This document shows, piece after piece, positions 1-64,000 of a stretch of 64,000 nt of DNA. How positions within the stretch are numbered: position 1 is the stretch's first letter; each line of letters opens with the position of its first letter. Location of the stretch: NCBI RefSeq assembly GCF_026241205.1, contig NZ_JAPFQM010000001.1, positions 1,674,001 to 1,738,000 of the forward strand, given 5' to 3'. The notes beneath the pieces were generated by a model. It ran no database searches, had not been told where the DNA came from, and was given only the letters and a program-made list of their open reading frames with translations. The translations under genes and the position numbers were made by a program. This DNA comes from Thermomicrobium sp. 4228-Ro (GTDB lineage: Bacteria; Chloroflexota; Chloroflexia; Thermomicrobiales; Thermomicrobiaceae).

Positions 1-1182
1 GCGGCTGACCGGCAGGATGCAGCTCTGCTGGTAATCGATCTGGCCGATCGTCTCCACGGTGAGCGTCGAGTTGGGGCCGCAGGCTGCGCACTCCGGATCG
101 CGCTCGACGTGGAGTTCGCGGAAAGTAGCCGACAGGGCGTCGTACAGGAGGACGCGGCCGATGAGCGGCTCGCCCAGACCGAGCAGGAGCTTGATGGCCT
201 CGGTCGCCTGCAGGACGCCGATGACGCCCGGGAGCACACCGAGCACACCGGCCTGGTCGCAGCTCGGCGCCAGCTCGGGCGGCGGCGGCTCCGGATAGAG
301 GCACCGGTAGCACGGCCCCTCGCCCGGCTTGTAGACCGTCACCTGGCCGTCGAACCGGAAGATGCTCCCGTCGACAACCGGCTTCCCGAGCAGCACCGCG
401 GCATCGTTGACCAAGTACCGTGTCGGGAAATTGTCGGCTCCATTCACGATCACGTCGTAGTCTCGGATCACGTCGAGGATCGTCTGACTGCTCAACCAGA
501 CATCGTGAGTGATAACTTTGACGTCCGGGTTGAGGGCCTCGATCGTCTCGCGGGCCGACTCGGTCTTCGGTCGTCCGACGCGATCGGTCGTGTGGATGAT
601 CTGCCGCTGTAGGTTGCTGAGGTCGACCACGTCGGCGTCCACGATGCCGATCGTCCCGACCCCCGCTGCGGCCAGGTACAGTGCTGCTGGCGAGCCGAGC
701 CCTCCCGCCCCGATGATGAGCACCTTCGAGTCGAGCAGGCGTGCCTGGCCCTCCTCACCGACCTCCGGAATCAGGAAGTGCCGGCTGTAGCGCTGGAGTT
801 GCTCGCGCGTCCACTGGCGCGGTGTCACGAACGGGTAACCAGCGTGCTTCCAGGCACTGAAGCCGCCGGCGACCGAGTAGACGTTCTGGTATCCCAGTTC
901 CTGGAGCGCCTTCGCGGCGAACGCCGAGCGAACGCCACCGGCGCAGTAGACGTAGACGGGTGTCGACTTGTCCGGCACCTCTTCCTCGATACGGAGCTCG
1001 AGGTAACCGCGCGGAATGAAGATCGCGCCGGGGATGTATCCCTGCTCCCACTCCTCGCGTTCGCGCACGTCGACGATCACCGGACGACGACCAGCTCGGA
1101 GCTGCTCGTAGACCTGATGGACGTCGACCTCGCGAATCGCTCGCTTGATTTCCTGAAAGAGTTGTTCGTACCTTCTCGCCAT
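1..1182 (-). CDS. moeB: Rhodanese-MoeB/ThiF fusion adenylyltransferase (C-terminus cut by window edge)
   Basis: E1-like enzyme that adenylates the C-terminus of a ubiquitin-like sulfur carrier (MoaD or ThiS type) with ATP, for molybdopterin, thiamine or related thiolation. Residues about 15-115 form a rhodanese domain with a candidate persulfide Cys80 in YCAGGVRSA. A ThiF/MoeB domain follows, with nucleotide-binding GAGGLGS at 158-164, the NLQRQ segment, and two Cys pairs (CYRC and CAAC) that should bind zinc. The ATG at 1182 is the first start before the rhodanese domain. No stop is reached by base 1, so at least 394 residues are present and only a short tail should be missing. In MoeZ/MOCS3-type fusions the rhodanese domain is C-terminal; here it is N-terminal. 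The carrier partner is not in the window, so MoeB versus ThiF is unresolved. Confidence 0.88.
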   Translation of the reverse strand, partial: MARRYEQLFQEIKRAIREVDVHQVYEQLRAGRRPVIVDVREREEWEQGYIPGAIFIPRGYLELRIEEEVPDKSTPVYVYCAGGVRSAFAAKALQELGYQNVYSVAGGFSAWKHAGYPFVTPRQWTREQLQRYSRHFLIPEVGEEGQARLLDSKVLIIGAGGLGSPAALYLAAAGVGTIGIVDADVVDLSNLQRQIIHTTDRVGRPKTESARETIEALNPDVKVITHDVWLSSQTILDVIRDYDVIVNGADNFPTRYLVNDAAVLLGKPVVDGSIFRFDGQVTVYKPGEGPCYRCLYPEPPPPELAPSCDQAGVLGVLPGVIGVLQATEAIKLLLGLGEPLIGRVLLYDALSATFRELHVERDPECAACGPNSTLTVETIGQIDYQQSCILPVSR

Positions 1183-1295
1183 CGATCGGTCCTCCGCGAT
1201 AGGCTCGTGCACTGGCTGGCAGTGTTGCCTGAGCCAACGACAGCTCGATTGTACCCTAGAGGGGTACGAGATGTTCATGGCGAAAAGGATGAGCG

Positions 1296-1769
1296 ATGGC
1301 AGGCGAGCGTGTCAACCGAGTGACCGATCATGGCTGCTTCGGATGTGGTGAGCGCAATCCGATCGGGCTCAAGTTGGCCTTCTATCGGGAGGAGGAGGGC
1401 GTCGAGGCCTCCTTCACGCCGCAACCGGAGCACGAGGGATACATCGGTCTCGTCCACGGCGGGATCCTCGCGACGCTGCTCGACGAGGCGATGAGCTGGG
1501 CGGTGATCAGCACGGCCGGGCGGCTGATGGTGACGGCCCACCTGTCGATCGCTTTCCGCCGGCCAGTTGCGGTCGGTCAGCAACTCCGTCTCCGTGGTTG
1601 GGTCGAGCGGTCGGAGCGTCGGCTCGTGCGGGCCCGTGCGGAAATCCGCGATGCTGTCCAGGGAACCCTACTGGCCGAAGCGGAGGGAACTTTCCTCCCT
1701 GTCGCTGCGGACCGTGAGAAGTCGTGGCGGGAGCAGTATATCCGGTCGGCCACGGCAGACAGCGAGTGA
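1296..1769 (+). CDS. PaaI-family hotdog thioesterase
   Basis: A 157-residue single-domain hotdog protein, the usual size for PaaI/YbgC-like acyl-CoA thioesterases. The signature HGGILATLLDEAM at about residues 49-61 supplies the catalytic-helix region with the conserved His-Gly-Gly and an acidic residue. An N-terminal CFGCGERNP segment resembles the short cap found in many PaaI-like proteins. The ATG at 1296 is preceded by AAAAGGATGAG, an acceptable SD. It is divergent from the MoeB-like gene across a 113-bp gap. The acyl-CoA substrate cannot be predicted. It probably clears CoA thioesters in the cytoplasm. Confidence 0.88.
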   Translation: MAGERVNRVTDHGCFGCGERNPIGLKLAFYREEEGVEASFTPQPEHEGYIGLVHGGILATLLDEAMSWAVISTAGRLMVTAHLSIAFRRPVAVGQQLRLRGWVERSERRLVRARAEIRDAVQGTLLAEAEGTFLPVAADREKSWREQYIRSATADSE

Positions 1770-1782
1770 GAGCTCGTTCGGG

Positions 1783-2706
1783 CTACCCCTTCGGCAAGAG
1801 CGGTGGCGATGTCTCTGTCGTCTGGAGCGTGAAGTTCACGCTCACGGACTGCCAGTCCGGCTCGTACGGTGCAGCGAGGATCGGTCGCAGACCAGCGTGC
1901 TCGAGTCGGCTCGCGATCGCTTCTGCCGCGGTGCGCTCCGGGCACCAGGTGAAGATCGCCGGTCCAGCTCCGCTCGGCCAGGCCCAACGGGCTCCAGCGG
2001 CGGCGAAAGCCTCGAGCGTGCGTTGGACTTCGTGGAACGCTGAAAGCGGACGCAAGAAGACGTTGCGAACGAGCCTCGGATCGAGCCCGAGCCCGGCGCG
2101 CAGTCGCCCGGCCTGGCGGAGAGTGGCAGAACCATCACTGTAATCGGCTGGCGTGAGCGCGGCATACAGGCGGCGCGTCTTGCTGCCGAGCGTCAGTTCT
2201 GGTACTACCAGGACGAACCAGCCGTCCGGCGACGGGAGTGGCTCGAGTTCGGTTCCGCGCCCGCGCGCCAGTGCGGTTCCGCCGTCCAGAAAGAACGGAA
2301 CATCGCTCCCGAGCTGGTGTGCGGTTTCTTCGACCAGCTGGCGTGGCACCCCGGCGCGCAGGAGGATACCCAGTAGCGTCCCAGCATCGCTCGATCCACC
2401 GCCCAGCCCCGCCGCGACCGGTATCCGCTTGCTGAGGCGAAGACGGGCCGTGAGTTCGACACCGCGCTGCCGGAGCAGATGCAGTGCGCGAGCGACCAGA
2501 TCGTCGCTGAGCGAAGCGGGTGGCTGGTAGTCGCAGACATCGGCAGGATCGAAGCAGAGTTCGTCGCAGAGATCGATCGTCTGGAGAATGGTCACGATGT
2601 CGTGGTAGCCGTCCGGGCGTCGACCGAGTACTTCGAGACCGAGATTCAACTTGGCTGGCGCAGGTACCGAAACTGGTGCACGGGGAACGACGCGCCAGGA
2701 TATCAT
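1783..2706 (-). CDS. ispE: 4-diphosphocytidyl-2-C-methyl-D-erythritol kinase
   Basis: GHMP-family kinase of the MEP isoprenoid pathway, phosphorylating CDP-methylerythritol with ATP. N-terminal PAPAKLNLGLEVLGRRPDGYH and the glycine-rich ATP loop AAGLGGGSSDAG are diagnostic. At 307 residues it has family-typical length. I chose the ATG at 2706 because it follows GAGAGG at a suitable distance and overlaps the rsmA stop as ATGA, which suggests translational coupling. In-frame codons further upstream lie inside rsmA and are not needed. It is the last gene of the selD-rsmA-ispE run. dxs of the same pathway lies elsewhere in the window at 52372-54261. Confidence 0.93.
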   Translation of the reverse strand: MISWRVVPRAPVSVPAPAKLNLGLEVLGRRPDGYHDIVTILQTIDLCDELCFDPADVCDYQPPASLSDDLVARALHLLRQRGVELTARLRLSKRIPVAAGLGGGSSDAGTLLGILLRAGVPRQLVEETAHQLGSDVPFFLDGGTALARGRGTELEPLPSPDGWFVLVVPELTLGSKTRRLYAALTPADYSDGSATLRQAGRLRAGLGLDPRLVRNVFLRPLSAFHEVQRTLEAFAAAGARWAWPSGAGPAIFTWCPERTAAEAIASRLEHAGLRPILAAPYEPDWQSVSVNFTLQTTETSPPLLPKG

Positions 2707-3578
2707 CGGAGTTCCTCTCGAAATGCCCGGTACAGGCGAAGCCACTCGTCCAGGGTCAGCGTTTCGGCACGCCGGGTCGGTTCGATGCCGGCCGAGACCA
2801 GGAGTGCCCGGACGCGTTCTTTGTCGAGCCCCAGCTCACTGGCGAGAGCGTTCACCAGCTGCTTGCGTCGCTGCGCGAATCCCGCCTGCACGAGGCGAAA
2901 GAAACGCGGCCACTCCTCGCGCGCCAGAGGTGGCTCTCGTGGTTCGAGAACGACGACGGCACTTTCGACTTTCGGCGGTGGTGTGAAGGCTCCCGGCCCG
3001 ACCCGGAAGGCGATCCGGGGCCGAGCGAAGAACTGGACCAGCACGCTCAGGAAGCTCATGTCGGGCGGTATCGCCACCATGCGCTCGGCGACCTCCCGTT
3101 GCACCATCACGACCAGGCGGGTCGGAGGATGCGCGGCCGTGAGCAGTCGTTCGAGAATCGGGGTGGCGACGTTGTAGGGTAGGTTCGCGACGACGACATA
3201 GGGCGCTCCACGCGTAACGTCAGCGAAATCGATCCGAAGGGCGTCGCCGTGCAGCACAGTGACGTTGGAGCTGCGAAACCGCTCCGCGAGGAAGGCAGCG
3301 AGCTTGTCATCGAGTTCGATCGCGATCACACGCCCGGCGTGGCGAGCCAGTGCTTCCGTCAGGATACCCAGCCCGGGGCCGATTTCGACGACGAGCGAGT
3401 CGGGACTCAGGTCGGCGGATGCGACGATGCGCTGGACGATCGAGCGATCGTGCAGGAAATGCTGGCCGAGCGCCTTGCGTGGTCGGATGCCGAGTTCGGC
3501 GAGGGTGGCCCGCAGCTGACCACGTGGGGATCGTGCAGCGGGGTGGCTATCCAGCGAGTTCGGCGACGACGTCGACAC
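2703..3578 (-). CDS. rsmA: 16S rRNA (adenine1518-N6/adenine1519-N6)-dimethyltransferase
   Basis: KsgA/RsmA, which dimethylates two adjacent adenines in the 3' hairpin of 16S rRNA during small-subunit assembly. Visible motifs are KALGQHFL at the N-terminus, SAM-binding VVEIGPGLGILTE, and the catalytic NLPYNV. The open frame runs far upstream, but the GTG at 3578 is preceded by GAGGG at five bases and gives 291 residues, the normal family length. This start overlaps the 3' end of selD by 32 bp. The stop overlaps the ispE start by ATGA. The rsmA-ispE order is common in bacteria. Confidence 0.93.
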   Translation of the reverse strand: MSTSSPNSLDSHPAARSPRGQLRATLAELGIRPRKALGQHFLHDRSIVQRIVASADLSPDSLVVEIGPGLGILTEALARHAGRVIAIELDDKLAAFLAERFRSSNVTVLHGDALRIDFADVTRGAPYVVVANLPYNVATPILERLLTAAHPPTRLVVMVQREVAERMVAIPPDMSFLSVLVQFFARPRIAFRVGPGAFTPPPKVESAVVVLEPREPPLAREEWPRFFRLVQAGFAQRRKQLVNALASELGLDKERVRALLVSAGIEPTRRAETLTLDEWLRLYRAFREELR

Positions 3579-4614
3579 CGGAACCCTCGTCGACGAAACC
3601 GATTCGCCAGAGTGGTTCACCCGCTTCGCGGAATGCCTGCTCGATCGATGACGCGCGTTCGGCTGGGACAGTGAAGAGCAGGCCACCTGAGGTGACCGGA
3701 TCGAAGAGGAGATCCCAGAGAACGGTCGGGATTCCCCGGCCACGGCGGACGACGGCGTCCGGCCCCTCGGCGTAGAAGGCGCGATTGCGCTGCGCGCCAC
3801 CAGGCAGGCGCCCGGCCCGAGCGTACAGTTCGGCTCCTTCGAGGATGGGCACGGTTCGGGCGGCAATCACCAGCCGGACACCACTCTTCAGCGCGATGTC
3901 GCTGGCATGCCCAGCGAGACCGAACCCGGTCACGTCGGTGCAAGCGCGGATCCCGTGTGCGACCAGGAGACGGCTCGCCGTCCGGTTGAGCCGGAGCATC
4001 CAGGCGACTGCCTCCTCGACGTGGGATGGCTCGGCGACTCCGGCTTTGAGCGCAGTGGTGATCGCGCCGGTGCCGATCGGTTTGGTGAGGTACAGGAGTT
4101 CGCCCGGACGAGCTGCACGCTTGGCGAGGATACGGTCGGGTTCGACGCGCCCGGTCACGACCAGTCCGTACTTGGGCTCGTCGTCCGTCACCGTATGCCC
4201 TCCAGCGATCACGACACCGGCTTCCCGGGCCTTGTCGAGTCCACCACGGAAAACCTCGGTCAGTAGTTCCAGGGGGAGATCGTTCGGCCAGGCGGCGATG
4301 TTGAGCGCCAGGAACGGCTCGCCGCCCATCGCGTAGACGTCGCTCAGCGCGTTGGCCGCAGCGATCGCGCCGTAGGTGTAGGGATCGTCCACGACGGGTG
4401 GGAAGAAATCGAGCGTCTGGACGAGTGCGAGTCCGTCGTCGACGAGGTACACTGCGGCATCGTCGCTCGCCTGGAGGCCGACGAGCAACCGGGGATCGCT
4501 CTGGAACTCGAGCGGGCGCAGCACCTGCGCCAATGCCGCTGGAGCGAGCTTTCCTGCTCAACCAGCGCAGCTGGCAAGTGCTGTCAACCGAATCGCCTCA
4601 CGCCGGTCGGTCAT
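3547..4614 (-). CDS. selD: Selenophosphate synthetase, selenocysteine-containing (in-frame TGA at 4558-4560)
   Basis: SelD makes selenophosphate from selenide and ATP, the selenium donor for selenocysteine and 2-selenouridine. A conventional reading starts at a TTG (4533) and lacks the catalytic N-terminus. Reading upstream through TGA at 4558-4560 as selenocysteine reaches ATG 4614, preceded by GGAAGAGGT. It gives an N-terminus ending SCAG-U-AGKLAP, matching the family pattern where Cys or Sec precedes a conserved Lys. The result is 355 residues, the usual length. The rest carries SDDAAVY, YAMGG and GGHTVTDDEPKYG metal/nucleotide motifs. A 7-bp hairpin lies 26 nt after the TGA. It heads the selD-rsmA-ispE run. 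selA, selB and selC are not in the window. Confidence 0.9.
4515..4560 (-). promoter_or_regulatory. UGA codon plus candidate bacterial SECIS hairpin in selD
   Basis: The TGA sits at 4558-4560. On the mRNA strand, GGCGCAG (4531-4525), a GTG loop (4524-4522) and CTGCGCC (4521-4515) form a perfect 7-bp stem. Bacterial SECIS elements are stem-loops in the coding region a few tens of bases 3' of the UGA, bound by SelB, so the location fits. The structure is read by eye, without folding energies. The in-frame TGA plus conserved flanking residues is the stronger evidence. Confidence 0.65.
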
Positions 4615-4730
4615 CACCGCACCTCTTCCGACACTCTGGCGGCAATAGTACTCCGGCGTCGACTCTTCGGCGAGTTCGCTCGGGGTGCAGCCTCTCCTGT
4701 GCGACAATCTGCGCGAAGGGGAGGACAGGT

Positions 4731-5555
4731 ATGGGTGGGATCAGTACGGACGAACTCGTGTCGATCGCGCTCGAGATGGCGGGGATGCGCAAGCTTCCCG
4801 CCGACAGCGAGGTGTACGTCCGAGGAGAAGGAATCGAACGGCTATTGGTCGCACTCGATGTCGGAACAGCCGAGCTCCTTCTGGCACGGGAGCTCGGGTG
4901 TGACGGTGTGCTGGCCCATCATCCGGCTGGTGGGCGAGCAGTCTTGCGTTTCCCCGAGGTACTCACGCGACATGTGGAACTGATGGTCGAGCACGGCGTC
5001 GACCCGACAGCGGCGAAAGCTGCGCTGCAGCCGCTCGTCTCGCGCGCCGTCCTGCGGGCGCACGCGGCGAACTACGACCAGGTGCCGGCGGTGGCGCGTG
5101 CGCTCGGCTTGCCGTTCCTGAATCTGCACTTACCGCTCGACGAGATCGGTCGGCGGATCATGGTGGAAGCGATCGAGCGCTACCGTTCGCAACTCGACCG
5201 CGAGTGCACGGTGCAAGACGTGATCGACGCGCTGCGCACGCTTCCCGAGTTCGCGGAGGCGGACACCTCGATCATGGTGCCGGTCGGCGCGATCGATCGC
5301 CCGGCGCGCCGGATCGCCGTCGTGCACGGAGCGGGAACCAACGGTGGCGCGCCGGTCGCACAGGCATATTTCGCGCACGGGGTCGATACCGTTATCTATC
5401 TCCACCTGGCGCCCGAGGAAGCGGAACGCCTCCGCTTCGACGCAGTAGGCACCGTCATCGTGGTCGGTCACCTCGCCGGCGACCGGGTGGGCATCAACCG
5501 GTACCTGGCTGAAGTGGCGCGGCGCGGTGTCGAGATCGTTCGGCTCGGCATCTAG
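4731..5555 (+). CDS. Nif3-like dinuclear metal-centre family protein
   Basis: A 274-residue protein resembling the Nif3/YqfO/YbgI family, whose members form toroidal hexamers with a dinuclear metal site; their biochemical role is poorly defined. The GVLAHHPAGG segment (about residues 60-69) fits the family's metal-binding His pair, and the C-terminal VIVVGHLAGDRVGINRY region fits the second metal-binding half. The ATG at 4731 is preceded by GGGGAGGACAGGT, a strong SD. It is divergent from selD. Its TAG stop overlaps the TAG stop of the convergent aminotransferase within CTAG at 5552-5555. The family call is moderately secure; no function is assigned. Confidence 0.7.
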   Translation: MGGISTDELVSIALEMAGMRKLPADSEVYVRGEGIERLLVALDVGTAELLLARELGCDGVLAHHPAGGRAVLRFPEVLTRHVELMVEHGVDPTAAKAALQPLVSRAVLRAHAANYDQVPAVARALGLPFLNLHLPLDEIGRRIMVEAIERYRSQLDRECTVQDVIDALRTLPEFAEADTSIMVPVGAIDRPARRIAVVHGAGTNGGAPVAQAYFAHGVDTVIYLHLAPEEAERLRFDAVGTVIVVGHLAGDRVGINRYLAEVARRGVEIVRLGI

Positions 5556-6724
5556 CCGCCGAACACCTTGGCGATCCGGTCGAGTGCGCGTTCGAGCAAC
5601 TCGTCGGCGGTCGCGAAGCTGAGCCGGATACAGCTCGCCCCGGACTCGCCGAAGGCGTCACCGGGCGTGACACCGACGTGCGCCTCGTCGATCAGCTTCT
5701 GCGCCACTTCCTGGCCGGAGAGCCCGGTGCCGCTCACATCTGGGAAAGCGTAGAATGCGCCTTCCGGTAATGGGCAGTGGAAACCAGGAATCGCGTTGAG
5801 CCGTTCGGTTACGAACCGACGTCTCCGATCCCAGGCCGCTACCATTTCAGCGATCGCGTCCTGTGGCCCTTCCAGCGCAGCAACACCACCCCACTGGGCG
5901 AAGGAGGTGGCGCAGGTCGCCGAGTGGCTGTGCACTTTCATGATTTGCTTGATCAGCGGCGCCGGCCCAGCGACGTACCCCAGACGCCAACCCGTCATCG
6001 CGTAGGCCTTGGAGAACCCGTTCACGGTGAGCGTCCGCTCGGCCATGCCTGGGAAAGCAGCGAGACTGAGATGCTCGCGGCCGTCGTAGATGATCTTCTC
6101 GTAGATCTCGTCGGAAATGACGAGCAGGTCATGCTCCCGGGCGACGGCGACGATCGTTTCCGCTTCCTCCCGGGTCAGCACCCGACCGGTCGGATTGTTC
6201 GGGCTATTGACGATCATCACCCGAGTCTGTGGCGTCAGCACCGCCTCGATGGCCTCGCGGGTGATGCGATAGTTCTCCTTCGGCTGGAGTGGGACATGCA
6301 GGCAGCGTGCGCCGGCCATGATGACCATCGGCTCGTAGGAGACCCAGCCGGGATCGAACATGAGCACCTCGTCGCCGGGGCCGACGAGGGCGAGGATCGA
6401 CACGAACAGCGCCGCCTTGCCGCCCGGCGTGACGATGATCTCATCCGCGCTGACCTGGACACCGTTCTCTACCTGCAACTTGCGAGCGATCGCGCGGCGC
6501 AATTCCGGAATACCCGCACTCGCGACGTAATGTGTCTCGCCGCGGAACATCGCGTCGGCGGCAGCCTGGCAGATATGCTTCGGGGTCGGAAAGTCGGGAT
6601 CGCCACCGCCGAGATCGATGACGTCGATACCCTGCTGGCGCAGGGCACGGGCGCGGTCACTCACAGCCAGCGTGGGCGACGGGCGCAACTGACGGACTCG
6701 CTCGGCGACACGGTACTGCAGCAC
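5552..6724 (-). CDS. Class I/II pyridoxal-phosphate aminotransferase (aspartate aminotransferase-like)
   Basis: Fold-type I PLP aminotransferase of 390 residues. Key features are GGGDPDFPTP near the N-terminus, the substrate/PLP loop NSPNNPTGRV, ISDEIYEKI, the Schiff-base lysine in GFSKAYAMTGWRLGY, and a C-terminal CIRLSFA with the carboxylate-binding arginine. These match the subgroup that includes thermophilic aspartate/prephenate aminotransferases. The amino donor cannot be fixed by sequence alone. The ATG at 6724 follows GAGAGGAGGAACC. It is transcribed away from groES, so the 215-bp gap 6725-6939 carries two divergent promoters. Confidence 0.9.
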   Translation of the reverse strand: MLQYRVAERVRQLRPSPTLAVSDRARALRQQGIDVIDLGGGDPDFPTPKHICQAAADAMFRGETHYVASAGIPELRRAIARKLQVENGVQVSADEIIVTPGGKAALFVSILALVGPGDEVLMFDPGWVSYEPMVIMAGARCLHVPLQPKENYRITREAIEAVLTPQTRVMIVNSPNNPTGRVLTREEAETIVAVAREHDLLVISDEIYEKIIYDGREHLSLAAFPGMAERTLTVNGFSKAYAMTGWRLGYVAGPAPLIKQIMKVHSHSATCATSFAQWGGVAALEGPQDAIAEMVAAWDRRRRFVTERLNAIPGFHCPLPEGAFYAFPDVSGTGLSGQEVAQKLIDEAHVGVTPGDAFGESGASCIRLSFATADELLERALDRIAKVFGG

Positions 6725-6828
6725 GGTTCCTCCTCTCCGCAGGCGTACGCTCCGCTCGTGCCGATTATGCCGCCTGCGAGTGTTTATCGTCCTGACATGA
6801 CTCGACGCAAACAGTCATCGTTGACCCC

Positions 6829-6857
6829 TTGAAAAGTGGTGCGCGCCTGAGTACGAT
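6829..6857 (+). promoter_or_regulatory. sigma70-type promoter of groES-groEL
   Basis: TTGAAA at 6829-6834 and TACGAT at 6852-6857 are separated by 17 bp. The expected transcription start lies just before the CIRCE operator, the usual arrangement for HrcA repression. Confidence 0.75.
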
Positions 6858-6866
6858 ACTTGGCGG

Positions 6867-6893
6867 TTAGCACTCTCGGCGTGCGAGTGCTAA
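6867..6893 (+). promoter_or_regulatory. CIRCE operator (HrcA binding site)
   Basis: TTAGCACTC (6867-6875), a 9-base spacer, then GAGTGCTAA (6885-6893): an exact match to the CIRCE consensus. It lies between the promoter and groES, so HrcA should repress groESL until heat shock. hrcA itself is not in the window. Confidence 0.96.
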
Positions 6894-6939
6894 CCGGTCG
6901 GACAGGGAGACCGCTAAGCGATGCGGAGGAGGGACGGAC

Positions 6940-8920
<1,981 letters not shown>

Positions 8921-8945
8921 GCGCTGCTCCGACGCGAACGCTCGG

Positions 8946-8977
8946 CCGGGGATGCTGCCCAGCATCCCCGGTTTTTT
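8946..8977 (+). terminator. Rho-independent terminator of groESL
   Basis: CCGGGGATGCTG (8946-8957) and CAGCATCCCCGG (8960-8971) form a 12-bp stem with a tiny loop, followed by six T (8972-8977). It lies just past the groEL stop and separates the operon from the envelope cluster. Confidence 0.95.
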
Positions 8978-9048
8978 GTTCCCGCTCCCTCCGGGCCGAG
9001 TACACTGCAGCCGGTCAGGCGGTGTGGGATGCCTGGCAGGAGAGGGCG

Positions 9049-10266
9049 ATGGGTGAGGCGCTGACGGACTCGACCGAGCTGACCGGCGGTCGCCTCCGCG
9101 TTGTCCGTCTCGGGCTCTTCGACAGGGCCTACGCACGGAACCGGACGACGGCAGCAGCGTTGCTCGCGGCCGGGGCGCAGGTTGCCGACCTGCACGTGCC
9201 GGTGGTCGAGGGGATCGGCGACCGGCTGCAGCCCGCGCGAGCGACGCGGGCACTCGCGCAGCTGGGCCGGCGGATCGTGGCTGGAGAGGCGAGGCTCCTG
9301 GTGCGTGCAGTACCAGCACTGGCGCGGGCCGATCTCGCCTTGATCGGGTATCCCGGCCAGTGGGATGCTGTTCTGTGGTCACCGCTCGCCCGGCGAGCCG
9401 GTTGCACGGTGTTGTTCGATCCGCTCGTCTCCCTGACCGAGACGTTCATCGAAGATCGTCGTCTGCTCTCTCCCGGTTCGTGGCGGGCGCGCCTGGTGCG
9501 CTGGCTCGACCGGCGTGCCTTTCGCGCCGTCGATGTCATCCTCGCCGATACGCCCCAACAGGCGGCTTATTGGGCAGCTTTGGCGGGACTCCCGCTCGAT
9601 CGGTTTCTCGTCGTCCCGGTGGGGGCTGACGAGGAAGTATTCGATCCCGCGCGCCGGGCGGCGACCCCGTGCGACAAGTCCGGCCCGTTGCGCGTTCTCT
9701 TTTACGGAACGTATAGCCCCCTGCACGGGGCGGAAACGATCGTCGAGGCGGTGCATCGACTGGAACGAGCTGGGGAGCAGATCGCACTGGTCATGATCGG
9801 GACTGGGCAGTGCGAGGCGGCGGTGCGACGACGGGCTGGCGAACTCGGCTTGGCGCAGGTGACCTTCATTCCGTGGGTTCCTGAAACGGAACTCCCAGGC
9901 TGGATCGCCTGGGCCGATATCGTCCTCGGGATCTTCGGCGGGACTGCCAAGGCTGCTCGAGTGGTGCCGAACAAGGTGTATCAAGCGATGGCGATGGGTG
10001 CGACGATCGTCACCCGCGATAGCCCGGCACTGCGCTGGCTGGCGGCAGGAGAGCCGTGCGCGGTACTGGTACCGCCGGGTGACAGCGAGGCGTTGGCCGG
10101 AGCGATGCGCTCGCTCCGATCGCGGGACGTGCGTGATCGGATCGGCCGGACAGCACGCCGGGTATTCGAGCAGCGGGCCTCGACGCGGGCGCGCGCACGT
10201 GCCTTGCGGCCGCTCTTCGAGCGCATCGAACGGCAACAGCGCAGTACGCGGCGGCGTGTACCGTGA
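9049..10266 (+). CDS. Glycosyltransferase family 4/GT-B-like
   Basis: A 405-residue protein with the two-domain layout of GT-B retaining glycosyltransferases. The C-terminal half has LRVLFYGTYSPLHGAETIVEA, then PWVPETELPGWIAWADIVLG and a donor-site-like region PNKVYQAMAMGATIVTRDSP. A charged Arg-rich tail follows. The ATG at 9049 follows GGAGAGGGCG; open frame further upstream runs over the groEL terminator and is ignored. The gene ends in a GTGA overlap with the next gene, beginning a chain of overlapping genes to 14563. It probably adds a sugar to a lipid-linked or cell-surface glycan. The sugar and acceptor are unknown. Confidence 0.85.
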   Translation: MGEALTDSTELTGGRLRVVRLGLFDRAYARNRTTAAALLAAGAQVADLHVPVVEGIGDRLQPARATRALAQLGRRIVAGEARLLVRAVPALARADLALIGYPGQWDAVLWSPLARRAGCTVLFDPLVSLTETFIEDRRLLSPGSWRARLVRWLDRRAFRAVDVILADTPQQAAYWAALAGLPLDRFLVVPVGADEEVFDPARRAATPCDKSGPLRVLFYGTYSPLHGAETIVEAVHRLERAGEQIALVMIGTGQCEAAVRRRAGELGLAQVTFIPWVPETELPGWIAWADIVLGIFGGTAKAARVVPNKVYQAMAMGATIVTRDSPALRWLAAGEPCAVLVPPGDSEALAGAMRSLRSRDVRDRIGRTARRVFEQRASTRARARALRPLFERIERQQRSTRRRVP

Positions 10267-11189
10267 GGGCGGGGCAGCATCGGTCGCGAGCCTGGCGACT
10301 AGCCGCTGGTGTCGCGATCCTGGCGCTATTGCTGTGGCGCTTGGGGCCGGCCGAACTCGGCCGTGCGCTCGGTGCGATGCCGGTGTCCGTCTTGCTTCCC
10401 GCTGCGGCTCTGGCGACACTGCTGCCACTCTGTCATGCCTGGCGGTGGCGTCGGTTGCTGGAAATCGCTGACCAGCGGGTTCCGTTGCTCGAAGCGATCC
10501 GTGTTACGGTGGCAGCATCTGCCGCCAACTACCTCGTCCCCGCGTTCGGTTGGGCACCGGCGAAGGTCGTCGCGACTCGGCAATGGTTGGGTATCGGGGT
10601 GCGGCGAGCGTTGCCGACCCTGGTGATCGAGCAAGCGCTCGATCTCGCGGTGCTCGCAAGCTGCGCGTTGGTCGGCTTCTGGCAGATCCGGCCGACCGTA
10701 GTCGTACCGATCACTCTCGTGTCGTTCCGCACGCGTTCCGTGCTCGGTATGCTCGTGCTGGCTGGAGTGGCCGGAGCCGGCCTGGCCGCCGCCCTCTCCG
10801 CACGTGTTCGGAAGTTCGGTCTCGAGGTGGTAACGGTCGGTTATGGAGTCCTGCGGGAGACCTGGCGCGACCCGGTCGTCTGGCTCGCGACTGTAGGTCG
10901 TTGGGGTGTTGAATTGCTCGTGCTGGCATGGCTCGTCGCCGCTGCCCGGCTTCCGGTCGACTGGGGCGGGCTGTTCGTCTTGCTCGGTGGCCCGGGGATC
11001 GTCGGCGCGCTCTCGCCGATCCCAGGCGGTCTCGGTATCCGCGAGGCGACCGGTGTGCTGCTGGCCCGCTGGCTCGGTTGGGATCCCGTCGTGGTCGGGG
11101 CGGTTCTGGCCTGGCAACGCCTCGTCACCTTGACCGGATTGGGAGCGGCCGGGGTGGTGACCAGCATCGCGCGGAGAATCCGACAGTGA
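10263..11189 (+). CDS. Flippase-like integral membrane protein (UPF0104/LPG synthase TM-domain family)
   Basis: A 308-residue polytopic membrane protein with about seven to eight hydrophobic segments, for example at residues 12-25, 38-57, 120-138 and 160-180. The middle part (LPTLVIEQALDLAVLASCALVG) and the C-terminal GGPGIVGALSPIPGGLGIRE resemble the UPF0104 family, related to the membrane domain of lysylphosphatidylglycerol synthase. The GTG start overlaps the preceding stop (GTGA at 10263-10266). Next to a glycosyltransferase, a role in handling a lipid-linked intermediate is plausible, but that is inference. No catalytic synthetase domain is present. Confidence 0.78.
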   Translation: MRAGQHRSRAWRLAAGVAILALLLWRLGPAELGRALGAMPVSVLLPAAALATLLPLCHAWRWRRLLEIADQRVPLLEAIRVTVAASAANYLVPAFGWAPAKVVATRQWLGIGVRRALPTLVIEQALDLAVLASCALVGFWQIRPTVVVPITLVSFRTRSVLGMLVLAGVAGAGLAAALSARVRKFGLEVVTVGYGVLRETWRDPVVWLATVGRWGVELLVLAWLVAAARLPVDWGGLFVLLGGPGIVGALSPIPGGLGIREATGVLLARWLGWDPVVVGAVLAWQRLVTLTGLGAAGVVTSIARRIRQ

Positions 11190-12499
11190 AGCGCTGGTCG
11201 GGACTTCCATCGAAATGGCGAACCGCAACGTTCGACCCGGTCATGGTGGGGATCTGGAGTGTCGGGCTCGCGATTCGCCTCATCTTCCTGCCGGTGACCT
11301 TCCACAGCGACCTCTATCAGGTCTACTCGCGCGCTGCTCTCGCGGTGACGAGCGGCGACTGGTTCGCCTGGAACTCGCAGCTCGTCGCGCAGCTGGTTCA
11401 CACCGCATGGTTCGCGTTCGTCCGCCTGCTGCTTCCAGCGAGCGGTGATCTCTGGTCTCCCACCGCTGGCGTGGCGGGACTGGGTGCCCAGCCCGCCGAT
11501 ATCGAGCGGTTTCTCGCGTATCGGTATCTGGCCCGCGCGCTGGTCCTGCTCAAACTCCCGTACCTTCTGGGTGACGCGCTGACTGGCTGGCTCCTGCTGC
11601 GACTGGCACCGGGTGGGCCGCGCCGCTGGCTCCTCGCGCTCTGGTGGTTGAACCCGATCGTCATCTACACCAGTGCGCTCTTCGGCCGGCACGAGACGAT
11701 CTGGATCGCGTTGCTGGTCGCTGGCTGCCTCGCCGCTTCGCGCCAGCGTCGCTGGCTCGGTTTCCTGCTGAGTGCACTGGCTGCGGTCGCGCGCTTTTTC
11801 CCGGCGTTCGTCTTACCCTTCTATATCGTGTCGCTCCGCCGATCGTGGCGTCAGGTGCTCCTCGTGCTCGGTGCCACGACTACTGTGTGGTCGCTCATCG
11901 ACCTCTTCTTCGTCGTTCGCTCCGGGAGGAGCCCCACGCTCACCTTGCTCGGCGATTACCCGCACGTGCGCTATCTCGTGGCGCTCGCTGTCCCGGTCGG
12001 TGACGACACACCGCTGGCACTCTTCCCGTTGCTCTACGTGCTGGCTCTCTGCTACTGGATCGCACGGGCACCGCTCGGCGTCGACGCCTACCGTGCGATC
12101 GCTGGTGCGCTCCTGTGCACCGTCGTCGCGCTCATTCCGGTCCATCCCCAGTATGTCGTGTGGGCGATACCGTTCGCTGTGCCGGTGCTGGCACGGAACG
12201 GGAGCGGCCGAGTCATCGCGGGGTTGCAGGCCGGTCTGTTCGTGCTCTGGCTGCTCCGCTGGGGAGCGAGCGTGACGACCGAGCTCTTCCTTCCGCTCGG
12301 ACAGTCGTTCGTCGCGACGTTGCCCGATCCGCAGCTCGTCGCGGCGGCGCTGATCCCGCCTGCTGTGTGGCAGCCGGTCGTGCGCGCAGCGTTCACCGGA
12401 GTGACGCTCTGGATCGGCTGGCTGGTTCTCGAAGAGGGAGTGCTCGACCCATCCGCTCGGCGGGAGCGGCAAGGTGAGCTCGTCGGAGGACGCCGATGA
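11186..12499 (+). CDS. Polytopic membrane protein, probable GT-C-type glycosyltransferase
   Basis: A 437-residue protein with ten or more hydrophobic segments. An acidic residue (FHSDLYQVY) sits just after the first membrane helix, where GT-C mannosyltransferases carry their catalytic Asp. ALWWLNPIVIYTSALFGRHE resembles the segment found in PIG-M/Alg-like GT-C enzymes, which use polyprenyl-phosphate sugars. The GTG at 11186 overlaps the previous stop (GTGA), and the gene ends in an ATGA overlap with the next. The GT-C call rests on topology and these segments and is moderate. It could also be a membrane protein of unknown function. Confidence 0.65.
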   Translation: MKRWSGLPSKWRTATFDPVMVGIWSVGLAIRLIFLPVTFHSDLYQVYSRAALAVTSGDWFAWNSQLVAQLVHTAWFAFVRLLLPASGDLWSPTAGVAGLGAQPADIERFLAYRYLARALVLLKLPYLLGDALTGWLLLRLAPGGPRRWLLALWWLNPIVIYTSALFGRHETIWIALLVAGCLAASRQRRWLGFLLSALAAVARFFPAFVLPFYIVSLRRSWRQVLLVLGATTTVWSLIDLFFVVRSGRSPTLTLLGDYPHVRYLVALAVPVGDDTPLALFPLLYVLALCYWIARAPLGVDAYRAIAGALLCTVVALIPVHPQYVVWAIPFAVPVLARNGSGRVIAGLQAGLFVLWLLRWGASVTTELFLPLGQSFVATLPDPQLVAAALIPPAVWQPVVRAAFTGVTLWIGWLVLEEGVLDPSARRERQGELVGGRR

Positions 12500-13788
12500 C
12501 GCACATCCGGCTGTGCCTGCTGCTCGTCACGGTGCTCGTCCTGACTACTGGTTGTCGCGTGCCGGCGGCGCTCGTCGCGTCCTTGCCACCGACCGTGAGT
12601 ACCCTGACCGTTCGGACGACACTCGAGCAGCCGTTCTACTCGGCAGCCGATGGGCTGACGGCGGTGGCGGTGCGGTTGAATCTTCCAACCAGTTTCGGCC
12701 CCAACGAGCGTCCGTCGCTCGGCGGTGGGGCGATCCTGCGGGTCTTCTACGCGCCTGAGGTCGATCCGCGCTATCCCGACAACGATTTCTACGCCTGGCC
12801 GGCGACGCAGGGCTGGATCGGCGAACTCCTGCCGAGCCGCGTCGTCGAGCAGACGTTTCTGTCCCGGTATCCCGGTCTCGACGGTATCACGGTCCGTGTC
12901 GGAACATTCGGTGCAGACGTCGGTACGGGAATCGGCCGCCTGCGCGAGGATCTGACAGCGCTCGTCCGGGAAGCACCGATCGCTGGTCGCGAGCTCGCGA
13001 GTCTTGCCGGGGGCAGCTCCGTCGAAGTGCTCGGGAGCCGGGAAGGCTGGATTCGCGTGCGGCTCGCCGATGGCCGCGAGGGGTATATCGACCGGAGTGC
13101 CTTCGCGTACCTCCCCGAGCCCGTGCGAAAGAACGAAGGAACACTCGTCCTGCGGCTCTACGACGAGCGGACCGGTGCTTTGCTGCGTGAGTCGCGACTG
13201 GACGTATCTACTCTGACCGACGAGAGCCACGTCACGTTCCGGTTCGAGCCGATTGCGGACTCCTACCGTGAGACCTACCGGTTCACGATCGAAGCCGTCG
13301 GCTCCTCGCCCGGCCATGCGGTCACCCTCTGGGGTGATCCGACGAGCGGTGACCTGGTCTTCCGGCCCAGCTATGCGCCGATGATGCTGGCGGAAGCCCC
13401 TCTCGATACGGGCCGCTGGTCGGGGGTGGAAGGGACGCTCGAGGTTCGCTTCGCGCCGATCCGGCCGACACGCGATACCTACCTGCGGATCGTCATTCAA
13501 GCGGGTGACCGTCCCCTCATCGTGCACTGGTCGAACGTGCGCCCACCTGGGAACCTGCCGCTCGTCAGTCAAGATGACCCGGGCATTTGGGGTGGGGTCG
13601 TGTTCAACGCCCGGTACGCTCAAGATCTGCCGATTCTGCGGATCGGCCACGACGCGCTTTTCCGGGCGGCCCGGCTCCTTTCTCGTGATGTGCCCCTGCT
13701 GGTGGGGTATTTCGTGGTGCTGAGTCTCGTTCTCGCCGCCATTGTCTGGAGCTGGAGGTACGGTGGTCGTCGAACGGTCGCGTCGTGA
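12496..13788 (+). CDS. Surface lipoprotein with SH3-like domain and C-terminal membrane anchor
   Basis: A 430-residue exported protein. The N-terminus has a hydrophobic signal ending LTTGC, a loose lipobox with lipidatable Cys20. Around residues 160-210, AGRELASLAGGSSVEVLGSREGWIRVRLADGREGYID is typical of bacterial SH3 (SH3_3) domains, which often bind cell-wall material. A transmembrane helix lies near residues 400-420 (VPLLVGYFVVLSLVLAAIVW), followed by a basic tail. The ATG overlaps the previous stop as ATGA. The middle of the protein is not recognised. It probably acts outside the membrane with the surrounding glycan genes. Confidence 0.75.
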   Translation: MTHIRLCLLLVTVLVLTTGCRVPAALVASLPPTVSTLTVRTTLEQPFYSAADGLTAVAVRLNLPTSFGPNERPSLGGGAILRVFYAPEVDPRYPDNDFYAWPATQGWIGELLPSRVVEQTFLSRYPGLDGITVRVGTFGADVGTGIGRLREDLTALVREAPIAGRELASLAGGSSVEVLGSREGWIRVRLADGREGYIDRSAFAYLPEPVRKNEGTLVLRLYDERTGALLRESRLDVSTLTDESHVTFRFEPIADSYRETYRFTIEAVGSSPGHAVTLWGDPTSGDLVFRPSYAPMMLAEAPLDTGRWSGVEGTLEVRFAPIRPTRDTYLRIVIQAGDRPLIVHWSNVRPPGNLPLVSQDDPGIWGGVVFNARYAQDLPILRIGHDALFRAARLLSRDVPLLVGYFVVLSLVLAAIVWSWRYGGRRTVAS

Positions 13789-14563
13789 GTGTGTCCTCTG
13801 TGGGACAGCGTTCATGGGGCGGAGCTTCCTGTGTCCTTCGTGTAGTGCTCGCTACCGTCGCCAGCGTCCGGATCGTGTCCTCCGCCGTCGCTTCTACGAG
13901 GCGGTCGACCGACAGTACCCGGGCTGGGCGAACACGTATGGCAGCTACAATCCACCGTTCGGCTTGCTTCGGGTGCTCGACCGTCTCCCGCGCTCGCTCC
14001 GGATTCTGGAGCTCGGTTGTGGGGGTGGGGCGCTCTTGCGTGATCTCGCCGCGCGCGGTTTCATCCACCTGGTCGGCCTGGACCTCGCGCAGACAGCGCT
14101 CGCCGAAGCGAGACGACGCGGAACACCTGCGCGTCTCGTCCTGGCTGAAGCCGAGTCCCTGCCGTTCGCGGCTGAGACGTTCGATCTCGTCATCGCGGCC
14201 GATCTCATCGAGCACGTGGACGATCTGGACGCGCACCTCACTGAGGTAGCGCGTGTCCTGCGGTCAGGCGGGCTGTATCTCGTGAAGACACCGAACCGTC
14301 CGCTGGCTGAGCTCTATTACCGGCTCGCTGGACTGGACGACTACCCGTTCTGGCACCCGTCGATGCTCTCGCCACGCGAGTTGCGTCAGCTGTTCGCTCG
14401 TCACGGCTTCACGGTCCGTTTCGTCGCGCAACCACGCCTGACTCCGGCACAGCTGCGGAAAGTGCCGACACGGATGCTCCGCTTCTTGGCGGCGCGACTC
14501 CCGATCGGCAATCTGCCTGTTCTGCTGCGACCGCATCTCGAGGTGGTGGCAACGCGCTGGTAG
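13763..14563 (+). CDS. Class I SAM-dependent methyltransferase with N-terminal zinc-ribbon
   Basis: A 266-residue protein. CVLC...CPSC near the N-terminus forms a probable zinc knuckle, common in methyltransferases of polysaccharide clusters. The SAM-binding motif ILELGCGGGALL and VIAADLIEHVDD (Methyltransf_11/12 type) follow. A basic C-terminal region follows. The GTG at 13763 has GGAGGT eight bases upstream and overlaps the end of the lipoprotein gene by 26 bp; an upstream TTG at 13742 is in frame but has no SD. The substrate is unknown; a sugar or lipid head group is likely from context. Confidence 0.82.
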   Translation: MVVERSRRECVLCGTAFMGRSFLCPSCSARYRRQRPDRVLRRRFYEAVDRQYPGWANTYGSYNPPFGLLRVLDRLPRSLRILELGCGGGALLRDLAARGFIHLVGLDLAQTALAEARRRGTPARLVLAEAESLPFAAETFDLVIAADLIEHVDDLDAHLTEVARVLRSGGLYLVKTPNRPLAELYYRLAGLDDYPFWHPSMLSPRELRQLFARHGFTVRFVAQPRLTPAQLRKVPTRMLRFLAARLPIGNLPVLLRPHLEVVATRW

Positions 14564-14631
14564 CGTTCGGTACGGGCTGCTTTTTGTCGCGCGCTGAGGC
14601 ACACTCGTGTTATCTGCATGGTGGGTTATCG

Positions 14632-15180
14632 ATGGAGTCGGTCGCAGTGCGGTGGATTTGCCTGGTTTGGCTCGCCTTGCTCTGTGCCGGGTGTTTCCGG
14701 GCTCCGCTCGGTGGTCCGATCGGAATCCGGACCCCCGAAGCAGTGATGCCGACACCGACCGCGCAGCCTCTCGTTCCGGTGGACCAGTTGCCCTCGGTGT
14801 TCGGCCCAGTCACGGTTGTCCCGACACCAGCCGAGTCGACCTATCGTGACGATGTCGACGTACGCGAACTCTATCGAGACCTCGCCACCTACGCTGATCA
14901 GCCGTTACGCTACCGTGGCACAGTGTGGACGGTGATCGAGCAAGGCGAACTCTTGTTCGTCCAGCTCCGCGTAGCGTATGGTCCGGGTCGCGACGATTGG
15001 CGAGCGATCGTCGTTCTGTTTCCGACCTATCGCGTCGCAGTGGATACGACGCGCCTGCGGGAGGGAACTGTCGTCGTGGTCTGGGGGCGCGCGCGTACCA
15101 TGCTCCGCTTCACCGACGAGAGCGGGAACGAGGTGGAACAACCGCTCCTGCTCGGCGATCGCCTCGAGGTGGTCCAATGA
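14632..15180 (+). CDS. Small predicted lipoprotein of unknown function
   Basis: A 182-residue protein with a signal peptide ending LLCAGC, a plausible lipobox, followed by a Pro/Thr-rich linker (residues about 22-65). A compact C-terminal domain of about 110 residues has alternating hydrophobic strands (LRYRGTVWTVIEQGELLFVQL, VVVVWGRARTMLRF) resembling an OB-like beta fold. I do not recognise a family. The ATG at 14632 is chosen because it begins the signal peptide. It follows the methyltransferase gene by 68 bp on the same strand and may end the envelope cluster. Confidence 0.7.
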   Translation: MESVAVRWICLVWLALLCAGCFRAPLGGPIGIRTPEAVMPTPTAQPLVPVDQLPSVFGPVTVVPTPAESTYRDDVDVRELYRDLATYADQPLRYRGTVWTVIEQGELLFVQLRVAYGPGRDDWRAIVVLFPTYRVAVDTTRLREGTVVVVWGRARTMLRFTDESGNEVEQPLLLGDRLEVVQ

Positions 15181-15204
15181 GAAACGCCCCGCTAACGCGG
15201 GGCG
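15181..15204 (-). terminator. Terminator of tRNA-Glu
   Basis: CGCCCCGC and GCGGGGCG form a perfect 8-bp stem with a 4-base loop (15185-15204). On the minus strand it is followed by GTTTCTC. It lies 8 bp downstream of the tRNA. Confidence 0.8.
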
Positions 15205-15212
15205 ACCTTGCG

Positions 15213-15286
15213 TGGCGCATACGGGATTCGAACCCGTGATCTCCGCCTTGAGAGGGCGGTGTCCTTGGCCGCTAGACGAATGCGCC
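15213..15286 (-). tRNA. tRNA-Glu (anticodon CTC)
   Basis: The minus strand folds as a full cloverleaf: acceptor GGCGCAT paired with ATGCGCC, anticodon stem CCGCC/GGCGG with loop CTCTCAA (anticodon CTC), and T-loop GGGTTCGAATCCC. The discriminator is A and the CCA end is not encoded. It has its own promoter and terminator. Confidence 0.96.
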
Positions 15287-15300
15287 GCGGCACTGCGGAG

Positions 15301-15330
15301 AGTATAGCAGGTTCGCTCCTCCGCTGTCCA
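15301..15330 (-). promoter_or_regulatory. Promoter of tRNA-Glu
   Basis: On the minus strand, TGGACA (15330-15325) and TATACT (15306-15301) are 18 bp apart. The expected start is a few bases before the mature tRNA 5' end. Confidence 0.7.
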
Positions 15331-15331
15331 G

Positions 15332-16320
15332 TCAGGAGGCATCAGTAGGACCGTGTCTGCCCGGATCCACTCCGCGAGCTCGTGGATCGGTGTGGAGTAC
15401 CGAGAAGGACGCTGGCGGATCGCTGTGCCTGCCGGCCGCTTCCGTGACCGCTCGAGCGAATCGTTCCGGATCGTCGACGGCCACATGGATGCGCTGCACC
15501 GGCGCTACTGGTGCGAGAAAGCGGTATGCGGTGGCGGGGTGCACGAGTTCGACGAGCGCGTCGGTGCGCCCACTGACCGCGATCCAGGCGGTGTCGCCAT
15601 GGACGATGAGGCCGTCACGCCCACCGGGGACCGCTCGCTCCGCTCGACAACCGCGTGCACGGTGTCCAGAGGGATGTGCACTGCATGGAGGTACAGCCAG
15701 CGCAGCACGAGCGTGCCGTCGTCGATCTCGTGGGGGTGGACGCGGAGGCTCGCCCAGAGCGCGAGCAGCCAGAGGAGCGCGTAGACCGATACGGCTGCCG
15801 CGACCCAGCGTGCCCATGTCCAGGGGAGCACGGCGTGGACGAGCACGAGTTCTCCGGGAGTCGTCAAGAGGACGAGGAGCAAGACGACTCCCAGCATCGA
15901 GCGCTTGCGGTAGGTGAACGACTGTGCTGGGGCCGGGACACGACGCAGGAACCACCGTGCCAGAGTGCTGAAGGTGATGAGTTCCAGCACGATGAACCGG
16001 GCCAGCCGGTCAGGCAGTACCGAGGACAGTGCGATGAGTACCTTATCGGTTCGTGACTCACCAGAGTGGCGTGCTGCGCGAAGAGCGCGGCAGGGGAGTG
16101 CCAGGGCGAGCGTCAGCGCAGCTGCTTCGAGCAGCCCAACTACAACGAGTACGGTGCCGGTGTCGAGGATGCCAGCGACAGCGAGGAGGACGTTCGCGAC
16201 AACGAGGACCCAGAGCGCTCGCTTGAGCCAGTGAACGCTCCGGTGCGCTGGTCCGCCTGGACCTGGAGGAGGTGCACTCATCGCCGTCTTTCCGCGCCGG
16301 TTCACTGGCTCGTCTGGCAC
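15332..16320 (-). pseudogene. Membrane protein interrupted by a -1 frameshift near 15650
   Basis: Two frames read as one protein. The upstream frame, from GTG 16320 (SD-like AGAAGG) or ATG 16281, encodes several membrane helices (ALWVLVVANVLLAVAGI, VVLLLVLLTTPGELVLVHAVL, VSVYALLWLLALWA). It then gives a soluble part (LRVHPHEIDDGTLVLRWLYL...VVERSERS) before running into nonsense-like sequence. From about 15650 the other frame continues sensibly (AVPGGRDGLIVHGDTAWIAV...HVAVDDPERFARAV) to a stop at 15332. The soluble part resembles a bacterial PH-like membrane-associated domain, a weak call. One missing base, a sequencing error or slippage would explain it. I see no standard slippery heptamer. 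Confidence 0.6.
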
Positions 16321-16425
16321 GGCACGACCTTCTTTCCGCGTCAGCGGTCCGTCTGTGGCTGGTGTCGCTGACGGACTACGCGGGCGGCAGTGTACGGAAG
16401 CCCTTTGCCCGGTAACGGTACCGGT

Positions 16426-16455
16426 TTGACGGTCCTTCGTCCTCTCGACTATACT
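16426..16455 (+). promoter_or_regulatory. Promoter upstream of the yqeY-pgpH-ybeY run
   Basis: TTGACG (16426-16431) and TATACT (16450-16455) are 18 bp apart, a near-consensus sigma70 promoter. It begins the plus-strand run that follows. Confidence 0.75.
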
Positions 16456-16535
16456 GCGCCGGAGCCGAGCGGAATGAGGATCGAGTATCGGTTTCGCGAC
16501 CCGGTTCGACTCGGAGGATGGACGAGAGGGTTTCC

Positions 16536-17003
16536 GTGAGTACGCTAGCAGAACGGTTGCTCGCTGATCTGCAAGATGCTGTTCGCACCGGTGATGCCAC
16601 CAAGCGCGAGGTCATACGGTTCCTGCGTGCTGAGATCAAGAATCGGGAGATCGACAAAGGGCGCCCCTTGACGGACGACGAGATCATCGAGGTGATCCGT
16701 CGTCAGATCAAGATGCGGCGCGAGGCGATCGAGCAGTTCGCACAGGGCGGACGGCAGGACCTGGTCGAGCGCGAGGAAGCGCAGATCAAGGTGCTCGAGT
16801 CGTACCTACCGCAGCAGCTCTCGCCCCAGGAACTCCTCGACCTCGCTCGTACCGTCGTGCGAGAACTCGGAGCGACCGGTCCGCGCGACATGGGGCGCGT
16901 GATGCCGGTCTTGCGGGAACGAGTCGGCCCACGGGCTGAGGGGCGAGCCATCGCCGAGGCGGCGCAGCGGGCACTTGCCGAGGCGGCCCAAGCTGCGCAG
17001 TGA
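16536..17003 (+). CDS. yqeY: GatB/YqeY-domain protein
   Basis: A 155-residue, mainly helical protein matching the stand-alone YqeY family, which shares the C-terminal tRNA-binding-like domain of GatB. Typical features are TKREVIRFLRAEIKNREID, EEAQIKVLESYLPQQLSPQEL and GPRDMGRVMPVLRERV. The exact role is unknown; involvement in tRNA-dependent amidation is only a family-based guess. I prefer GTG 16536, with GAGAGGG five bases upstream, over the in-frame ATG at 16518, whose GGAGG is directly adjacent and too close. It ends in a GTGA overlap with pgpH. Confidence 0.88.
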   Translation: MSTLAERLLADLQDAVRTGDATKREVIRFLRAEIKNREIDKGRPLTDDEIIEVIRRQIKMRREAIEQFAQGGRQDLVEREEAQIKVLESYLPQQLSPQELLDLARTVVRELGATGPRDMGRVMPVLRERVGPRAEGRAIAEAAQRALAEAAQAAQ

Positions 17004-19204
17004 AGCCGACCGAGATCGACCGGGGGTGGCGAGCGGCTGTGCGTTCGCTTCTGCGTAGACAGCGTGACGCGGTTACTGTGTTCTCGCTCGCACCGAACCA
17101 GCGTGCCCGTGAGGTTCTGCTCTGGCTCGGTGTGCTCCTGTCCCTCTGGCTCCCGACCGCCGTCCTGGTGTATGGGGTTTGGGAGGCGAGCGGGGTCACG
17201 CTACGCCCGGGACAGATCGCTGACCGGACGATCAAGGCTCCCTACACAGCCACGTTCGAGTCACAGCTCCTGACTCAGCAGGCCCGGCAGGAAGCATACG
17301 ACGATGCACGCAACATCGTGCTCGTCCGCGATCCCTCAGTCGAAGCGGCCCAGCTGGACGCGCTGAACCGTCTCCTCTCGCAAATCGAGTCGATCCGGGC
17401 ACAGCGTGGGGCTGATCTCGCTGCTGCGACGCAACAGGCCCAGGCTGCCCTGGAAGGGCTGAGTGCCGAGGATGCGCAGCTCCTGGTGAGTCTCTCCGAT
17501 GCGAGCTGGGGCCGGATCGAAGGCGAAGCTCGCCGTTTGCTCTCGACCGTCTTGGCCGAGGACGTGCGTTCCGACAACGTGGCGCAGATCAAGGAGCAGC
17601 TCCCGGATCGAGTCTCGCTCGAATTGACAGCAGTGGAGCGGCGACTCGTTGTCGCGCTGGTGCGGCCGTTCATCCGACCGAACGTACGGATCGACGAGGA
17701 AGCGACGCGGGCGGCGCGAGAAGCGGCGGCACAGGCGGTTCCCCCGGTCATGGTCACCGTGCAGGAGGGACAGGCGATCGTCCGCGATGGGGATCCGGTG
17801 ACTCCGGAGGCGATCGAAAAACTCGAGTATTTCGGCTTGCTGTCGCCGCGCGAGACCTGGCCGGAATTCCTCGGCCTCCTCGGGCTGCTCGTCCTCTGGG
17901 CGACCGCTTTCGTGGTCGCGCTCTACCGGTCGATGCAGCATACACGGCAGACGCGTCAGCTGTTGCTGATCGTCGGCTTGGTCGTGCTGACCGTCCTGGC
18001 TGGCCGGTTGGTCATCGTCGTTCCGGAGCTTCGCTACGCGTTCCCGGTGGCCGGTACGGTCATGCTCCTGGCTGTGCTGCTCGATTTCCGAACCGCGACA
18101 CTGGCGAGCTGGTTCCTGGCACTTGCTCTCGGCATCCTCGACGATTTCTCGCTCCTGACCGCGCTGGTCGCCGGCTTCGCTGGTCTGGCCGGTGCGGCAG
18201 TCGTCTGGCGTGCCGAGCGAACGATGACCTTCTTGTGGGGCGGCGCCGCGGTGGCTACGACGACTGCGACGACGGCGCTGGTGGGTTTGTTCGCCCTCGG
18301 CGAAACGGTGGTGGATCTCCCGCTCGCGGGAATGGTGCTGGTACAGAGCGGCATCAATGGTGTGCTCTCGTCGAGCCTCTGCTTCCTCTCGTTCAGTCTG
18401 CTGGGGCGCCTTCTCGGGATCACGACGCATCTCCAGCTTCTCGAGCTGGCTCATCCGACGCAACCTCTCCTGGCACGCCTGGCGCGCGAAGCGCCGGGAA
18501 CCTACCACCACAGCCTCGTGGTCGGCAACCTCGCTGAGGCTGCGGCCGAAGCGGTCGGCGCTGACCCGCTCCTGACCCGAGTGGCCGTGCTGTACCACGA
18601 TATCGGTAAAGTGCTGCACCCGGAGCTCTACGTGGAAAACCAAGCGAACCGGGTCAACGTGCACGACGTGCTCGATCCGGTCACCAGTGCCCGGCTGATC
18701 AAGGAACACGTCACCGAGGGCGTCAAGCTCGCCAAACGGGCGCGGCTCCCGAAACCGATCGTCGAGATCATCCAGCAACACCACGGCACGACCTTGATCA
18801 AGTACTTCTACGCCAAGGCGAAGGAATTGGGGCTGCCGGTCGAGGAGGAAGAGTTCCGGTATCCGGGGCCACGGCCACAATCGAAGGAGGCAGCGATCGT
18901 CATGCTGGCCGACAGTGTCGAGGCGGCCGTGCGTGCTGCCGCTCAGGCAGGGAAGCTGTACGACCCGAGCGACCCGCACGCGACCGCACGGCGTTTGACC
19001 GAAATCGTCGACCGGGTGATCCGCGAGCGTCTCGAGGACGGCCAGCTGGACGAGTCCGACTTGACGTTGCGGCAGATCAGCGAGATCCGCCAGGTCTTCC
19101 TCTCGCTGCTCGAAGGCGTCTATCATCCGCGTGTGGAATATCCCGAGGTGGCCCGCGAACCGGTGGCGGCACCGGTCGACGAACGAGCGGCGGCGGAAGC
19201 ATGA
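17000..19204 (+). CDS. pgpH: 7TM-HD family cyclic-di-AMP phosphodiesterase PgpH-like
   Basis: A 734-residue membrane phosphohydrolase. An N-terminal helix (about 40-60) leads to a long extracytoplasmic domain. About seven membrane helices follow between residues 285 and 475. The cytoplasmic HD domain has GTYHHSLVVGNLAEAAAEAVG, the catalytic pair in VAVLYHDIGKVLHPELYVENQ, and QQHHGTTLIKYFY. Characterised PgpH enzymes hydrolyse c-di-AMP to pApA. The GTG at 17000 overlaps yqeY and the stop overlaps the ybeY start (ATGA). The yqeY-pgpH-ybeY neighbourhood is conserved in many bacteria. No diadenylate cyclase is in the window. Confidence 0.9.
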   Translation: MKPTEIDRGWRAAVRSLLRRQRDAVTVFSLAPNQRAREVLLWLGVLLSLWLPTAVLVYGVWEASGVTLRPGQIADRTIKAPYTATFESQLLTQQARQEAYDDARNIVLVRDPSVEAAQLDALNRLLSQIESIRAQRGADLAAATQQAQAALEGLSAEDAQLLVSLSDASWGRIEGEARRLLSTVLAEDVRSDNVAQIKEQLPDRVSLELTAVERRLVVALVRPFIRPNVRIDEEATRAAREAAAQAVPPVMVTVQEGQAIVRDGDPVTPEAIEKLEYFGLLSPRETWPEFLGLLGLLVLWATAFVVALYRSMQHTRQTRQLLLIVGLVVLTVLAGRLVIVVPELRYAFPVAGTVMLLAVLLDFRTATLASWFLALALGILDDFSLLTALVAGFAGLAGAAVVWRAERTMTFLWGGAAVATTTATTALVGLFALGETVVDLPLAGMVLVQSGINGVLSSSLCFLSFSLLGRLLGITTHLQLLELAHPTQPLLARLAREAPGTYHHSLVVGNLAEAAAEAVGADPLLTRVAVLYHDIGKVLHPELYVENQANRVNVHDVLDPVTSARLIKEHVTEGVKLAKRARLPKPIVEIIQQHHGTTLIKYFYAKAKELGLPVEEEEFRYPGPRPQSKEAAIVMLADSVEAAVRAAAQAGKLYDPSDPHATARRLTEIVDRVIRERLEDGQLDESDLTLRQISEIRQVFLSLLEGVYHPRVEYPEVAREPVAAPVDERAAAEA

Positions 19205-19683
19205 GGCGCTCGCGGCTTCGGGTGAGCGTGCGGATCAGCGAGGGGCTCGGGCGACCGGTCGCCGTACGGCGCCTGGCCGATCTCTTGCGTTTCGCTGCCG
19301 AACGTGAGGGGGTCAGCGGTGCGGTGAGCGTCTGGGTCTGCTCGGATAAGGAAATCGCTGAGTTGCACGAGCGTTTCCAGGGTATTCCGGGGCCGACCGA
19401 CGTGATGAGCTTCCCCGGTGATCCACCGTATCTCGGCGATATCGCCGTCTCCGCCCAGACGGCAGCCGAGCAGGCCCGCGATGCTGGTCACTCGGTAGGA
19501 CGGGAGATCGCGTTTCTCGCTCTGCACGGCCTCTTGCACCTGACCGGCTACGATGATCTCAGCGAACCGGAACGTTCGCGTATGCTCGCTCGCCAGGAGG
19601 AGCTGCTCCGTGCCTTCGAAGCCGAACGACCGGGTGCCTGGGAACCGAAAGCGCGTCAGTCTCGTTCTGACAGTCAAGAATGA
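19201..19683 (+). CDS. ybeY: Endoribonuclease YbeY
   Basis: Metal-dependent RNase for 16S rRNA 3'-end maturation and ribosome quality control, 160 residues. PGPTDVMSFPGDP, LGDIAVS and HGLLHLTGYDD are family motifs. The zinc triad normally reads HGxLHLxGYDH; here the third His is replaced by Asp, and the DNA reads CAC...CAC...GATGAT. Asp can bind zinc, so activity is possible but not assured. The ATG overlaps pgpH as ATGA. The last part of the gene overlaps the start of the next gene in another frame. Confidence 0.92.
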   Translation: MRRSRLRVSVRISEGLGRPVAVRRLADLLRFAAEREGVSGAVSVWVCSDKEIAELHERFQGIPGPTDVMSFPGDPPYLGDIAVSAQTAAEQARDAGHSVGREIAFLALHGLLHLTGYDDLSEPERSRMLARQEELLRAFEAERPGAWEPKARQSRSDSQE

Positions 19684-20710
19684 AGCGGCATCGCTGCCGG
19701 AACTCCTCGCGTCGGTAGAGCAGCAGACGCGACGTCCGGACGAGATTGTCGTCGTCGACGGTGGTTCGCAGGACGAGACGGTGGCGCTGCTCGAGCGCTG
19801 GCAGGATCGCCTGCCGCTCCGCATCATCGTCCTGCCGGGAGCGACGATCGCCGAGGGGCGCAACCGGGCGGTCGCTGAAGCGACCGGCGAGATCGTCGCC
19901 GTGACCGACGGTGGGGTCATCCTCGAACGGGATTGGCTGGAGCGACTTGTCGCGCCGTTCGAGACAGCCCAGCCTCCAGACGTGGTGAGCGGCTTTTTCG
20001 TCGCCGACCCGCGCACGCCGGTCGAGCTGGCGCTGGCCGTCACGACGTTGCCCGATGTGGACGAGGTCGTCCCGGCCCGCTTCTTGCCCTCGAGCCGGTC
20101 GGTCGCCTTCCGCCGGAGCCTGTTCCTGGCTGGCCTGCGCTACCCGGAGTGGCTCGATTACTGCGAGGATGTCGTCTTCGACCTCCGGCTCCAGCGCGCG
20201 GGTGCCCGGTTCGCTTTCGAGCCAGGCGCGATCGTCCGGTACCGCCCGCGCCGTTCGCTCGGCGCCTTCGCGCTCCAATACTTTCGGTATGCGCGCGGCG
20301 ACGGGAAGGCGGGCCTGTTCGCGGCTCGCCATGCCGTCCGATATGCGACCTATCTCGGCTTCCTGCCGCTGGTCATCTGGCTCCGGCGCTGGTGGCTCTT
20401 TCTGCTCGCGGGGATCGGTGCACTCGCCTACCTCCGGCGGCCGTACCGGCGGCTCTGGAGGCGACGCTCGGCCTTCCCGCGTCGCTGGCTCGCCCAAGCT
20501 GCCCTACTGATTCCACTCGTGCGGCTGGTCGGCGATGTCGCCAAACAAGCGGGGTACCCGATCGGGCTCGCCTGGCGCGCGGGTCGCTATGGCCTCAGGC
20601 GGACCTGGCGGTCGATCCCCGAGCACGTGCCGCCGCCTCCCGCAGTGCGAGGAGGAAGAACTCGGCTGCCCACAACGTCACCCGCCGACGGAACTCCTGG
20701 GGATGCGTGA
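19610..20710 (+). CDS. Family 2 glycosyltransferase
   Basis: A GT-A inverting glycosyltransferase of about 366 residues. The domain opens with VSLVLTVKNEAASLPELL and EIVVVDGGSQDETVALL. The usual DxD is represented by VTDGG, and the acceptor region includes YCEDVVFDLRL (ED motif). C-terminal hydrophobic segments (FLPLVIWLRRWWLFLLAGIG) suggest membrane association. GTG 19610 has AGGAGG nine bases upstream and overlaps ybeY by 74 bp; GTG 19634 is the alternative. The last about 38 codons run antisense over the end of cinA, and the low-complexity tail (EHVPPPPAVRGG) may be read-through after loss of an earlier stop. Confidence 0.82.
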   Translation: MPSKPNDRVPGNRKRVSLVLTVKNEAASLPELLASVEQQTRRPDEIVVVDGGSQDETVALLERWQDRLPLRIIVLPGATIAEGRNRAVAEATGEIVAVTDGGVILERDWLERLVAPFETAQPPDVVSGFFVADPRTPVELALAVTTLPDVDEVVPARFLPSSRSVAFRRSLFLAGLRYPEWLDYCEDVVFDLRLQRAGARFAFEPGAIVRYRPRRSLGAFALQYFRYARGDGKAGLFAARHAVRYATYLGFLPLVIWLRRWWLFLLAGIGALAYLRRPYRRLWRRRSAFPRRWLAQAALLIPLVRLVGDVAKQAGYPIGLAWRAGRYGLRRTWRSIPEHVPPPPAVRGGRTRLPTTSPADGTPGDA

Positions 20711-21821
20711 CCAGGGTCTGCTCACGTTCGTCCATTCCGTGCGGCGTCACGAGCACGAACGCTGCCTCACCAGGTGTCCGGTCGGCTGTCTCGCCCGACC
20801 CGAACCGAACCGCGATCGCTCCCGCGCACGGAGCGCCGGTCGACTCCCGAGCGGAGCGGGCCGCTCGGCGCGTGTGCTCGATGAGCGCCGTATCCGGAGC
20901 GATCGGCTCGGTCAGAACCAGGGCTTGTCGGAGGTGCTGCTGCGCTGCCGACTCCTCAGCGAGCAGCGCTGCAAAGCGTCCGCCATTCCCCTGCTCGACG
21001 AGTGCCAGACACCAACCGGTCGCAGCCAGCGGCTCCAGAATGGCCGCGCCGAGCGTCGTGTCGTCCGTCCCGTAGATGTGCCGGTCGAGCCGTCGTCGGA
21101 TTTCCTGCTCGGTCTCGGCCAGGAGGCGCTGGGCGGTCGGCTCGTCGTCGGCCTGCACGCTGATGCGGACGTGCACACCGTCGTCCTTGGCATAGGTGGC
21201 GACACGCGGGAGCCCACGCGCGATCAAGTCGTGGAGCCGTTCCTCGACCAGGGACTCGCCCAAACCGATCGTCTTGAGCGTGCGGAAGCGGATGACACCG
21301 CCACCGAGGAGGGGCAGCAGTCGCGGCACGACCTGCTCGCGCCACATGCGCAGCATCTCCCGTGGGACACCCGGCATGCTGACGATCACGTGCTGGTCGC
21401 GCCGGACGAACCAGCCGGGTGCCGTACCGATCGGGTTGGGAAGCGGTTCACAGGAGGGGATCCGGTAGGCTTGCTTCACGTTTCGTTCCGGCATGACCAG
21501 CCCGCGCGCCGCGAAGAAGGCGCGGATCTGTCCGGCGAGTTCCGGGTCGATCGTGAGCGGCTCCTCCAGGAGGGTCGCGATCGCTTCTCGGGTCAGGTCG
21601 TCTTCGGTCGGGCCGATCCCGCCGGTCGTGACGATCAGTTCGGCATCCTCCCAGGCACGGCGCAGGACGCGGACGATCGTCTCGAGGTCGTCCCCGACCT
21701 GGGAAATCCACCGCAGGCGAATACCGAGCGCCGCGAGTTCCTGTGCGAGAAAGGTAGCATTGGTGTCGGTGAGGTGCCCGTCGATGAGTTCGGTACCGAT
21801 CGAGAGGACGACTGCGTCCAT
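20595..21821 (-). CDS. cinA: CinA-family protein with degenerate deamidase site
   Basis: A 408-residue protein in the CinA layout. The N-terminal MoCF_biosynth-like domain (about 1-170) has VVLSIGTELIDGHLTDTNA and VTTGGIGPTEDDLTREAIA; in CinA it is a nucleotide pyrophosphatase (COG1058). The C-terminal PncC-like domain normally deamidates NMN through an ESCTGG motif. Here the equivalent site reads VEQGNGGRF, so the catalytic Ser and Thr are missing, and the later conserved parts are hard to match. ATG 21821 follows GAGAGGGAGAG. It lies downstream of tRNA-Arg and its terminator on the same strand. Its 3' end overlaps the convergent glycosyltransferase gene by 116 bp. Confidence 0.85.
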   Translation of the reverse strand: MDAVVLSIGTELIDGHLTDTNATFLAQELAALGIRLRWISQVGDDLETIVRVLRRAWEDAELIVTTGGIGPTEDDLTREAIATLLEEPLTIDPELAGQIRAFFAARGLVMPERNVKQAYRIPSCEPLPNPIGTAPGWFVRRDQHVIVSMPGVPREMLRMWREQVVPRLLPLLGGGVIRFRTLKTIGLGESLVEERLHDLIARGLPRVATYAKDDGVHVRISVQADDEPTAQRLLAETEQEIRRRLDRHIYGTDDTTLGAAILEPLAATGWCLALVEQGNGGRFAALLAEESAAQQHLRQALVLTEPIAPDTALIEHTRRAARSARESTGAPCAGAIAVRFGSGETADRTPGEAAFVLVTPHGMDEREQTLVTHPQEFRRRVTLWAAEFFLLALREAAARARGSTARSA

Positions 21822-21846
21822 GTGTTCGGCTCTCCCTCTCGCTGTC

Positions 21847-21886
21847 CAAAAGGAACGAGCGAGCAGGGAAGATTCCCCGCTCGCTC
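21847..21886 (-). terminator. Terminator of tRNA-Arg
   Basis: GAGCGAGC (21857-21864) pairs with GCTCGCTC (21879-21886), with further pairing (GGGAA/TTCCC) inside the stem. On the minus strand it is followed by GTTCCTTTTGG. It lies between the tRNA and cinA. Confidence 0.75.
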
Positions 21887-21892
21887 CGTCCG

Positions 21893-21965
21893 TACCCTCG
21901 GAGGGATTCGAACCCCCAACCTCTTGGTTCGAAGCCAAGCGCTCTATCCCTTGAGCTACGAGGGC
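21893..21965 (-). tRNA. tRNA-Arg (anticodon TCG)
   Basis: The minus strand gives acceptor GCCCTCG with CGAGGGT (G-U at the first pair), anticodon stem CTTGG/CCAAG with loop CTTCGAA (anticodon TCG, codon CGA), and T-loop GGGTTCGAATCCC. The discriminator is A and CCA is not encoded. Confidence 0.95.
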
Positions 21966-22051
21966 CCACGCCCAGCAATAGAGAGTGTAGCAAAACCGCT
22001 GGCCTGGGTGCTACTCCCGCTTCCGAGCGGCTGTCCCTTCCAGGCACGTCA

Positions 22052-22972
22052 TCACGTCCGCTTGCGGGCGACGACCCGGATGCGCCCCGAGCGACGGGCG
22101 AGCGCCGCGAGCGCAGCGACCGGCGTCGCGAGCACGATGAGCGGGAAATGAGCCCGGGCGAGGAACCGCTCGAGTGCGGTCGCGCCGGCCTGTCGCGCCA
22201 GCAAGCGAACCCCCCACGACCACTCGAGCCCGTGCCACTCGTGTTCCTCGTCGATGACCGTGAAACCCGTCTCCGAGAGCAGGCGCTGGAGGGTGGCCGG
22301 TGTGAAGACGCTCCGGTGTCGCGGGGGGTCGTAGCCCATCCAGGCGGGGCCGAACAGTGCAGCGGCCCACGAAGCACCGTTCGGTACCCACACGATGAGC
22401 GTGCCGCCGGGCCGCAGCAGCTGGCCGATCCGTTCGAGCGCCTGCCGGGGGCGGGCGAGATGCTCGAGGACGTGCTGCAGGAGCACCGTGTCGAAGCTGG
22501 CGGACGGAAAAGCGACCTCGTCCAGGGTACCAGTCAGAACCGCGAGCCCGCGCGTTCGCGCCGTCGCGGCAGCCTTCGGGTCGGGTTCCACGCCCACGAC
22601 GCGTGGGTTTCCAGCCTCGCGGATGCATTGGAGGAGTTCACCGGTCGCGCAACCGACTTCGAGGATGCGTCGTGGCGGGGCGAGGAACGGCCAGAGTTGG
22701 TGGACCTCGTGACGGAGCAGGAGACGCCGGGCGCGAGCGGTCAGGTTCATCCGGCGATGCGGTTCGTAGTCGTCCGGATAGAAGGCCATCTCGCAGCCTG
22801 GCCGGGGCTGCGGGGTGAGATAGCGAAAACCGCAGTGACGGCAGCAGACCAGCTGGATCGGGAACGGCAACGTCCCGAAGCGGAGGTCCTCGACCCAAAG
22901 GAGCGGCTCCGGGTCGTCGGCACCGCAGAGGCCACAGGGAACGTGCTCGAAGATGCTCGTGTCAGCCGTCAT
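22052..22972 (-). CDS. Class I SAM-dependent methyltransferase with N-terminal zinc-binding motif
   Basis: A 306-residue protein. CGLC...CCRHCGF (about residues 13-51) is a likely zinc site like those preceding sugar-modifying methyltransferases. The Methyltransf_23-type core follows, with ILEVGCATGELLQ, VVGVEPD and VLLQHVLEHLARP. A C-terminal hydrophobic segment (FPLIVLATPVAALAAL) suggests membrane contact. The ATG at 22972 overlaps the end of the upstream GT2 gene by 11 bp, so the two are probably cotranscribed. No clear SD is seen at this start. The substrate is unknown; methylation of a glycan or glycolipid precursor is the contextual guess. Confidence 0.82.
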   Translation of the reverse strand: MTADTSIFEHVPCGLCGADDPEPLLWVEDLRFGTLPFPIQLVCCRHCGFRYLTPQPRPGCEMAFYPDDYEPHRRMNLTARARRLLLRHEVHQLWPFLAPPRRILEVGCATGELLQCIREAGNPRVVGVEPDPKAAATARTRGLAVLTGTLDEVAFPSASFDTVLLQHVLEHLARPRQALERIGQLLRPGGTLIVWVPNGASWAAALFGPAWMGYDPPRHRSVFTPATLQRLLSETGFTVIDEEHEWHGLEWSWGVRLLARQAGATALERFLARAHFPLIVLATPVAALAALARRSGRIRVVARKRT

Positions 22973-23966
22973 CGTCGTGTCGCCAGTGCTGGCGGATGCT
23001 GTAGTCCTGGCGGGGCGCACTGTGGGTGATCAGCTCGGCGAGGAGACCAGTGAGGAAGAACTGTGCACCGATCGTCATGAGGAGGACGCCCAGGGTCAGC
23101 AGCGGGCGGTGCCCGATCGGATGCCCGAGGAACCACTGGACGGAGAGATAGGCGTTGATCGTCGTTCCGATCCCGAGCGCAGCCAGACCGAACCAGCCGA
23201 AAAGGTGCAGCGGCCGCGGACTGTACTGGATGAGGAACAGCACCGTCAGGAGGTCGAAGAGTCCGCGGGCGAAGCGAGTTGGCCCGTACTTCGAGCGACC
23301 GTAGCGGCGAGGCCGGTGCGCGACCGGAAGCTCGACTACTCGGAAACCGCGGGCGTGCGCGAGGATCGGGATGAACCGGTGCAGCTCCCCGTACAGCGGG
23401 ATCTCGCGGACCACCTCGGCGCGATAGGCCTTGAGCCCGCAGTTCACATCGTGGAGGTGCACGCCGGTGAGGAGCCGGACCAGCCAGTTGAAGACCCAGG
23501 AGGGAAACCGCTTGGTCCAGGGGTCTCGCCGGGGTGTCTTCCAGCCGCTGACGAGGTCTGCCTGCTCGAGTGCCTCGAGGAGGCGCGGAATCTCGTGCGG
23601 ATCGTCCTGGAGGTCGGCATCGAGCGTCACGATCCATCGGCCACGGGCGGCGCGGAACCCTGCAGCGAGCGCAGCCGATTTCCCGAAGTTGCGCCGGAAC
23701 TCGATGACCTGGACCCGCGGATCGCCAGTGAAGAGTTCCTGCAGGATAGCTGTCGAGCCGTCGGTGCTCCCGTCGTCCACGAAGATCAACTCGGATCGGA
23801 GCTGGAGCGGCTGGAGTGCCTCGCAGAGCTCCCGGTACAGTTCCGGCAGGCTGGCTGCCTCGTCGTAGACCGGGACGACGACCGAGAGGTCGACCGGCCC
23901 GAGCGCTCGCGTCGTCTCTGGCGTTTTCGGTCCCGTCGACGGGTGGCGAGTGACCGGAACCGTCAT
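22962..23966 (-). CDS. DPM/GtrB-like polyprenyl-phosphate glycosyltransferase (GT2)
   Basis: A 334-residue GT2 enzyme that should transfer a sugar from a nucleotide donor to undecaprenyl phosphate. LSVVVPVYDEAASLPELY, LIFVDDGSTDGS and VTLDADLQDDPHEIPRLLEAL with the DxD are canonical for the dolichol-phosphate-mannose synthase group. HRPRRYGRSKYG is the conserved basic motif. Two C-terminal hydrophobic segments (FGWFGLAALGIG and LLTLGVLLMTIGAQFFLTG) match the GtrB membrane anchor. The ATG at 23966 opens the minus-strand pair with the methyltransferase. A divergent 222-bp gap separates it from the phosphatase gene. Confidence 0.9.
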   Translation of the reverse strand: MTVPVTRHPSTGPKTPETTRALGPVDLSVVVPVYDEAASLPELYRELCEALQPLQLRSELIFVDDGSTDGSTAILQELFTGDPRVQVIEFRRNFGKSAALAAGFRAARGRWIVTLDADLQDDPHEIPRLLEALEQADLVSGWKTPRRDPWTKRFPSWVFNWLVRLLTGVHLHDVNCGLKAYRAEVVREIPLYGELHRFIPILAHARGFRVVELPVAHRPRRYGRSKYGPTRFARGLFDLLTVLFLIQYSPRPLHLFGWFGLAALGIGTTINAYLSVQWFLGHPIGHRPLLTLGVLLMTIGAQFFLTGLLAELITHSAPRQDYSIRQHWRHDDDG

Positions 23967-24033
23967 ACCCCGTCCCTTCCCGCGTTCCTGATGGTAACCG
24001 AGGGGAACGCCGAGCGCCTAGCATGCCGTACGA

Positions 24034-24065
24034 CCTGTCCGACCAGGTTCCCGGGCAGGTCGGAC
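24034..24065. repeat. Inverted repeat in the GT2/phosphatase divergent gap
   Basis: GTCCGACC (24037-24044) is repeated inverted as GGTCGGAC (24058-24065). A nested ACCTG...CAGGT also overlaps it. It lies in the 23967-24188 gap between divergent genes. It could be an operator or a leader hairpin. Nothing else was recognised in this gap. Confidence 0.35.
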
Positions 24066-24188
24066 CGGGCTGGTGCTGGGCCCGGAGCGCTCGCCGACCG
24101 CCACGATCTATCCGCTGTTCGTCGTTCCTTCATGGCAAATCCAGGATCACGCAGCATACTGGTCGCGGAGCGCGAAGGGGGGGACCGC

Positions 24189-25391
24189 ATGCGCACGACC
24201 GCGTTCGATGCCTGGCTACTGGACCTCGACGGCGTCGTCTACGTCGGTGACCAGGTGTTGCCGGGGGTACACGAGGCACTCGCTGCACTGCGTCGCGCCG
24301 GGAAACAGCTGCGCTTTCTCACCAACGATCCGCGGCCGACTCGCGAGCAGCTGGTCGCGCGCTTGCAGCGACTCGGCATCGAGGCGCGCGTCGAGGAAGT
24401 CGTGACCTGCGGCTGGGCGACGGCCCGCTTCCTAGCAGCTCGCGGGATCCGCAGTGCGTTCGTGGTCGGTAGTGCGGGCCTGGCCGAGGAACTCGAGCGG
24501 GCTGGCATCGCGGTGGCCCGCGACGGCTTGCCGGAAGCGGTCGTCGTCGGTGCCGACGAGCGCATGAGCTTCCTCGACGTCGTGCAGGGGGCCGTCCTCG
24601 TGCAGCGCGGTGCACTGTTCGTGGCGACCAATGCCGATGCGTCCTATCCGATGCCGATCGGTACCGTACCGGCCACGGGAGCGGTCGTCTGCGCGATCCA
24701 CTTAGCCGCGCAACGTCGGCCACTGATTGTCGGGAAACCGGAACCACTGATGTTCCAGCTGGCGCTCGAGACGCTGCCGCCCGGCAGTCGCGCGCTGGTC
24801 GTCGGTGACCGGGTCGAAAGTGACATCCTCGGTGCGCACCGGGCCGGTCTCCCGGCGATCCTCGTCGCGCCGCGAGCACCGGAATTCCCGTCACCGCGCG
24901 ATCTCCGCCGACCGGATGCGGTCGTTTCCTCGTTGGCCGAGGCGGTGGAGCGAGCGCCGGATCTCCCCGACGATCCTCCGGTCGCCGAGCGCTGGCCGGA
25001 GCGAATCCTACCGGGAGTCGTCCTCCTCGTGACCGACACGGCAGGGGAACGCGTTGCCCTGATCGAAGCGCATGGCGAAACGGTGCTCCCGTGGACGGAA
25101 CTGGAGCCACTCGAGACATTCGAGGAAGCTGCTCAGCGGCTTTTCGCGCGGCTCTCCGGCGATCGGGTCGACCGGTCGCTCGAACCGCTCGGGCCGGTCT
25201 CCGGAGATGGCTGGCTCGTCAGCGACCGCGACGGTGCTGCGGTCCAGCTGGCCGGGCAAGCCTATCTGGGTCGGATCGAGCCGAGCGCGCTCGAACCTGA
25301 GGTGCGCTGGGTGGAACTCGCGGCGCTCGAAGCGCACCTTCCACCCATGCAAGCCGGCTGGTGCCGTCAACGGCTCGCTCGGAGTAGCTAG
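24189..25391 (+). CDS. NagD/PNPase-like HAD phosphatase with extra C-terminal domain
   Basis: HAD-superfamily phosphatase of the NagD/4-nitrophenylphosphatase type, 400 residues. The nucleophile motif is LLDLDGVVYVG, motif II TNDPRPTREQ, and motifs III/IV are GKPEPLMF and VVGDRVESDILGAHRAG. This core takes about 265 residues, the normal length. A further 130 residues are unlike the family; they include VLLVTDTAGERVALIEAHGE and VRWVELAALEAHLP and resemble a small alpha/beta ligand-binding or NUDIX-like piece, a weak call. The ATG at 24189 follows AAGGGGGGGACC. The stop shares CTAG with the convergent methyltransferase stop. Confidence 0.83.
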   Translation: MRTTAFDAWLLDLDGVVYVGDQVLPGVHEALAALRRAGKQLRFLTNDPRPTREQLVARLQRLGIEARVEEVVTCGWATARFLAARGIRSAFVVGSAGLAEELERAGIAVARDGLPEAVVVGADERMSFLDVVQGAVLVQRGALFVATNADASYPMPIGTVPATGAVVCAIHLAAQRRPLIVGKPEPLMFQLALETLPPGSRALVVGDRVESDILGAHRAGLPAILVAPRAPEFPSPRDLRRPDAVVSSLAEAVERAPDLPDDPPVAERWPERILPGVVLLVTDTAGERVALIEAHGETVLPWTELEPLETFEEAAQRLFARLSGDRVDRSLEPLGPVSGDGWLVSDRDGAAVQLAGQAYLGRIEPSALEPEVRWVELAALEAHLPPMQAGWCRQRLARSS

Positions 25392-26389
25392 CGCTGGGCC
25401 AGGAGCAGTGCCGTCGCGTCGTCGACCGTACGCCATTCGAGCGTGCTGAAGCCGACGCTGCTGAGCCAGGCCGCGAGTTCGTCAGCAGTCGGGTTACGGC
25501 CGCGCTCGGTCGCGAGCAGCATCTGGAGGTCGTGCAGCGCGTGCTGCAGCCGTGCCTGCGGAGTGGCGTCGGGCGGCGTTGCGCGGATCGCGAGCCAGCC
25601 GCCGGGTGCCAGCGCGTCGCGCACGCGGCGGAGCAACCGGAGCGCTCCCTCCTCGTCCATGCCGTTGAGCACGCCGAAGAGCAGCACGAGTTGGTAGCCT
25701 GCGCCGAGCGGGTCGACGAAGAAATCACCGGCCAGTGTGCGGACGCGATCGCTCAGGCCCTGGCTGGCGATGAGTTCCTGCGTCACGGCGACGACCGGCG
25801 GCCGGTCGAAGACGGCCGCCTCGAGCGTCGGGTGCGCCCGCGCCAGCGCCATCGCGTACTCGCCGTGCCCGCCGCCCAGGTCGAGGACGCGCGGGTGTGG
25901 CAGGTCACGCAGGAGCGGAAGCAGGGCAGCCGCGATGTCGTCGCTCGTCATCCGGGCGACCTCGTAGAGCATCAGCGTGAAGCGCCGGACCCAGTCGGCA
26001 CGGTCTTCCTCGCGACGGCTCGCCTCGGGGGCACGGCCGGTGCGCACCGCCTCTGTCAGGAGTCCCCAGCGGCGGTAGAAGGCGGCCTGGTTGGCGAGAA
26101 AGCGGGCCAGCGAATGGGGCGACTCGGGCACCAGTGTCTCGGCAGCCAGCGGCGTCAGCTGCCAGCCAGCTGCCGTTTCGACGACGAGATCGAGCGCGGC
26201 AGCGGCCCGGAGAAAACGCGCCAGCGCCAGTGGGTCGGCACCGACCGCCGCTGCCAGGCGCTCGGTCGGGAGCGGACCGGCGGCCAGCTGGGTGCCGATA
26301 TCGAGTTCGGCGAACGCGATCGCGACCGCTGCCGTACGGAAGCTCTGGGCGAGTTCGAGGATCCGCCGTTGCGCGGTAGTCGGGGGCAT
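25388..26389 (-). CDS. O-methyltransferase family 2 (plant/hydroxyneurosporene-type)
   Basis: A 333-residue SAM-dependent methyltransferase. The N-terminal 90 residues form a winged-helix dimerisation domain (LAQSFRTAAVAIAFAELDIG, GPLPTERLAAAVGADPLALARFL), followed by VLDLGGGHGEYAMALARAHP, FDRPPVV and AGDFFVDPLGAGYQLVLL. This matches the O-methyltransferase family 2 used on small phenolic, quinone or carotenoid substrates; the specific substrate is unknown. ATG 26389 has AGGAGAT five bases upstream. It lies 11 bp after the arginine-deiminase-like gene on the same strand, so the two are probably cotranscribed. Confidence 0.86.
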   Translation of the reverse strand: MPPTTAQRRILELAQSFRTAAVAIAFAELDIGTQLAAGPLPTERLAAAVGADPLALARFLRAAAALDLVVETAAGWQLTPLAAETLVPESPHSLARFLANQAAFYRRWGLLTEAVRTGRAPEASRREEDRADWVRRFTLMLYEVARMTSDDIAAALLPLLRDLPHPRVLDLGGGHGEYAMALARAHPTLEAAVFDRPPVVAVTQELIASQGLSDRVRTLAGDFFVDPLGAGYQLVLLFGVLNGMDEEGALRLLRRVRDALAPGGWLAIRATPPDATPQARLQHALHDLQMLLATERGRNPTADELAAWLSSVGFSTLEWRTVDDATALLLAQR

Positions 26390-26400
26390 CAGGATCTCCT

Positions 26401-27294
26401 TTACCAGCGACGCAGGAGCGGGCGAGAGAGACAGGTCGGGCCACCCGACCGGTTGTGGGAGATCTCCTGCCCTTCGTACGGGTAGACCGTGCAGCCGGCC
26501 GCTTCGAGCGCAGCGATCGTCCGCTCGTTCTCGCGCAGGATCACGCAACGACGCGGGGCGAGCGCCAGCACGTTCGGCCCTTGCGTCGGGAACTCTTCGT
26601 CGGGGACAGCGATGAGCTGAATTTCGCGCGCCGAAAGCAGCTCCATCAGACGCACCGGGACGAGCGGCGGATAGACGACAGCGAGGTCGACGTCGACCGG
26701 GCTCACGAGCGACAGGAGGTGCAGGCACTCGCCGGGGCCGTGCCAGTGCGGGAGATCGACGGCGATGACCGCGACGTCGAGCGGCCGCACGAGTTCAGCC
26801 AGCTGAGCGATCCCAGCGTCGTTCGTGCGATAACTTCGGCCGACGACCAGCGTCCGCTCGTCGAGCCACAAGCAGTCGCCGCCCTCGACCGTACCGGGCG
26901 CTTCGATCCGCCCGACGATCGGGACGTCCAGGTCGCGGAGCACGCGTTCCAGGAACGCGACCTCCGGCTGGCGTTGCGCCTTGCCCATGCGCAGCAGGAT
27001 CGCGCCGGCCTCCGTGACGATGACCGGATCGAACGGGAAGATCGCGTCCTGCAGGTTGGGATCGTCGGGTTCGACGACGATCGTCTCGACCCCCTCGCGT
27101 TCGAGCAGCGCGACGAGCGCCGCGTGCTCGGTGACCGCACGCTGGTGGTCGATCGGCCCAAGGTAGCCGAAGGCACGCCAGCAGTCCGGGTCGGCGGGCG
27201 GCACTGGCCGCACGAGGAGCACGCGCCGGAGCGGCGCGACCATCGACTGTGCTCCGAAGGTCCGGTCCTCCCGAGTCGACGCACTCGCACGCAC
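26401..27294 (-). CDS. Amidinotransferase/dimethylarginine dimethylaminohydrolase-like enzyme
   Basis: Member of the arginine-deiminase-fold superfamily (guanidine-modifying enzymes), 297 residues. VEGGDCLWL, VVGRSYRTND, LPHWHGPGECLHLLSLVSPVDVD and the C-terminal nucleophile region GGPTCLSRP supply the acidic, His and Cys catalytic residues. It could hydrolyse dimethylarginine, arginine or a related guanidine. GTG 27294 has AAAGGAG seven bases upstream; ATG 27243 (with GGAG) is a close alternative and would remove 17 residues. It is the first gene of a pair with the methyltransferase. The 200-bp gap 27295-27494 to the defence-like cluster holds no recognised element. Confidence 0.83.
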   Translation of the reverse strand: MRASASTREDRTFGAQSMVAPLRRVLLVRPVPPADPDCWRAFGYLGPIDHQRAVTEHAALVALLEREGVETIVVEPDDPNLQDAIFPFDPVIVTEAGAILLRMGKAQRQPEVAFLERVLRDLDVPIVGRIEAPGTVEGGDCLWLDERTLVVGRSYRTNDAGIAQLAELVRPLDVAVIAVDLPHWHGPGECLHLLSLVSPVDVDLAVVYPPLVPVRLMELLSAREIQLIAVPDEEFPTQGPNVLALAPRRCVILRENERTIAALEAAGCTVYPYEGQEISHNRSGGPTCLSRPLLRRW

Positions 27295-27494
27295 CGTCCG
27301 GCTCCTTTCCCTCGCGATCCGCGCGAAGACCGCCCTACCCCACGGCCGCGGGCGCTGCCCTCTCCTCGTCCGGCCTGCGGCATCGACGGCCGTCCCGTCG
27401 GGTGGCATTCTATACGAGTGAGGAACCGGTCGCATCGCCAGGGGACGAACCGAGAAATCCTGAGCAGCCTCGAGCGAGTCGGTGAGGAGGGCCG

Positions 27495-30400
27495 ATGCGT
27501 TCGCTCTACGAAACGTGCGAACCCCGTCCGGAGGTCCTGCAGGGCGAACTCCGGGAAGAGCTGTTCGCTGCCCGCCTGAAGGACGTGCTCGATGGTGTCG
27601 CCGATCCGGTCTATCAGGATCCGGAGCGATTCTTCGAGAACACGTATCCGACCGAAGGTCTCCGGACCTTGCTCCGTGAGGTCTTGGGGCGGCTGACTGG
27701 CCGGAATCCTGCCGCCAATCCGATCGTCCGACTGGAAACGCCGTTCGGTGGCGGGAAGACGCACAGCCTCATCGCACTGTACCATGCCGTCCGCGGCAGT
27801 CCCGCTGCTGAGCGCCTGGTCGATCCTGGATTGATTCCGGATCCTGGTTCGGTGCGGGTCGCTGGTATCGTCGGATCGGAACTCGACCCGACGACCGGCG
27901 TGCTCCATCCGGACGTAACGACCTACACGCTCTGGGGCGAACTCGCCTACCAGTTGGGTGGTGTCGCGGGATACCGACTCGTCGAAGAGTCGGACCGCCG
28001 GACCAAGGCGGCGCCAGGTTCCGGGCTCCTCGACCACCTGATCGGTGACCGTCCGACCTTGATCCTCCTCGACGAGATCGCGCGGTACCTGCGCGCCGCG
28101 CAAGCGGTGCCGACGGGGACAGGCGAGGGGAACGTCGCCGGCCAGACGATCGCGTTTCTCATGTCGCTCCTCGAGTTCGCAGCGAGCCGGCAACGAGTGG
28201 TCGTGGTCCTCACACTCGCTGACCCGAGCGATGCCTTCGGCCAGGAAAGCGAGCAGCTGCGTGCGCATCTCGCCGAGGCTCGGCGCGTTGCGGCGCGCAA
28301 CGAGCGCGTGCTGACCCCGGCGGCTGAGGACGAGACCGCATCGATCGTCGCGCACCGGCTGTTCCGCACGATCGACCGGCACGCCGCGCAGGAGGTCAGT
28401 CGAGCGTATCTGGCAGCGTACGCGACGGCTGTCGAGCACGGCGCGCCCTTGCCGCACGAGGTGACGACCGCTGCGTATGCGGCCCAGATCGAACGGAGCT
28501 ACCCGTTCCACCCGGAACTCCTGCGCGTGCTGAGCCTGCGTGTCGGGACGATCCCCAACTTCCAGCGCACGCGCGGCGCGCTGCGGCTGCTGGCTCTCGT
28601 CGTGCGCCGATTGTGGGAGCAGCGGCTCCTTCGGTTGTCGCTCATCCATCCGCACCACGTCGATCTGGGCTTCCCTCCGATCGTCGAAGATCTGACCAGT
28701 CGGCTCGACCGGCCGGTGTTCAAGCAGGTCATCGAGGCGGATATCGTCTCGCAGGTGCCCGGCCATCCTGCTCACGCGCAGAGCGTCGACACGGCGTTCC
28801 TCGCCGCTGGTCGGCCGCCGTACGGCCAGCGGCTGGCGACCACCATCTTTCTCCACAGCCTGGTGCACGGCCAGGCTGCCGGTATCCAGAAGCCCACGCT
28901 CTTCGCCAACGTGCTCGAGCCAGGGGACGATCCCGGCGCACTGGAACGCGCGCTCACCGAACTGGTGGAACGGTGCTGGTATCTCGCTGCCGAGCGCGAA
29001 CACTACCGCTTCGGCACCGAGGTGCAGCTCAACAAGGTGATCGCGGACGAGATGGCGGTCGTTCCGGTCTCGCTGGCCAAGGCGAAACTCGAGGAGCGGA
29101 TCCGTCAGATCTGGACGCGTGGTGCGCTCGAGCCGGTCACTTTCCCGCACGAACCGGCCGATATACCGGACGACGCTGGGACACCGAAACTGGTCATCGT
29201 CCACTTCGATGCGGCAACGGCGACAGCGGCCGAGGACGCGCCACCGGACTTCGTCCGTCACCTGTTCGAGTACGCTGGGAGCGCTGGCAGCTACCGTCGC
29301 TACCGGAACAACCTGGTCTTCCTGGTCTGCGATCAGGGCCAGCGGAGCCAGCTGATCGACACGGCCCGCAAGTACCTCGCGATCGAGCGGTTGAACGATC
29401 CCAGCCGGCTCGCCGACTTCACGCAGGAGCAGCAGCGCCGCCTGCGCGAACTGCGCGAGCAGACCGAACTCGAACTGCGGGTCGCGATCACCCGGGCCTA
29501 TCGGTTCTTGTACTACCCGAGCGGCGACCTGGCGCCGGGGCAGTCCCAACTCGCTCGCGAGATCCTGCCGGCGCAAGACCAGGGTACGGTGCGGCGGGCC
29601 CAGACCGATGTCGTCGTCCAAGCGCTGAAGCGGTTGGAGAAGGTGCGCACGAGCGATGACCAGCCGCTCGCGCCAGCCTACGTCCGTGCGCGCGCCTGGA
29701 GCGGGCAACAGGGCAAGGTCAGTACGGAAGAAATCCGCCGCACCTTCGCGCAGCGGGTCAACCTGCCGATCTTGCTCGATCCGAACGTGCTCAAGCGGAT
29801 CATCCGCGACGGCATCGTGAGCGGAGAGTGGATCTATTACGACGCTGCCACCCGCAAGGGCTACGACAAGGACTCGCCCTTGCCGACGGTCGAACTCTCC
29901 GAAGAGACCTATCTCTACACGCCCGAGGAAGCAGCCCGCGTCGGGATCGAGGTGGAACGCCCCAGGCCGAAGCCGAACGGTAACGGCGACAACGGCCAGA
30001 AAATGGCAACGTGCCCGGTCTGTGGGCAACCGGCAGCGCAGTGTGTCTGCGGGATCGTCATCGAGCGGAGGGAACGACCCGTCCTCGAGGCTGCGGGGGT
30101 GGCCCCGCAGGCGTTCCAATCGCTGATCGACCAGGCGGGGGACAAGCGGGTCGAGCGCCTCGCTCGTCTGGAACTCACACTGGAGGCGAGCGGCGCTGCG
30201 GCGGTGCAGGAAATTCGGGCGCTCGGGCTGCTGCTCGCGCAGGTTCCCCGCGCGCGCCTGCGGGTGGATATGCAGTATATCGCTGGATTTTCGGAGGACG
30301 AGCGCGTCACGTTGCAGTTCGCTGGAGGCCTCTCCCGCTGGCAGGCAGTGCGGCAGGTCGTGGAAACGGTGGGTGGGCAGGCCAGCCAGGCAGTGCTGAC

Positions 30401-30548
30401 CGTCACGGTGATCGCCGAGAGCGAGGAGGATGGCTTTTCCGTGGCCGAGGACGTCGTCGGCTTGCGTGACTATGTCGAGCATCTGCCCTTCGGGAAAATC
30501 GCGCTGCGGGCAGAGGCGGTCGAGGACGGAGCGGAGGGGAAGCGGTGA
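27495..30548 (+). CDS. DUF499-type P-loop ATPase (first gene of the candidate defence system)
   Basis: A 1017-residue ATPase. Walker A is ETPFGGGKTH (81-90), Walker B LILLDEIARYL (189-199). The N-terminus LYETCEPRPEVLQGEL and overall length fit the DUF499 family, which is known from genomes to lie beside DUF1156 methylases. A Cys cluster CPVCGQPAAQCVCG (about 839-852) is probably a zinc ribbon, followed by a C-terminal domain of about 160 residues with SEDERVTLQFAGG. The ATG at 27495 follows GAGGAGGGCCG, and the stop overlaps the next GTG as GTGA. The family is proposed to act in DNA modification or defence. The ATPase activity is secure, the pathway is inferred. GC content resembles the host. 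Confidence 0.85.
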   Translation: MRSLYETCEPRPEVLQGELREELFAARLKDVLDGVADPVYQDPERFFENTYPTEGLRTLLREVLGRLTGRNPAANPIVRLETPFGGGKTHSLIALYHAVRGSPAAERLVDPGLIPDPGSVRVAGIVGSELDPTTGVLHPDVTTYTLWGELAYQLGGVAGYRLVEESDRRTKAAPGSGLLDHLIGDRPTLILLDEIARYLRAAQAVPTGTGEGNVAGQTIAFLMSLLEFAASRQRVVVVLTLADPSDAFGQESEQLRAHLAEARRVAARNERVLTPAAEDETASIVAHRLFRTIDRHAAQEVSRAYLAAYATAVEHGAPLPHEVTTAAYAAQIERSYPFHPELLRVLSLRVGTIPNFQRTRGALRLLALVVRRLWEQRLLRLSLIHPHHVDLGFPPIVEDLTSRLDRPVFKQVIEADIVSQVPGHPAHAQSVDTAFLAAGRPPYGQRLATTIFLHSLVHGQAAGIQKPTLFANVLEPGDDPGALERALTELVERCWYLAAEREHYRFGTEVQLNKVIADEMAVVPVSLAKAKLEERIRQIWTRGALEPVTFPHEPADIPDDAGTPKLVIVHFDAATATAAEDAPPDFVRHLFEYAGSAGSYRRYRNNLVFLVCDQGQRSQLIDTARKYLAIERLNDPSRLADFTQEQQRRLRELREQTELELRVAITRAYRFLYYPSGDLAPGQSQLAREILPAQDQGTVRRAQTDVVVQALKRLEKVRTSDDQPLAPAYVRARAWSGQQGKVSTEEIRRTFAQRVNLPILLDPNVLKRIIRDGIVSGEWIYYDAATRKGYDKDSPLPTVELSEETYLYTPEEAARVGIEVERPRPKPNGNGDNGQKMATCPVCGQPAAQCVCGIVIERRERPVLEAAGVAPQAFQSLIDQAGDKRVERLARLELTLEASGAAAVQEIRALGLLLAQVPRARLRVDMQYIAGFSEDERVTLQFAGGLSRWQAVRQVVETVGGQASQAVLTVTVIAESEEDGFSVAEDVVGLRDYVEHLPFGKIALRAEAVEDGAEGKR

Positions 30549-30997
30549 GCGACGATCGGCGATGGCGGTTCCAGCTGCGCGTGCAGCCGCTGGGTGACGA
30601 GGCATACCGCCTGATCGTGCTCCAGCAGCGTCCGGCGAGCAACGGGCGCCGGCCGACCGTCCAGCGGGTCGCCGCACTGGACGGGACACCGCTTTTGGTG
30701 GCGCTCGACCAGGTGCTCGAGTTGCTGCGCCGGGACGGATACCGGAGCTTGCGCGATACCCGAGCGAGCGGCGGCGAGGACCGGATGGTAGCACTCAGCG
30801 AGGCGACTGGCGTGCGGCTCGGGCTGCTCTTCCTCGCCCTCCGTCCGTTGCGGCGGGTCGAGCGGATGGAGCGCGTCGCGGCCGGTGTACGCGCGATGAC
30901 CGACGAAGAGGCGTACTACTGGTTCAGCAAATGCGTGGCGCCTGGTACCGGTTACCGCGCCCGCCGTGCTCTGCGCATCCTGGTCGCGGGGGAATAA
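30545..30997 (+). CDS. Small companion protein of the DUF499 ATPase
   Basis: A 150-residue protein of unknown function, translationally coupled to the ATPase by a GTGA overlap at 30545-30548. The first about 65 residues show alternating hydrophobic strands (WRFQLRVQPL, AYRLIVLQQRP); the second half is helical (GVRLGLLFLALRPLRRVERMERVAAGVRAM) and ends with YWFSKC...ARRALRILVAG. No catalytic motif is seen. A small protein with a similar position occurs in DUF499/DUF1156 loci, so it is likely a structural or accessory subunit of that complex. That is inference from position. Confidence 0.7.
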   Translation: MSDDRRWRFQLRVQPLGDEAYRLIVLQQRPASNGRRPTVQRVAALDGTPLLVALDQVLELLRRDGYRSLRDTRASGGEDRMVALSEATGVRLGLLFLALRPLRRVERMERVAAGVRAMTDEEAYYWFSKCVAPGTGYRARRALRILVAGE

Positions 30998-31146
30998 AGT
31001 ACTATTCAAGCTGCTGTCCTCGTTCCGTAACAGCATTCGATTCGTCTCGTCGTCGGCGCGTTGGCGGAGCCCTAAGGCACTGAGGAGGTGTCGGTCCGCT
31101 ATCGGATGGAAGGATGTCGGATGGTCAGGTCTGGAGGTCGGTTCTC
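30998..31146. other. 149-bp gap between the DUF499 pair and the lower-GC module
   Basis: No gene, terminator hairpin or clear promoter was recognised. Base composition falls here, marking the start of the lower-GC segment. A short direct repeat-like ATCGGATG/GTCGGATG occurs at about 31102-31122. Confidence 0.4.
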
Positions 31147-32040
31147 GTGAGCCATTTGATCCGTATGACCGAAGAGCCTGCCGAGACGAATGGTGACGAG
31201 CAACTGAGCCGGTTCCGGCGAGAGATCGGTGAGGTGATTCGCGAATGCCGTCAGGTCGAGCAGGCAGCTCGGAGCGCTCGTCAGCTCTGGGAAGAGGTGC
31301 TTGCGCTCTTGCCACAAGCGGCTGAACGCCCCTTCGGCCTTCTCGCCAAGCTCGACAAGCTGGAGAGCGTCGTACCCGAACGTGCCGCGCTCGTGGCTGC
31401 GTTGCGTTCCTGGGCTGACACCTTGGCGGAGGAGCAGCTCACGGACTATACCCGATTGCTGCGTCGAATTCTGGGTCCTGACGAGACGGTCGAGGGGCGT
31501 CTCCAGGATGGCTATCGAATCCGCAGCCTGATCGAGGTTCGGGTCGACTATCAAAAATATGAGGCGACCATAGCGACTCCATTCCGTGCGCGTCGACTCA
31601 CTGGTGATATTTCCGTATATGCCGTCGCAGAAGCCATCCGGTCAGAACTCGAGCGGTTATTCGATCGACCGTTCCACGCAGGGCGTTTTGCCAAAGAACT
31701 CTTCGAAGCGTACCAGCTCGCGCTCGTCCAGTCGGGAACTGAACGGAGTCCCGGGGAGCCTGTTCCGATCCTTGCTGTCCACAAATTCGTTGTCGTTCTC
31801 CGGCAGTCACCGAAGGCGTTCCAAAGCGTCGATTCACGGCACTTCCGACCCTATCCGCCTGACGAGTTCGCCGTCGATCTCGGAAGGTTGCTGGCTACTG
31901 GCCAGGACGAGGTCGATGGCTGGCGGCTACGCCTGCATCCGATTCGCAAAGTCAAGGATTCGTTGTACGTCGTGAACTTCGGGACCGGGATCGGGCAAAA
32001 CTACGGATTGCTCTCCTTCCAGCGAGTCCATGTGGGGTGA
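31147..32040 (+). CDS. Unrecognised protein of the candidate defence system
   Basis: A 297-residue protein I cannot place in a family. The N-terminal about 110 residues are rich in charged and Leu residues (FRREIGEVIRECRQVEQAARS, LWEEVLALLPQAA) and probably form coiled-coil helices. A compact C-terminal domain follows, with VDYQKYEATIATPFRARRLTGDISVYAVAEAI and PVPILAVHKFVVVLRQSPKA. The GTG at 31147 follows GGAGGT eight bases upstream; an ATG at 31114 is in frame but lacks a good SD. It ends 5 bp before the first BrxD-like gene start, so the two are probably coupled. GC is lower than the flanking DNA. No nuclease or helicase motif is visible. Confidence 0.65.
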   Translation: MSHLIRMTEEPAETNGDEQLSRFRREIGEVIRECRQVEQAARSARQLWEEVLALLPQAAERPFGLLAKLDKLESVVPERAALVAALRSWADTLAEEQLTDYTRLLRRILGPDETVEGRLQDGYRIRSLIEVRVDYQKYEATIATPFRARRLTGDISVYAVAEAIRSELERLFDRPFHAGRFAKELFEAYQLALVQSGTERSPGEPVPILAVHKFVVVLRQSPKAFQSVDSRHFRPYPPDEFAVDLGRLLATGQDEVDGWRLRLHPIRKVKDSLYVVNFGTGIGQNYGLLSFQRVHVG

Positions 32041-32045
32041 GCTGT

Positions 32046-33302
32046 ATGGAAACACTCAGCCGGAGGGATGCCATAACCATCATCGAGGCGTTGAAGCGTG
32101 GTACCCCGCCACCACCGAGCCTCGCCAGTTACCTGCACGTGGGCCGAGGGCGGTGGGTCGAAGGGATGTGCTGGTATCTGGATGTTGTCCGGGCAGACGC
32201 GCTCTCGGCGGTGCGGTTGATTGCTGGTGACTATGGAAGCGGGAAGACGCATTTCCTCCGAGTAGCGGAGCAACGAGCCTATGAACGCGCGTTCGTCGTC
32301 TCCGAAGTAACACTGACCAAAGATGTTCGACTGGATCGCTTCGAGACAATTTGGAAGAAGATAATGGACAATCTCACACACGAAGATGCAAATGCGCCTA
32401 TGAACGGCATCGAGGAATTATTGAATTACTGGTGTGAGAAGGTTGCGGAATCCGGACAAGTATCGAATGAGCTAGCGAAGTTGAATGCGTTGCGTGGACT
32501 CGATCCGGATTTCCGGCAGGCAATCGGAGGTTATCTCCAGCAGTGGGTCAGGAACGGCGGAAGGCGAGGCGAGCTACTGCCCTATCTACAATGGTTTGGC
32601 GGGGATGCGGTACGCCCACCGGGCGTTCGGGGGCGCATCGACCGTGCCAGTGCGCGTGCCATGCTGCGCTCGCTGATCCTGTTCCTTCGCCATATCGGCT
32701 ACAGTGGGCTGGTGCTGATTTTCGACGAGCTGGAGCTGATTCTTCATCAGCGGGTGAACGTCCGCGATGCGTGCTATGAAGTCGTTCGACAATTTGTGGA
32801 TAATGCTGATAACTTAGCAGGGTTACTTCTAATTTTCTCTATTACGGAACAAATGATTCTGGATACGAGTAGAGGGATTCCGAGTTATCCCGCTCTCTAT
32901 CAACGGATCGGTGGTTTGATTCGATCGTTTTCCGAGTATGACTACCGTTCCGTGTTGATCAACCTCAACCACTTGCCGCTCCGAAAGGAGGAACTCGTCG
33001 AGCTGGCGCGACGCATTCGACAGGTGCACGCGGTAGCCTACTCGTGGCCAGCCGCTGACCGCGTTCGGGATTCGTATCTCGATCGTTTCGCTGAGCACGC
33101 TCTCGCTACCGGAGAAGTCCCTGCACCACGCTTCCTCGTGCAACTCACCGTGACAGTTCTCGATAGTGCCCAGCAGAATCCCCACCTGTCCATCGAGGAG
33201 CTCATACCCTCGAAGAGCGAGATCCTGAAAGAGATTCGTAGTACCGAACGAGGTCGGTATGCTCCGTGGGATGAAGCAGATGTCGCGTTCGGCGCTCGAT
33301 GA
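32046..33302 (+). CDS. BrxD-like P-loop ATPase A (DUF2791-type)
   Basis: A 418-residue AAA/STAND-like ATPase. Walker A is GDYGSGKT (61-68) and Walker B LVLIFDELELI (222-232), followed by a long helical C-terminal half. The order RRDAITIIEALKRGTPP...IAGDYGSGKTHFLR and the acidic Walker B resemble BrxD, the ATPase of some BREX types that is encoded beside the Lhr-like helicase BrxHI. The ATG at 32046 follows GGGGTGAG; GTG 32037 is in frame but has no SD. It overlaps the second ATPase gene by 44 bp. One 60-base stretch inside it (32341-32400) is 25/60 GC, far below the surrounding genome, so it looks recently acquired. Confidence 0.78.
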   Translation: METLSRRDAITIIEALKRGTPPPPSLASYLHVGRGRWVEGMCWYLDVVRADALSAVRLIAGDYGSGKTHFLRVAEQRAYERAFVVSEVTLTKDVRLDRFETIWKKIMDNLTHEDANAPMNGIEELLNYWCEKVAESGQVSNELAKLNALRGLDPDFRQAIGGYLQQWVRNGGRRGELLPYLQWFGGDAVRPPGVRGRIDRASARAMLRSLILFLRHIGYSGLVLIFDELELILHQRVNVRDACYEVVRQFVDNADNLAGLLLIFSITEQMILDTSRGIPSYPALYQRIGGLIRSFSEYDYRSVLINLNHLPLRKEELVELARRIRQVHAVAYSWPAADRVRDSYLDRFAEHALATGEVPAPRFLVQLTVTVLDSAQQNPHLSIEELIPSKSEILKEIRSTERGRYAPWDEADVAFGAR

Positions 33303-34272
33303 GGAGATACCGACCGATCGGCACGCGTGCCGGCGAGCCCTGATCGCTCTCAAAGCCGGGTACCCGCCGCGCGACGCGCTGCGCTATCTGAGCGTTGGAA
33401 TGACCGGTGTCTTGGCGGAAATCGACAATGTTTTGGTGCAGGCGGGCCGTGGTGCGCGAGTCAGACCTCTGGTCGTCAGTGGCGACTACGGTGAGGGAAA
33501 GAGCCATACTTTGCGACTGATCGCGACAGAAGCGGAGCGACAGCACTTCGCCTGGGTCGTCGTGACGCACGACCGCCAACAGAACATCGGCTTGCATAAG
33601 CCCGCCTGGCTCTTCCAACATATCCTGTGGCAACTCCGGTGGAGCTACCCGGCCCTCGACCTTCGCCGATGGGATAGCTGGCTGCACGGTCAACCGGATT
33701 ACAGGACCGATCGCAGCATGCGCCGTCAGCTCCGCGGTTGCTTGGCAGAGTTGACGCAGAGCCTTCGGTCACAGGGGTTTCGCGGCTTCGTCTTGTGCCT
33801 GGACGAGTTGGAGAATGTGGCGCTTTTGGCCGGAAACCAAAGGGCGATCTTCGGAGAGGTTCTCCGTCATTTGCTCGATGGCCCCGAGTCGCATGTCGTC
33901 CTCGTACTAGCCGCGACGTCTGGTCTGAGTGCGGCAGGTCGATGGGGTACCCTCCTTCGCCCTCCAGCCCTGGATGAGAGATCGGCACTGATACTGACGT
34001 ATCGCATCCAGCGGTTGCATAGTGCCGCGTTCGACTGGCGACCGCCGATCGGTCCGGTACCGATTTTCGAGAAGGCTTGGAAGGCCTCTTCGGCTGTACC
34101 CTCTGGGCGCTGGCGTACGTTCGTGCAGAGTGTCGTCATCCACCTGGAGGTGTTGGAGCAGAACGGCTGGCTGCCGACCGAACACGTCTCTCGTCCGGCA
34201 CTTCGAGCGGAAAGCGCGCCGGATGTCCTGTCGCGTATCACCCGGTTCGCTCGCCTTCTCGGCATCCGGTAA
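33259..34272 (+). CDS. BrxD-like P-loop ATPase B (divergent paralog of the preceding gene)
   Basis: A 337-residue ATPase with Walker A GDYGEGKS (75-82) and Walker B VLCLDELENV (178-187). The start region RHACRRALIALKAGYPPRDALRYL aligns in style with the preceding gene's RRDAITIIEALKRGTPPPPSLASYL, and the spacing from Walker A to Walker B is shorter. It therefore appears to be a diverged tandem copy. The ATG at 33259 follows GAGGT and overlaps the upstream gene by 44 bp; ATGs at 33271 and 33280 are alternatives. A heteromeric ATPase pair is a reasonable idea. Homology to DUF2791/BrxD is by eye and less certain than for copy A. Confidence 0.7.
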   Translation: MLRGMKQMSRSALDEEIPTDRHACRRALIALKAGYPPRDALRYLSVGMTGVLAEIDNVLVQAGRGARVRPLVVSGDYGEGKSHTLRLIATEAERQHFAWVVVTHDRQQNIGLHKPAWLFQHILWQLRWSYPALDLRRWDSWLHGQPDYRTDRSMRRQLRGCLAELTQSLRSQGFRGFVLCLDELENVALLAGNQRAIFGEVLRHLLDGPESHVVLVLAATSGLSAAGRWGTLLRPPALDERSALILTYRIQRLHSAAFDWRPPIGPVPIFEKAWKASSAVPSGRWRTFVQSVVIHLEVLEQNGWLPTEHVSRPALRAESAPDVLSRITRFARLLGIR

Positions 34273-34368
34273 TGCGGAGTTCTGGGGTTGTACTCGCGGA
34301 GAAACGCTCGCTGCGGTCGCCAGCGGTTGGGGAGGAGCGCAGCGGCTCGAGCGTCAGCGGTTTGTACC

Positions 34369-34391
34369 GTCGGATGGACCGCATGTCCGAC
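34369..34391. repeat. Inverted repeat before the Lhr-like helicase gene
   Basis: GTCGGA (34369-34374) and TCCGAC (34386-34391) flank an 11-base spacer in the 142-bp gap between ATPase B and the helicase. It could be an operator or chance. Confidence 0.3.
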
Positions 34392-34414
34392 GCAACTAGT
34401 CAGGAGGGCTCTCC

Positions 34415-36565
34415 GTGGTTGGGCGGGAGATGCTGCCGCGCGTGTACGACGCGTTTTTCGGAACGTTCGGCCGACTGCGTCCAGTGCAAGAGCGAGCCAT
34501 CCCGTTGGTCCTCCAGCGCCAGAATCTCCTGATCATTGCCCCGACGGGTTCCGGCAAAACCGAAGCAGTCGTCGCACCACTGGTGGAGATGGCGCTCGAT
34601 CACCCACAGTCGACCTTCGCGCTGTACATCGCACCGACGCGAGCCTTGGTCAACGATCTCGCAGTGCGGTTATCGGAGCGTCTCAGCGCTTGTGGCCTGC
34701 GGCTGGCAGTCCGACATGGCGAGTCGAAAACCGTGCAGGGGCGGGACGCACCGGCGATGATTCTGACGACTCCTGAGTCGCTCGAGGTCATGCTCGCGGG
34801 CAGCGACGACTACGTGACCGCCCGGCTCCGTGAGGTCCAGGCGGTTGTCATCGACGAGACGCACCTGTTCTACGGCACGCCCCGCGGCGTGCAGCTCGGC
34901 TGCCTTCTCGAGCGGTTGAAGCAGTACACGCGACACCCGCTCCAGCGACTGTGCCTTTCCGCGACGGTCGCCGAGCCCGAGCTGGTTGCAGCGTTCTTTC
35001 GCGGGAGCGACGCACCCTTCAGGATCATCAGCGTCCCTGGTGTTCGTGACCTGGTCGTCCATCTCGATGTCTTGGAGTCGGACTCGGTCGAACGACTCGC
35101 GGATATCACCGCGTACTGGTTGACGGAAATCTTGGAGCGACATCGAAAAGTCCTGGTGTTCGCGAATACCCGCGTTCACTGCGACTGGCTCGCCTGGAAG
35201 TTGAGCGAGCGTGTTCGGAACGTTCCTGTGCTCCTCCATTACTCGTCGTTGCACGGGACATACCGCAAGCATGTCGAACGGACCTTCCGTGAGGCATCCC
35301 GTGGCGTCTGTATCGCGACCAGCACCCTCGAACTCGGTATCGATATCGGAGACATCGATGCTGTTGCGATGTGGGGCGCGCCGAATACCGTGACGAGCTT
35401 CCTGCAACGGATCGGCAGGGGCAACCGTCGTTCCGGGACGTGCATCGTCTATGCTGGTTGTCCCGCGTTCTATCCCTCGGGGCGGGACGCCGATCCGACC
35501 TCGCACGCATTGACCTTCGCCGCGCTGACCCACTGCGCCGTGCATGGCGTTCTGGAGAGCGTATCCGTGCCCCGGCATTATTCCGTACTCGTCCAGCAGC
35601 TCCTCGCACTGTGTCACCGATGGGGTGCGGTCGCCGCCGATGGCTTCTTCCGGGTCGTGGAACGTCCCCCAGCATTCGCGACGCTCGAGACATTGGCCGC
35701 CATCCTCGACGGTCTGGCGCAGGCAGGCGTGCTCGAGTTCGACTCCCGCCGTCAGCTCTGGTGGCCGACCGATCGCTTCCATCGCTTGTGGGAGACCGGC
35801 CTCTTCTGGGGGAATATCCCCGAGCAGGTCGAGTCGCTCGTCCTGCGGAAGCGCGGGGAGCGAGACCTTCCGATCGCGGGACTCCCGAGAGAGTACTCGC
35901 GTGGACTTCGTCCTGGAAATATCGTGGTCGTTGCCGGCAAACCGCGGCTGGTACTCGAGGTCAAAGAGACCATCGTGCGCGTGCGCGATCTCGAGGTAAA
36001 CGAGGCCCAGTTCGTCCGCTACTCGACACCGCCGGAACCGACATCGGCCACGGTTGCCCGGGCGATCGCGGATGTCCTGACGATGACCGATGCCGAGCTC
36101 GCCCGGTTACCGATCCGATATACCGAAGCGGCGAGGGAGCGCTTGCGCCGGTGCCGAAGTGTCCTGCAGCCGCTCCTGGCCACGCGCGAGATGGTGGCCC
36201 CGGAGCCGGACGGCCGTTGGGTCGCCTACACGTTCGCCGGGACGAACGCCAACCGGCTCCTGGAACTCTGGCTCCAGAAACATGGAACGCGCGTGCTCGA
36301 TGCCGATGCGTGGCGCGTGTGGTGCGCGAGCGAGCCGCCGCTTCACGTTTTGGCTCGGTGTACGGCTGATGCCTTGGCCTCGCGGGTCCGATCGGAATGG
36401 AAGCGATTCGTGAGGATGGTTCCCTTGCCCCCGGCGTACCGTTTTCTCCCCGAGGAGCTGAAGCAGGAGGAGCTGATATCGGTGCTCGACCTCGAGACCT
36501 GTGCACGACTCTTGCAGGCGTTGCTGGATTCGACCGCCCGGACGGGCGTCACGCACGAGAGATGA
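34415..36565 (+). CDS. Lhr-like DEAD-family helicase (BrxHI-like)
   Basis: A 716-residue superfamily 2 helicase. Motif I is APTGSGKTEAVV (42-53), motif II VIDETHLFYG (DETH at 147-150), motif III LSAT (181-184), motif VI QRIGRGNRR (about 330-338). After about residue 370 there is a C-terminal part resembling Lhr-family helicases and the BREX helicase BrxHI. The GTG at 34415 has CAGGAGGG six bases upstream. Beside two BrxD-like ATPases this recreates the BrxD-BrxHI pair, likely acting on DNA. It lacks the very long C-terminus of full Lhr. Strand polarity and substrate are unknown. Confidence 0.88.
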   Translation: MVGREMLPRVYDAFFGTFGRLRPVQERAIPLVLQRQNLLIIAPTGSGKTEAVVAPLVEMALDHPQSTFALYIAPTRALVNDLAVRLSERLSACGLRLAVRHGESKTVQGRDAPAMILTTPESLEVMLAGSDDYVTARLREVQAVVIDETHLFYGTPRGVQLGCLLERLKQYTRHPLQRLCLSATVAEPELVAAFFRGSDAPFRIISVPGVRDLVVHLDVLESDSVERLADITAYWLTEILERHRKVLVFANTRVHCDWLAWKLSERVRNVPVLLHYSSLHGTYRKHVERTFREASRGVCIATSTLELGIDIGDIDAVAMWGAPNTVTSFLQRIGRGNRRSGTCIVYAGCPAFYPSGRDADPTSHALTFAALTHCAVHGVLESVSVPRHYSVLVQQLLALCHRWGAVAADGFFRVVERPPAFATLETLAAILDGLAQAGVLEFDSRRQLWWPTDRFHRLWETGLFWGNIPEQVESLVLRKRGERDLPIAGLPREYSRGLRPGNIVVVAGKPRLVLEVKETIVRVRDLEVNEAQFVRYSTPPEPTSATVARAIADVLTMTDAELARLPIRYTEAARERLRRCRSVLQPLLATREMVAPEPDGRWVAYTFAGTNANRLLELWLQKHGTRVLDADAWRVWCASEPPLHVLARCTADALASRVRSEWKRFVRMVPLPPAYRFLPEELKQEELISVLDLETCARLLQALLDSTARTGVTHER

Positions 36566-37049
36566 GCCATCGCGCGCGGGCGCAACGACAGGACCTGAGA
36601 GAGTATCCTCCTCGCCGTGGTGGTGGCACGTCGGTCGTGAAAAGTGGCGTCAGCCGCTCGTCTCTCGTAGGAACTCCGACGACCGAGGGAGGAGCTGCGG
36701 GCGATGGCTCGCCGTTGGACGCGAGTGTGGATCAGCTCGGGCCAGCCGACGTGTCCTCGGACGGCCGATGACATACTCTGTGTCGTCCTGTCTGTTCTGG
36801 CAGGATCTTGGTCAGGTTCCCTGGATGTGCGGAAGCCGACGCGCCGTGCGATCCATCGGTCGTCCGGTTGCCGGAGGGGACAACGATCGGCAGGATAAAG
36901 GGGGATCGATGGAAGTCCGGATCGCTTCCGATGGAAATCGAGGCCGACACGTCGTCGCGCTTCTCGAGTTCATCTTCGAACCAGCGTGTGCTGCGGTGAC
37001 TCTGATGCTTGTGAAGGACGACACCAGCGAGGATCAGGCTCGATAGACG
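36566..37049. other. Gap with only weak small ORFs between helicase and methylase genes
   Basis: No recognised gene. Three short frames are worth recording: ATG 36562 (overlapping the helicase stop as ATGA; 69 codons, low complexity) to 36771; ATG 36704 (SD GGGAGGAG; 64 codons) to 36898; and ATG 36909 (SD AAAGGGGG; 45 codons) ending at 37046, three bases before the next candidate. None shows a domain. The DNA is compositionally poor for coding and could be a decayed gene. Confidence 0.4.
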
Positions 37050-37469
37050 ATGAGCGACCGGATAGTGCAGGAGATGAAACAAATTGCCGAGATCTTGGGC
37101 AAAATCCATACGGTTCTGCAGAGACCGGAAACCCCTGTACGGTTCTCCGGTTCGCTGATGAACCACACGGACTGCAACGTGGTCGTCCCCGTCGATGCGC
37201 CATACTGCGTCGAGCCTTCCCTGCGACTTCCGTCGCTCTTTTCGCGCACGGTCGTAAGGAAGGTCGCGGGCGTGTTCCAGTGCGACGAGACGGGACCCCG
37301 GCGTCCTGAACTGCCGGCCCTGGTCGGGAATCTCTCTCAGGTGGCGAACGACCTCGTCCACGAGGGGCCGACGAGCGTCGAGCGCGTCGGGGTCATACGC
37401 GAGGGAGCCCGTCCTGGATCGATGCTCGTGCCGACGGGGATCCATCCGCGATGGTTGGAGGGCAGATGA
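37050..37469 (+). CDS. Possible small protein translationally coupled to the methylase
   Basis: A 139-residue frame starting MSDRIVQEMKQIAEILGKI. The N-terminal 25 residues look like an amphipathic helix. The rest is not recognised and has no catalytic motif. Support comes from its TGA overlapping the methylase ATG as ATGA at 37466-37469, a common coupling signal in this window. Against it, there is no strong SD, and a long antisense frame (36732-37499) covers the same DNA. The gene could encode a short accessory subunit or be noncoding. Confidence 0.35.
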   Translation: MSDRIVQEMKQIAEILGKIHTVLQRPETPVRFSGSLMNHTDCNVVVPVDAPYCVEPSLRLPSLFSRTVVRKVAGVFQCDETGPRRPELPALVGNLSQVANDLVHEGPTSVERVGVIREGARPGSMLVPTGIHPRWLEGR

Positions 37470-40402
37470 ATCGGGAAACTGCTCTGGCCAGTCGCCCACT
37501 CCTCATCGAAGACTGGCTGCCGATCCAGGAGGTAGGGATCGAGGCGCGACGTGAGAACAGCACTGGCCAGCATCCCCCGCCCAACCGCCTCCACGTCTGG
37601 TGGGCGCGGCGGCCGCTGGTGGTCAGCCGCGCGGCGGTGCTGGCGAGTCTCCTCCCCGCCTGGCAGCCCGACTGGCCCGAGCCGCTGCGCCAGCGCTTCC
37701 CCACCCGCGACGCCTACCACGCCTGGGTGCGCTGGTTGCTGGGGATCCACGGGGAATTAGCCTCTGCCTGGAGGACGATCCAACAGGCGAGGGCGATAGG
37801 AAAACGTATCGACAACCCTTTCACGCACGGGAGAGCTTTTACTTTCAACTTGTCTGACCGTGAAGCCGAAGAACTCTCGAGTGTCTTCCAAGCTACATGG
37901 GAGAGCCCGGAAATTGCTGTGCTGGATCCGACCGCTGGCGGAGGATCTATCCCGCTCGAAGCGCTCCGTTTGGGCTTAACCGTTCACGCCAACGAGCTGA
38001 ATCCGGTGGCGAGCGTAATCTTGCTTGCTACTCTCGATTATCCGTCTAGGTTCGGTGACGATTTGGTCACTGACCTGGTACGATGGGGGCACAGGCTGAG
38101 TGAGTACGTACGTGCCTCGATAGGCAATTTCTATGTAGGAATGAACTCGATAGAGGAGCCGTTAACCTACCTCTGGGCGCGCACGGTCGCCTGCCCGCAG
38201 ACCGGCAAGCCCATCCCCCTCTCCCCCAACTGGTGGCTGCAGCGCGACGACCGTGCCCGCGTCGCCGTGCGGCTGCTCGCCCACCCCGACTGGCCCACCT
38301 GCCGCTTCGCGATCGTGCGCGGCCGCGAGGCCGACGCGCTCGGCGACCAGGGGACGATCCGCCGCGGCGTCGCCGTTTCCCCCTGGACGGGTGACGTGGT
38401 CGACGACGAGTACATCAAGCGCGAGGCCCAGGCCGGGCGGATGGGCCAGCAGCTCTATGCCGTCGTCGTCAAGACCCCGCGCGGCGTCGACTTCCGGTTG
38501 CCGAACGAGGCCGACCTGGCGGCTGCCGCCGCGGCCGAGCAGGAACTCACCCGGCGTCTCCCCGGCTGGCTCGCCCGCGACCTCGTACCCGACGAGGAGA
38601 TTCCGGAGGCGAGCAGCGACCCGCGACCGCGCCGCTACGGCATGACCCGCTGGCGCGACCTGTTCGCCCCGCGCCAGCTCCTGGCGCTGGGAACGGCGGT
38701 CGAGGCGCTGCGCGCGCTCGAGCCGGCGATCCGGGCGGAGCTCCCGCCCGACCGGGCTCGCGCTGTCGTCACGTACCTCGCGCTCGCGCTCGACAAGCTG
38801 GCGGACTGGAACTCACGGCAGTGCACGTGGCACCCGAATCGCCAAGTGCTTGGGCACACGTTTCAACGCCACGACTTCAGCATGAAGTGGAGTTTCGCCG
38901 AGATGGCGGTGGTCGCCGCCGGCAAGGGGCTCGACTGGGCGATCGACCAGGTGGTCGATGCCTACCGCGGCATCGCCCGCTTGGCCCAGCCTACCCGGCT
39001 CCCGCTGTGGCAGCGCACCGGTCGGCCGCCGGTCGAAAGGTTGCGCATCACTCAGGGGGACGCGCGCCACCTCGGTCATCTCGCTGACGGTTCCGTCCAC
39101 TTGGTCTGCATCGACCCGCCGTACTACGACAATGTCCAGTACGCCGAGCTCTCCGACTACTTCTACGTCTGGCTCAAGCGGACGGTCGGCCACCTCTATC
39201 CCGACTGGTTCGCGAGGCCGCTCACCGACAAGGACGCCGAGGCGGTCGCCAATCCGGTGCGCTTCGCGGGGCTGGGTGGGAGCCGCCCGGCCCGCGAGCT
39301 GGCCCGCCAGGACTACGAGCGCAAGATGCAGGCGATCTTCCGGGAGTGCAGCCGCGTCCTGCGGCCCGACGGTGTCCTCACCGTCCTGTTCACCCACAAG
39401 CAGGTCGAGGCCTGGGACGCCCTGGCGACGGCGCTCATCGAAGCGGGCTTCCAGATCGTCGCCTCCTGGCCGGTGCATACCGAGAGCGAGCACAGCCTGC
39501 ACCAGGCCAAGAAGAACGCAGCCCAGAGCACCATCCTCCTCGCCTGCCGCAAGCGCCCGCCGGGCGACGGGCCGGTCTGGTGGGACGAGCTGCGCGGCGT
39601 GCTGATCCGGCGGGTGCGCGAGCGGGCGCAGGAGCTGGCTGCGCTCGGGATCGGCGGGGTCGACCTGCTCCTGGCCGCCTTCGGGCCAGCGCTCTCGGTC
39701 ATCTCGGCGCGCTGGCCGGCCCTGACCAGCGAGGTCGATCCGAAGACCGGGAAGCCGCTCGTCCTGCGGCCGGAGACAGCGCTCGATCTAGCTCGCGAGG
39801 AGGTGCTGCGCTTGCGCCGCGAGCGGCTCCTGCACGGGCAGAGCGCACGGTTCGATGCCGCGACCGACTGGTACCTCTTCGCCTGGGATACCTTCCGGGC
39901 ACGCGAGTTCCCGGCCGACGAGGCGCGCAAGCTGGCCCTGGCGGTCGGGCTCGACCTCGATGCCGACATCATTCGCGGCGCGCGGCTGGTCGAGCGACGC
40001 AGCAATACGGTACGGCTGCTGGAGCCGAGCGAGCGGGTCCGTCGCCGGGCGGTGGATCCCGGGGCGACGTCGTTCGCGCGCCTGGTCGATGCCGCCCACG
40101 CTGCGCTGGTGCTCTACGCTGAGGACGGAGCGGGCGCCTGCCGGGAGTTCCTGCGGCGGGCCGGACTCCTGCAGTCGTCGGAGTTCCGCCAGCTGCTCCA
40201 GGCCTTGCTGGAGGCGGTCCCGCGCACGCGGGGGAGGGAGGGAACCTTCCTGCTCCCGGAAGCGCAAGTGCTCGACGCCATGCGGCTCGCGCTCTTCCCG
40301 GAGCTCGAGGTGCCGCCCGAGCCGGAACCGGTCGCCCGGGAGGTCCAGCGGTCGCTCTTCGACGAGGCGAGCGGCGAGGAGGACGACGAGGCAGTGGAGT
40401 GA
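37466..40402 (+). CDS. DUF1156-type DNA methylase (predicted N6-adenine or N4-cytosine)
   Basis: A 978-residue methylase of the DUF1156/COG1743 type. RLHVWWARRPL (41-51) is the family signature. The SAM-binding motif is DPTAGGGS (154-161), and the catalytic DPPYYD (550-555) is of the D/N-PP-Y/F class of amino-methyltransferases. A Cys-rich segment, VACPQTGKPIPLSPNWW, marks the zinc-ribbon position, but only one Cys remains. ATG 37466 has GGAGGG just upstream. It is the modification partner expected beside DUF499; with the system's ATPases and helicases it may mark self DNA. Composition is mosaic: codons about 96-235 are low in GC, the rest high. Confidence 0.86.
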   Translation: MNRETALASRPLLIEDWLPIQEVGIEARRENSTGQHPPPNRLHVWWARRPLVVSRAAVLASLLPAWQPDWPEPLRQRFPTRDAYHAWVRWLLGIHGELASAWRTIQQARAIGKRIDNPFTHGRAFTFNLSDREAEELSSVFQATWESPEIAVLDPTAGGGSIPLEALRLGLTVHANELNPVASVILLATLDYPSRFGDDLVTDLVRWGHRLSEYVRASIGNFYVGMNSIEEPLTYLWARTVACPQTGKPIPLSPNWWLQRDDRARVAVRLLAHPDWPTCRFAIVRGREADALGDQGTIRRGVAVSPWTGDVVDDEYIKREAQAGRMGQQLYAVVVKTPRGVDFRLPNEADLAAAAAAEQELTRRLPGWLARDLVPDEEIPEASSDPRPRRYGMTRWRDLFAPRQLLALGTAVEALRALEPAIRAELPPDRARAVVTYLALALDKLADWNSRQCTWHPNRQVLGHTFQRHDFSMKWSFAEMAVVAAGKGLDWAIDQVVDAYRGIARLAQPTRLPLWQRTGRPPVERLRITQGDARHLGHLADGSVHLVCIDPPYYDNVQYAELSDYFYVWLKRTVGHLYPDWFARPLTDKDAEAVANPVRFAGLGGSRPARELARQDYERKMQAIFRECSRVLRPDGVLTVLFTHKQVEAWDALATALIEAGFQIVASWPVHTESEHSLHQAKKNAAQSTILLACRKRPPGDGPVWWDELRGVLIRRVRERAQELAALGIGGVDLLLAAFGPALSVISARWPALTSEVDPKTGKPLVLRPETALDLAREEVLRLRRERLLHGQSARFDAATDWYLFAWDTFRAREFPADEARKLALAVGLDLDADIIRGARLVERRSNTVRLLEPSERVRRRAVDPGATSFARLVDAAHAALVLYAEDGAGACREFLRRAGLLQSSEFRQLLQALLEAVPRTRGREGTFLLPEAQVLDAMRLALFPELEVPPEPEPVAREVQRSLFDEASGEEDDEAVE

Positions 40403-40409
40403 GGTCGCG

Positions 40410-43400
40410 GTGGGCTGCTTACGGGCGTACCCGTTCCGCATCACTTACGGTCCCGCGGACGACCGGCTGCACGAGTTCTACTTGCCGGCGCTGGAGCGGA
40501 GCGTGGCCTACGACCGTTCGGCCGGATTCTTCTCCAGTTCGGCGCTCGCTATCGCTGCTGCCGGTATCGCCCGGCTGATCCAGAACGGCGGCCGGATGCG
40601 CCTGCTGGTCGGGGCGGACCTGCAACCGGAGGACGTCGACGCGATCGTCGCGGGGGAGGAACTCGCCGCGGTCGTCCGACAGCGCCTGCTGGCCCGGCTG
40701 ACGACGCCCGAGGACGAGCTGATGCGGGACCGGCTGGCCGCGCTGGCCTGGATGGTGGCGGAAGGGCTTCTGGAAGTCCGCGTCGTCCTCCCGTGCGATG
40801 CGACCGGCCGCCCGTTACCCGCCGAGCGAGCCGAAGAGTACTTCCATGCCAAGGAAGGCGTCTTCACCGACGCGCACGGTGACCGGATCGCCTTCAGCGG
40901 CAGCGTGAACGAATCGGTTCACGGTTGGCAACACAACTACGAGCAGTTCGCCGTCTACTTCTCTTGGGACACCAGCCGACCGTATCTCGAGCAAGTCGTG
41001 CACCGCTTCGAGCGGTTGTGGACGAACGCGGAGCCCGGCTGGATCAGCCTGCCCCTTCCCGAGGCCGTCCGGGCTGAATTGCTGCGGTACCGGCCCTCGG
41101 CGCCCCCGGTGCGGGACCCTCTGGAACGGACGGTCGGTGTGCGGGAACAGCGAGAAGGCTATACGGTCGAGCGGGGCGACGCTCGGGCGGTGCTGCTGGC
41201 CCGTTTCCTGCGGGACGCGCCGCTCCTGGTCGGGGCCGAAGGTCTCGGCGTCGCGACGGCGGCGATCCAGCCGTGGCCGCACCAGCTGCGCGTCAGCCGG
41301 GCGTTGATCGAGCGGTTTCCGGAGCGGTTCTTGCTGGCCGACGAGGTGGGGCTGGGCAAGACGATCGAGGTCGGGCTGGCGCTGCGGCAGCTCGTCCTCG
41401 ACCGGCGCGTGCAGCGGGCACTCCTTCTGGTACCGCACAGCGTCATCCGCCAGTGGCAGGAGGAGCTGTACGAGAAGTTCTGTCTCGATGTCCCGCGCTA
41501 CGAGGACGGGAAGTTCTGGTCCGTCCGGGGAGGAGCCTGGGAGCCGCGCACCGCGAATCCGTTCGCCAGTGAGCCGGTCTTCCTCGTCTCGAGCCAGCTG
41601 GCGAAGCGACGCGATCGCAGCGCCGACGTGCTGGACGCTGGCCCGTGGGACCTCGTCGTCGTCGACGAGGCACACCACGCGCGGCGCGGCGGGTTCGAAC
41701 GCGGCCTGGACCAGCCGAACCGCCTGCTGGCGCTGCTGCGCCAGCTGAGCGAGCGCACCCGTGGCCTGTGGCTGCTTTCGGCCACGCCCATGCAGCTGCA
41801 TCCGATCGAGCTGTGGGACCTGCTCGTCTTGCTCGGACTCGGCGGGCGTTGGGGTGCCAGCCCGAGCGCGTTCCTCCGCTTCTACGAGGAACTCCGGCGC
41901 GGCCCCGCCGAGCTCGATTGGTCCTTCGTCCTCGGGCTGGTGCGGGAAGAGGTCCGGCTGCAAGGGCTCGATCCGGTCTTCGCCCGGGAGGCCGAGAAGG
42001 CATTGGACGTCGTCGGCTGGGAGGAGGTACGCCGGATCCTGTCCGGCGAATCCCAGCGGTCGCCGCATCACCTATCGCCGCCGCAGCGGCAGTGGCTGTT
42101 CAGCGGACTCCGGCGCCATACGCCGCTGCGGCGCGTGATGTTCCGGCACACGCGTGCGCTCCTCCGCCGGTACGTCGAGCGGGGATTGCTGGAGGCCCAG
42201 ATCCCGACGCGCCACCCGCGACCGGTCTGGATCGAGATGAGCCCAGTCGAACGGGAGCTCTACGAGCGGATCGAGGAGTACACGAGCCAGTTCTACGGGC
42301 GGTACGAGGCGGAGCGACCCGGTCTCGGCTTCGTGATGACGGTGTACCGCCGGCGGTTGACGTCCAGCTTTTTCGCTGCCCGCTGTAGCCTGGAACGTCG
42401 GTTGCAGTATCTGCGGCAACAACGGCCGGATCTGGGGATTTCGGACGAGGACGTCGAGGACGAGGAACTCGAGCTGGACATCAGCGAAACGCTGGCATCG
42501 TTGCCGGAAGGTCTGGCCCAGGCCTACCGGGACGAGATCGCCTATCTCGAGGATTTCGTGGCTGAGCTGGCGCGTCTCGGCGAGGACTCGAAGTTCGCCT
42601 GCCTGCACGAGCAGCTGCAGGAGTTGTTCCGCCGTCACGAGACGGTCGCTGTCTTTACCCAGTACACCGACACCATGGACTACCTCAGGGAGCGCCTCGT
42701 CGCCGTGTATGGCAGCCGGGTGGCCTGCTACTCGGGCCGGGGCGGCGAGCGCTGGCGGGGCGGCCATTGGGTGCCGGTGACGAAGGAGGAGATCAAGAAC
42801 GCCTTCCGCGAGGGGCGTGACGTGACGATCCTGCTCTGCACCGATGCCGCGAGCGAGGGGCTCAACCTGCAGACCTGTGGCGCACTCGTCAACTACGACC
42901 TGCCCTGGAACCCGATGCGGGTCGAGCAGCGGATCGGTCGCTTCGATCGGATCGGCCAGCGGTATCCCCGGGTCGATATCCTGAACTTCTTCTACGCCGA
43001 CTCGGTCGAGGCGGAGATCTACCGGCGTCTCAGCGACCGGATCGACTGGTTCGAAACGGTGGTAGGCCCTCTCCAACCGATCCTCACGCAGGTGGCGCGC
43101 AGCATCCAGCGCGTCGCCTTGCAGCCGCGGCAGACGCGCGAGCAGGTGCTGCGGGACGAGATCGCCGAGATCCAGCGGCGTCTCGACGCGCACGAGCAAG
43201 CCTCGCTCGACCTCGACGCTACGCTCTACGACGAGACCTTCCGCGAGACCATCGGGACACCGGTTTCGCTGGCCGATCTCGAGCGGGTCGTGCCCACGCT
43301 CCCTGGCCTGGCCGAGCGGTTCCGGCCGCATCCGGAGATCGTTGGGGCCTGGCTGGTCAGCTGGCATGACCGGCTCGAGGCAGTCACCTTCGATCCGGAG

Positions 43401-44063
43401 GTGTACGACCGCCACAGCGGCACGGTCCGCTTCCTGACCTACGGTGATCCGTTCTTGCTGGAACTGCTCGAGCAGGTGGACGCGAGCGGTAGCGCGCCTG
43501 CACCCGGCATCGTGCGGCTGGAACACGCTGGGCCACCACCCCGTTGTGGGTACTACCGGGTCGAGGGTGATCGGGCCGTCTGGGTGCGCACACTGAGCGA
43601 GTTGGAAGAGGCGCAGCCGACCGGAGCGGCGACCGTGGAACCGCCAGGGTTGGCTGCAGCCGAGGCGGACTTTTCCGCACGGCTCGCCAGGGAGCACGAC
43701 CGGTACGCCGAGCACGAGCGGCGCCAGCGAGAGCTGCTCGACACGCAGCTGCTCGAGCGGGCGCGCCAGGTGCTGGTCGAAGCGGCCCTGGTCGAAATCG
43801 CGCTCGGTCGCAAGCCCGCGTTGGCCGGCGGGCACGACCCATTGACGTTCGGCAGAGAAGCGGTGCGCGGGTTGGCGCGCCACGGGTATCCGTTCGCACC
43901 GCTGCTCCGCTTGGTCGGGAGCCAGCAGCCGCTCGAGGCACGGGAGGACGACCCTCACTGGGAAGAACTCCGTGCGCTCTCGGTCGAGCAACTGCAGGCC
44001 CGCTGGCGGAGCTTACGCCGAGAGGCCGAAGAGCTCGTGCACCGCTTGGCTCCGCCCCAGTGA
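40410..44063 (+). CDS. PLD-domain SNF2-family helicase
   Basis: A 1217-residue fusion. The N-terminal about 190 residues are phospholipase-D/nuclease-like (YDRSAGFFSSSALAIAAAG, FHAKEGVFTD, FSGSVNES), though only a single HKD-like motif is visible. SNF2 motifs follow: Walker A ADEVGLGKT (310-318), DEAH (about 420), SATPM (about 457), and motif VI QRIGRFDRIGQ (about 840). A charged C-terminal third includes coiled-coil stretches (EHERRQRELLDTQLLERAR). It resembles helicase subunits of DISARM-like and DUF1156-linked loci. GTG 40410 has GAGG five bases upstream and lies 7 bp after the methylase stop. It may translocate on and cut DNA; nuclease activity is unproven. Confidence 0.85.
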   Translation: MGCLRAYPFRITYGPADDRLHEFYLPALERSVAYDRSAGFFSSSALAIAAAGIARLIQNGGRMRLLVGADLQPEDVDAIVAGEELAAVVRQRLLARLTTPEDELMRDRLAALAWMVAEGLLEVRVVLPCDATGRPLPAERAEEYFHAKEGVFTDAHGDRIAFSGSVNESVHGWQHNYEQFAVYFSWDTSRPYLEQVVHRFERLWTNAEPGWISLPLPEAVRAELLRYRPSAPPVRDPLERTVGVREQREGYTVERGDARAVLLARFLRDAPLLVGAEGLGVATAAIQPWPHQLRVSRALIERFPERFLLADEVGLGKTIEVGLALRQLVLDRRVQRALLLVPHSVIRQWQEELYEKFCLDVPRYEDGKFWSVRGGAWEPRTANPFASEPVFLVSSQLAKRRDRSADVLDAGPWDLVVVDEAHHARRGGFERGLDQPNRLLALLRQLSERTRGLWLLSATPMQLHPIELWDLLVLLGLGGRWGASPSAFLRFYEELRRGPAELDWSFVLGLVREEVRLQGLDPVFAREAEKALDVVGWEEVRRILSGESQRSPHHLSPPQRQWLFSGLRRHTPLRRVMFRHTRALLRRYVERGLLEAQIPTRHPRPVWIEMSPVERELYERIEEYTSQFYGRYEAERPGLGFVMTVYRRRLTSSFFAARCSLERRLQYLRQQRPDLGISDEDVEDEELELDISETLASLPEGLAQAYRDEIAYLEDFVAELARLGEDSKFACLHEQLQELFRRHETVAVFTQYTDTMDYLRERLVAVYGSRVACYSGRGGERWRGGHWVPVTKEEIKNAFREGRDVTILLCTDAASEGLNLQTCGALVNYDLPWNPMRVEQRIGRFDRIGQRYPRVDILNFFYADSVEAEIYRRLSDRIDWFETVVGPLQPILTQVARSIQRVALQPRQTREQVLRDEIAEIQRRLDAHEQASLDLDATLYDETFRETIGTPVSLADLERVVPTLPGLAERFRPHPEIVGAWLVSWHDRLEAVTFDPEVYDRHSGTVRFLTYGDPFLLELLEQVDASGSAPAPGIVRLEHAGPPPRCGYYRVEGDRAVWVRTLSELEEAQPTGAATVEPPGLAAAEADFSARLAREHDRYAEHERRQRELLDTQLLERARQVLVEAALVEIALGRKPALAGGHDPLTFGREAVRGLARHGYPFAPLLRLVGSQQPLEAREDDPHWEELRALSVEQLQARWRSLRREAEELVHRLAPPQ

Positions 44064-44355
44064 GCGAGGGGATGCGGGGCGCGTTCTCGCGAGCCGCTCG
44101 CGCAGCGTGCCGTCCCGAGCGTGCGCTCGCACGGTCCGGCAACGCGTCGCCGGGCCGAGCCCCACGCTCCGTGCATGCAGCCGAAGCGACCCAGTCGCAG
44201 CCTCGGCGCGCGGACGGTGCGCCGCTGGGTCGGGCAGCTCCCGAGTCTTTCAGCGAGCGGACGAAACGAGCCCGCCGTGATTCCTCGGCTTCCGGCGGGC
44301 CCGCTCGATGCGTCGCTGGCGCGGACGAGATGACCCGTCCGCGGTACCTGCGCCC
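44064..44355. other. Convergent gap after the helicase; possible terminator
   Basis: No gene is recognised on either strand. GCCCGCC (44270-44276) and GGCGGGC (44294-44300) form a 7-bp stem with a 17-base loop. On the minus strand it is followed by TCGTTTCG, so it could end the ABC transporter operon. The T run is weak. Confidence 0.35.
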
Positions 44356-46098
44356 CTACATCGCCTCGCGCCACATGGCCCAGAAGTTGTAGCTGTTGAT
44401 GTAGATCGGGTTGGGCACGTAGCCACGGATGTCCTTCTGCAGCACCGTCGCCTTCTTGATCTGCGCGTAGAAGATCGCTGCCGGGTCGTCCCAGGTCAGG
44501 ATCTTGACGATCTGTCCGGTGAGACGACGGATCTCGTCTTCAGTCGCGGCATCCTTGAGCTGGTTCATCAACCGGTCGACTTCCGGGTTCCGGTAGAACA
44601 TCGCGTTCGATCCCTTGGATCCGACCGAATCGGAGTGGTAGTTCGGATAGATCTGGTTCCAGGAGTCGTTGTAGTCCGGCCACCAGCCACCCGACATGAA
44701 GTGCGGGCGTTGCTCCGGTGGCGTATCACCGTAGGCGAGCTCGAGCAGCGCTGCCCGCTCGACCTGCTGGAGTTCCAGGCGGATGCCGATCTGGGCCAGG
44801 TTGGCCTGGAAGAGTTGCGCCATCGCGGCATCCGTCTGGTCACCGCTCGAGTACATGTAGGTGAAGGTATCGCCTTCCTTGATCCCAGCCTCAGTGAGGA
44901 GTTGCTTGGCTTTCTGGAGGTCGGTCGTGTAGGTGGGAATCGACGGGTCATAGCCGATGACCGTGTCGGCGATCGGTCCGTTGATCGGCTTGGCATAGCC
45001 GCGCAGGACCTTCTCGATGACTTCCTGGTACGGCCAGGCGTAGCAGAAACCCTGCCGCGCCTTGGCGTTCAGGAGCGCGTAGTTCATCCGGATCCAGTCG
45101 ACCTCGGTCGTGTCGTACTCGACGACCTGGAGGTTCGGATTCTGCTTCATCGCCAGCAGGTCTTCCGGGTTGATGTAGGCGCAGCCGTGCGCCTCGCCGG
45201 ATTCCATCAGTTGGCGGCGGGTCGCATCCTCCGGGACGACCCGCATGATGATCCGGTCGAAGAAGGGTGCCTCGCTGTGGTAGTTCTCGAAGCGCTCGAA
45301 GACGAACCGTTCCTGCTGCAAGAGTTCGACCGGCTTGTAGGGGCCCGTGCCGACGATGTTCTGGCTGAACCAGTCGTGCGCGAACTCGTCGTCGGCCGTC
45401 TTGTGCTCGTCCCACGCCTTCGGCGAGACCACCAGCGGGCCGTACTCGGACGCCATGGCAGCGAGGAACAGGGGCTGCGGCTTGGTCATGACGAACTTGA
45501 TCGTCGTGGAATCGACGACCTGGATCTGCTGGTCCGGATCTTCCACGAAGCGAGAGATGACGTTGACCGGCCCGCGGCCCATCTTCAGGAAGCGCGTGAA
45601 GGAGCGCTTGACGGCATCGGCATCGCAGGGCGATCCGTCGTGGAACACGGCATTTGCTGGGAGCTTGAAGGTGAACTCGGTGAAGTCCTCGTTGTGCGAC
45701 CACTCGCGGGCCAGCATCGGCTGGTAGTCGAACGTCGATTCGCCCTTGAGCCGGATGAGCATCTCGTAACAGGCGAGGAACAGTGCCGAGGCCTGGTTGT
45801 CATAGGCCGACTGTGGGTCGAGGTCGGGAACGCCGCCGAAGAAGAGCGCAACGAACTCCCGGTTCTGCGATTCGCGCCGTTCACCGGTCGGCGTCTGGCC
45901 AGGCTGGGGCGTTGCGGCTGGAGCTGCGGTCGGGGTGGCCTCGCCACCACCGCCACCACAAGCGGAGAGGAGCGCCATGATCGTCGACGTGGAGAGTCCC
46001 AGGGCGAGTCCCCGGCTGAGGACCTGCCGACGGGTGAGCCGGCCGCTCCGAGCGGCCAGGAGCAGTCCGAGCGCATCTTCCGGTCGTCGTGGGTCCAT
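44356..46098 (-). CDS. ABC transporter peptide-type substrate-binding lipoprotein
   Basis: A 580-residue solute-binding protein of family 5 (oligopeptide/dipeptide/nickel type). The N-terminus has a twin-arginine-like signal TRRQVLSRGLALGLS ending with lipobox LLSAC, then a Gly/Thr/Pro linker. The mature part has ALFLACYEMLIRLKG, AREWSHNEDFTEFTFKLP and SEAPFFDRIIMRVVPEDATR, the conserved SBP_bac_5 segments. It should deliver a peptide or similar solute to the adjacent permeases. ATG 46098 follows GAGAGGAGGAGG. It is the last gene of the minus-strand operon B-C-A. Confidence 0.9.
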   Translation of the reverse strand: MDPRRPEDALGLLLAARSGRLTRRQVLSRGLALGLSTSTIMALLSACGGGGGEATPTAAPAATPQPGQTPTGERRESQNREFVALFFGGVPDLDPQSAYDNQASALFLACYEMLIRLKGESTFDYQPMLAREWSHNEDFTEFTFKLPANAVFHDGSPCDADAVKRSFTRFLKMGRGPVNVISRFVEDPDQQIQVVDSTTIKFVMTKPQPLFLAAMASEYGPLVVSPKAWDEHKTADDEFAHDWFSQNIVGTGPYKPVELLQQERFVFERFENYHSEAPFFDRIIMRVVPEDATRRQLMESGEAHGCAYINPEDLLAMKQNPNLQVVEYDTTEVDWIRMNYALLNAKARQGFCYAWPYQEVIEKVLRGYAKPINGPIADTVIGYDPSIPTYTTDLQKAKQLLTEAGIKEGDTFTYMYSSGDQTDAAMAQLFQANLAQIGIRLELQQVERAALLELAYGDTPPEQRPHFMSGGWWPDYNDSWNQIYPNYHSDSVGSKGSNAMFYRNPEVDRLMNQLKDAATEDEIRRLTGQIVKILTWDDPAAIFYAQIKKATVLQKDIRGYVPNPIYINSYNFWAMWREAM

Positions 46099-46118
46099 CG
46101 TCCTCCTCCTCTCGGTTC

Positions 46119-47027
46119 CTACCGTCGTCGCGTGCGCGGATCGAGAAAGTCACGCAGTCCGTCGCCGAGCAGGTTGAAGCCCAGCACCGTCAAGGTGAGC
46201 GCGAGCCCAGGGAACGTGATGTACCACCAGGCTTCGCGGAAGAACGTGCGAGCACCAGCGATCATGGTACCCCATTCCGGGGTCGGCGGCTGGGCGCCGA
46301 GGCCGAGAAAGGAGAGGCCGGAGGTCGCTAGCACGGCGTAGCCGATGTCGAGCGTCACTTGGACGATGATCACCGCGAGCGTGTTCGGCAAAATGTGCCG
46401 CCAGAGAATCCGGAGCGGTGTCGCCCCGATCGCCCTTGCCGCTTCGACGAACTCGCGTTCCTTGAGCCAGAGGACTTGTCCGCGGACCAAACGCGCGTAC
46501 CACGGCCAGTAGACGGCAGTGAGCGCGATCACCGTGTTCTGCAGGTTTCGTCCGAGCGTCGCAGCGATCGCCATGGCGAGTACCAGAGCCGGAAAGGCCA
46601 GGAAGAGATCGGTGAGGCGCATCAGGAGCTCGTCGACGAGGCCACCGACATAGCCCGCGATCAGTCCCACCACGGTGCCGACGACGACCGCGATGGAGAG
46701 GATGATGAAGGCGACGCCGAGCGAGTATTTGGCGCCGCTCATCACCCGGCTCAAGACGTCGCGGCCGAGTTCGTCGGTACCGAACCAGTAGGTGGACGAA
46801 GGCGGCTGCAGCTTCACCACAATGTTCGGTTGCACCGGGTCATGCGGAGCGAGCGCACTACCGAAGACGACGAGGAAAAGGAAGATGCCGATCAACACGA
46901 CACCGATGACGTTCAATGGACTCTGAGCCAGGAACTCCCGAACGGCACCGAACGCGGTCCGGCGCCGCGCGGGGCGCTCGCCAGCGATCCTGATCGTTCG
47001 GGTCGGTGCGACCGTCGTCCGCTCCAT
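46119..47027 (-). CDS. ABC transporter permease, DppC/OppC family
   Basis: A 302-residue permease with an N-terminal cytoplasmic stretch, a first helix (VIGVVLIGIFLFLVVFGSALA), the OppC_N segment STYWFGTDELGRDVLSRVMSG and five further helices. The EAA loop, EAARAIGATPLRILWRHILPN, contacts an ATPase. The C-terminal FNLLGDGLRDFLDPRTRR is typical of DppC. Its ATG is one base after the dppB stop, so the two permeases are coupled. No ATPase subunits are encoded in the window. Confidence 0.92.
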   Translation of the reverse strand: MERTTVAPTRTIRIAGERPARRRTAFGAVREFLAQSPLNVIGVVLIGIFLFLVVFGSALAPHDPVQPNIVVKLQPPSSTYWFGTDELGRDVLSRVMSGAKYSLGVAFIILSIAVVVGTVVGLIAGYVGGLVDELLMRLTDLFLAFPALVLAMAIAATLGRNLQNTVIALTAVYWPWYARLVRGQVLWLKEREFVEAARAIGATPLRILWRHILPNTLAVIIVQVTLDIGYAVLATSGLSFLGLGAQPPTPEWGTMIAGARTFFREAWWYITFPGLALTLTVLGFNLLGDGLRDFLDPRTRRR

Positions 47028-47028
47028 T

Positions 47029-48039
47029 TCAGGTCACCCGGATCCGTGGATCGAGCAGGACATACACGATATCGACGAGGAGGTTGACGAAGACGTAGGC
47101 GGCACCGATGACGAGCGTGACCGAGATGACAGCGTTGTAGTCGAAATTCTGGATCGCCTGGAAGGCGTAGCGACCGATCCCTGGCCAGGAGAAGATGATC
47201 TCCACGAGGACCGCTCCACCCATCAAGAGGCCGAACTGCAGTCCGATGACGGTGACGGCCGGCAGCAGGGCGTTCTTGAGGGCGTGGCGGAGGATGACCG
47301 TGTGGGACTGGAGCCCCTTGGCCCGCGCGGTGCGGATGTAATCCTGACCGAGCACCTCCAACATGCCGGATCGGACCATGCGGGTGACGATGGCCACCGC
47401 GGCGAGCCCCAGGACGACGGAGGGCATCAGCAGGTGCTTGAGGGCGAGGAGAAAGAGGCCGACGTTGCCGTGGAGCAGCGCGTCGACGGTGTAGAGTCCC
47501 GTGATGCGCGGGGGCTCGCGGACCCCGACCGGGAGTCGTTGGCCGTCAGGTAGCAGGCCGAGTTGCGCGAAGAGGAAGAACTGCAAGACGAGCGCCAGCC
47601 AAAACGAGGGTACCGAAAGACCGAGGATCGAGATGGTGCGGCCGACGAGATCGAGAAGCGAGTTTCGCCGCACGGCCGAGAGCACACCGAGCGGGATGCC
47701 GAGGACGACCGCGAAGGCCATCGAATAGAGCGCCAGCTCGATCGTGGCCGGGAGGTAGCGAGCGAGGTCTTCGGAAACAGGCCGCCGCGAGGTCAAGGAC
47801 TTACCGAAATCGAAGTGGACAAGCCCGCTGAGGTAGCGGACGTACTGTCGCCAGAGCGGCTGGTCCAGCCCGTATTCCTGGCGGATCTTCTCGACCGCTT
47901 CGGGACTCGCCCGCGGGCCAGCGATGATCCGTGCTGGATCGCGCGGGACGACATGCGAGAGGGTGAAGGTGATCAGCGAGAGTCCCAGCAGCACGAAGAC
48001 GAGAAAGAAGAGTCGCCGCAGGATCAGACGAACGACCAT
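47029..48039 (-). CDS. ABC transporter permease, DppB/OppB family
   Basis: Permease of about 336 residues. The first helix FFLVFVLLGLSLITFTLSHVVP, the loop DPARIIAGPRASPEAVEKIRQEYGL, and the EAA motif RTARAKGLQSHTVILRHALKN are family hallmarks. GGAVLVEIIFSWPGIGRYA lies between the last helices. I use ATG 48039; a TTG two codons upstream (48045) is in frame. First gene of the transporter operon, with a near-consensus promoter about 130 bp upstream. Confidence 0.92.
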   Translation of the reverse strand: MVVRLILRRLFFLVFVLLGLSLITFTLSHVVPRDPARIIAGPRASPEAVEKIRQEYGLDQPLWRQYVRYLSGLVHFDFGKSLTSRRPVSEDLARYLPATIELALYSMAFAVVLGIPLGVLSAVRRNSLLDLVGRTISILGLSVPSFWLALVLQFFLFAQLGLLPDGQRLPVGVREPPRITGLYTVDALLHGNVGLFLLALKHLLMPSVVLGLAAVAIVTRMVRSGMLEVLGQDYIRTARAKGLQSHTVILRHALKNALLPAVTVIGLQFGLLMGGAVLVEIIFSWPGIGRYAFQAIQNFDYNAVISVTLVIGAAYVFVNLLVDIVYVLLDPRIRVT

Positions 48040-48171
48040 CCTCAATTATCCATTCGCCGTTCTCTTCGCTCCCCTGCCTTCGAAGACACGGAGCGAGCAC
48101 GATGGCAGCGCTGTAATGCCGAAGGGGCTACGCTGGCTTCGCTCCGTTGCCTGATCGTGCCAACCGAGCCC

Positions 48172-48200
48172 ACTCTACCGGTTTTGCCTCGTCCCGTCAA
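48172..48200 (-). promoter_or_regulatory. Promoter of the peptide ABC transporter operon
   Basis: On the minus strand TTGACG (48200-48195) and TAGAGT (48177-48172) are 17 bp apart. The transcript would have a leader of about 125 bases containing a long-range inverted repeat (ACGGAGCGA/TCGCTCCGT) before the first ATG. Confidence 0.75.
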
Positions 48201-48228
48201 GAGCGTACCGTGTGCAGAGTGACTTCGG

Positions 48229-50244
48229 TCACAGTGCATCGCGCTCGAACGTTTCGCTCCAGCGGCGTGCTGCGACCAGCTGGCTGTTCCAGGATGCCTC
48301 GAGTTCGACGACGAGAGACAGTCGGTCGGCCGAACTCGTGAGCGAGAGTCTGGCAACGGTCTCGGCTGTTCCGGTTCGCCAATCGATCCGGAACCGTTGT
48401 TGACCGGATGCAAAACAGCGAGCAGGCTCGTCGATATCGGCCCACAGTTCGAGATCGGTGCGCTCGCTGGCTGTGATCGCTCGGCCGACAGGACGAACGA
48501 TACTCTCCGTAGATCGCCGAATGCCAGTGCGATGCGCGATATGGTCGGTGAACGTTTCGAGCGTCGGACGGTCCGACTGCGTCTCCGCGGTTGTGGGAAG
48601 CACTGTCGGTGGCTCGAAGGAGACCGTTGCAAGCTGGCTGAGATCGGTGAGGACGGGAAGACGCAGCTCCAGTGCTCGACCGCCGACGCGAACCCACTGC
48701 GCGGTGCGAAAGGGTGCCGGCCAGAGTGTCGGGAAGTCCGCGCCGCTCAGCGAGAGGCGGAGGCGGTGTCCGGCTGGGATACGGTACGCGCATGCCTTGA
48801 GCGGTACCGTGACCGTCATCCACTCGCCAGGTACCAGACGGTCGCAGCGGTCGAGACCATTGCGTCGCGTCAGGTTGAGTGCCCCACGGGTGACGAGGGT
48901 GGCAGCTCCGTCCGGCCAGAGATGGCTCAACCGGACACAGAGGAAGGCTACCGGGCTTGCGGCGGTCGTTTCGGCACGCAGGACCGGTATACCGAGGATC
49001 GTGAGCGGCTCGGGTAACGGCTCGCTCTCGAAGGTAAGGGCGAAGAGGTCGTCGAGTCGCTGGTCGTCGGCCAGGGAGTCGGGAGGCTCGGTCGGACACC
49101 AGGTAGGACCGGCTGCGCCGACTCGGACATCGTTGAAGAATGGCAAGACCGTGCTCCCGAACTGCGGTGACGGACTGAGGGATCGGCGACTCGTCGCATA
49201 CCACGTGCGTTCCTCGATACCCGGTGGCGGCCAGCGATCACTGGCGAGCCACTGCCCCGGTATGGAACGGGGGAACCGTTCGGGGCGGTAGGCGTCCTGC
49301 AGGTAGAAACGTACCAGAGGCACGTCTTCGGGTGTGTCTCCGGCGAACCACTGTTGCCACCAGGTGACGAGTTCGTGCAGGAAGTCGATGCGAGGGCCGA
49401 TCGGGCTGGCATCAGGGCGCTGGTGCGTCCACGGACCGATGAGCCCGCGTCGTGGCACTGCGAGATGCTCCAACATGCGCCAGGCAGCATCGGTGTACCC
49501 GTCGTGCCAGCTACTGATGACGAAAACCGGGCAGGCGATCGCGTCGTAGTCGGCGGCGACCGAGCCGCGTAGCCAGTACCTGTCGCGGCGTTGGTGGCGG
49601 AGCCAGTGGAAGAGCCAGGGTTCAGTCGCTTCGAGTCTTCGCCGCCACTGTCCCAGCCAGTCGAGGCCGGGTATCTCGGGATCTGGTGGCAGCCCATTCA
49701 TCGCGATCATCCACAGCGGATAACTCAGGAGTTCGAGTGCCTGCAGGCAGCCACCCCAGTAGTGGACATCGGTCGCGTAGCGGTCGTCGCTTCCAGCGTG
49801 TGCGACGATCGCTGCGAGCGGGGCAGGACGGCGCATCGCGATCTGTAACGCATTGAAGGCACCGTACGACGTGCCCCAGAGTCCGAGCTGACCGTTGCAC
49901 CACGGTTGCCCGGCGAGCCAGGCGAGCGCCTCGCATCCGTCAGCGATTTCCGCTTCGCTGTACTCGTCGCTCGCGAGTCCTTCCGACGAGCCGGTGCCGC
50001 GCACGTCGAGGCGGACTGCCGCGATGCCTCGCTGGGCCAGCGCCACCGGGACGTTCCATCGCGCTGCAGTCAGGTCGTCCTTGCGATAGGGAAGGTATTC
50101 GACGACGACGGGCCACGGTCCACGGCCGTCGGCGGGAAGGTAGACGTCGGCACGGAGTGTCGTGCCGTCCCGCACAGGAATCGCAAGGTGGCGGAGCACG
50201 TGTACTCCAGGCCAGGGCGAAGAGGCACCGCCTCGGTGCGACAT
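48229..50244 (-). CDS. CocE/NonD family X-prolyl/acyl hydrolase
   Basis: A 671-residue alpha/beta hydrolase. The N-terminal domain has the oxyanion segment VVVEYLPYRKDD, the nucleophile LWGTSYGAFNAL (Ser about residue 125), the Asp in ISSWHDGYTDA and the His in GPWTHQRPDA. The C-terminal jelly-roll domain (XPepDP-C) fits VTVPLKACAYRIPAGHRLRLS. Such enzymes hydrolyse acylated or prolyl substrates. ATG 50244 lies one base after the upstream oxidoreductase stop. The downstream transporter might feed it peptides, which is speculative. Confidence 0.86.
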   Translation of the reverse strand: MSHRGGASSPWPGVHVLRHLAIPVRDGTTLRADVYLPADGRGPWPVVVEYLPYRKDDLTAARWNVPVALAQRGIAAVRLDVRGTGSSEGLASDEYSEAEIADGCEALAWLAGQPWCNGQLGLWGTSYGAFNALQIAMRRPAPLAAIVAHAGSDDRYATDVHYWGGCLQALELLSYPLWMIAMNGLPPDPEIPGLDWLGQWRRRLEATEPWLFHWLRHQRRDRYWLRGSVAADYDAIACPVFVISSWHDGYTDAAWRMLEHLAVPRRGLIGPWTHQRPDASPIGPRIDFLHELVTWWQQWFAGDTPEDVPLVRFYLQDAYRPERFPRSIPGQWLASDRWPPPGIEERTWYATSRRSLSPSPQFGSTVLPFFNDVRVGAAGPTWCPTEPPDSLADDQRLDDLFALTFESEPLPEPLTILGIPVLRAETTAASPVAFLCVRLSHLWPDGAATLVTRGALNLTRRNGLDRCDRLVPGEWMTVTVPLKACAYRIPAGHRLRLSLSGADFPTLWPAPFRTAQWVRVGGRALELRLPVLTDLSQLATVSFEPPTVLPTTAETQSDRPTLETFTDHIAHRTGIRRSTESIVRPVGRAITASERTDLELWADIDEPARCFASGQQRFRIDWRTGTAETVARLSLTSSADRLSLVVELEASWNSQLVAARRWSETFERDAL

Positions 50245-50245
50245 G

Positions 50246-51604
50246 TCATACCTCGCGGGCGAGCTTGCGCGCAGCGACGACGACCGGATCCCAGACGGGC
50301 GAGAAGGGTGGCGCGTAGGCGAGGTCGAGATAGATGAATTCCTCGAGCGTCATGCCGGCCGTCAGTGCCGTCGCGACGGTGTCGATCCGTTTCCCAGCAC
50401 CCGGGCCACCGACGATCTGGGCACCGAGCAGGCGTCCGGTTCCCTCTTCGGCGACCATTTTGACCGTCATCCAGCTGGCACCGGGGAAGTAGCCCGAGCG
50501 GGTCGTCGAGCGTGCGTTGCCGACGACGATCGAAAAACCGCTTTCGCGTGCCTCGCGCTCGCTGAGGCCGGTGCGTGCGATCTCGGTCTCACCGAAGCGC
50601 GTGATCGCGGTGCCCACGATACCCGGGAAACGGGCCGGGCGTCCGCCGAGATTCAGTCCGCAGATGCGCCCCTGCTTGTTCGCGGTCGTCCCCAGCGGGA
50701 AGTACACGGAGCGACCGAGCAGGCGGTGATACGCATCCGCACAGTCCCCGGCTGCCCACACACCGGGCACGGAAGTGCGGCAGTGCTGGTCGACGTGGAT
50801 CGCGTTGCGGTCGCCGAGCGCGATACCAGCATCGCGGGCGAGGTCGCTGTTGGGCTCGACACCGATCCCGATGACGACGACGTCGGCTGGAACCTCGCCA
50901 TGCGGGGTCAGAACGCCCGTCACGCGGCCATTCCTGGTCGCGAAGGCTTCGACCGGTGTTCCGGTGAGGACGGTGACCTGGTCGGCACGAAGGGCCTGCT
51001 CGACGAGTTCGGCCATGTCCGGATCGAGCAGCGGCATGACATGTGGAGCGGCCTCGATGAGTGTCGTTTCGAGCCCGCGAGCTCGGAAGGCCTCGGCTGC
51101 TTCGATACCGATGTAGCCTCCACCGACCACCACGGCCCGTCGGGGTCGCTCCTGCTGGAGCCAAGTGGCGAGCGCCTCCGCGTCTTCGAGGCTGTGCAGG
51201 GTGAAGATGCCAGCAGCGTCCCGTCCCGGCAGCGCCAGCCGGCGGGGGCGGGCACCGGTCGCCAGAACCAGCTGGTCGAACGGCTCGCGATACTCCCGAT
51301 GTCGTTCGTGATCGTAGGCGACGACTTCGCGACGCTCGAGATCGAGCGCCACGACTTCGGTGCGCAGCCGGACATCGATGCCGTTGCGACGGTGCGCCTC
51401 GGGTGTCCGCGCGACGAGCTGCGCCGTGTCGTCCACGTAACCAGCCACGTAGTAGGGGAGACCGCAGAGGGCGTATGACGTGTGATGACCGCGCTCGAAC
51501 GCGACGATCTCGACCTCCGGGCGCATCCGGCGCAGTTGTGCGGCGGCGCTCATACCGGCCGCATCACCACCGACGATGACGATGCGTTCGGGTCGAATGG
51601 CCAT
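50246..51604 (-). CDS. CoA-disulfide reductase-like FAD-dependent oxidoreductase
   Basis: A 452-residue pyridine-nucleotide disulfide oxidoreductase. FAD site is IVIVGGDAAGMSAAAQLRR, NAD(P)H site RRAVVVGGGYIGIEAAEAF, and the third FAD motif GVWAAGDCADAYH. The single active-site Cys47 in TSYALCGLPYY matches CoA-disulfide reductase, NADH oxidase and polysulfide reductase members rather than the CxxxxC reductases. A C-terminal dimerisation domain is present. The physiological electron acceptor (CoA disulfide, oxygen, persulfide) is not decidable here. It lies 24 bp after rsmG on the same strand. Confidence 0.88.
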   Translation of the reverse strand: MAIRPERIVIVGGDAAGMSAAAQLRRMRPEVEIVAFERGHHTSYALCGLPYYVAGYVDDTAQLVARTPEAHRRNGIDVRLRTEVVALDLERREVVAYDHERHREYREPFDQLVLATGARPRRLALPGRDAAGIFTLHSLEDAEALATWLQQERPRRAVVVGGGYIGIEAAEAFRARGLETTLIEAAPHVMPLLDPDMAELVEQALRADQVTVLTGTPVEAFATRNGRVTGVLTPHGEVPADVVVIGIGVEPNSDLARDAGIALGDRNAIHVDQHCRTSVPGVWAAGDCADAYHRLLGRSVYFPLGTTANKQGRICGLNLGGRPARFPGIVGTAITRFGETEIARTGLSEREARESGFSIVVGNARSTTRSGYFPGASWMTVKMVAEEGTGRLLGAQIVGGPGAGKRIDTVATALTAGMTLEEFIYLDLAYAPPFSPVWDPVVVAARKLAREV

Positions 51605-51628
51605 CGGTTCGCTCCCTCGTTCTCTCCG

Positions 51629-52375
51629 TTACTGTAGTGGGCGTTTGGCCGGAATCCCGGGACGTCGGGGGAATCGTGGCGGACACGCCCGGGCGGCTCG
51701 CACGACGACGATGGTACTCGCTGTGCCGCCGAGGTCGGCGAGGGGTAACGAGTCGACCGCCAGCAGCTCGCCCCCCAGCTGGTCGAGCGCTGAGCGACTC
51801 TCGGCGAGTTCCTGCTCGATCTCGGTACCCTTCGGAAAGAGGGCCAGCCCACCCGGTCGCAGGAATGGGAGCGTGAGTTCGAGCGCCGTCGCGAGGTGCG
51901 CGAGTGCCCGGGCTGTCGCGAGATCGTAGCGTCCCCGGTGGTCAGGGCGGTGGGCGAGCGTTTCGGCGCGCTCGTGGATCGGTCGCACGTGCTGGAGCCT
52001 GAGTTCCTGAACGACGTGCTCGAGGAACCGCACCTTTTTGGCAGTCGCATCGAGCAGCGTGACCGCGAGCTGCGGACGCACCAGCGCGAGCGGGATGCCA
52101 GGAACTCCGGCACCGCTGCCGACGTCGATCATCCGACAGGTCGGAACGCCGTTGCAAGCCCGATCCACCCACGGGAGCAACGCGAGCGATTCGACGATGA
52201 GTCGTCGCTCGATCGATGGCCAGTCCTCCAGCCCGGTGAGGTTGACGCGCTGGTTCCACTCGAGGAGGAGCTCCGCGTACCGGCAAAAAGCGCGCTCGCG
52301 CTCCGGCGAGAACGGCTCTCCGAGCCGCTCGAGGGCTCGCCGCACCAGATCGAGTTCGATCGTCGTCCCGCTCAC
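51629..52375 (-). CDS. rsmG: 16S rRNA (guanine527-N7)-methyltransferase
   Basis: RsmG (GidB), 248 residues, methylates G527 in 16S rRNA using [19 protein letters not shown] and the SAM motif [20 protein letters not shown], followed by [17 protein letters not shown], are diagnostic. The GTG at 52375 overlaps the dxs stop as GTGA. It is second in the dxs-rsmG run. Confidence 0.94.
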
Positions 52376-54261
52376 TGCTCGTGCGTCGTAGCGGTACCGA
52401 TGCGACCGTGCGTGGCCAGGAAAGCGAGTGTCCGGCTGGCGATCGATTCCGCGTCGATGCCAGCTTGCCGCCGGAGCGATGCCTGCGATGCGTGGTCGAA
52501 GAACCGGTCGGGTAGCCCGATGCGCAGCACTGGTAGGCGCAGATCGGCGTCGTTGAGTGTCTCGAGCACCGCGCTACCGAAGCCACCGGCGAGCTGCGCT
52601 TCCTCGACAGTGACCAGGCAACCGCATTCCCGCGCGGCATCGAGGATGAGCGAGCGGTCGAGCGGCTTGACGAAGCGGGCGTTGATCACGGTCGCCCGGA
52701 TGCCCTGTTCGGCGAGGATGTCGGCTGCACGTTCGGCCGGAAGTACCGTCGCGCCGAGGGCCACGATCGCGACGTCAGGTCCCTCGCGGAGGAGCTCGGC
52801 CCGGCCGATCGGCAGGATGCGTGGTTCGCCGAGCAACGGCACACCCACGCCACTTCCCCGCGGGTAGCGGAGGGCGATCGGCCCGTCCTCGTAGGCGATG
52901 GCAGTGGCCAACATGTGGCGGAGTTCGTCTTCGTCCTTGGGGGCCATGAGGACCATGTTCGGGACACACCGGAGATAGGCGACGTCGAAGACGCCATGGT
53001 GGGTGCGCCCGTCCTCGCCGACGAGACCGGCACGGTCCATCACGAAGACGACCGGGAGCTTCTGGATGCAGACGTCGTGGATGACTTGGTCGTAGGCACG
53101 CTGGAGGAACGTCGAATAGATCGCACAGACCGGCCGCAAGCCCTGCGTCGCCAGCCCAGCAGCGAAGGTCACGGCATGTTGCTCGGCGATCCCCACGTCG
53201 ACGAAGCGGTCAGGGTAGGCGGCGGCGAAGGGGAGGAGGCCGGTGCCGTCCGGCATCGCGGCGGTGATCGCCACGATACGCTCGTCCTTGGCAGCTAGCT
53301 GGACGAGCGTCTCGCCGAAGACGTCCTGGTAGCGGGGCGGACTCGGCGGTGCACCCGGGACCTTGACTGCTGCACTATGGTGCTTGAACGGATCGTGTTC
53401 CGCAGGCTGGTAGCCCTTGCCTTTTACCGTGAGGACGTGCACGAAGACCGGACCGGGTATCGTCTTGACGAGCTGGAAGGTTTCGATCAGCTCGCGGAGA
53501 TTGTGCCCATCGATCGGGCCGATGTAGGTGAACCCGAGTTCCTCCCAGATCATCGTCCGGTAGACGACTTCCTTGAGACCGTCGAGGAACCGGTGCGACA
53601 GTTCGACCAATCGCTCGCCTTGGGGAAGCCGGCGCAGCAGGCGCTCGACCTCGGCTTTGGCATGGCGGTAGCGCGCGTCGGTCCTGATGCGCGTGAGGTA
53701 CTTGGCGAGCGCACCGACGTTGGGCGCGATCGACATTTCGTTGTCATTGAGGACGACGATGAGCGGGACCTGGAGCGCCCCAGCATGGTTGAGCGCCTCG
53801 TAGGCCATCCCGCCGGTCAGCGCACCGTCGCCGATGACTGCGACCGTGTGATAGCGCTCGCCGCGGAGTTTCCCGGCGACCGCCATGCCGAGTGCTGCGG
53901 AGATCGACGTCGAGGCGTGCCCGGCGCCGAACTGGTCGTGCGGGCTTTCCTCGCGTTGCAGAAATCCGCTCAGTCCACCTTCCTGGCGAATGGTATGGAA
54001 CCGGTCACGACGACCGGTCACCAGCTTGTGCGGGTAGGCCTGGTGGCCGACGTCCCAAACGACCTTGTCGTGCGGAGAATCGAATACGTAGTGGAGAGCC
54101 AGCGTCAGTTCGACCGTACCGAGATTCGGAGCGAAGTGGCCGCCGGTCTTGCCGAGGACGACCTCGATGATCGCCTCACGGATCTCCTCAGCGAGCTTCT
54201 CGAGTTCCGGGAGCGTCAGGCGCTTGAGATCCTGCGGACTGTCGATCCGCTCCAGGTACAT
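52372..54261 (-). CDS. dxs: 1-deoxy-D-xylulose-5-phosphate synthase
   Basis: The first MEP-pathway enzyme, condensing pyruvate and glyceraldehyde 3-phosphate with thiamine diphosphate, 629 residues. [37 protein letters not shown] (TPP-Mg motif), [13 protein letters not shown] and [19 protein letters not shown] are canonical. ATG 54261 has AGGGGGAAG upstream; in-frame codons further up lie in the leader. A strong promoter lies about 65 bp upstream. rsmG follows by overlap. ispE is also in the window. Confidence 0.97.
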
Positions 54262-54323
54262 GGTCTTCCCCCTCGCCGTCAGCACCGGCGCAAGTCAGAC
54301 GCCGGGCGATGCAGGACAGGCTG

Positions 54324-54352
54324 ATCGTAACAAGTCGCCGGATCGGCGTCAA
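54324..54352 (-). promoter_or_regulatory. Promoter of the dxs-rsmG run
   Basis: On the minus strand TTGACG (54352-54347) and TACGAT (54329-54324) are exactly 17 bp apart, giving a leader of about 55 bases. Confidence 0.78.
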
Positions 54353-54402
54353 AGTGCCGACCAACTCTCGGCCGGCACCGGTTCCGTGCAGGAGTCGTTG
54401 TG

Positions 54403-54429
54403 CGGCCGATTCCGGTCAGGAATCGGCCG
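54403..54429. repeat. Perfect inverted repeat between the secreted-protein gene and dxs
   Basis: CGGCCGATTCC (54403-54413) and GGAATCGGCCG (54419-54429) form an 11-bp stem with a 5-base loop. It lies downstream of the secreted-protein gene on the minus strand but no T run follows, so it may be an RNA-stabilising hairpin, an inefficient terminator or a protein-binding site. Confidence 0.5.
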
Positions 54430-54493
54430 AAGCGAGAGCGGAAGGGCGTATTCCCTTCCCCTCGTTACGGAGTGAGGAGCCTCGATGCCTGCA

Positions 54494-55207
54494 CTACTGG
54501 CTGGAGACGTGCAGCCCAGGAGCCAGACGCAGGCCACTCTGGCTGGACTTCTGCTGTCGCTGGTTTTGCTCCTCGTCCCAGCCACGACCGAACCCGTGGT
54601 GCCAGCCGCGCCCCCAGCCGAAACCGCGCTTGAAGCCACGGAGGCCGGTCTGGTCGAGTAGGGTGTCGAGATTGCTCTGGACGGCCTGGAGTGCCTGGTT
54701 CGCTTCCTCCTGCGTCAGAATGCCCTGCTGGACGAGCGCATTCGCGTTGCTCTGGGCTGCCTGGAGCAACGCATTCTTCAGGTCATCGCGCGAGACGTTG
54801 TGCTCGGCGGCGATCTGCGCCAGGCTCTTGCCCTGCCGGAGTTCCAGCGCCAGCTGGCTGGTCGTGATGCCGAGCTTGTTGGCCGCCGTACTCAGGATGT
54901 CAGCGGCCGGCAAGACCTGTGCCTGATAGCAGCGCGTCTGTGCCTGGGAGGCGAGATACTGGCGGATACGGTCCGCCTGCTCCTGACTGACGATCCCCTC
55001 GTTGACCAGCGCGCTGAGCAGGTCGTCGAGCTTGCCGCCCTGTTTCGTGCCGATCGCACTGCAGGGGTTCGTCGCGTTCCCGGACGAGGGCGTGGGCGTG
55101 GCTGTCTGCGCCGCGACCAGCCCTGCTGTGACGAGCAAGCCAGCCATCGCCGCGACCGCCAGTGCCACCGCCAGCGTGCGTCGCAGTGTGACGATCCGTT
55201 GCAGCAT
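54494..55207 (-). CDS. Secreted helical protein downstream of a two-component system
   Basis: A 237-residue exported protein. A Sec signal peptide (residues about 8-34, ALAVAAMAGLLVTAGLVAAQ) is followed by a Thr/Pro/Ser stretch. The mature part has repeated helical modules with the pattern ...LVNEGIVSQEQADRIRQYL and ...LVQQGILTQEEANQALQAV, separated by a LysM/HTH-like piece (LAQIAAEHNVSRDDLKNAL). The C-terminus is Gly/Trp/His-rich (GFGWGRGWHHGFGRGW) and could bind metal or pack loosely. ATG 55207 follows GGAGGGTG. It lies 16 bp after the kinase stop on the same strand, as part of a regulator-kinase-effector operon. A stress-sensing chaperone role, like CpxP, is only a suggestion. Confidence 0.78.
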   Translation of the reverse strand: MLQRIVTLRRTLAVALAVAAMAGLLVTAGLVAAQTATPTPSSGNATNPCSAIGTKQGGKLDDLLSALVNEGIVSQEQADRIRQYLASQAQTRCYQAQVLPAADILSTAANKLGITTSQLALELRQGKSLAQIAAEHNVSRDDLKNALLQAAQSNANALVQQGILTQEEANQALQAVQSNLDTLLDQTGLRGFKRGFGWGRGWHHGFGRGWDEEQNQRQQKSSQSGLRLAPGLHVSSQ

Positions 55208-55223
55208 CGGTACACCCTCCTGT

Positions 55224-56648
55224 CTACGCTCGATCGGCATATGTCGGGAGCGTCAGCGTGACGGCCGTCCCACGACCCGGCTCGCTCGCGATCTCGACCG
55301 TGCCCCCGTGCAGCTGCATGATTTCGCGGACGATAGCCAGGCCGAGGCCGAATCCGTTCCGTCGTTCGCTCGTCCCCCGGTAGAACCGGTCGAACACGTG
55401 CGGCAGGACTTCCGGTGGGATTCCTGGCCCGGCATCCCGGACCGTGAGGAGGACGCGGGGCGGCTCGCCACCGACCGGACGCGCTTCGATGGTGACCTGA
55501 ATCTCCTCGCCACCGTGGACGAGCGCGTTCTGCACGACGTTCTCGATCGCGTGTTCCAGGAGGTCCGGGTCGCCTGCCGCGGTCAGGGACTCCGGCACCT
55601 CGATGCGGAGTGCGATACGGCGTTGCTGGAACTCCAGTCGACGTCGTGCGACGACCCGCTCGACGAGCGTGGCGAGCGAGACCGGCTGGAGCTCGAGCGA
55701 AGCCTGGCCAGACTCGAGGCGCGTGAGGTGGAGGAGCTGCGTGAGCAACCGCGCTGCGCGTTCGCTCTCCTCGGCGATGAGCCGGAGAACCTCCTCGCGC
55801 TGCTCCGGCTCCTCGACGAGTCCCTCGCGCATGGCCTGGGCGTAGCCCTGGATGACCGTCAGCGGTGTCCGGAGTTCGTGGGCCACATTGGTGAGGAGGT
55901 TCCGCTGGCTCTCCAAGAGTCGCCGGAGATTCCGCACCATCGTGTTGAAGCTCCGGACGAGCCGCGACACTTCCTCCGGACCCGTCCCTTGCGCTTCCCG
56001 GTTCAGGTCACCCGCTGCGATCGCGTCGGCGACGCTCGCCAGTTGGGCGATCGGCCGGGCGATCGAGCGGGCGAGGAACCAGGTGACGACCAGCGACACG
56101 CTGAGTCCAGCCAGGACGGCGATGCCGAGGCCGGGCAGCAACGCGCGGACCAGCGCCCGTGTCGGTGCCGGGGCGAGCACGACCAGCGTCGCATCCGGCA
56201 CGCTCGCCAGCGGTGCCGTGGCCACCGCATACCCAGCGACCGAGCCAGCGAACCGCGCGGCTGCACGGCCCCGGCGACCCGGTTCCAGCTCTCCATCGTC
56301 GCCTCGCACGGAGAACCTGAGCATGATCCGCGTCGCTTCCGGCAGCGGCTCTTCGCCCGAGTCGGCGAGGATCGCCCCGCGCGAGTCCATGATCACGAGC
56401 CGCGTGCCGGTACGCTCGCCGAGTTCGTGGAGGAACTCGTCACCCAGGAGCGGCCGCAGTCCCGGGCGACGGTAGACAGTGTCCACTCCTGCAGCCAGCT
56501 GCGCAGTCAGTTCCTCCAGCTGGCGTCGCTGGAGCGTCTGCTGCGCATGGGCGATCGGCCAGATGGCCGCCATTGCAGCCGTGGTCACCATCACGAGTAC
56601 CACCAGAACGAAACTCGCGAACAGCCTGGCACGCAAGCTCCTGATCAC
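55224..56648 (-). CDS. Sensor histidine kinase (two-component system)
   Basis: A 474-residue membrane kinase. Two membrane helices (about 10-30 and 165-190) flank an extracytoplasmic sensing domain. A HAMP domain follows, then phosphoacceptor His in NVAHELRTPLTVIQ (H-box), and N-box HAIENVVQNALVHG. The ATP lid is DAGPGIPPEVLPHVFDRFYRG and GFGLGLAIVREIMQLHGG. The GTG at 56648 follows TTAGGGTGAG. The regulator lies 91 bp upstream on the same strand and is its likely partner. The stimulus is unknown. Confidence 0.95.
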   Translation of the reverse strand: MIRSLRARLFASFVLVVLVMVTTAAMAAIWPIAHAQQTLQRRQLEELTAQLAAGVDTVYRRPGLRPLLGDEFLHELGERTGTRLVIMDSRGAILADSGEEPLPEATRIMLRFSVRGDDGELEPGRRGRAAARFAGSVAGYAVATAPLASVPDATLVVLAPAPTRALVRALLPGLGIAVLAGLSVSLVVTWFLARSIARPIAQLASVADAIAAGDLNREAQGTGPEEVSRLVRSFNTMVRNLRRLLESQRNLLTNVAHELRTPLTVIQGYAQAMREGLVEEPEQREEVLRLIAEESERAARLLTQLLHLTRLESGQASLELQPVSLATLVERVVARRRLEFQQRRIALRIEVPESLTAAGDPDLLEHAIENVVQNALVHGGEEIQVTIEARPVGGEPPRVLLTVRDAGPGIPPEVLPHVFDRFYRGTSERRNGFGLGLAIVREIMQLHGGTVEIASEPGRGTAVTLTLPTYADRA

Positions 56649-56739
56649 GGCTCACCCTAACCGGCAACCGGGATGGTCACCACCCCGCCTGCCAAGGCCC
56701 AGTCTGCTCGGCGGACGTAAACGCAACGTAACACGGGGC

Positions 56740-57414
56740 TCAAGATTCGCTGAGTGTGAGACGATAGCCGACGCCACGGACGCTCTCGAGACGTACCTGA
56801 CTGCTAGCGAGTTTCTGGCGCAGCCGGTTCACGTGGACGTCGAGTGTCCGGGATTCCTCGTCCAGATACTCGTCCGACCACACGAGCTGCAAGAGTCGCC
56901 GGCGCGGCACGACCCGGCCTGCGTGCGTCGCGAGCACGACGAGAAGATCGAACTCGCGGGGACGCAACGCGATCGGCTGGTCACCGATGAAGGCTTGTCG
57001 TCCGTCGCGGTCGATCCGGAGGTCACCGACGACCAGTTCGCGCACCGGTGGGCCGCTGGCGCGTCGAAGCAACGCACGGACGCGAGCCAGGAGTTCGTTC
57101 GGCTTGAACGGTTTGGTCACGTAGTCGTCGGCGCCGAGGTCGAGCCCCTCGACGATGTCGCGCTCGTCGTCCAGCGCGGTCAACATCAAGATCGGCGTCG
57201 CATGACGTGTGCGGATGGCCCGGCAGACGTCCCGGCCGTGTGTCCCTGGCAGCAGGAGATCGAGAATGACGAGATCCGGTCGCTCGCGCTCGAAGACGGC
57301 GAGCGCTTCCGTTCCATCGGTGACGGTGACGACTGCATGCCCGTCACGCCGGAGATACAGTTCGAGGAGCTTCGCGATCCGGACGTCGTCCTCGACGACG
57401 AGAATCCGTGCCAT
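56740..57414 (-). CDS. OmpR-family response regulator
   Basis: A 224-residue DNA-binding response regulator. The receiver domain has the acidic pair VVEDD, phosphoacceptor in LVILDLLLPG and the switch Lys in VTKPFKP. The C-terminal winged helix (LRPREFDLLVVLATHAGRVV, TLDVHVNRLRQKL) is OmpR/PhoB type. ATG 57414 follows GAGGGTGAA, which spans the stop of the upstream GT-C gene, so it may be cotranscribed. It probably controls the downstream secreted-protein gene; no operator was identified. Confidence 0.95.
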   Translation of the reverse strand: MARILVVEDDVRIAKLLELYLRRDGHAVVTVTDGTEALAVFERERPDLVILDLLLPGTHGRDVCRAIRTRHATPILMLTALDDERDIVEGLDLGADDYVTKPFKPNELLARVRALLRRASGPPVRELVVGDLRIDRDGRQAFIGDQPIALRPREFDLLVVLATHAGRVVPRRRLLQLVWSDEYLDEESRTLDVHVNRLRQKLASSQVRLESVRGVGYRLTLSES

Positions 57415-57421
57415 TTCACCC

Positions 57422-59257
57422 TCAGGGCACCGCTGGATAGCCAGCGAGCGCAGCGACATCCGGTGAGAATCCTACGAGAACGGACTCCGGTTGTGCCGGC
57501 ACGGCGACCCGACGGTAGAGGAGGAACGAGAGGTACTCCCGCCAGGCTCGCGGATCGATGAGGCCGATGGCGAGCCGTCCCCAATCCGGCTGGGCGAGCG
57601 ACCCGGGTAGTGCGAGCCGGTACGGTACCGGCTGCCAGATCAGGTCGGGGCGCGTCGCAGCGACTGCTGCCTGCTCGCTGGGCGACACGATGACGACCTG
57701 CGCGCTCGCTGCAGCACTCGCCAACATCGTTCCCTCGGTTATGGTGAGGTGCGGAAAGTCGCGCAGGTACCACACGAACGGTTGGGCGACGTTAGTGCCG
57801 AGGGTGATGGCTAGGCCATGCCCACCCGTCGGATCGCGCGGATCGAACTGGAACATGGTGAGGTCAGTGCTCGCCCGGCGAATCCGATCGATCGCTTCGA
57901 CCAGCCCGGGCGACGCATCACCGGCGTGCAGCACCGTGCCGGGCCGGTAGCTGGTAACGGCATTCGCCAGCATCGCGTCGCGCACGGCCAGAGTGAGGAG
58001 CGCGAGGAGCACCAAGACGATCGGCGTCGATCGAGCGGCGCTCGCCAGCAGCCAAATGTTCCGCAGAATCCAGAGCGCGACGAGCAGGAGCAAAACGAGA
58101 CTGATCGTCCCGGCGAGCCAGACGAAGAAGCTCCCCTGCGGGCCAGCCAAAAGGCGTCCGGCGAGACTCGCCCCGATGAAGACGACGATGGCCAGCATGC
58201 CGAGTGTGGCCGCGTTCCAGCGGTTGCCGAAGGCCCGCCAGGGAATGCGTGTCGAGATGGCCGCTAGGCCGAACGCTCCGAGCATTCCTGAGGCAGCGGC
58301 CACGAGTGCCAGCACTGCCCGCGAACCGTTCCCAAAGAGGACCGCAAAAAGCACCATGGCAGTAGCCAGCCCGACCAGCGAGCGGGGGCGCCCGCTGCGC
58401 CACAGCACGACGGTGCCAGTGAGTGCGGCGACGAGGATCGGAAACTCGTCGCTCGCGAGGAGGACGAGCGGTACTGACCAGCGTGCACCAGGCTCGGCCA
58501 AGAAGTCGTGCCACAACGCCGACCAGCTGGCCGTGACGAAGGTCGCCAAACCGGACGGTCGAGTGAACAGGAGCGTGCTCGTCGCCGCGAGCATGACGAG
58601 CCCACTCGTGACCAGATATGCGGTACCCTGCAGGCGCGCCCGCGTGCGGACGACGGCGAGGCCGAGGAACACGAGGGCGAGGATCCACCCGATCGGATGC
58701 GCGAGGGGCAAGGCAGCCAGCACGGCACCGAGCACCGTCGCGCTCGTCCTGCCCGGCCAGCGGACGAGGACGATGCTGGCGAGCAGTCCCAGCGTCACGA
58801 GCAGGGCCGCTCCGTCGAGCCGCGTGCTGGCGAGCGTGAGCGTGGGCGAGAGGATCAGGAGAACCGCAGCAGCGAGCGCGACGGTCCGTCCGACTCCCCG
58901 GGCGAGCACGGCGAGTGCCGGAACGATGGCGAGCCCGGCCAACATGCTGGGAAGCCGGGCGGCACCATCGCCGGGGCCGAACAGGAAGAACGACAGCGCA
59001 GCCAGGATGGTCGGTAACGGCTGGGCCCAACCCTCTGCCGAGAGGTCACTGCCGCTGACGACAGCGAGCGCATCGCTCGCCAGAGTCGCCTCGTGCGGGT
59101 CGAGCGGGTAGGAGCGGAAACCGTAGAGGCGTGTCACCGCGGCGACGAGCACCAGTGCCAGCCAGGGTGCCGCGTCGCGGAGCCAGTTTCCGAGCGGCAC
59201 GTGGCGGTCGAGCAGACTCGTCGTGTCGCGCGTCGGTGAGGTGTCGGCAGCGTTCAT
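57422..59257 (-). CDS. GT-C-type integral membrane glycosyltransferase-like protein
   Basis: A 611-residue polytopic protein with about 12 hydrophobic segments. Near the N-terminus, TRLYGFRSYPLDPHEATLASDAL has the acidic residues expected in the first loop of PMT/GT-C enzymes. A soluble C-terminal domain (about residues 430-590) contains DLTMFQFDPRDPTGGHGLAITL and LRDFPHLTIT, similar in style to the domain in Agl23-type neighbours. The ATG overlaps the Agl23 stop as ATGA. It may be a duplicated relative of Agl23; this is by eye and not established. Function is probably in cell-surface glycosylation. Confidence 0.72.
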   Translation of the reverse strand: MNAADTSPTRDTTSLLDRHVPLGNWLRDAAPWLALVLVAAVTRLYGFRSYPLDPHEATLASDALAVVSGSDLSAEGWAQPLPTILAALSFFLFGPGDGAARLPSMLAGLAIVPALAVLARGVGRTVALAAAVLLILSPTLTLASTRLDGAALLVTLGLLASIVLVRWPGRTSATVLGAVLAALPLAHPIGWILALVFLGLAVVRTRARLQGTAYLVTSGLVMLAATSTLLFTRPSGLATFVTASWSALWHDFLAEPGARWSVPLVLLASDEFPILVAALTGTVVLWRSGRPRSLVGLATAMVLFAVLFGNGSRAVLALVAAASGMLGAFGLAAISTRIPWRAFGNRWNAATLGMLAIVVFIGASLAGRLLAGPQGSFFVWLAGTISLVLLLLVALWILRNIWLLASAARSTPIVLVLLALLTLAVRDAMLANAVTSYRPGTVLHAGDASPGLVEAIDRIRRASTDLTMFQFDPRDPTGGHGLAITLGTNVAQPFVWYLRDFPHLTITEGTMLASAAASAQVVIVSPSEQAAVAATRPDLIWQPVPYRLALPGSLAQPDWGRLAIGLIDPRAWREYLSFLLYRRVAVPAQPESVLVGFSPDVAALAGYPAVP

Positions 59258-61659
59258 CGTATCGTCTCCCCTCCGGTCGGAACCGGTGGCACCGCGAGGA
59301 CCGCCTCGAGCCGCGGCTGATCGATCCGTGCCTCGCGGAAGGCTGGTACGAGGTCGTTGCGCACGTAGACGCGGAAACGGTAGGAACCGATCGGTGACGG
59401 AAGCTCGCGCATCGTGACGAGCCGGAACAGTTTGGCTTGCTGTTCGGGTTCCCGAGCGGTCGCGATGCTGCGCCAGACGCTGCGCAAGACGTCCAGAAGC
59501 GAGTACGGAGGCGGTTCGTTGGTCTGCAGGTTTTGCCGCGACGGTGTCTTGAGTTCCGGCGCGATCGCGAAGGCGCGGTACGTCGTCTCCTCCGGATACC
59601 ACCAGCGCATCGGGTAGTCGAAGGCGGTGTACGTGCCGCGCAGGAGCGTGTCGGTTTCGGGCCGGAGGTATTCCAGCGAGTACAGAATGATCGGCGGCGG
59701 ATGCTCGGGCAGCGCCGAGATCGTGGTGCCGAAGTAGCGCCGATTCGGAAATTCGCGGAGATACCAGTTCATCGGCCACTGCGTGCCCGAGTCGTACCAC
59801 ACCTCCAGCCCCATGCCACCGGTCAGCTCGAGCGACAGGCGCTCGAGGTCACGCGTGAGCTGGACGACGTGCGGTGAGGTCTGGACGTAGATCAACATGT
59901 CCCGCGGGACATCGCCTTCCCGATACGTTACGCGCCAACCAGCGTGGACCTGGAAGAGCATGAGAGCCGCTATCCAGGCCAGGGCGAGCGTGCGCCCGTA
60001 CGGCCGCCAACCGCGATCGACCGCAGTGGCCAGGAGCAGGATCACGGCGACGAGAAGCGGGATCCATGCCAGACGCAGCCACTCCGCGCTGCCTGCTCGG
60101 ACGGTGCGCAGAGGAACACCGGTCGTGCTGTCGTATGGGCCAGCGGTGAGCCAGCTCATGGCGAGGTACCACTGGGCGAGCAGGAGCACGGTGAGGAGCG
60201 CGAGCGCAAGGGCGACGTGGCGCTGGGAGAGACGCCAGATGCGCCACGCGTCCTCCAGACGCTCGAGGAGCTGGCCAGCCAGGAGTCCGGCCAGCAGGCA
60301 CATCGGCACGCTGATATGGATGACCAGCCAGGGCATTTTTTCGCCAGCCCAGGAGAGGACGGCGAGCATGAGAGCGCTCCAGTAGACGAGGAAGGCCCCG
60401 GTCTGCCAGCGGCGCGGAAACGGTGCGCCACCCAGGACAGTGCGGAGGCCACCCCAAACGGCGGCTGCGACACCGATCGGGAAGGCGAGCACCGCCACCG
60501 GCTCGTACTGCGGCATCATGACGAGATAATAGAACCAGGGCTGCTCACCGCGCTGGACGCCATGCTGGCCGAGCCAGTAGCCGAGCGCGCCGAACGTGCC
60601 GCTGGCGAGACCACCGAGGTTCGTGAAGAGACTGGTGTAGAGCGTGACGAAGAGGGCGAGGCCGATGCTCGCGCCCCAGGCGAGTCCTGCGCGGTCGCTC
60701 CACGCATTCCCGAGTGCTCGTGCGATCGAGCCTGGCGGTGCAGCCTGGCTGAGCCAGTCGTTCCAGGACTGGCCGGCTGGCTTCGAGCGAGCCACGAGAC
60801 GCCAGCTCCACAGTATCCAGAGGAGGCCGATCCCGATCGCCGCGAGCGTGATGGGATGGGTCAGGAGGCGGATCGTGAAGGTGGCGATCGCTTCGCGCGT
60901 CGGATTCTCCCATGGTATGGGTGGTGGACCAGGCACACCGAGCCGGTCGAAGAGGACGAGGAGGAGGCCGAAGGCTGTGAGGGCCATGCCACTGGTGGCG
61001 AGGACGATCGGTGCGACACGCGCGGCGAAGGCCAGCGCGACGAACGTGACCAGGATGAATGCCGAAACGAACGTGACCTCGTGCGTCGTGAGCATGAAGG
61101 CACCGGTGATCAGGAACAGCACGATCCAGCGTCGTTCTGGACGTTCCACGTAACGCAAGAAGCAGACGAACCAGAGAACTGTGGCGGTCACAGCGAAGAT
61201 GTCGTGTCGGATGAATCGACTGAAGTAGAGTACCGAGGGAGAAACCAGGAGGAAGACACTGGCCGCGAGTGCGCCCCAGCGTCCGAGGAACCGGTCACCA
61301 CGCAGCAGGACAGGCAAGAGGACGAGGACGACACCGAACAGGGCAGCCGGCACGCGCGAGGCCCAGTCGCTACTGCCCAAGAGGAGGTAAGCGAGCGCGT
61401 CGAGGTGGAAGAGGGCCGGCCCGTGCATCATCGGGTGATGGATATACCCGTTTCCCTGCTCGTAGACCCAGGAAAAGTAGGTGTGCAGTGACTCGTCGTG
61501 GTGGAGCGTGCGCGATCCGAGATCCCAGAAGCGGGTCACGAAGGCAAGGGCAGCGATCAGCAGGTAGGCCAGCTGTTCGACTGTTGGCCGAGCGAGCTGT
61601 GCGCCGAGCCGGAGTCGGATGGTCGGTCTCGCAGCGGGTGACGGTACTGGTGTGCTCAT
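59254..61659 (-). CDS. Agl23-type flippase-activity-associated membrane protein (TIGR03663)
   Basis: An 801-residue polytopic protein. FWDLGSRTLHHDESLHTYFSWVYEQG followed by YIHHPMMHGPALFHLDALAYL fits the Agl23 family, of the PMT superfamily, known from archaea and Chloroflexi and linked to lipid-linked glycan transfer. About 12 helices precede a soluble C-terminal domain (about residues 560-800) with EVWYDSGTQWPMNWYLREFPN. ATG 61659 opens the minus-strand run. A 103-bp gap separates it from the divergent PpsR gene. The exact enzymatic role is unproven. Confidence 0.82.
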   Translation of the reverse strand: MSTPVPSPAARPTIRLRLGAQLARPTVEQLAYLLIAALAFVTRFWDLGSRTLHHDESLHTYFSWVYEQGNGYIHHPMMHGPALFHLDALAYLLLGSSDWASRVPAALFGVVLVLLPVLLRGDRFLGRWGALAASVFLLVSPSVLYFSRFIRHDIFAVTATVLWFVCFLRYVERPERRWIVLFLITGAFMLTTHEVTFVSAFILVTFVALAFAARVAPIVLATSGMALTAFGLLLVLFDRLGVPGPPPIPWENPTREAIATFTIRLLTHPITLAAIGIGLLWILWSWRLVARSKPAGQSWNDWLSQAAPPGSIARALGNAWSDRAGLAWGASIGLALFVTLYTSLFTNLGGLASGTFGALGYWLGQHGVQRGEQPWFYYLVMMPQYEPVAVLAFPIGVAAAVWGGLRTVLGGAPFPRRWQTGAFLVYWSALMLAVLSWAGEKMPWLVIHISVPMCLLAGLLAGQLLERLEDAWRIWRLSQRHVALALALLTVLLLAQWYLAMSWLTAGPYDSTTGVPLRTVRAGSAEWLRLAWIPLLVAVILLLATAVDRGWRPYGRTLALAWIAALMLFQVHAGWRVTYREGDVPRDMLIYVQTSPHVVQLTRDLERLSLELTGGMGLEVWYDSGTQWPMNWYLREFPNRRYFGTTISALPEHPPPIILYSLEYLRPETDTLLRGTYTAFDYPMRWWYPEETTYRAFAIAPELKTPSRQNLQTNEPPPYSLLDVLRSVWRSIATAREPEQQAKLFRLVTMRELPSPIGSYRFRVYVRNDLVPAFREARIDQPRLEAVLAVPPVPTGGETIR

Positions 61660-61762
61660 CCGTCTCGCTTGCCCCTCGGATCGGACAGGCCTCTCGTCGC
61701 GGGGATTCTACCAGTCGAGTATGCTCGGGAAGAGGCCAGAGCGGACTGTTGGGAGTCGAACG

Positions 61763-62626
61763 ATGGCGGAATCGTCACGGCCACGCTGTACCGTCTTTCT
61801 GGTATCCGACGGAGTCGGTACGACTGCCCAAGCGGTTCTCGACGCGGCGATGGCGCAGTTCCCCCATGTCGATTTCGAAGTGAGACGGTTCCCAGGGGTG
61901 CGGACACTCGATCAAGTGAAGGAGGTTGTCGAAGAGGCGGAGCGTGCGAATGGGATCATCGTCCATACCGTCGTCATCGTGGAGATTCGTCGCCTCCTCG
62001 TGCGGGAGTGCCATGCCCGCCTTATCGACCATGTCGATCTGTTGGGACCGCTGTTGGGTCAGATCTCGCAAAAAGTGGGTGTGGAACCACTGCTCAGGCC
62101 GGGTGCTGCGCGTGGTGTGGGGCCTGAGTACTTCCAGCGGATCGAGGCGATCCAATATACGGTGCGCCACGACGATGGCCAGGGACTCGAGACGCTCGGT
62201 GAAGCTGATATCGTCCTCGTTGGGGTCTCCCGCACGTCCAAGACACCGTTGTCAGTGTACCTGTCGATGTCGGGTTGGAAGGTTGCGAACGTCCCGATCA
62301 TCCTGAACGTTCCGCCACCACCGCAGCTCCGACAGATCGATCAGCGCAAGATCGTTGGCCTTACCATCGATAAGGACGAGCTCGTCCGTATCCGTCAGCA
62401 CCGCTTGCAAGCACTCGGCGGTTCCTTACCCGGCGAATATGCCGACCCAGAGAAGATTGCTGAGGAGCTGATTTACTTCCGGCGAGTCGCGCGCAGCGGC
62501 TATCCCTGGCCGCTCGTGAACATCACCGGGAAATCGATCGAAGAGATCGCTAAAGAAGTGGTGTCGATCATCCAGCGGCAGCGCTTGCGCGGGCTGATCG
62601 GCGCCGGCGAGGGAAACGCTGACTGA
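61763..62626 (+). CDS. PpsR/PDRP bifunctional kinase-phosphorylase (DUF299)
   Basis: A 287-residue serine/threonine kinase and Pi-dependent phosphorylase that regulates pyruvate phosphate dikinase or PEP synthase by ADP-dependent phosphorylation. The N-terminal VFLVSDGVGTTAQAVLDAA, the ADP-binding loop LVGVSRTSKTPLSVYLSMSGWKVAN, and the C-terminal SGYPWPLVNITGKSIEEIA match the DUF299 family closely. ATG 61763 has GGGAG upstream; an ATG at 61721 is in frame but less well placed. The target enzyme is not in the window, so PDRP versus PSRP is unresolved. Confidence 0.9.
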   Translation: MAESSRPRCTVFLVSDGVGTTAQAVLDAAMAQFPHVDFEVRRFPGVRTLDQVKEVVEEAERANGIIVHTVVIVEIRRLLVRECHARLIDHVDLLGPLLGQISQKVGVEPLLRPGAARGVGPEYFQRIEAIQYTVRHDDGQGLETLGEADIVLVGVSRTSKTPLSVYLSMSGWKVANVPIILNVPPPPQLRQIDQRKIVGLTIDKDELVRIRQHRLQALGGSLPGEYADPEKIAEELIYFRRVARSGYPWPLVNITGKSIEEIAKEVVSIIQRQRLRGLIGAGEGNAD

Positions 62627-62648
62627 CACGGGAAAGGACGTTCGATCG

Positions 62649-63599
62649 GTGGGACGACGGACACGACGTGTCTGGTGGATCGTCGGGGTATCGCTGCTCC
62701 TCGTGGTGAGCTGCGTGGCCACGACTGCGGGCTTCGCTTGGCTGGTTTCGGGAGGGGTGAACAGCTGGTTCGAGCAGCCGCACGTGGCGGAGATCCGTGT
62801 GCGCGGCACGATCGTCTTACGCGGCAGTGGCGGCCTCCTGACCGGTGAGGCGGCGAGTGCCGAGCGGATCGTCGAGCAGCTCGACCGAGCCAGGGAGAAT
62901 CCGAAGGCCAAAGTCATACTGCTCCGGGTCGATAGCCCGGGCGGTGGCGTGAATGCCGCCCGCGAGATCTGGGCGGCAGTCCGGCGGGTGCAGGATGCGG
63001 GGAAACCGGTCGTCGCGTTCTTCGAGGACACCGCAGCGTCCGGAGGCTACTATATCAGTGCCTCGGCTGACCGTATCGTGGCGATGCCCGACACCATAAC
63101 CGGCAGTATCGGTGTGATTGCAATCGTTCCGGATCTTTCCGGTCTGTACGAGAAGGTGGGGATCCGGTACCAGGTCGTCAAGAGTGGCGAATTCAAGGAT
63201 ATGCTCTCGAGCGATCGGCCGATGACTCCTGAAGAGCGAGCGATTCTCGAACGCCTCATCCAGGAAGCGTACGATGAGTTCGTGCGGGTTGTTGCCGAGG
63301 GACGAGGCCTCCCGGAGGAACAGGTGCGCGAGCTTGCCGACGGCCGGATCTATACGGGGCGCCAGGCAGCCGAGCTGGGTTTGGTCGACGAGCTGGGTGG
63401 CTACCGCGATGCGCGAGCAGTCGCTGGCCAACTCGCTGGCTTGGGGAGCGAGCCCCCTGTTCGGGTCTACAGTGCCCCGCCCAGTTTCTGGGAAACGTTG
63501 AGCGGGACGGCTGCGTCATTGCTCTTCGGCACCGAACAAGGGCCGGCCGTCGTCGTGCCGACCGGCCCCATCGACGTGCGGTACGAACTCGGCTGGTAG
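62649..63599 (+). CDS. sppA: Signal peptide peptidase SppA (S49 family)
   Basis: A 316-residue membrane-anchored serine protease that degrades residual signal peptides. The N-terminal helix is WWIVGVSLLLVVSCVATTAGF. The Ser nucleophile is in DTAASGGYYIS and the general-base Lys in VKSGEFKDML. At one S49 domain it is the short archaeal/Gram-positive type. GTG 62649 has GAAAGGACG upstream and lies 22 bp after the PpsR gene. Confidence 0.94.
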   Translation: MGRRTRRVWWIVGVSLLLVVSCVATTAGFAWLVSGGVNSWFEQPHVAEIRVRGTIVLRGSGGLLTGEAASAERIVEQLDRARENPKAKVILLRVDSPGGGVNAAREIWAAVRRVQDAGKPVVAFFEDTAASGGYYISASADRIVAMPDTITGSIGVIAIVPDLSGLYEKVGIRYQVVKSGEFKDMLSSDRPMTPEERAILERLIQEAYDEFVRVVAEGRGLPEEQVRELADGRIYTGRQAAELGLVDELGGYRDARAVAGQLAGLGSEPPVRVYSAPPSFWETLSGTAASLLFGTEQGPAVVVPTGPIDVRYELGW

Positions 63600-63611
63600 G
63601 GATACCTGCGG

Positions 63612-64000
63612 TCAATCGTCGGCACTCGGCTGAGCGACGGGTGCTACGCGTGCGCGCCGATCCTCCAGGAAGGGCGTGATCAGGTCGATCGGGACCGGGA
63701 AGATGATCGTGCTGTTCCGCTCGGTCGCGATCTCGGTCAGGGTCTGGAGGAAGCGCAGTTGGAGTGCTCCCGGTACGCTCAAGAGCGTCCGTGCGGCTTC
63801 GGCGAGCTGACCTGCCGCGGCGAGTTCGCCCTCGGCGTGAATGATCTTGGCGCGCTTTTCGCGTTCGGCTTCGGCCTGACGAGCCATCGCGCGCTGCATC
63901 GACTCGGGGAGTTCGACGTCCTTGATCTCGACGATGCTGACCTTGACGCCCCACGGCTCGGTTTGCTCGTCGATGATTTCCTGCAACTTCTGATTGATCT
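63612..64000 (-). CDS. SPFH/stomatin-like (slipin) protein, 5' end cut by window
   Basis: At least 129 residues, truncated at the window end where the N-terminal half should lie. [38 protein letters not shown] is the conserved C-terminal part of SPFH domains, followed by a helical tail [17 protein letters not shown] and a terminal stretch ending ...[12 protein letters not shown]. Slipins often sit with NfeD/SppA-type proteases, which agrees with sppA convergent 12 bp away. It acts at the membrane as a scaffold. Confidence 0.88.

Follow-up and report, generated by a model that had tools for sequence, protein, structure and literature searches.

The closest described counterpart of the locus studied here is the Hma system, which combines a DUF499 ATPase, a DUF1156 methylase and an SNF2 helicase (PMC8565338) and was recast in 2026 as the DUF499-centred BREX-Related (BR) systems (PMC12839542). 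That paper gives a standalone DUF3780 gene as the hallmark of BR Type-2, present in 98% of members, and reports that nuclease effectors can sit within BR/BREX core loci. The mechanism proposed in the literature is restriction guided by methylation, with an ORC-like ATPase serving as platform and an SNF2-PLD protein as motor nuclease. DUF499 and BrxD are both ORC/Cdc6-like, and BrxD has been proposed to load BrxHI (PMC7641849; PMC12839542).

Within the 64,000-nucleotide stretch analysed (the window), which comes from a 3.07 Mb Thermomicrobiaceae genome, we found a locus that resembles Hma/BR in encoding a DUF499 ATPase, a DUF1156 N6-adenine methylase and a Swi2/Snf2 helicase. The helicase carries an HKD/PLD domain at its N-terminus, so the core points towards BR Type-2. 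The locus differs in having DUF7680 in the place of the Type-2 DUF3780, for which it has no match, and in having a four-gene helicase cassette, X-BrxD1-BrxD2-helicase, which follows DUF499 and DUF7680 and precedes the methylase. PglZ, the BR Type-3 feature, is absent from the scanned ORFs. With somewhat better than even confidence, we interpret the locus as a DUF7680-bearing, DUF499-centred (Hma/BREX-Related) restriction-modification-like system with a self-contained immune cassette nested in a cargo slot. The original prediction had named a match to an already named system as a check, and such a match exists for the DUF499 half, which is the published Hma/BR; the cassette matches no named system found, and both it and the way it is nested in different immune operons appear to be undescribed in the searchable literature.

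Gene content of the locus

ORF and family scans resolve positions 27495-44063 into eight co-oriented plus-strand genes, in the order DUF499 ATPase, DUF7680, X, BrxD1, BrxD2, helicase, DUF1156 methylase and PLD-SNF2:

27495..30548, plus strand: DUF499 ORC/Cdc6-like AAA+ ATPase, HmaC-like (PF04465 8e-39; PADLOC HmaC 7e-107, 357 bits; NCBIfam DUF499_antiphage 7e-76, below its cut-off; GGGKT and LILLDE motifs)
30545..30997, plus strand: DUF7680 small protein, overlapping the DUF499 3′ end (PF24728 1e-36)
31114..32040, plus strand: X, cassette gene 1 (no Pfam, PADLOC or NCBIfam family)
32037..33302, plus strand: BrxD1, BrxD-like ORC/Cdc6-type ATPase (PF10923, BrxC_BrxD, 9e-61, 206 bits; GDYGSGKT, VLIFDE)
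33259..34272, plus strand: BrxD2, divergent second BrxC/D-like ATPase (PF10923 3e-14, N-terminal match only; GDYGEGKS)
34415..36565, plus strand: SF2 DEAD helicase of BrxHI/SngC/Lhr type (PADLOC BrxHI 2e-99, SngC 2e-82)
36566..37450, no strand: remainder of the cargo slot, without a convincing gene call
37451..40402, plus strand: DUF1156 DNA adenine methylase, HmaB-like (PF06634 3e-19; HmaB 2e-88; DPTAGGGS, DPPY)
40410 (approximate)..44063, plus strand: PLD(HKD)-SNF2 helicase-nuclease (NCBIfam phospholipD_antiphage 3e-119, below cut-off; PADLOC PLD_Helicase 3e-82; PF00176 and PF00271; HmaA match; N-terminal HAKEG...GSVNES)

The DUF499/DUF7680 and X/BrxD1 pairs each overlap by 4 bp, BrxD1 and BrxD2 overlap by about 40 bp, and about 8 bp separate the methylase from SNF2; the remaining gaps between blocks measure about 117, 143 and 886 bp. 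The Walker, DEAD-helicase, DPPY and PLD motifs are intact, and all the enzymes keep their catalytic motifs. The original prediction of a single plus-strand gene set is borne out by the ORFs and families and by the repetition of their order in a second genus, and the profile matches agree with its description of a composite in which DUF499, DUF1156 and PLD-SNF2 genes stand with BrxD/BrxHI-like ones. It listed the ATPases, helicases and methylase correctly and missed DUF7680. As it had stated, the scanned ORFs of the window include no PglZ, BrxC, BrxL or standard PglX, and profile searches recovered no PglW either.

A plus-strand ORF at 44308-46341 was considered as a ninth gene; it has no family, and the strand facing it carries an ORF next to ABC-transporter genes. 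It is most likely an antisense artefact, and the gene set therefore ends at 44063. A tRNA was also called within the methylase gene, at 39780-39871; this call is probably false.

The DUF499 core and its cargo slot

DUF7680 was found in 17 of the 400 genomes of the phylum that were searched. It follows DUF499 in all 15 further loci fetched, as well as in HR28 and in the second genus, and the methylase comes next, cargo aside, wherever the contig reached that far. From this gene order, DUF7680 appears to be the constant partner of one DUF499/BR subtype, a previously unrecognised part that is apparently undescribed within the literature searched. We also considered whether DUF7680 is a divergent DUF3780. 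The two share a similar colinear motif order, which is suggestive, and the profile comparison (hhalign probability 3%, E 0.014) does not establish homology.

Seven loci (L026, L082, L087, L090, L092, L094, L095) have an interval of -3 to 322 bp between DUF7680 and the methylase, and in the remaining ones it measures 1.0-6.9 kb. Among the contents of the longer intervals, L083 has an OLD-TOPRIM ATPase and L086 a Schlafen/AlbA_2 protein together with HicB; L086 has in addition a GajB-like UvrD helicase placed between its methylase and SNF2 genes. L088 holds an Mrr_N protein with a Shedu-like candidate, L084, L091, L093 and L096 hold small proteins of no recognised family, and the window and L014/L031 hold the X-BrxD1-BrxD2-helicase cassette. 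At 36566-37450, where the window has no convincing gene, relatives carry a Zn-ribbon gene, an 'MLKLPLL' gene, or both. Judged by what it contains, the DUF7680-methylase boundary is a slot that is either empty or loaded with exchangeable cargo of apparently immune type. Immune operons thus appear to be built by nesting, with a fixed boundary of a restriction-like core taking up such cargo. The embedded effectors reported in PMC12839542 are similar in being accessory immune genes inside a core operon, but they are nucleases, whereas the cargo here is a multi-gene ATPase-helicase cassette, of which the consulted parts of that paper give no description.

In L088 (10150-15392), a Thermomicrobiaceae slot, the Shedu-like candidate (PDC-S11) is a putative nuclease, and the cargo also includes a small gene of AbrB-like type.

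The four-gene cassette and its relatives

Homologues of X were found in 13 loci in a genome-contig search, with BrxD-like genes adjoining X in every one of them. A helicase follows X and the ATPases wherever the contig was long enough, except in the divergent L039 and L042, where none was recognised. BrxD2 recurs as the second ATPase gene and, like X, is a conserved member of the cassette. The AF2 model of X (~300 aa, pLDDT 88.5) has a helical N-terminus, a beta domain and a winged-helix-like C-terminus. It had no match in the PDB by Foldseek at E<=0.001, and VIA-align placed it with the winged helices of ORC1, Cdt1 and RctB at Z 5-7 (best 7.1), matches that are too weak to build on and, according to the tool, possibly a common arrangement. 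The modelled C-terminal domain resembles the ORC1 and Cdt1 winged helices weakly. No relatives of X were found in IMG/VR viral contigs.

In a maximum-likelihood tree with few outgroups and only 3 BrxHI entries, 12/12 cassette helicases fall in one clade (support 100/99), separate from the BrxHI clade (100/100) and from SngC, which argues against the cassette helicase being the BrxHI of BREX. BrxD2 forms one group with a support of just 67/91, and BrxD1 is not resolved as a single clade. The 'BREX-style pair' of the original prediction was right as to the BrxD- and BrxHI-like families and too narrow in that the unit is a four-gene cassette with X and a second ATPase, whose helicase lies outside the BrxHI clade. 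The cassette is like the BREX Type-2 BrxD-BrxHI dyad in pairing an ORC/Cdc6-like ATPase with an Lhr-like helicase, and it differs in its additional X and second ATPase and in its helicase clade. The window also has no PglX, PglZ, BrxC or PglW, which places the locus outside BREX of any type as far as the scanned ORFs go. Shango (SngABC) is similar in its broad ATPase (BrxD/SngB) and helicase (BrxHI/SngC) families and in the order small gene, ATPase, helicase; however, it has one ATPase where the cassette has two, and the helicases belong to separate clades. We also considered X as SngA, which in annotated plasmid loci is a large TerB-N protein of ~840 aa. X is of very different size and matches neither TerB nor SngA, and this assignment was rejected. 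No paper naming the cassette was found in the openly searchable literature.

A protein search with the helicase recovered the same four genes on two plasmids. In D. tiedjei they stand alone; in Aulosira they lie directly downstream of a BREX PglX-PglZ-BrxD-BrxHI set, adjoining the genuine BREX BrxD-BrxHI pair. The Bacteroidia genome KatS3mg026 (L032) carries it inside a type I-B CRISPR operon, cas8b-cas7-cas5-[cassette]-cas3, where X begins 4 bp past cas5, and the helicase gene and cas3 share 8 bp. A cassette from Verrucomicrobia (L035) ends a few bp ahead of a DruE-like helicase gene, with an IIG/DrmM-like methylase 3.7 kb upstream. Standalone chromosomal cassettes occur in cyanobacteria, Anaerolineales, Phycisphaerae and Armatimonadetes, and Chloroflexota and cyanobacteria also have more divergent X-ATPase-ATPase sets, some of which lack a neighbouring helicase. 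Being found alone as well as beside or inside other immune systems, the cassette looks like a reusable defence part. We put forward tentatively, as a possibility, that it is an unnamed portable module, an ORC/Cdc6-like helicase loader together with its helicase, that plugs into immune operons of unrelated mechanism (BR/Hma, I-B CRISPR, Druantia-like and BREX), boosting or broadening each, and that also works solo. One cargo of the slot would then be a conserved, putative helicase-loader cassette common to CRISPR, BREX and Druantia-like loci.

Several of these loci have further features. In L032 (5070-6629), the CRISPR I-B/cassette run is directly preceded by genes for a ThaI restriction enzyme and its methylase. 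Cyanobacterial divergent X-ATPase-ATPase sets with no recognisable helicase alongside are found in L118 (8691-11932), L119 (6800-10022), L120 and L121; those in L118 and L119 adjoin ordinary chromosomal genes and are possibly a domesticated form. Another cyanobacterial cassette (L117, 5950-8349) has its second ATPase gene broken by a transposase-like ORF and adjoins two type I R-M methylase-like genes. In a genome of the same order (L018, 9999-16771), an X-like gene with one in-frame stop is followed by three BrxD-like ATPase genes and the helicase, which suggests further ATPase duplication.

History and possible function of the composite

All eight genes occur in identical order, at 57-80% amino acid identity, in the MAG Tumba.bins.21 from a second Thermomicrobiaceae genus, and each gene of the locus has a dN much lower than its dS. 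This order in an independent MAG of another genus, along with the dN and dS values, indicates that the locus is not a chance arrangement. The intact composite is present in only two genomes, and there is one decayed case; all three belong to Thermomicrobiaceae. The original prediction had proposed the co-occurrence of the two halves as a check, and they do stand together in another genus; each half also occurs alone, which points to a nested combination instead of one indivisible system. The reading of the locus as one integrated eight-component BREX-like machine, in which BrxD/BrxHI-like genes replace the missing BREX parts, draws on the conserved co-orientation, the overlaps within blocks and the identical order in two genera. 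We consider it very improbable, as the core is intact without the cassette in most DUF7680 loci and found alone in many genomes, the cassette is widespread without the core, and its helicase is not of the BrxHI clade.

The decayed case comes from HR28, a member of the window's genus, which has a core without cassette on contig 3 and, on contig 1, an intact cassette that has on its flanks a broken DUF7680 and remnants of the Zn-ribbon and MLKLPLL genes, so the composite was probably once there and then decayed. Between HR28 and the second genus the helicase has a dN of 0.062 and a dS of 0.56, and from these values the HR28 cassette seems to have stayed open under purifying selection. GC3 is lower in the cassette than in the core, both in the window (0.60-0.77 vs 0.81-0.86) and in the second genus (0.70-0.79 vs 0.91-0.96), and when the two composites are compared, the cassette has the greater synonymous divergence. 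Together these favour separate histories, bearing in mind that composition affects such estimates; the two composites were maybe assembled separately, and their halves are maybe not co-adapted.

These observations bear on a serious rival to our interpretation, plain co-location, in which two independent defence systems share a landing site, and perhaps a transcript, through island clustering and have no common mechanism. We give it less than even confidence. It would account for core and cassette each being found alone, for the heterogeneous slot cargo, for the differences in composition and divergence, and for an HR28 cassette that is intact while the BR genes around it are relics. However, in two genera the cassette sits inside the operon at an identical gene boundary, in another genome its genes run up against or into cas5 and cas3, a closer arrangement than plain clustering would give, and HR28 keeps a complete core elsewhere that could act in trans.

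Under the preferred interpretation of a BR-type core with a nested cassette, we infer the functions of both. In the core, host DNA would be marked by the DUF1156 methylase. DUF499, an ORC-like ATPase, would assemble together with DUF7680 on unmarked DNA, and the SNF2 protein, a motor bearing a PLD nuclease at its N-terminus, would translocate along this DNA and cut it. For the cassette, the simplest idea, by analogy, is a helicase loader aimed at invading DNA: the winged-helix-like X and the two ORC/Cdc6-type ATPases would recognise DNA that is invading or being replicated, and would load the 3′-5′ helicase. The cassette may in this way add an unwinding or replication-blocking layer beside several host operons, and could act alone. 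With the cassette, the role of a BrxD-type ATPase with its partner helicase becomes testable in a compact four-gene unit.

The source genome of the window has a second BR-type locus on contig 6 (L028, ~6492-15646, and L099), with DUF499, DUF3780, a DUF1156 methylase and SNF2; the matches to DUF499, the methylase and SNF2 are distributed over different reading frames, so this locus looks decayed.

What the first reader, a model, noticed from the sequence alone, without database searches (positions are those of the whole stretch)
32046..34272. Two tandem divergent BrxD-like ATPases before an Lhr-like helicase
BREX loci that have BrxD usually carry one copy beside BrxHI. Here two adjacent ATPases share the starting pattern (RR-A-I/L-ALK-G) and GDYG(S/E)GK(T/S) Walker A, yet differ in length and the rest. 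They may form a heteromeric or split-function motor.
Basis: partly seen in the sequence, partly recalled or inferred. Interest (0 to 1): 0.62.

Follow-up and report, generated by a model that had tools for sequence, protein, structure and literature searches.

The report
Paired-ATPase helicase module inside defence operon
Two related but distinct ATPase genes sit with a partner gene and a DNA helicase as a conserved four-gene set, probably an undescribed anti-virus system whose two ATPases work as a pair; here it is nested inside the operon of another anti-virus system.

Summary
A (32037-33302) and B (33259-34272) are adjacent, both Pfam BrxC_BrxD ATPases with intact Walker motifs, followed by an Lhr-like helicase H (34415-36565). 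The locus is not BREX: the genome has no PglZ, and the genes lie between DUF7680 and the DUF1156 methylase of an Hma (DUF499) operon. The unit has four genes: an unnamed protein U (31114-32040) precedes A, and U-A-B-H recurs in that order in 19 of 25 loci found through B (five more are cut by contig ends, one lacks H). Hosts: Chloroflexota, Thermomicrobiota, Acidobacteriota, Bacteroidota and one cyanobacterial plasmid. A and B split before a sibling system (U-A-B with an SNF2 helicase) diverged; there A lost both Walker motifs in 6 of 6 while B kept them in 6 of 6. B, not A, usually carries a small barrel (28 of 33 non-sibling B): PcrA/UvrD-Tudor-like at the N-terminus or KOW at the C-terminus. 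The window's B has lost it. The module also sits inside a type I cas operon and behind a complete BREX locus. Best reading: a heteromeric Orc/Cdc6-like loader for helicase H. Defence activity and the A-B complex are inferred, not shown.

The parts
31114..32040 (+). U: first gene of the module, 308 aa; coiled coil, small alpha/beta domain and winged-helix-like C-terminus; no Pfam, NCBIfam or PADLOC match
   Evidence: 0 families; orthologues before A in 19 of 25 loci; AlphaFold2 model pLDDT 87; weak fold matches only
32037..33302 (+). A: BrxD-like / SngB-like AAA+ ATPase, 421 aa (alternative ATG start at 32046)
   Evidence: PF10923 206 bits; PADLOC BrxD 171, SngB 132 bits
32226..32249 (+). Walker A of A (GDYGSGKT)
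   Evidence: offset 63 residues
33259..34272 (+). B: second, divergent BrxC/D-family ATPase, 337 aa, without the accessory barrel
   Evidence: PF10923 53 bits; separate clade from A
33481..33504 (+). Walker A of B (GDYGEGKS)
   Evidence: offset 74 residues
34273..34414 (+). Gap between B and H, where close relatives still encode the C-terminal KOW domain of B; no KOW remnant recognisable
34415..36565 (+). H: Lhr-like SF2 helicase, 716 aa, related to BrxHI and SngC
   Evidence: PADLOC BrxHI 331 bits, SngC 276 bits; Pfam DEAD and Helicase_C
27495..30548 (+). Host operon: DUF499 ATPase (HmaC)
   Evidence: PADLOC HmaC 357 bits; Pfam DUF499
30545..30997 (+). Host operon: DUF7680 small protein, 150 aa
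   Evidence: PF24728 E 1.1e-36
37451..40402 (+). Host operon: DUF1156 adenine methylase (HmaB)
   Evidence: PADLOC HmaB 295 bits; Pfam DUF1156
40356..44063 (+). Host operon: PLD + SNF2 helicase (start approximate)
   Evidence: NF042964 400 bits; Pfam SNF2, Helicase_C, weak PLDc_2

Best explanation
U-A-B-H is a self-contained four-gene module, most likely anti-phage or anti-plasmid, related to the BrxD-BrxHI dyad of BREX and to Shango. Shown here: A and B are two old, separate lineages of Orc/Cdc6-like AAA+ ATPases that are kept side by side, with U in front and a helicase behind. Inferred: A and B form a mixed oligomer, as Orc and Cdc6 subunits do, which with U (winged-helix-like tail) binds target DNA and loads or licenses helicase H. 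H then moves along and unwinds invader DNA and blocks its replication or expression. The small barrel that B usually carries would tether the complex to transcribing RNA polymerase or to nucleic acid. The module has no recognised nuclease, so any cutting would come from the neighbouring system where it is nested. My likelihoods: conserved four-gene functional unit about 0.95; physical A-B heteromer about 0.65; helicase-loading role about 0.45; polymerase tether about 0.3.
For: Order and strand U-A-B-H in 19 of 25 loci, mostly with short gaps or overlaps; all 7 strong U hits among 400 phylum genomes have A and B next to them. The tree puts B, sibling B and distant B forms on one side (96/81 for 28 rows; 91/68 for 29) and A, sibling A, SngB and BrxD on the other. 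Forcing sibling A and sibling B into one clade is rejected (AU p 2e-8), so the A/B split is older than the split of the two systems. Walker motifs: A 20 of 20 and B 20 of 20 intact, sibling A 0 of 6, sibling B 6 of 6. The sibling's first gene is homologous to U (hhalign probability 97, E 9e-12, 238 columns), so U-A-B is a core that takes an Lhr-like or an SNF2 helicase. B model: Z 16.5 to archaeal ORC2 (260 residues, rmsd 3.3), 15.3 to a Cdc6/Orc1 heterodimer chain, 12.6 to BrxC. Barrel on 28 of 33 non-sibling B and 0 of 12 A: the N-terminal profile finds UvrD in the PDB at E 7e-4, the C-terminal one finds Spt5 at E 6e-8. PMC12839542 section 24 (read) proposes helicase loading for the BrxD-BrxHI dyad.
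Against: No experiment and no complex prediction. Window A and B both look catalytic, so division of labour is seen only in the sibling. The barrel is missing in window B and in five other non-sibling B, so it cannot be essential. Tudor and KOW folds also bind RNA, DNA or ribosomal partners. Several module loci stand alone beside housekeeping genes, so defence rests on family resemblance and on three nestings. U gave no significant fold match (best Foldseek E 0.16). The A-B distance correlation (0.99 over 18 pairs) is also expected from shared descent alone. A and B are not resolved against SngB and BrxD at depth.
Confidence: 0.5

Rival explanations
1. B is a decaying or regulatory duplicate: A with H is the working SngB-SngC-like motor and B is being lost in this genome.
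For: Window B is 337 aa against 412 aa in relatives and has no KOW domain or remnant; its PF10923 score is low.
Against: Walker A and B intact, 57-60% identity to the nearest relatives along the ATPase part; B accompanies A in all 7 strong U loci; in the sibling system A, not B, is the degenerate one.
Confidence: 0.2
2. The genes are an accessory layer of the Hma operon (one composite system), not an independent system.
For: Nested in the same slot in two genera (window and L033).
Against: Only window and L033 among the loci searched with the Hma proteins (12 loci) show Hma beside the module; a same-genus genome has the module elsewhere and an Hma operon with only a 291-base gap at that slot; the G+C content differs from the host operon (0.556-0.642 against 0.667-0.70).
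Confidence: 0.15
3. It is a BREX locus or BREX remnant with a doubled BrxD.
For: Family names; on one cyanobacterial plasmid the module follows a complete BREX locus.
Against: No PglZ in G000, G006 or G016; neither ATPase reaches the BrxD equivalog cut-off; the plasmid's BREX locus has its own BrxD and BrxHI besides A, B and H.
Confidence: 0.04
4. A housekeeping DNA-repair or replication-restart complex rather than defence.
For: Lhr-like helicase, Orc-like ATPases, RNA-polymerase-type domains; stand-alone loci beside housekeeping genes, for example just after rpsP and rimM in L045 (gene names from my reading of the sequences).
Against: Very patchy: the U profile hits 10 of 400 phylum genomes, 7 of them strongly; lower G+C than its surroundings; found in or behind three unrelated kinds of defence operon.
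Confidence: 0.11

Closest known systems
Shango (SngA TerB protein, SngB ATPase, SngC helicase; PMC10250203, passages read)
   Same: A BrxD-like ATPase directly before an Lhr/BrxHI-like helicase, with a different protein first (L081, L082).
   Different: Shango has one ATPase and a TerB protein. Here there are two ATPases, and U shows no similarity to the TerB proteins (hhalign probability 0.1).
BREX BrxD-BrxHI dyad (PMC12839542, abstract, sections 24 and 29 and passages read)
   Same: Same ATPase family and helicase type; helicase loading was proposed for the dyad.
   Different: No PglZ, BrxC or PglX here; a second ATPase lineage and U are added; BrxD as described there has no extra domain, whereas B usually carries a barrel.
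Hma / DUF499 BREX-related systems
   Same: This is the operon that surrounds the module in the window: DUF499, DUF1156 methylase, PLD-SNF2 helicase.
   Different: The module is inserted in it between DUF7680 and the methylase and is found without it elsewhere.
Orc/Cdc6 initiators
   Same: Fold of B and, from general knowledge, the habit of pairing unlike ATPase subunits to load a helicase.
   Different: Identity only about 10-15%; no origin or replicative helicase is involved. An analogy, not a family claim.

Membership tests
BREX | PglZ present with BrxC/PglY | tested here: not met
   PF08665 search: 0 matches in G000, G006, G016; the genome's only PF10923 matches are A and B
BREX BrxD equivalog (NF033438) | Score at or above 350 bits | tested here: not met
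   A 166, B 51 bits; four true BrxD loci score 630-656
Shango | TerB-domain first gene | tested here: not met
   U: no Pfam match; hhalign of U against the TerB proteins probability 0.1
Shango | SngB-like ATPase followed by SngC-like helicase | tested here: met
   A to SngB 132 bits; H to SngC 276 bits, positions 24-715 of 720; but B stands between them
Pfam PF10923 BrxC_BrxD | Score above curated cut-off 22.2 bits | tested here: met
   A 206.5, B 53.3 bits
U-A-B-H module (proposed here) | U, A, B, H adjacent on one strand in that order | tested here: met
   Window and 19 of 25 loci
U-A-B-H module (proposed here) | Small barrel domain on B | tested here: not met
   Absent in window B, present in 28 of 33 other non-sibling B; a common rather than defining trait
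Hma (host operon) | HmaC, HmaB and SNF2 helicase together | tested here: met
Any defence system | Protection against phage or plasmid | not testable with these tools
   Needs an experiment

The most novel reading that the evidence does not exclude
U-A-B is the core of an undescribed superfamily of defence machines: a heteromeric Orc/Cdc6-like ATPase pair with a dedicated partner protein that loads interchangeable helicases (Lhr-like, or SNF2 with or without an Mrr nuclease) onto invader DNA. In the Lhr branch the complex is tied to transcribing RNA polymerase through a Tudor or KOW domain that was recruited at least twice, at opposite ends of B, and the cassette is inserted into or behind the operons of Hma, type I CRISPR and BREX systems as an add-on.
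Probability: 0.3. Interest if true: 0.85.

Novelty: new variant of a known kind. Interest (0 to 1): 0.66.

Why it matters
The paper read here (PMC12839542) calls the role of BrxD uncharacterised. A system that keeps two unlike members of this ATPase family side by side, and whose sibling has one member without Walker motifs, gives a direct way to test whether these ATPases act as hetero-oligomeric helicase loaders. The barrel on B suggests a link between defence and transcription. The nesting of one cassette in or behind Hma, CRISPR and BREX operons would make it a portable helicase add-on.

Tried and rejected
BREX reading: dropped after the PglZ search and the BrxD cut-off. Recent in-module duplication of A into B: the 71-row tree rejects A+B as one clade (AU p 2e-6), but a 48-row tree without the sibling and long rows does not (p 0.405), so the order of A, B, SngB and BrxD at depth is unresolved. 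What stands is that A and B split before the sibling system did. For one search I dropped 23 of 71 rows: 12 sibling rows, 7 intermediate (x) rows, and A and B of L035 and L130.

KOW remnant in the window: tblastn against 34001-37500 and an alignment of the tail (score 10.4; 200 shuffles mean 5.7, sd 2.5, maximum 18.7) found none. DUF7680 as a fifth gene of the module: rejected, it follows DUF499 in Hma loci without the module.

Searches without result: genome contigs with window B alone; viral contigs with the B alignment (113 stretches matched a pattern, none confirmed); plasmids with L045 B, with U and with the minus-strand ORF 36735-37499; PDB sequences with B and U, nothing convincing. Fold of U: no Foldseek match at E below 0.001; middling VIA matches to winged-helix regions of ORC1 and Cdt1 (Z 5-7). 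Promoter and terminator scans gave chance levels. PADLOC, Pfam and NCBIfam gave no match for U (PADLOC also for the plasmid's U).

Not found in print: the searches were and in-paper finds, all in an open-licence library. Subscription papers, supplements and newer tool libraries were not seen.

Full report
What is there. The window lies in contig 1 of a 3.07-Mb genome whose same-genus relative G006 is Bacterium HR28 and whose family relative G016 is a Thermomicrobiaceae MAG. From 27495 to 44063 a plus-strand operon encodes DUF499 (HmaC), DUF7680, the DUF1156 methylase (HmaB) and a PLD-SNF2 helicase. Between DUF7680 (ends 30997) and the methylase (starts 37451) lie four genes: U, A, B and H. Their G+C is 0.556-0.642 against 0.667-0.70 for the host operon.

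A and B. Both belong to Pfam BrxC_BrxD, A over the whole profile (206 bits), B at 53 bits against a cut-off of 22.2. They are the only members found in the genome. Neither is BrxD proper. Locally built profiles separate A from B in every locus: for example HRbin28 A scores 597 with the A model and 90 with the B model, HRbin28 B 428 with B and 80 with A. Some of these loci trained the models, so the scores of those are partly circular.

The unit. B relatives in 25 genome loci were scored for U, A, B and H. 19 of 25 hold all four in the order U-A-B-H on one strand. Five begin within 3 bases of the contig start and show ABH (three) or BH (two). One, L057, shows AB, begins 361 bases from its contig start and has no H match in the 3.4 kb downstream. 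B was the query, so its presence is given; but all 7 strong hits of a U profile in 400 phylum genomes (10 hits in all, three weak) also have A and B beside them. Record titles name Chloroflexota groups, Thermomicrobiaceae, Acidobacteria and a Bacteroidia MAG, and one Actinomycetota title with an Acidobacteria scaffold name. U has no family match and is predicted as a coiled coil, a small domain and a winged-helix-like tail.

The pair is old. A 71-row tree places all 20 B, six sibling B and two of three intermediate B in one starred group of 28 rows (96/81). A, SngB, BrxD and sibling A lie outside it. The sibling system (L136-L141) has a first gene homologous to U, a short A, a B, and in four of the six loci a clustered gene of about 190 aa and a clustered helicase gene, of which the two scanned are SNF2, one with an Mrr domain. 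Holding sibling A and sibling B together is rejected (p 2e-8). Sibling A has lost Walker A and the Walker B acid in 6 of 6; sibling B keeps both in 6 of 6; A and B of the Lhr type keep both in 20 of 20 each. One lineage can thus lose catalysis without the pair being given up, which is what an obligate hetero-oligomer predicts. Relations of the A and B lineages to SngB and BrxD remain unresolved.

The barrel. In 25 of 33 non-sibling B a small domain stands at the N-terminus, in 3 of 33 at the C-terminus, and in 5 none was found; window B, the 34th, has none; 0 of 12 A and 0 of 6 sibling B have one at significant E (13 and 3 of the positives trained the two profiles). The N-terminal profile finds UvrD in the PDB (E 7e-4, PcrA at 0.48) and single sequences weakly match Pfam PcrA_UvrD_tudor, below its cut-off. 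The C-terminal one finds Spt5 (6e-8) and an archaeal NusG/Spt5 (1.3e-4), and the HRbin28 copy passes Pfam's KOW cut-off when scanned alone. The PcrA domain is an RNA-polymerase interaction domain (PMC5397179, abstract read). Two unrelated positions for a like domain suggest repeated recruitment for one purpose; that the purpose is polymerase binding is inference.

Fold. The B model of L045 (pLDDT 87.7) matches archaeal ORC2 at Z 16.5 (260 residues, rmsd 3.3), a Cdc6/Orc1 heterodimer chain at 15.3 and BrxC at 12.6 (308 residues, rmsd 4.4), over residues 77-476. PMC12839542 (abstract, sections 24 and 29 and passages read) calls BrxD an ORC-Cdc6 ATPase and suggests that it may load BrxHI.

Where it sits. 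Window and L033 carry the module in the Hma slot. In six other Hma loci that span the slot (a seventh, L162, is cut), it is 256 or 291 bases long in two and about 0.6 to 5.1 kb long without the module in four (for L157 the methylase position is). HRbin28 keeps the module apart from its Hma operon, preceded by a 141-base match to DUF7680 (72%, E 1e-13). In L067 the module lies between cas7-cas5 and cas3. On the conjugative plasmid of Aulosira laxa it follows BrxE, BrxA, BrxC, PglX, PglZ, BrxD and a BrxHI-like helicase on the same strand, so it does not replace BrxD. This plasmid was the only one of 72,556 records hit by window B.

This copy. Window B is 75 residues shorter than its nearest relatives, without KOW and without a remnant. 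The ATPase part is intact, so either the barrel is dispensable or this copy is at the start of decay.

Judgement. Shown: a conserved four-gene unit with two anciently distinct ATPases. Inferred: defence, complex formation, helicase loading, polymerase tether. Closest kinds are Shango and the BrxD-BrxHI dyad; each has a defining feature that is not met here, so I file it as a new variant of that kind.

Noticed in passing
L067:5295-14605 (BPGW01000002.1, Bacteroidia KatS3mg026): The U-A-B-H module is nested in a type I cas operon, between cas7-cas5 and cas3 (Pfam Csa2, Cas5, Cas3).
   Followed up: partly
L164:2651-24287 (AP018310.1, Aulosira laxa plasmid3): A BREX locus with its own BrxD and BrxHI-like helicase is followed at once by U-A-B-H on the same strand.
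   Followed up: partly
window 30998-37450; L156-L161: The slot between DUF7680 and the DUF1156 methylase of Hma operons holds different contents in different Thermomicrobiaceae: almost nothing, short ORFs, an Mrr_N protein, or this module.
   Followed up: partly
L136-L141: A second system with tandem BrxC/D-family ATPases, a U-like first gene and, in four of six loci, a clustered SNF2-type helicase gene; its first ATPase has lost both Walker motifs in 6 of 6.
   Followed up: partly
L042:10694-16768: Three BrxC/D-family ATPase ORFs in a row before an Lhr-like helicase, all on long branches.
   Followed up: no
L034:12655-12794: In HRbin28 the standalone module is preceded by a fragment like the 3' end of DUF7680, as if it once sat in an Hma operon.
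   Followed up: no
window 36566-37450: 885 bases between H and the methylase with no convincing gene, although opposite-strand ORFs of 255 and 258 aa lie here and in L033; single copy in the genome, no plasmid match.
   Followed up: partly
window 39780-39871: ARAGORN calls a tRNA-Arg inside the methylase ORF, probably a false call.
   Followed up: no
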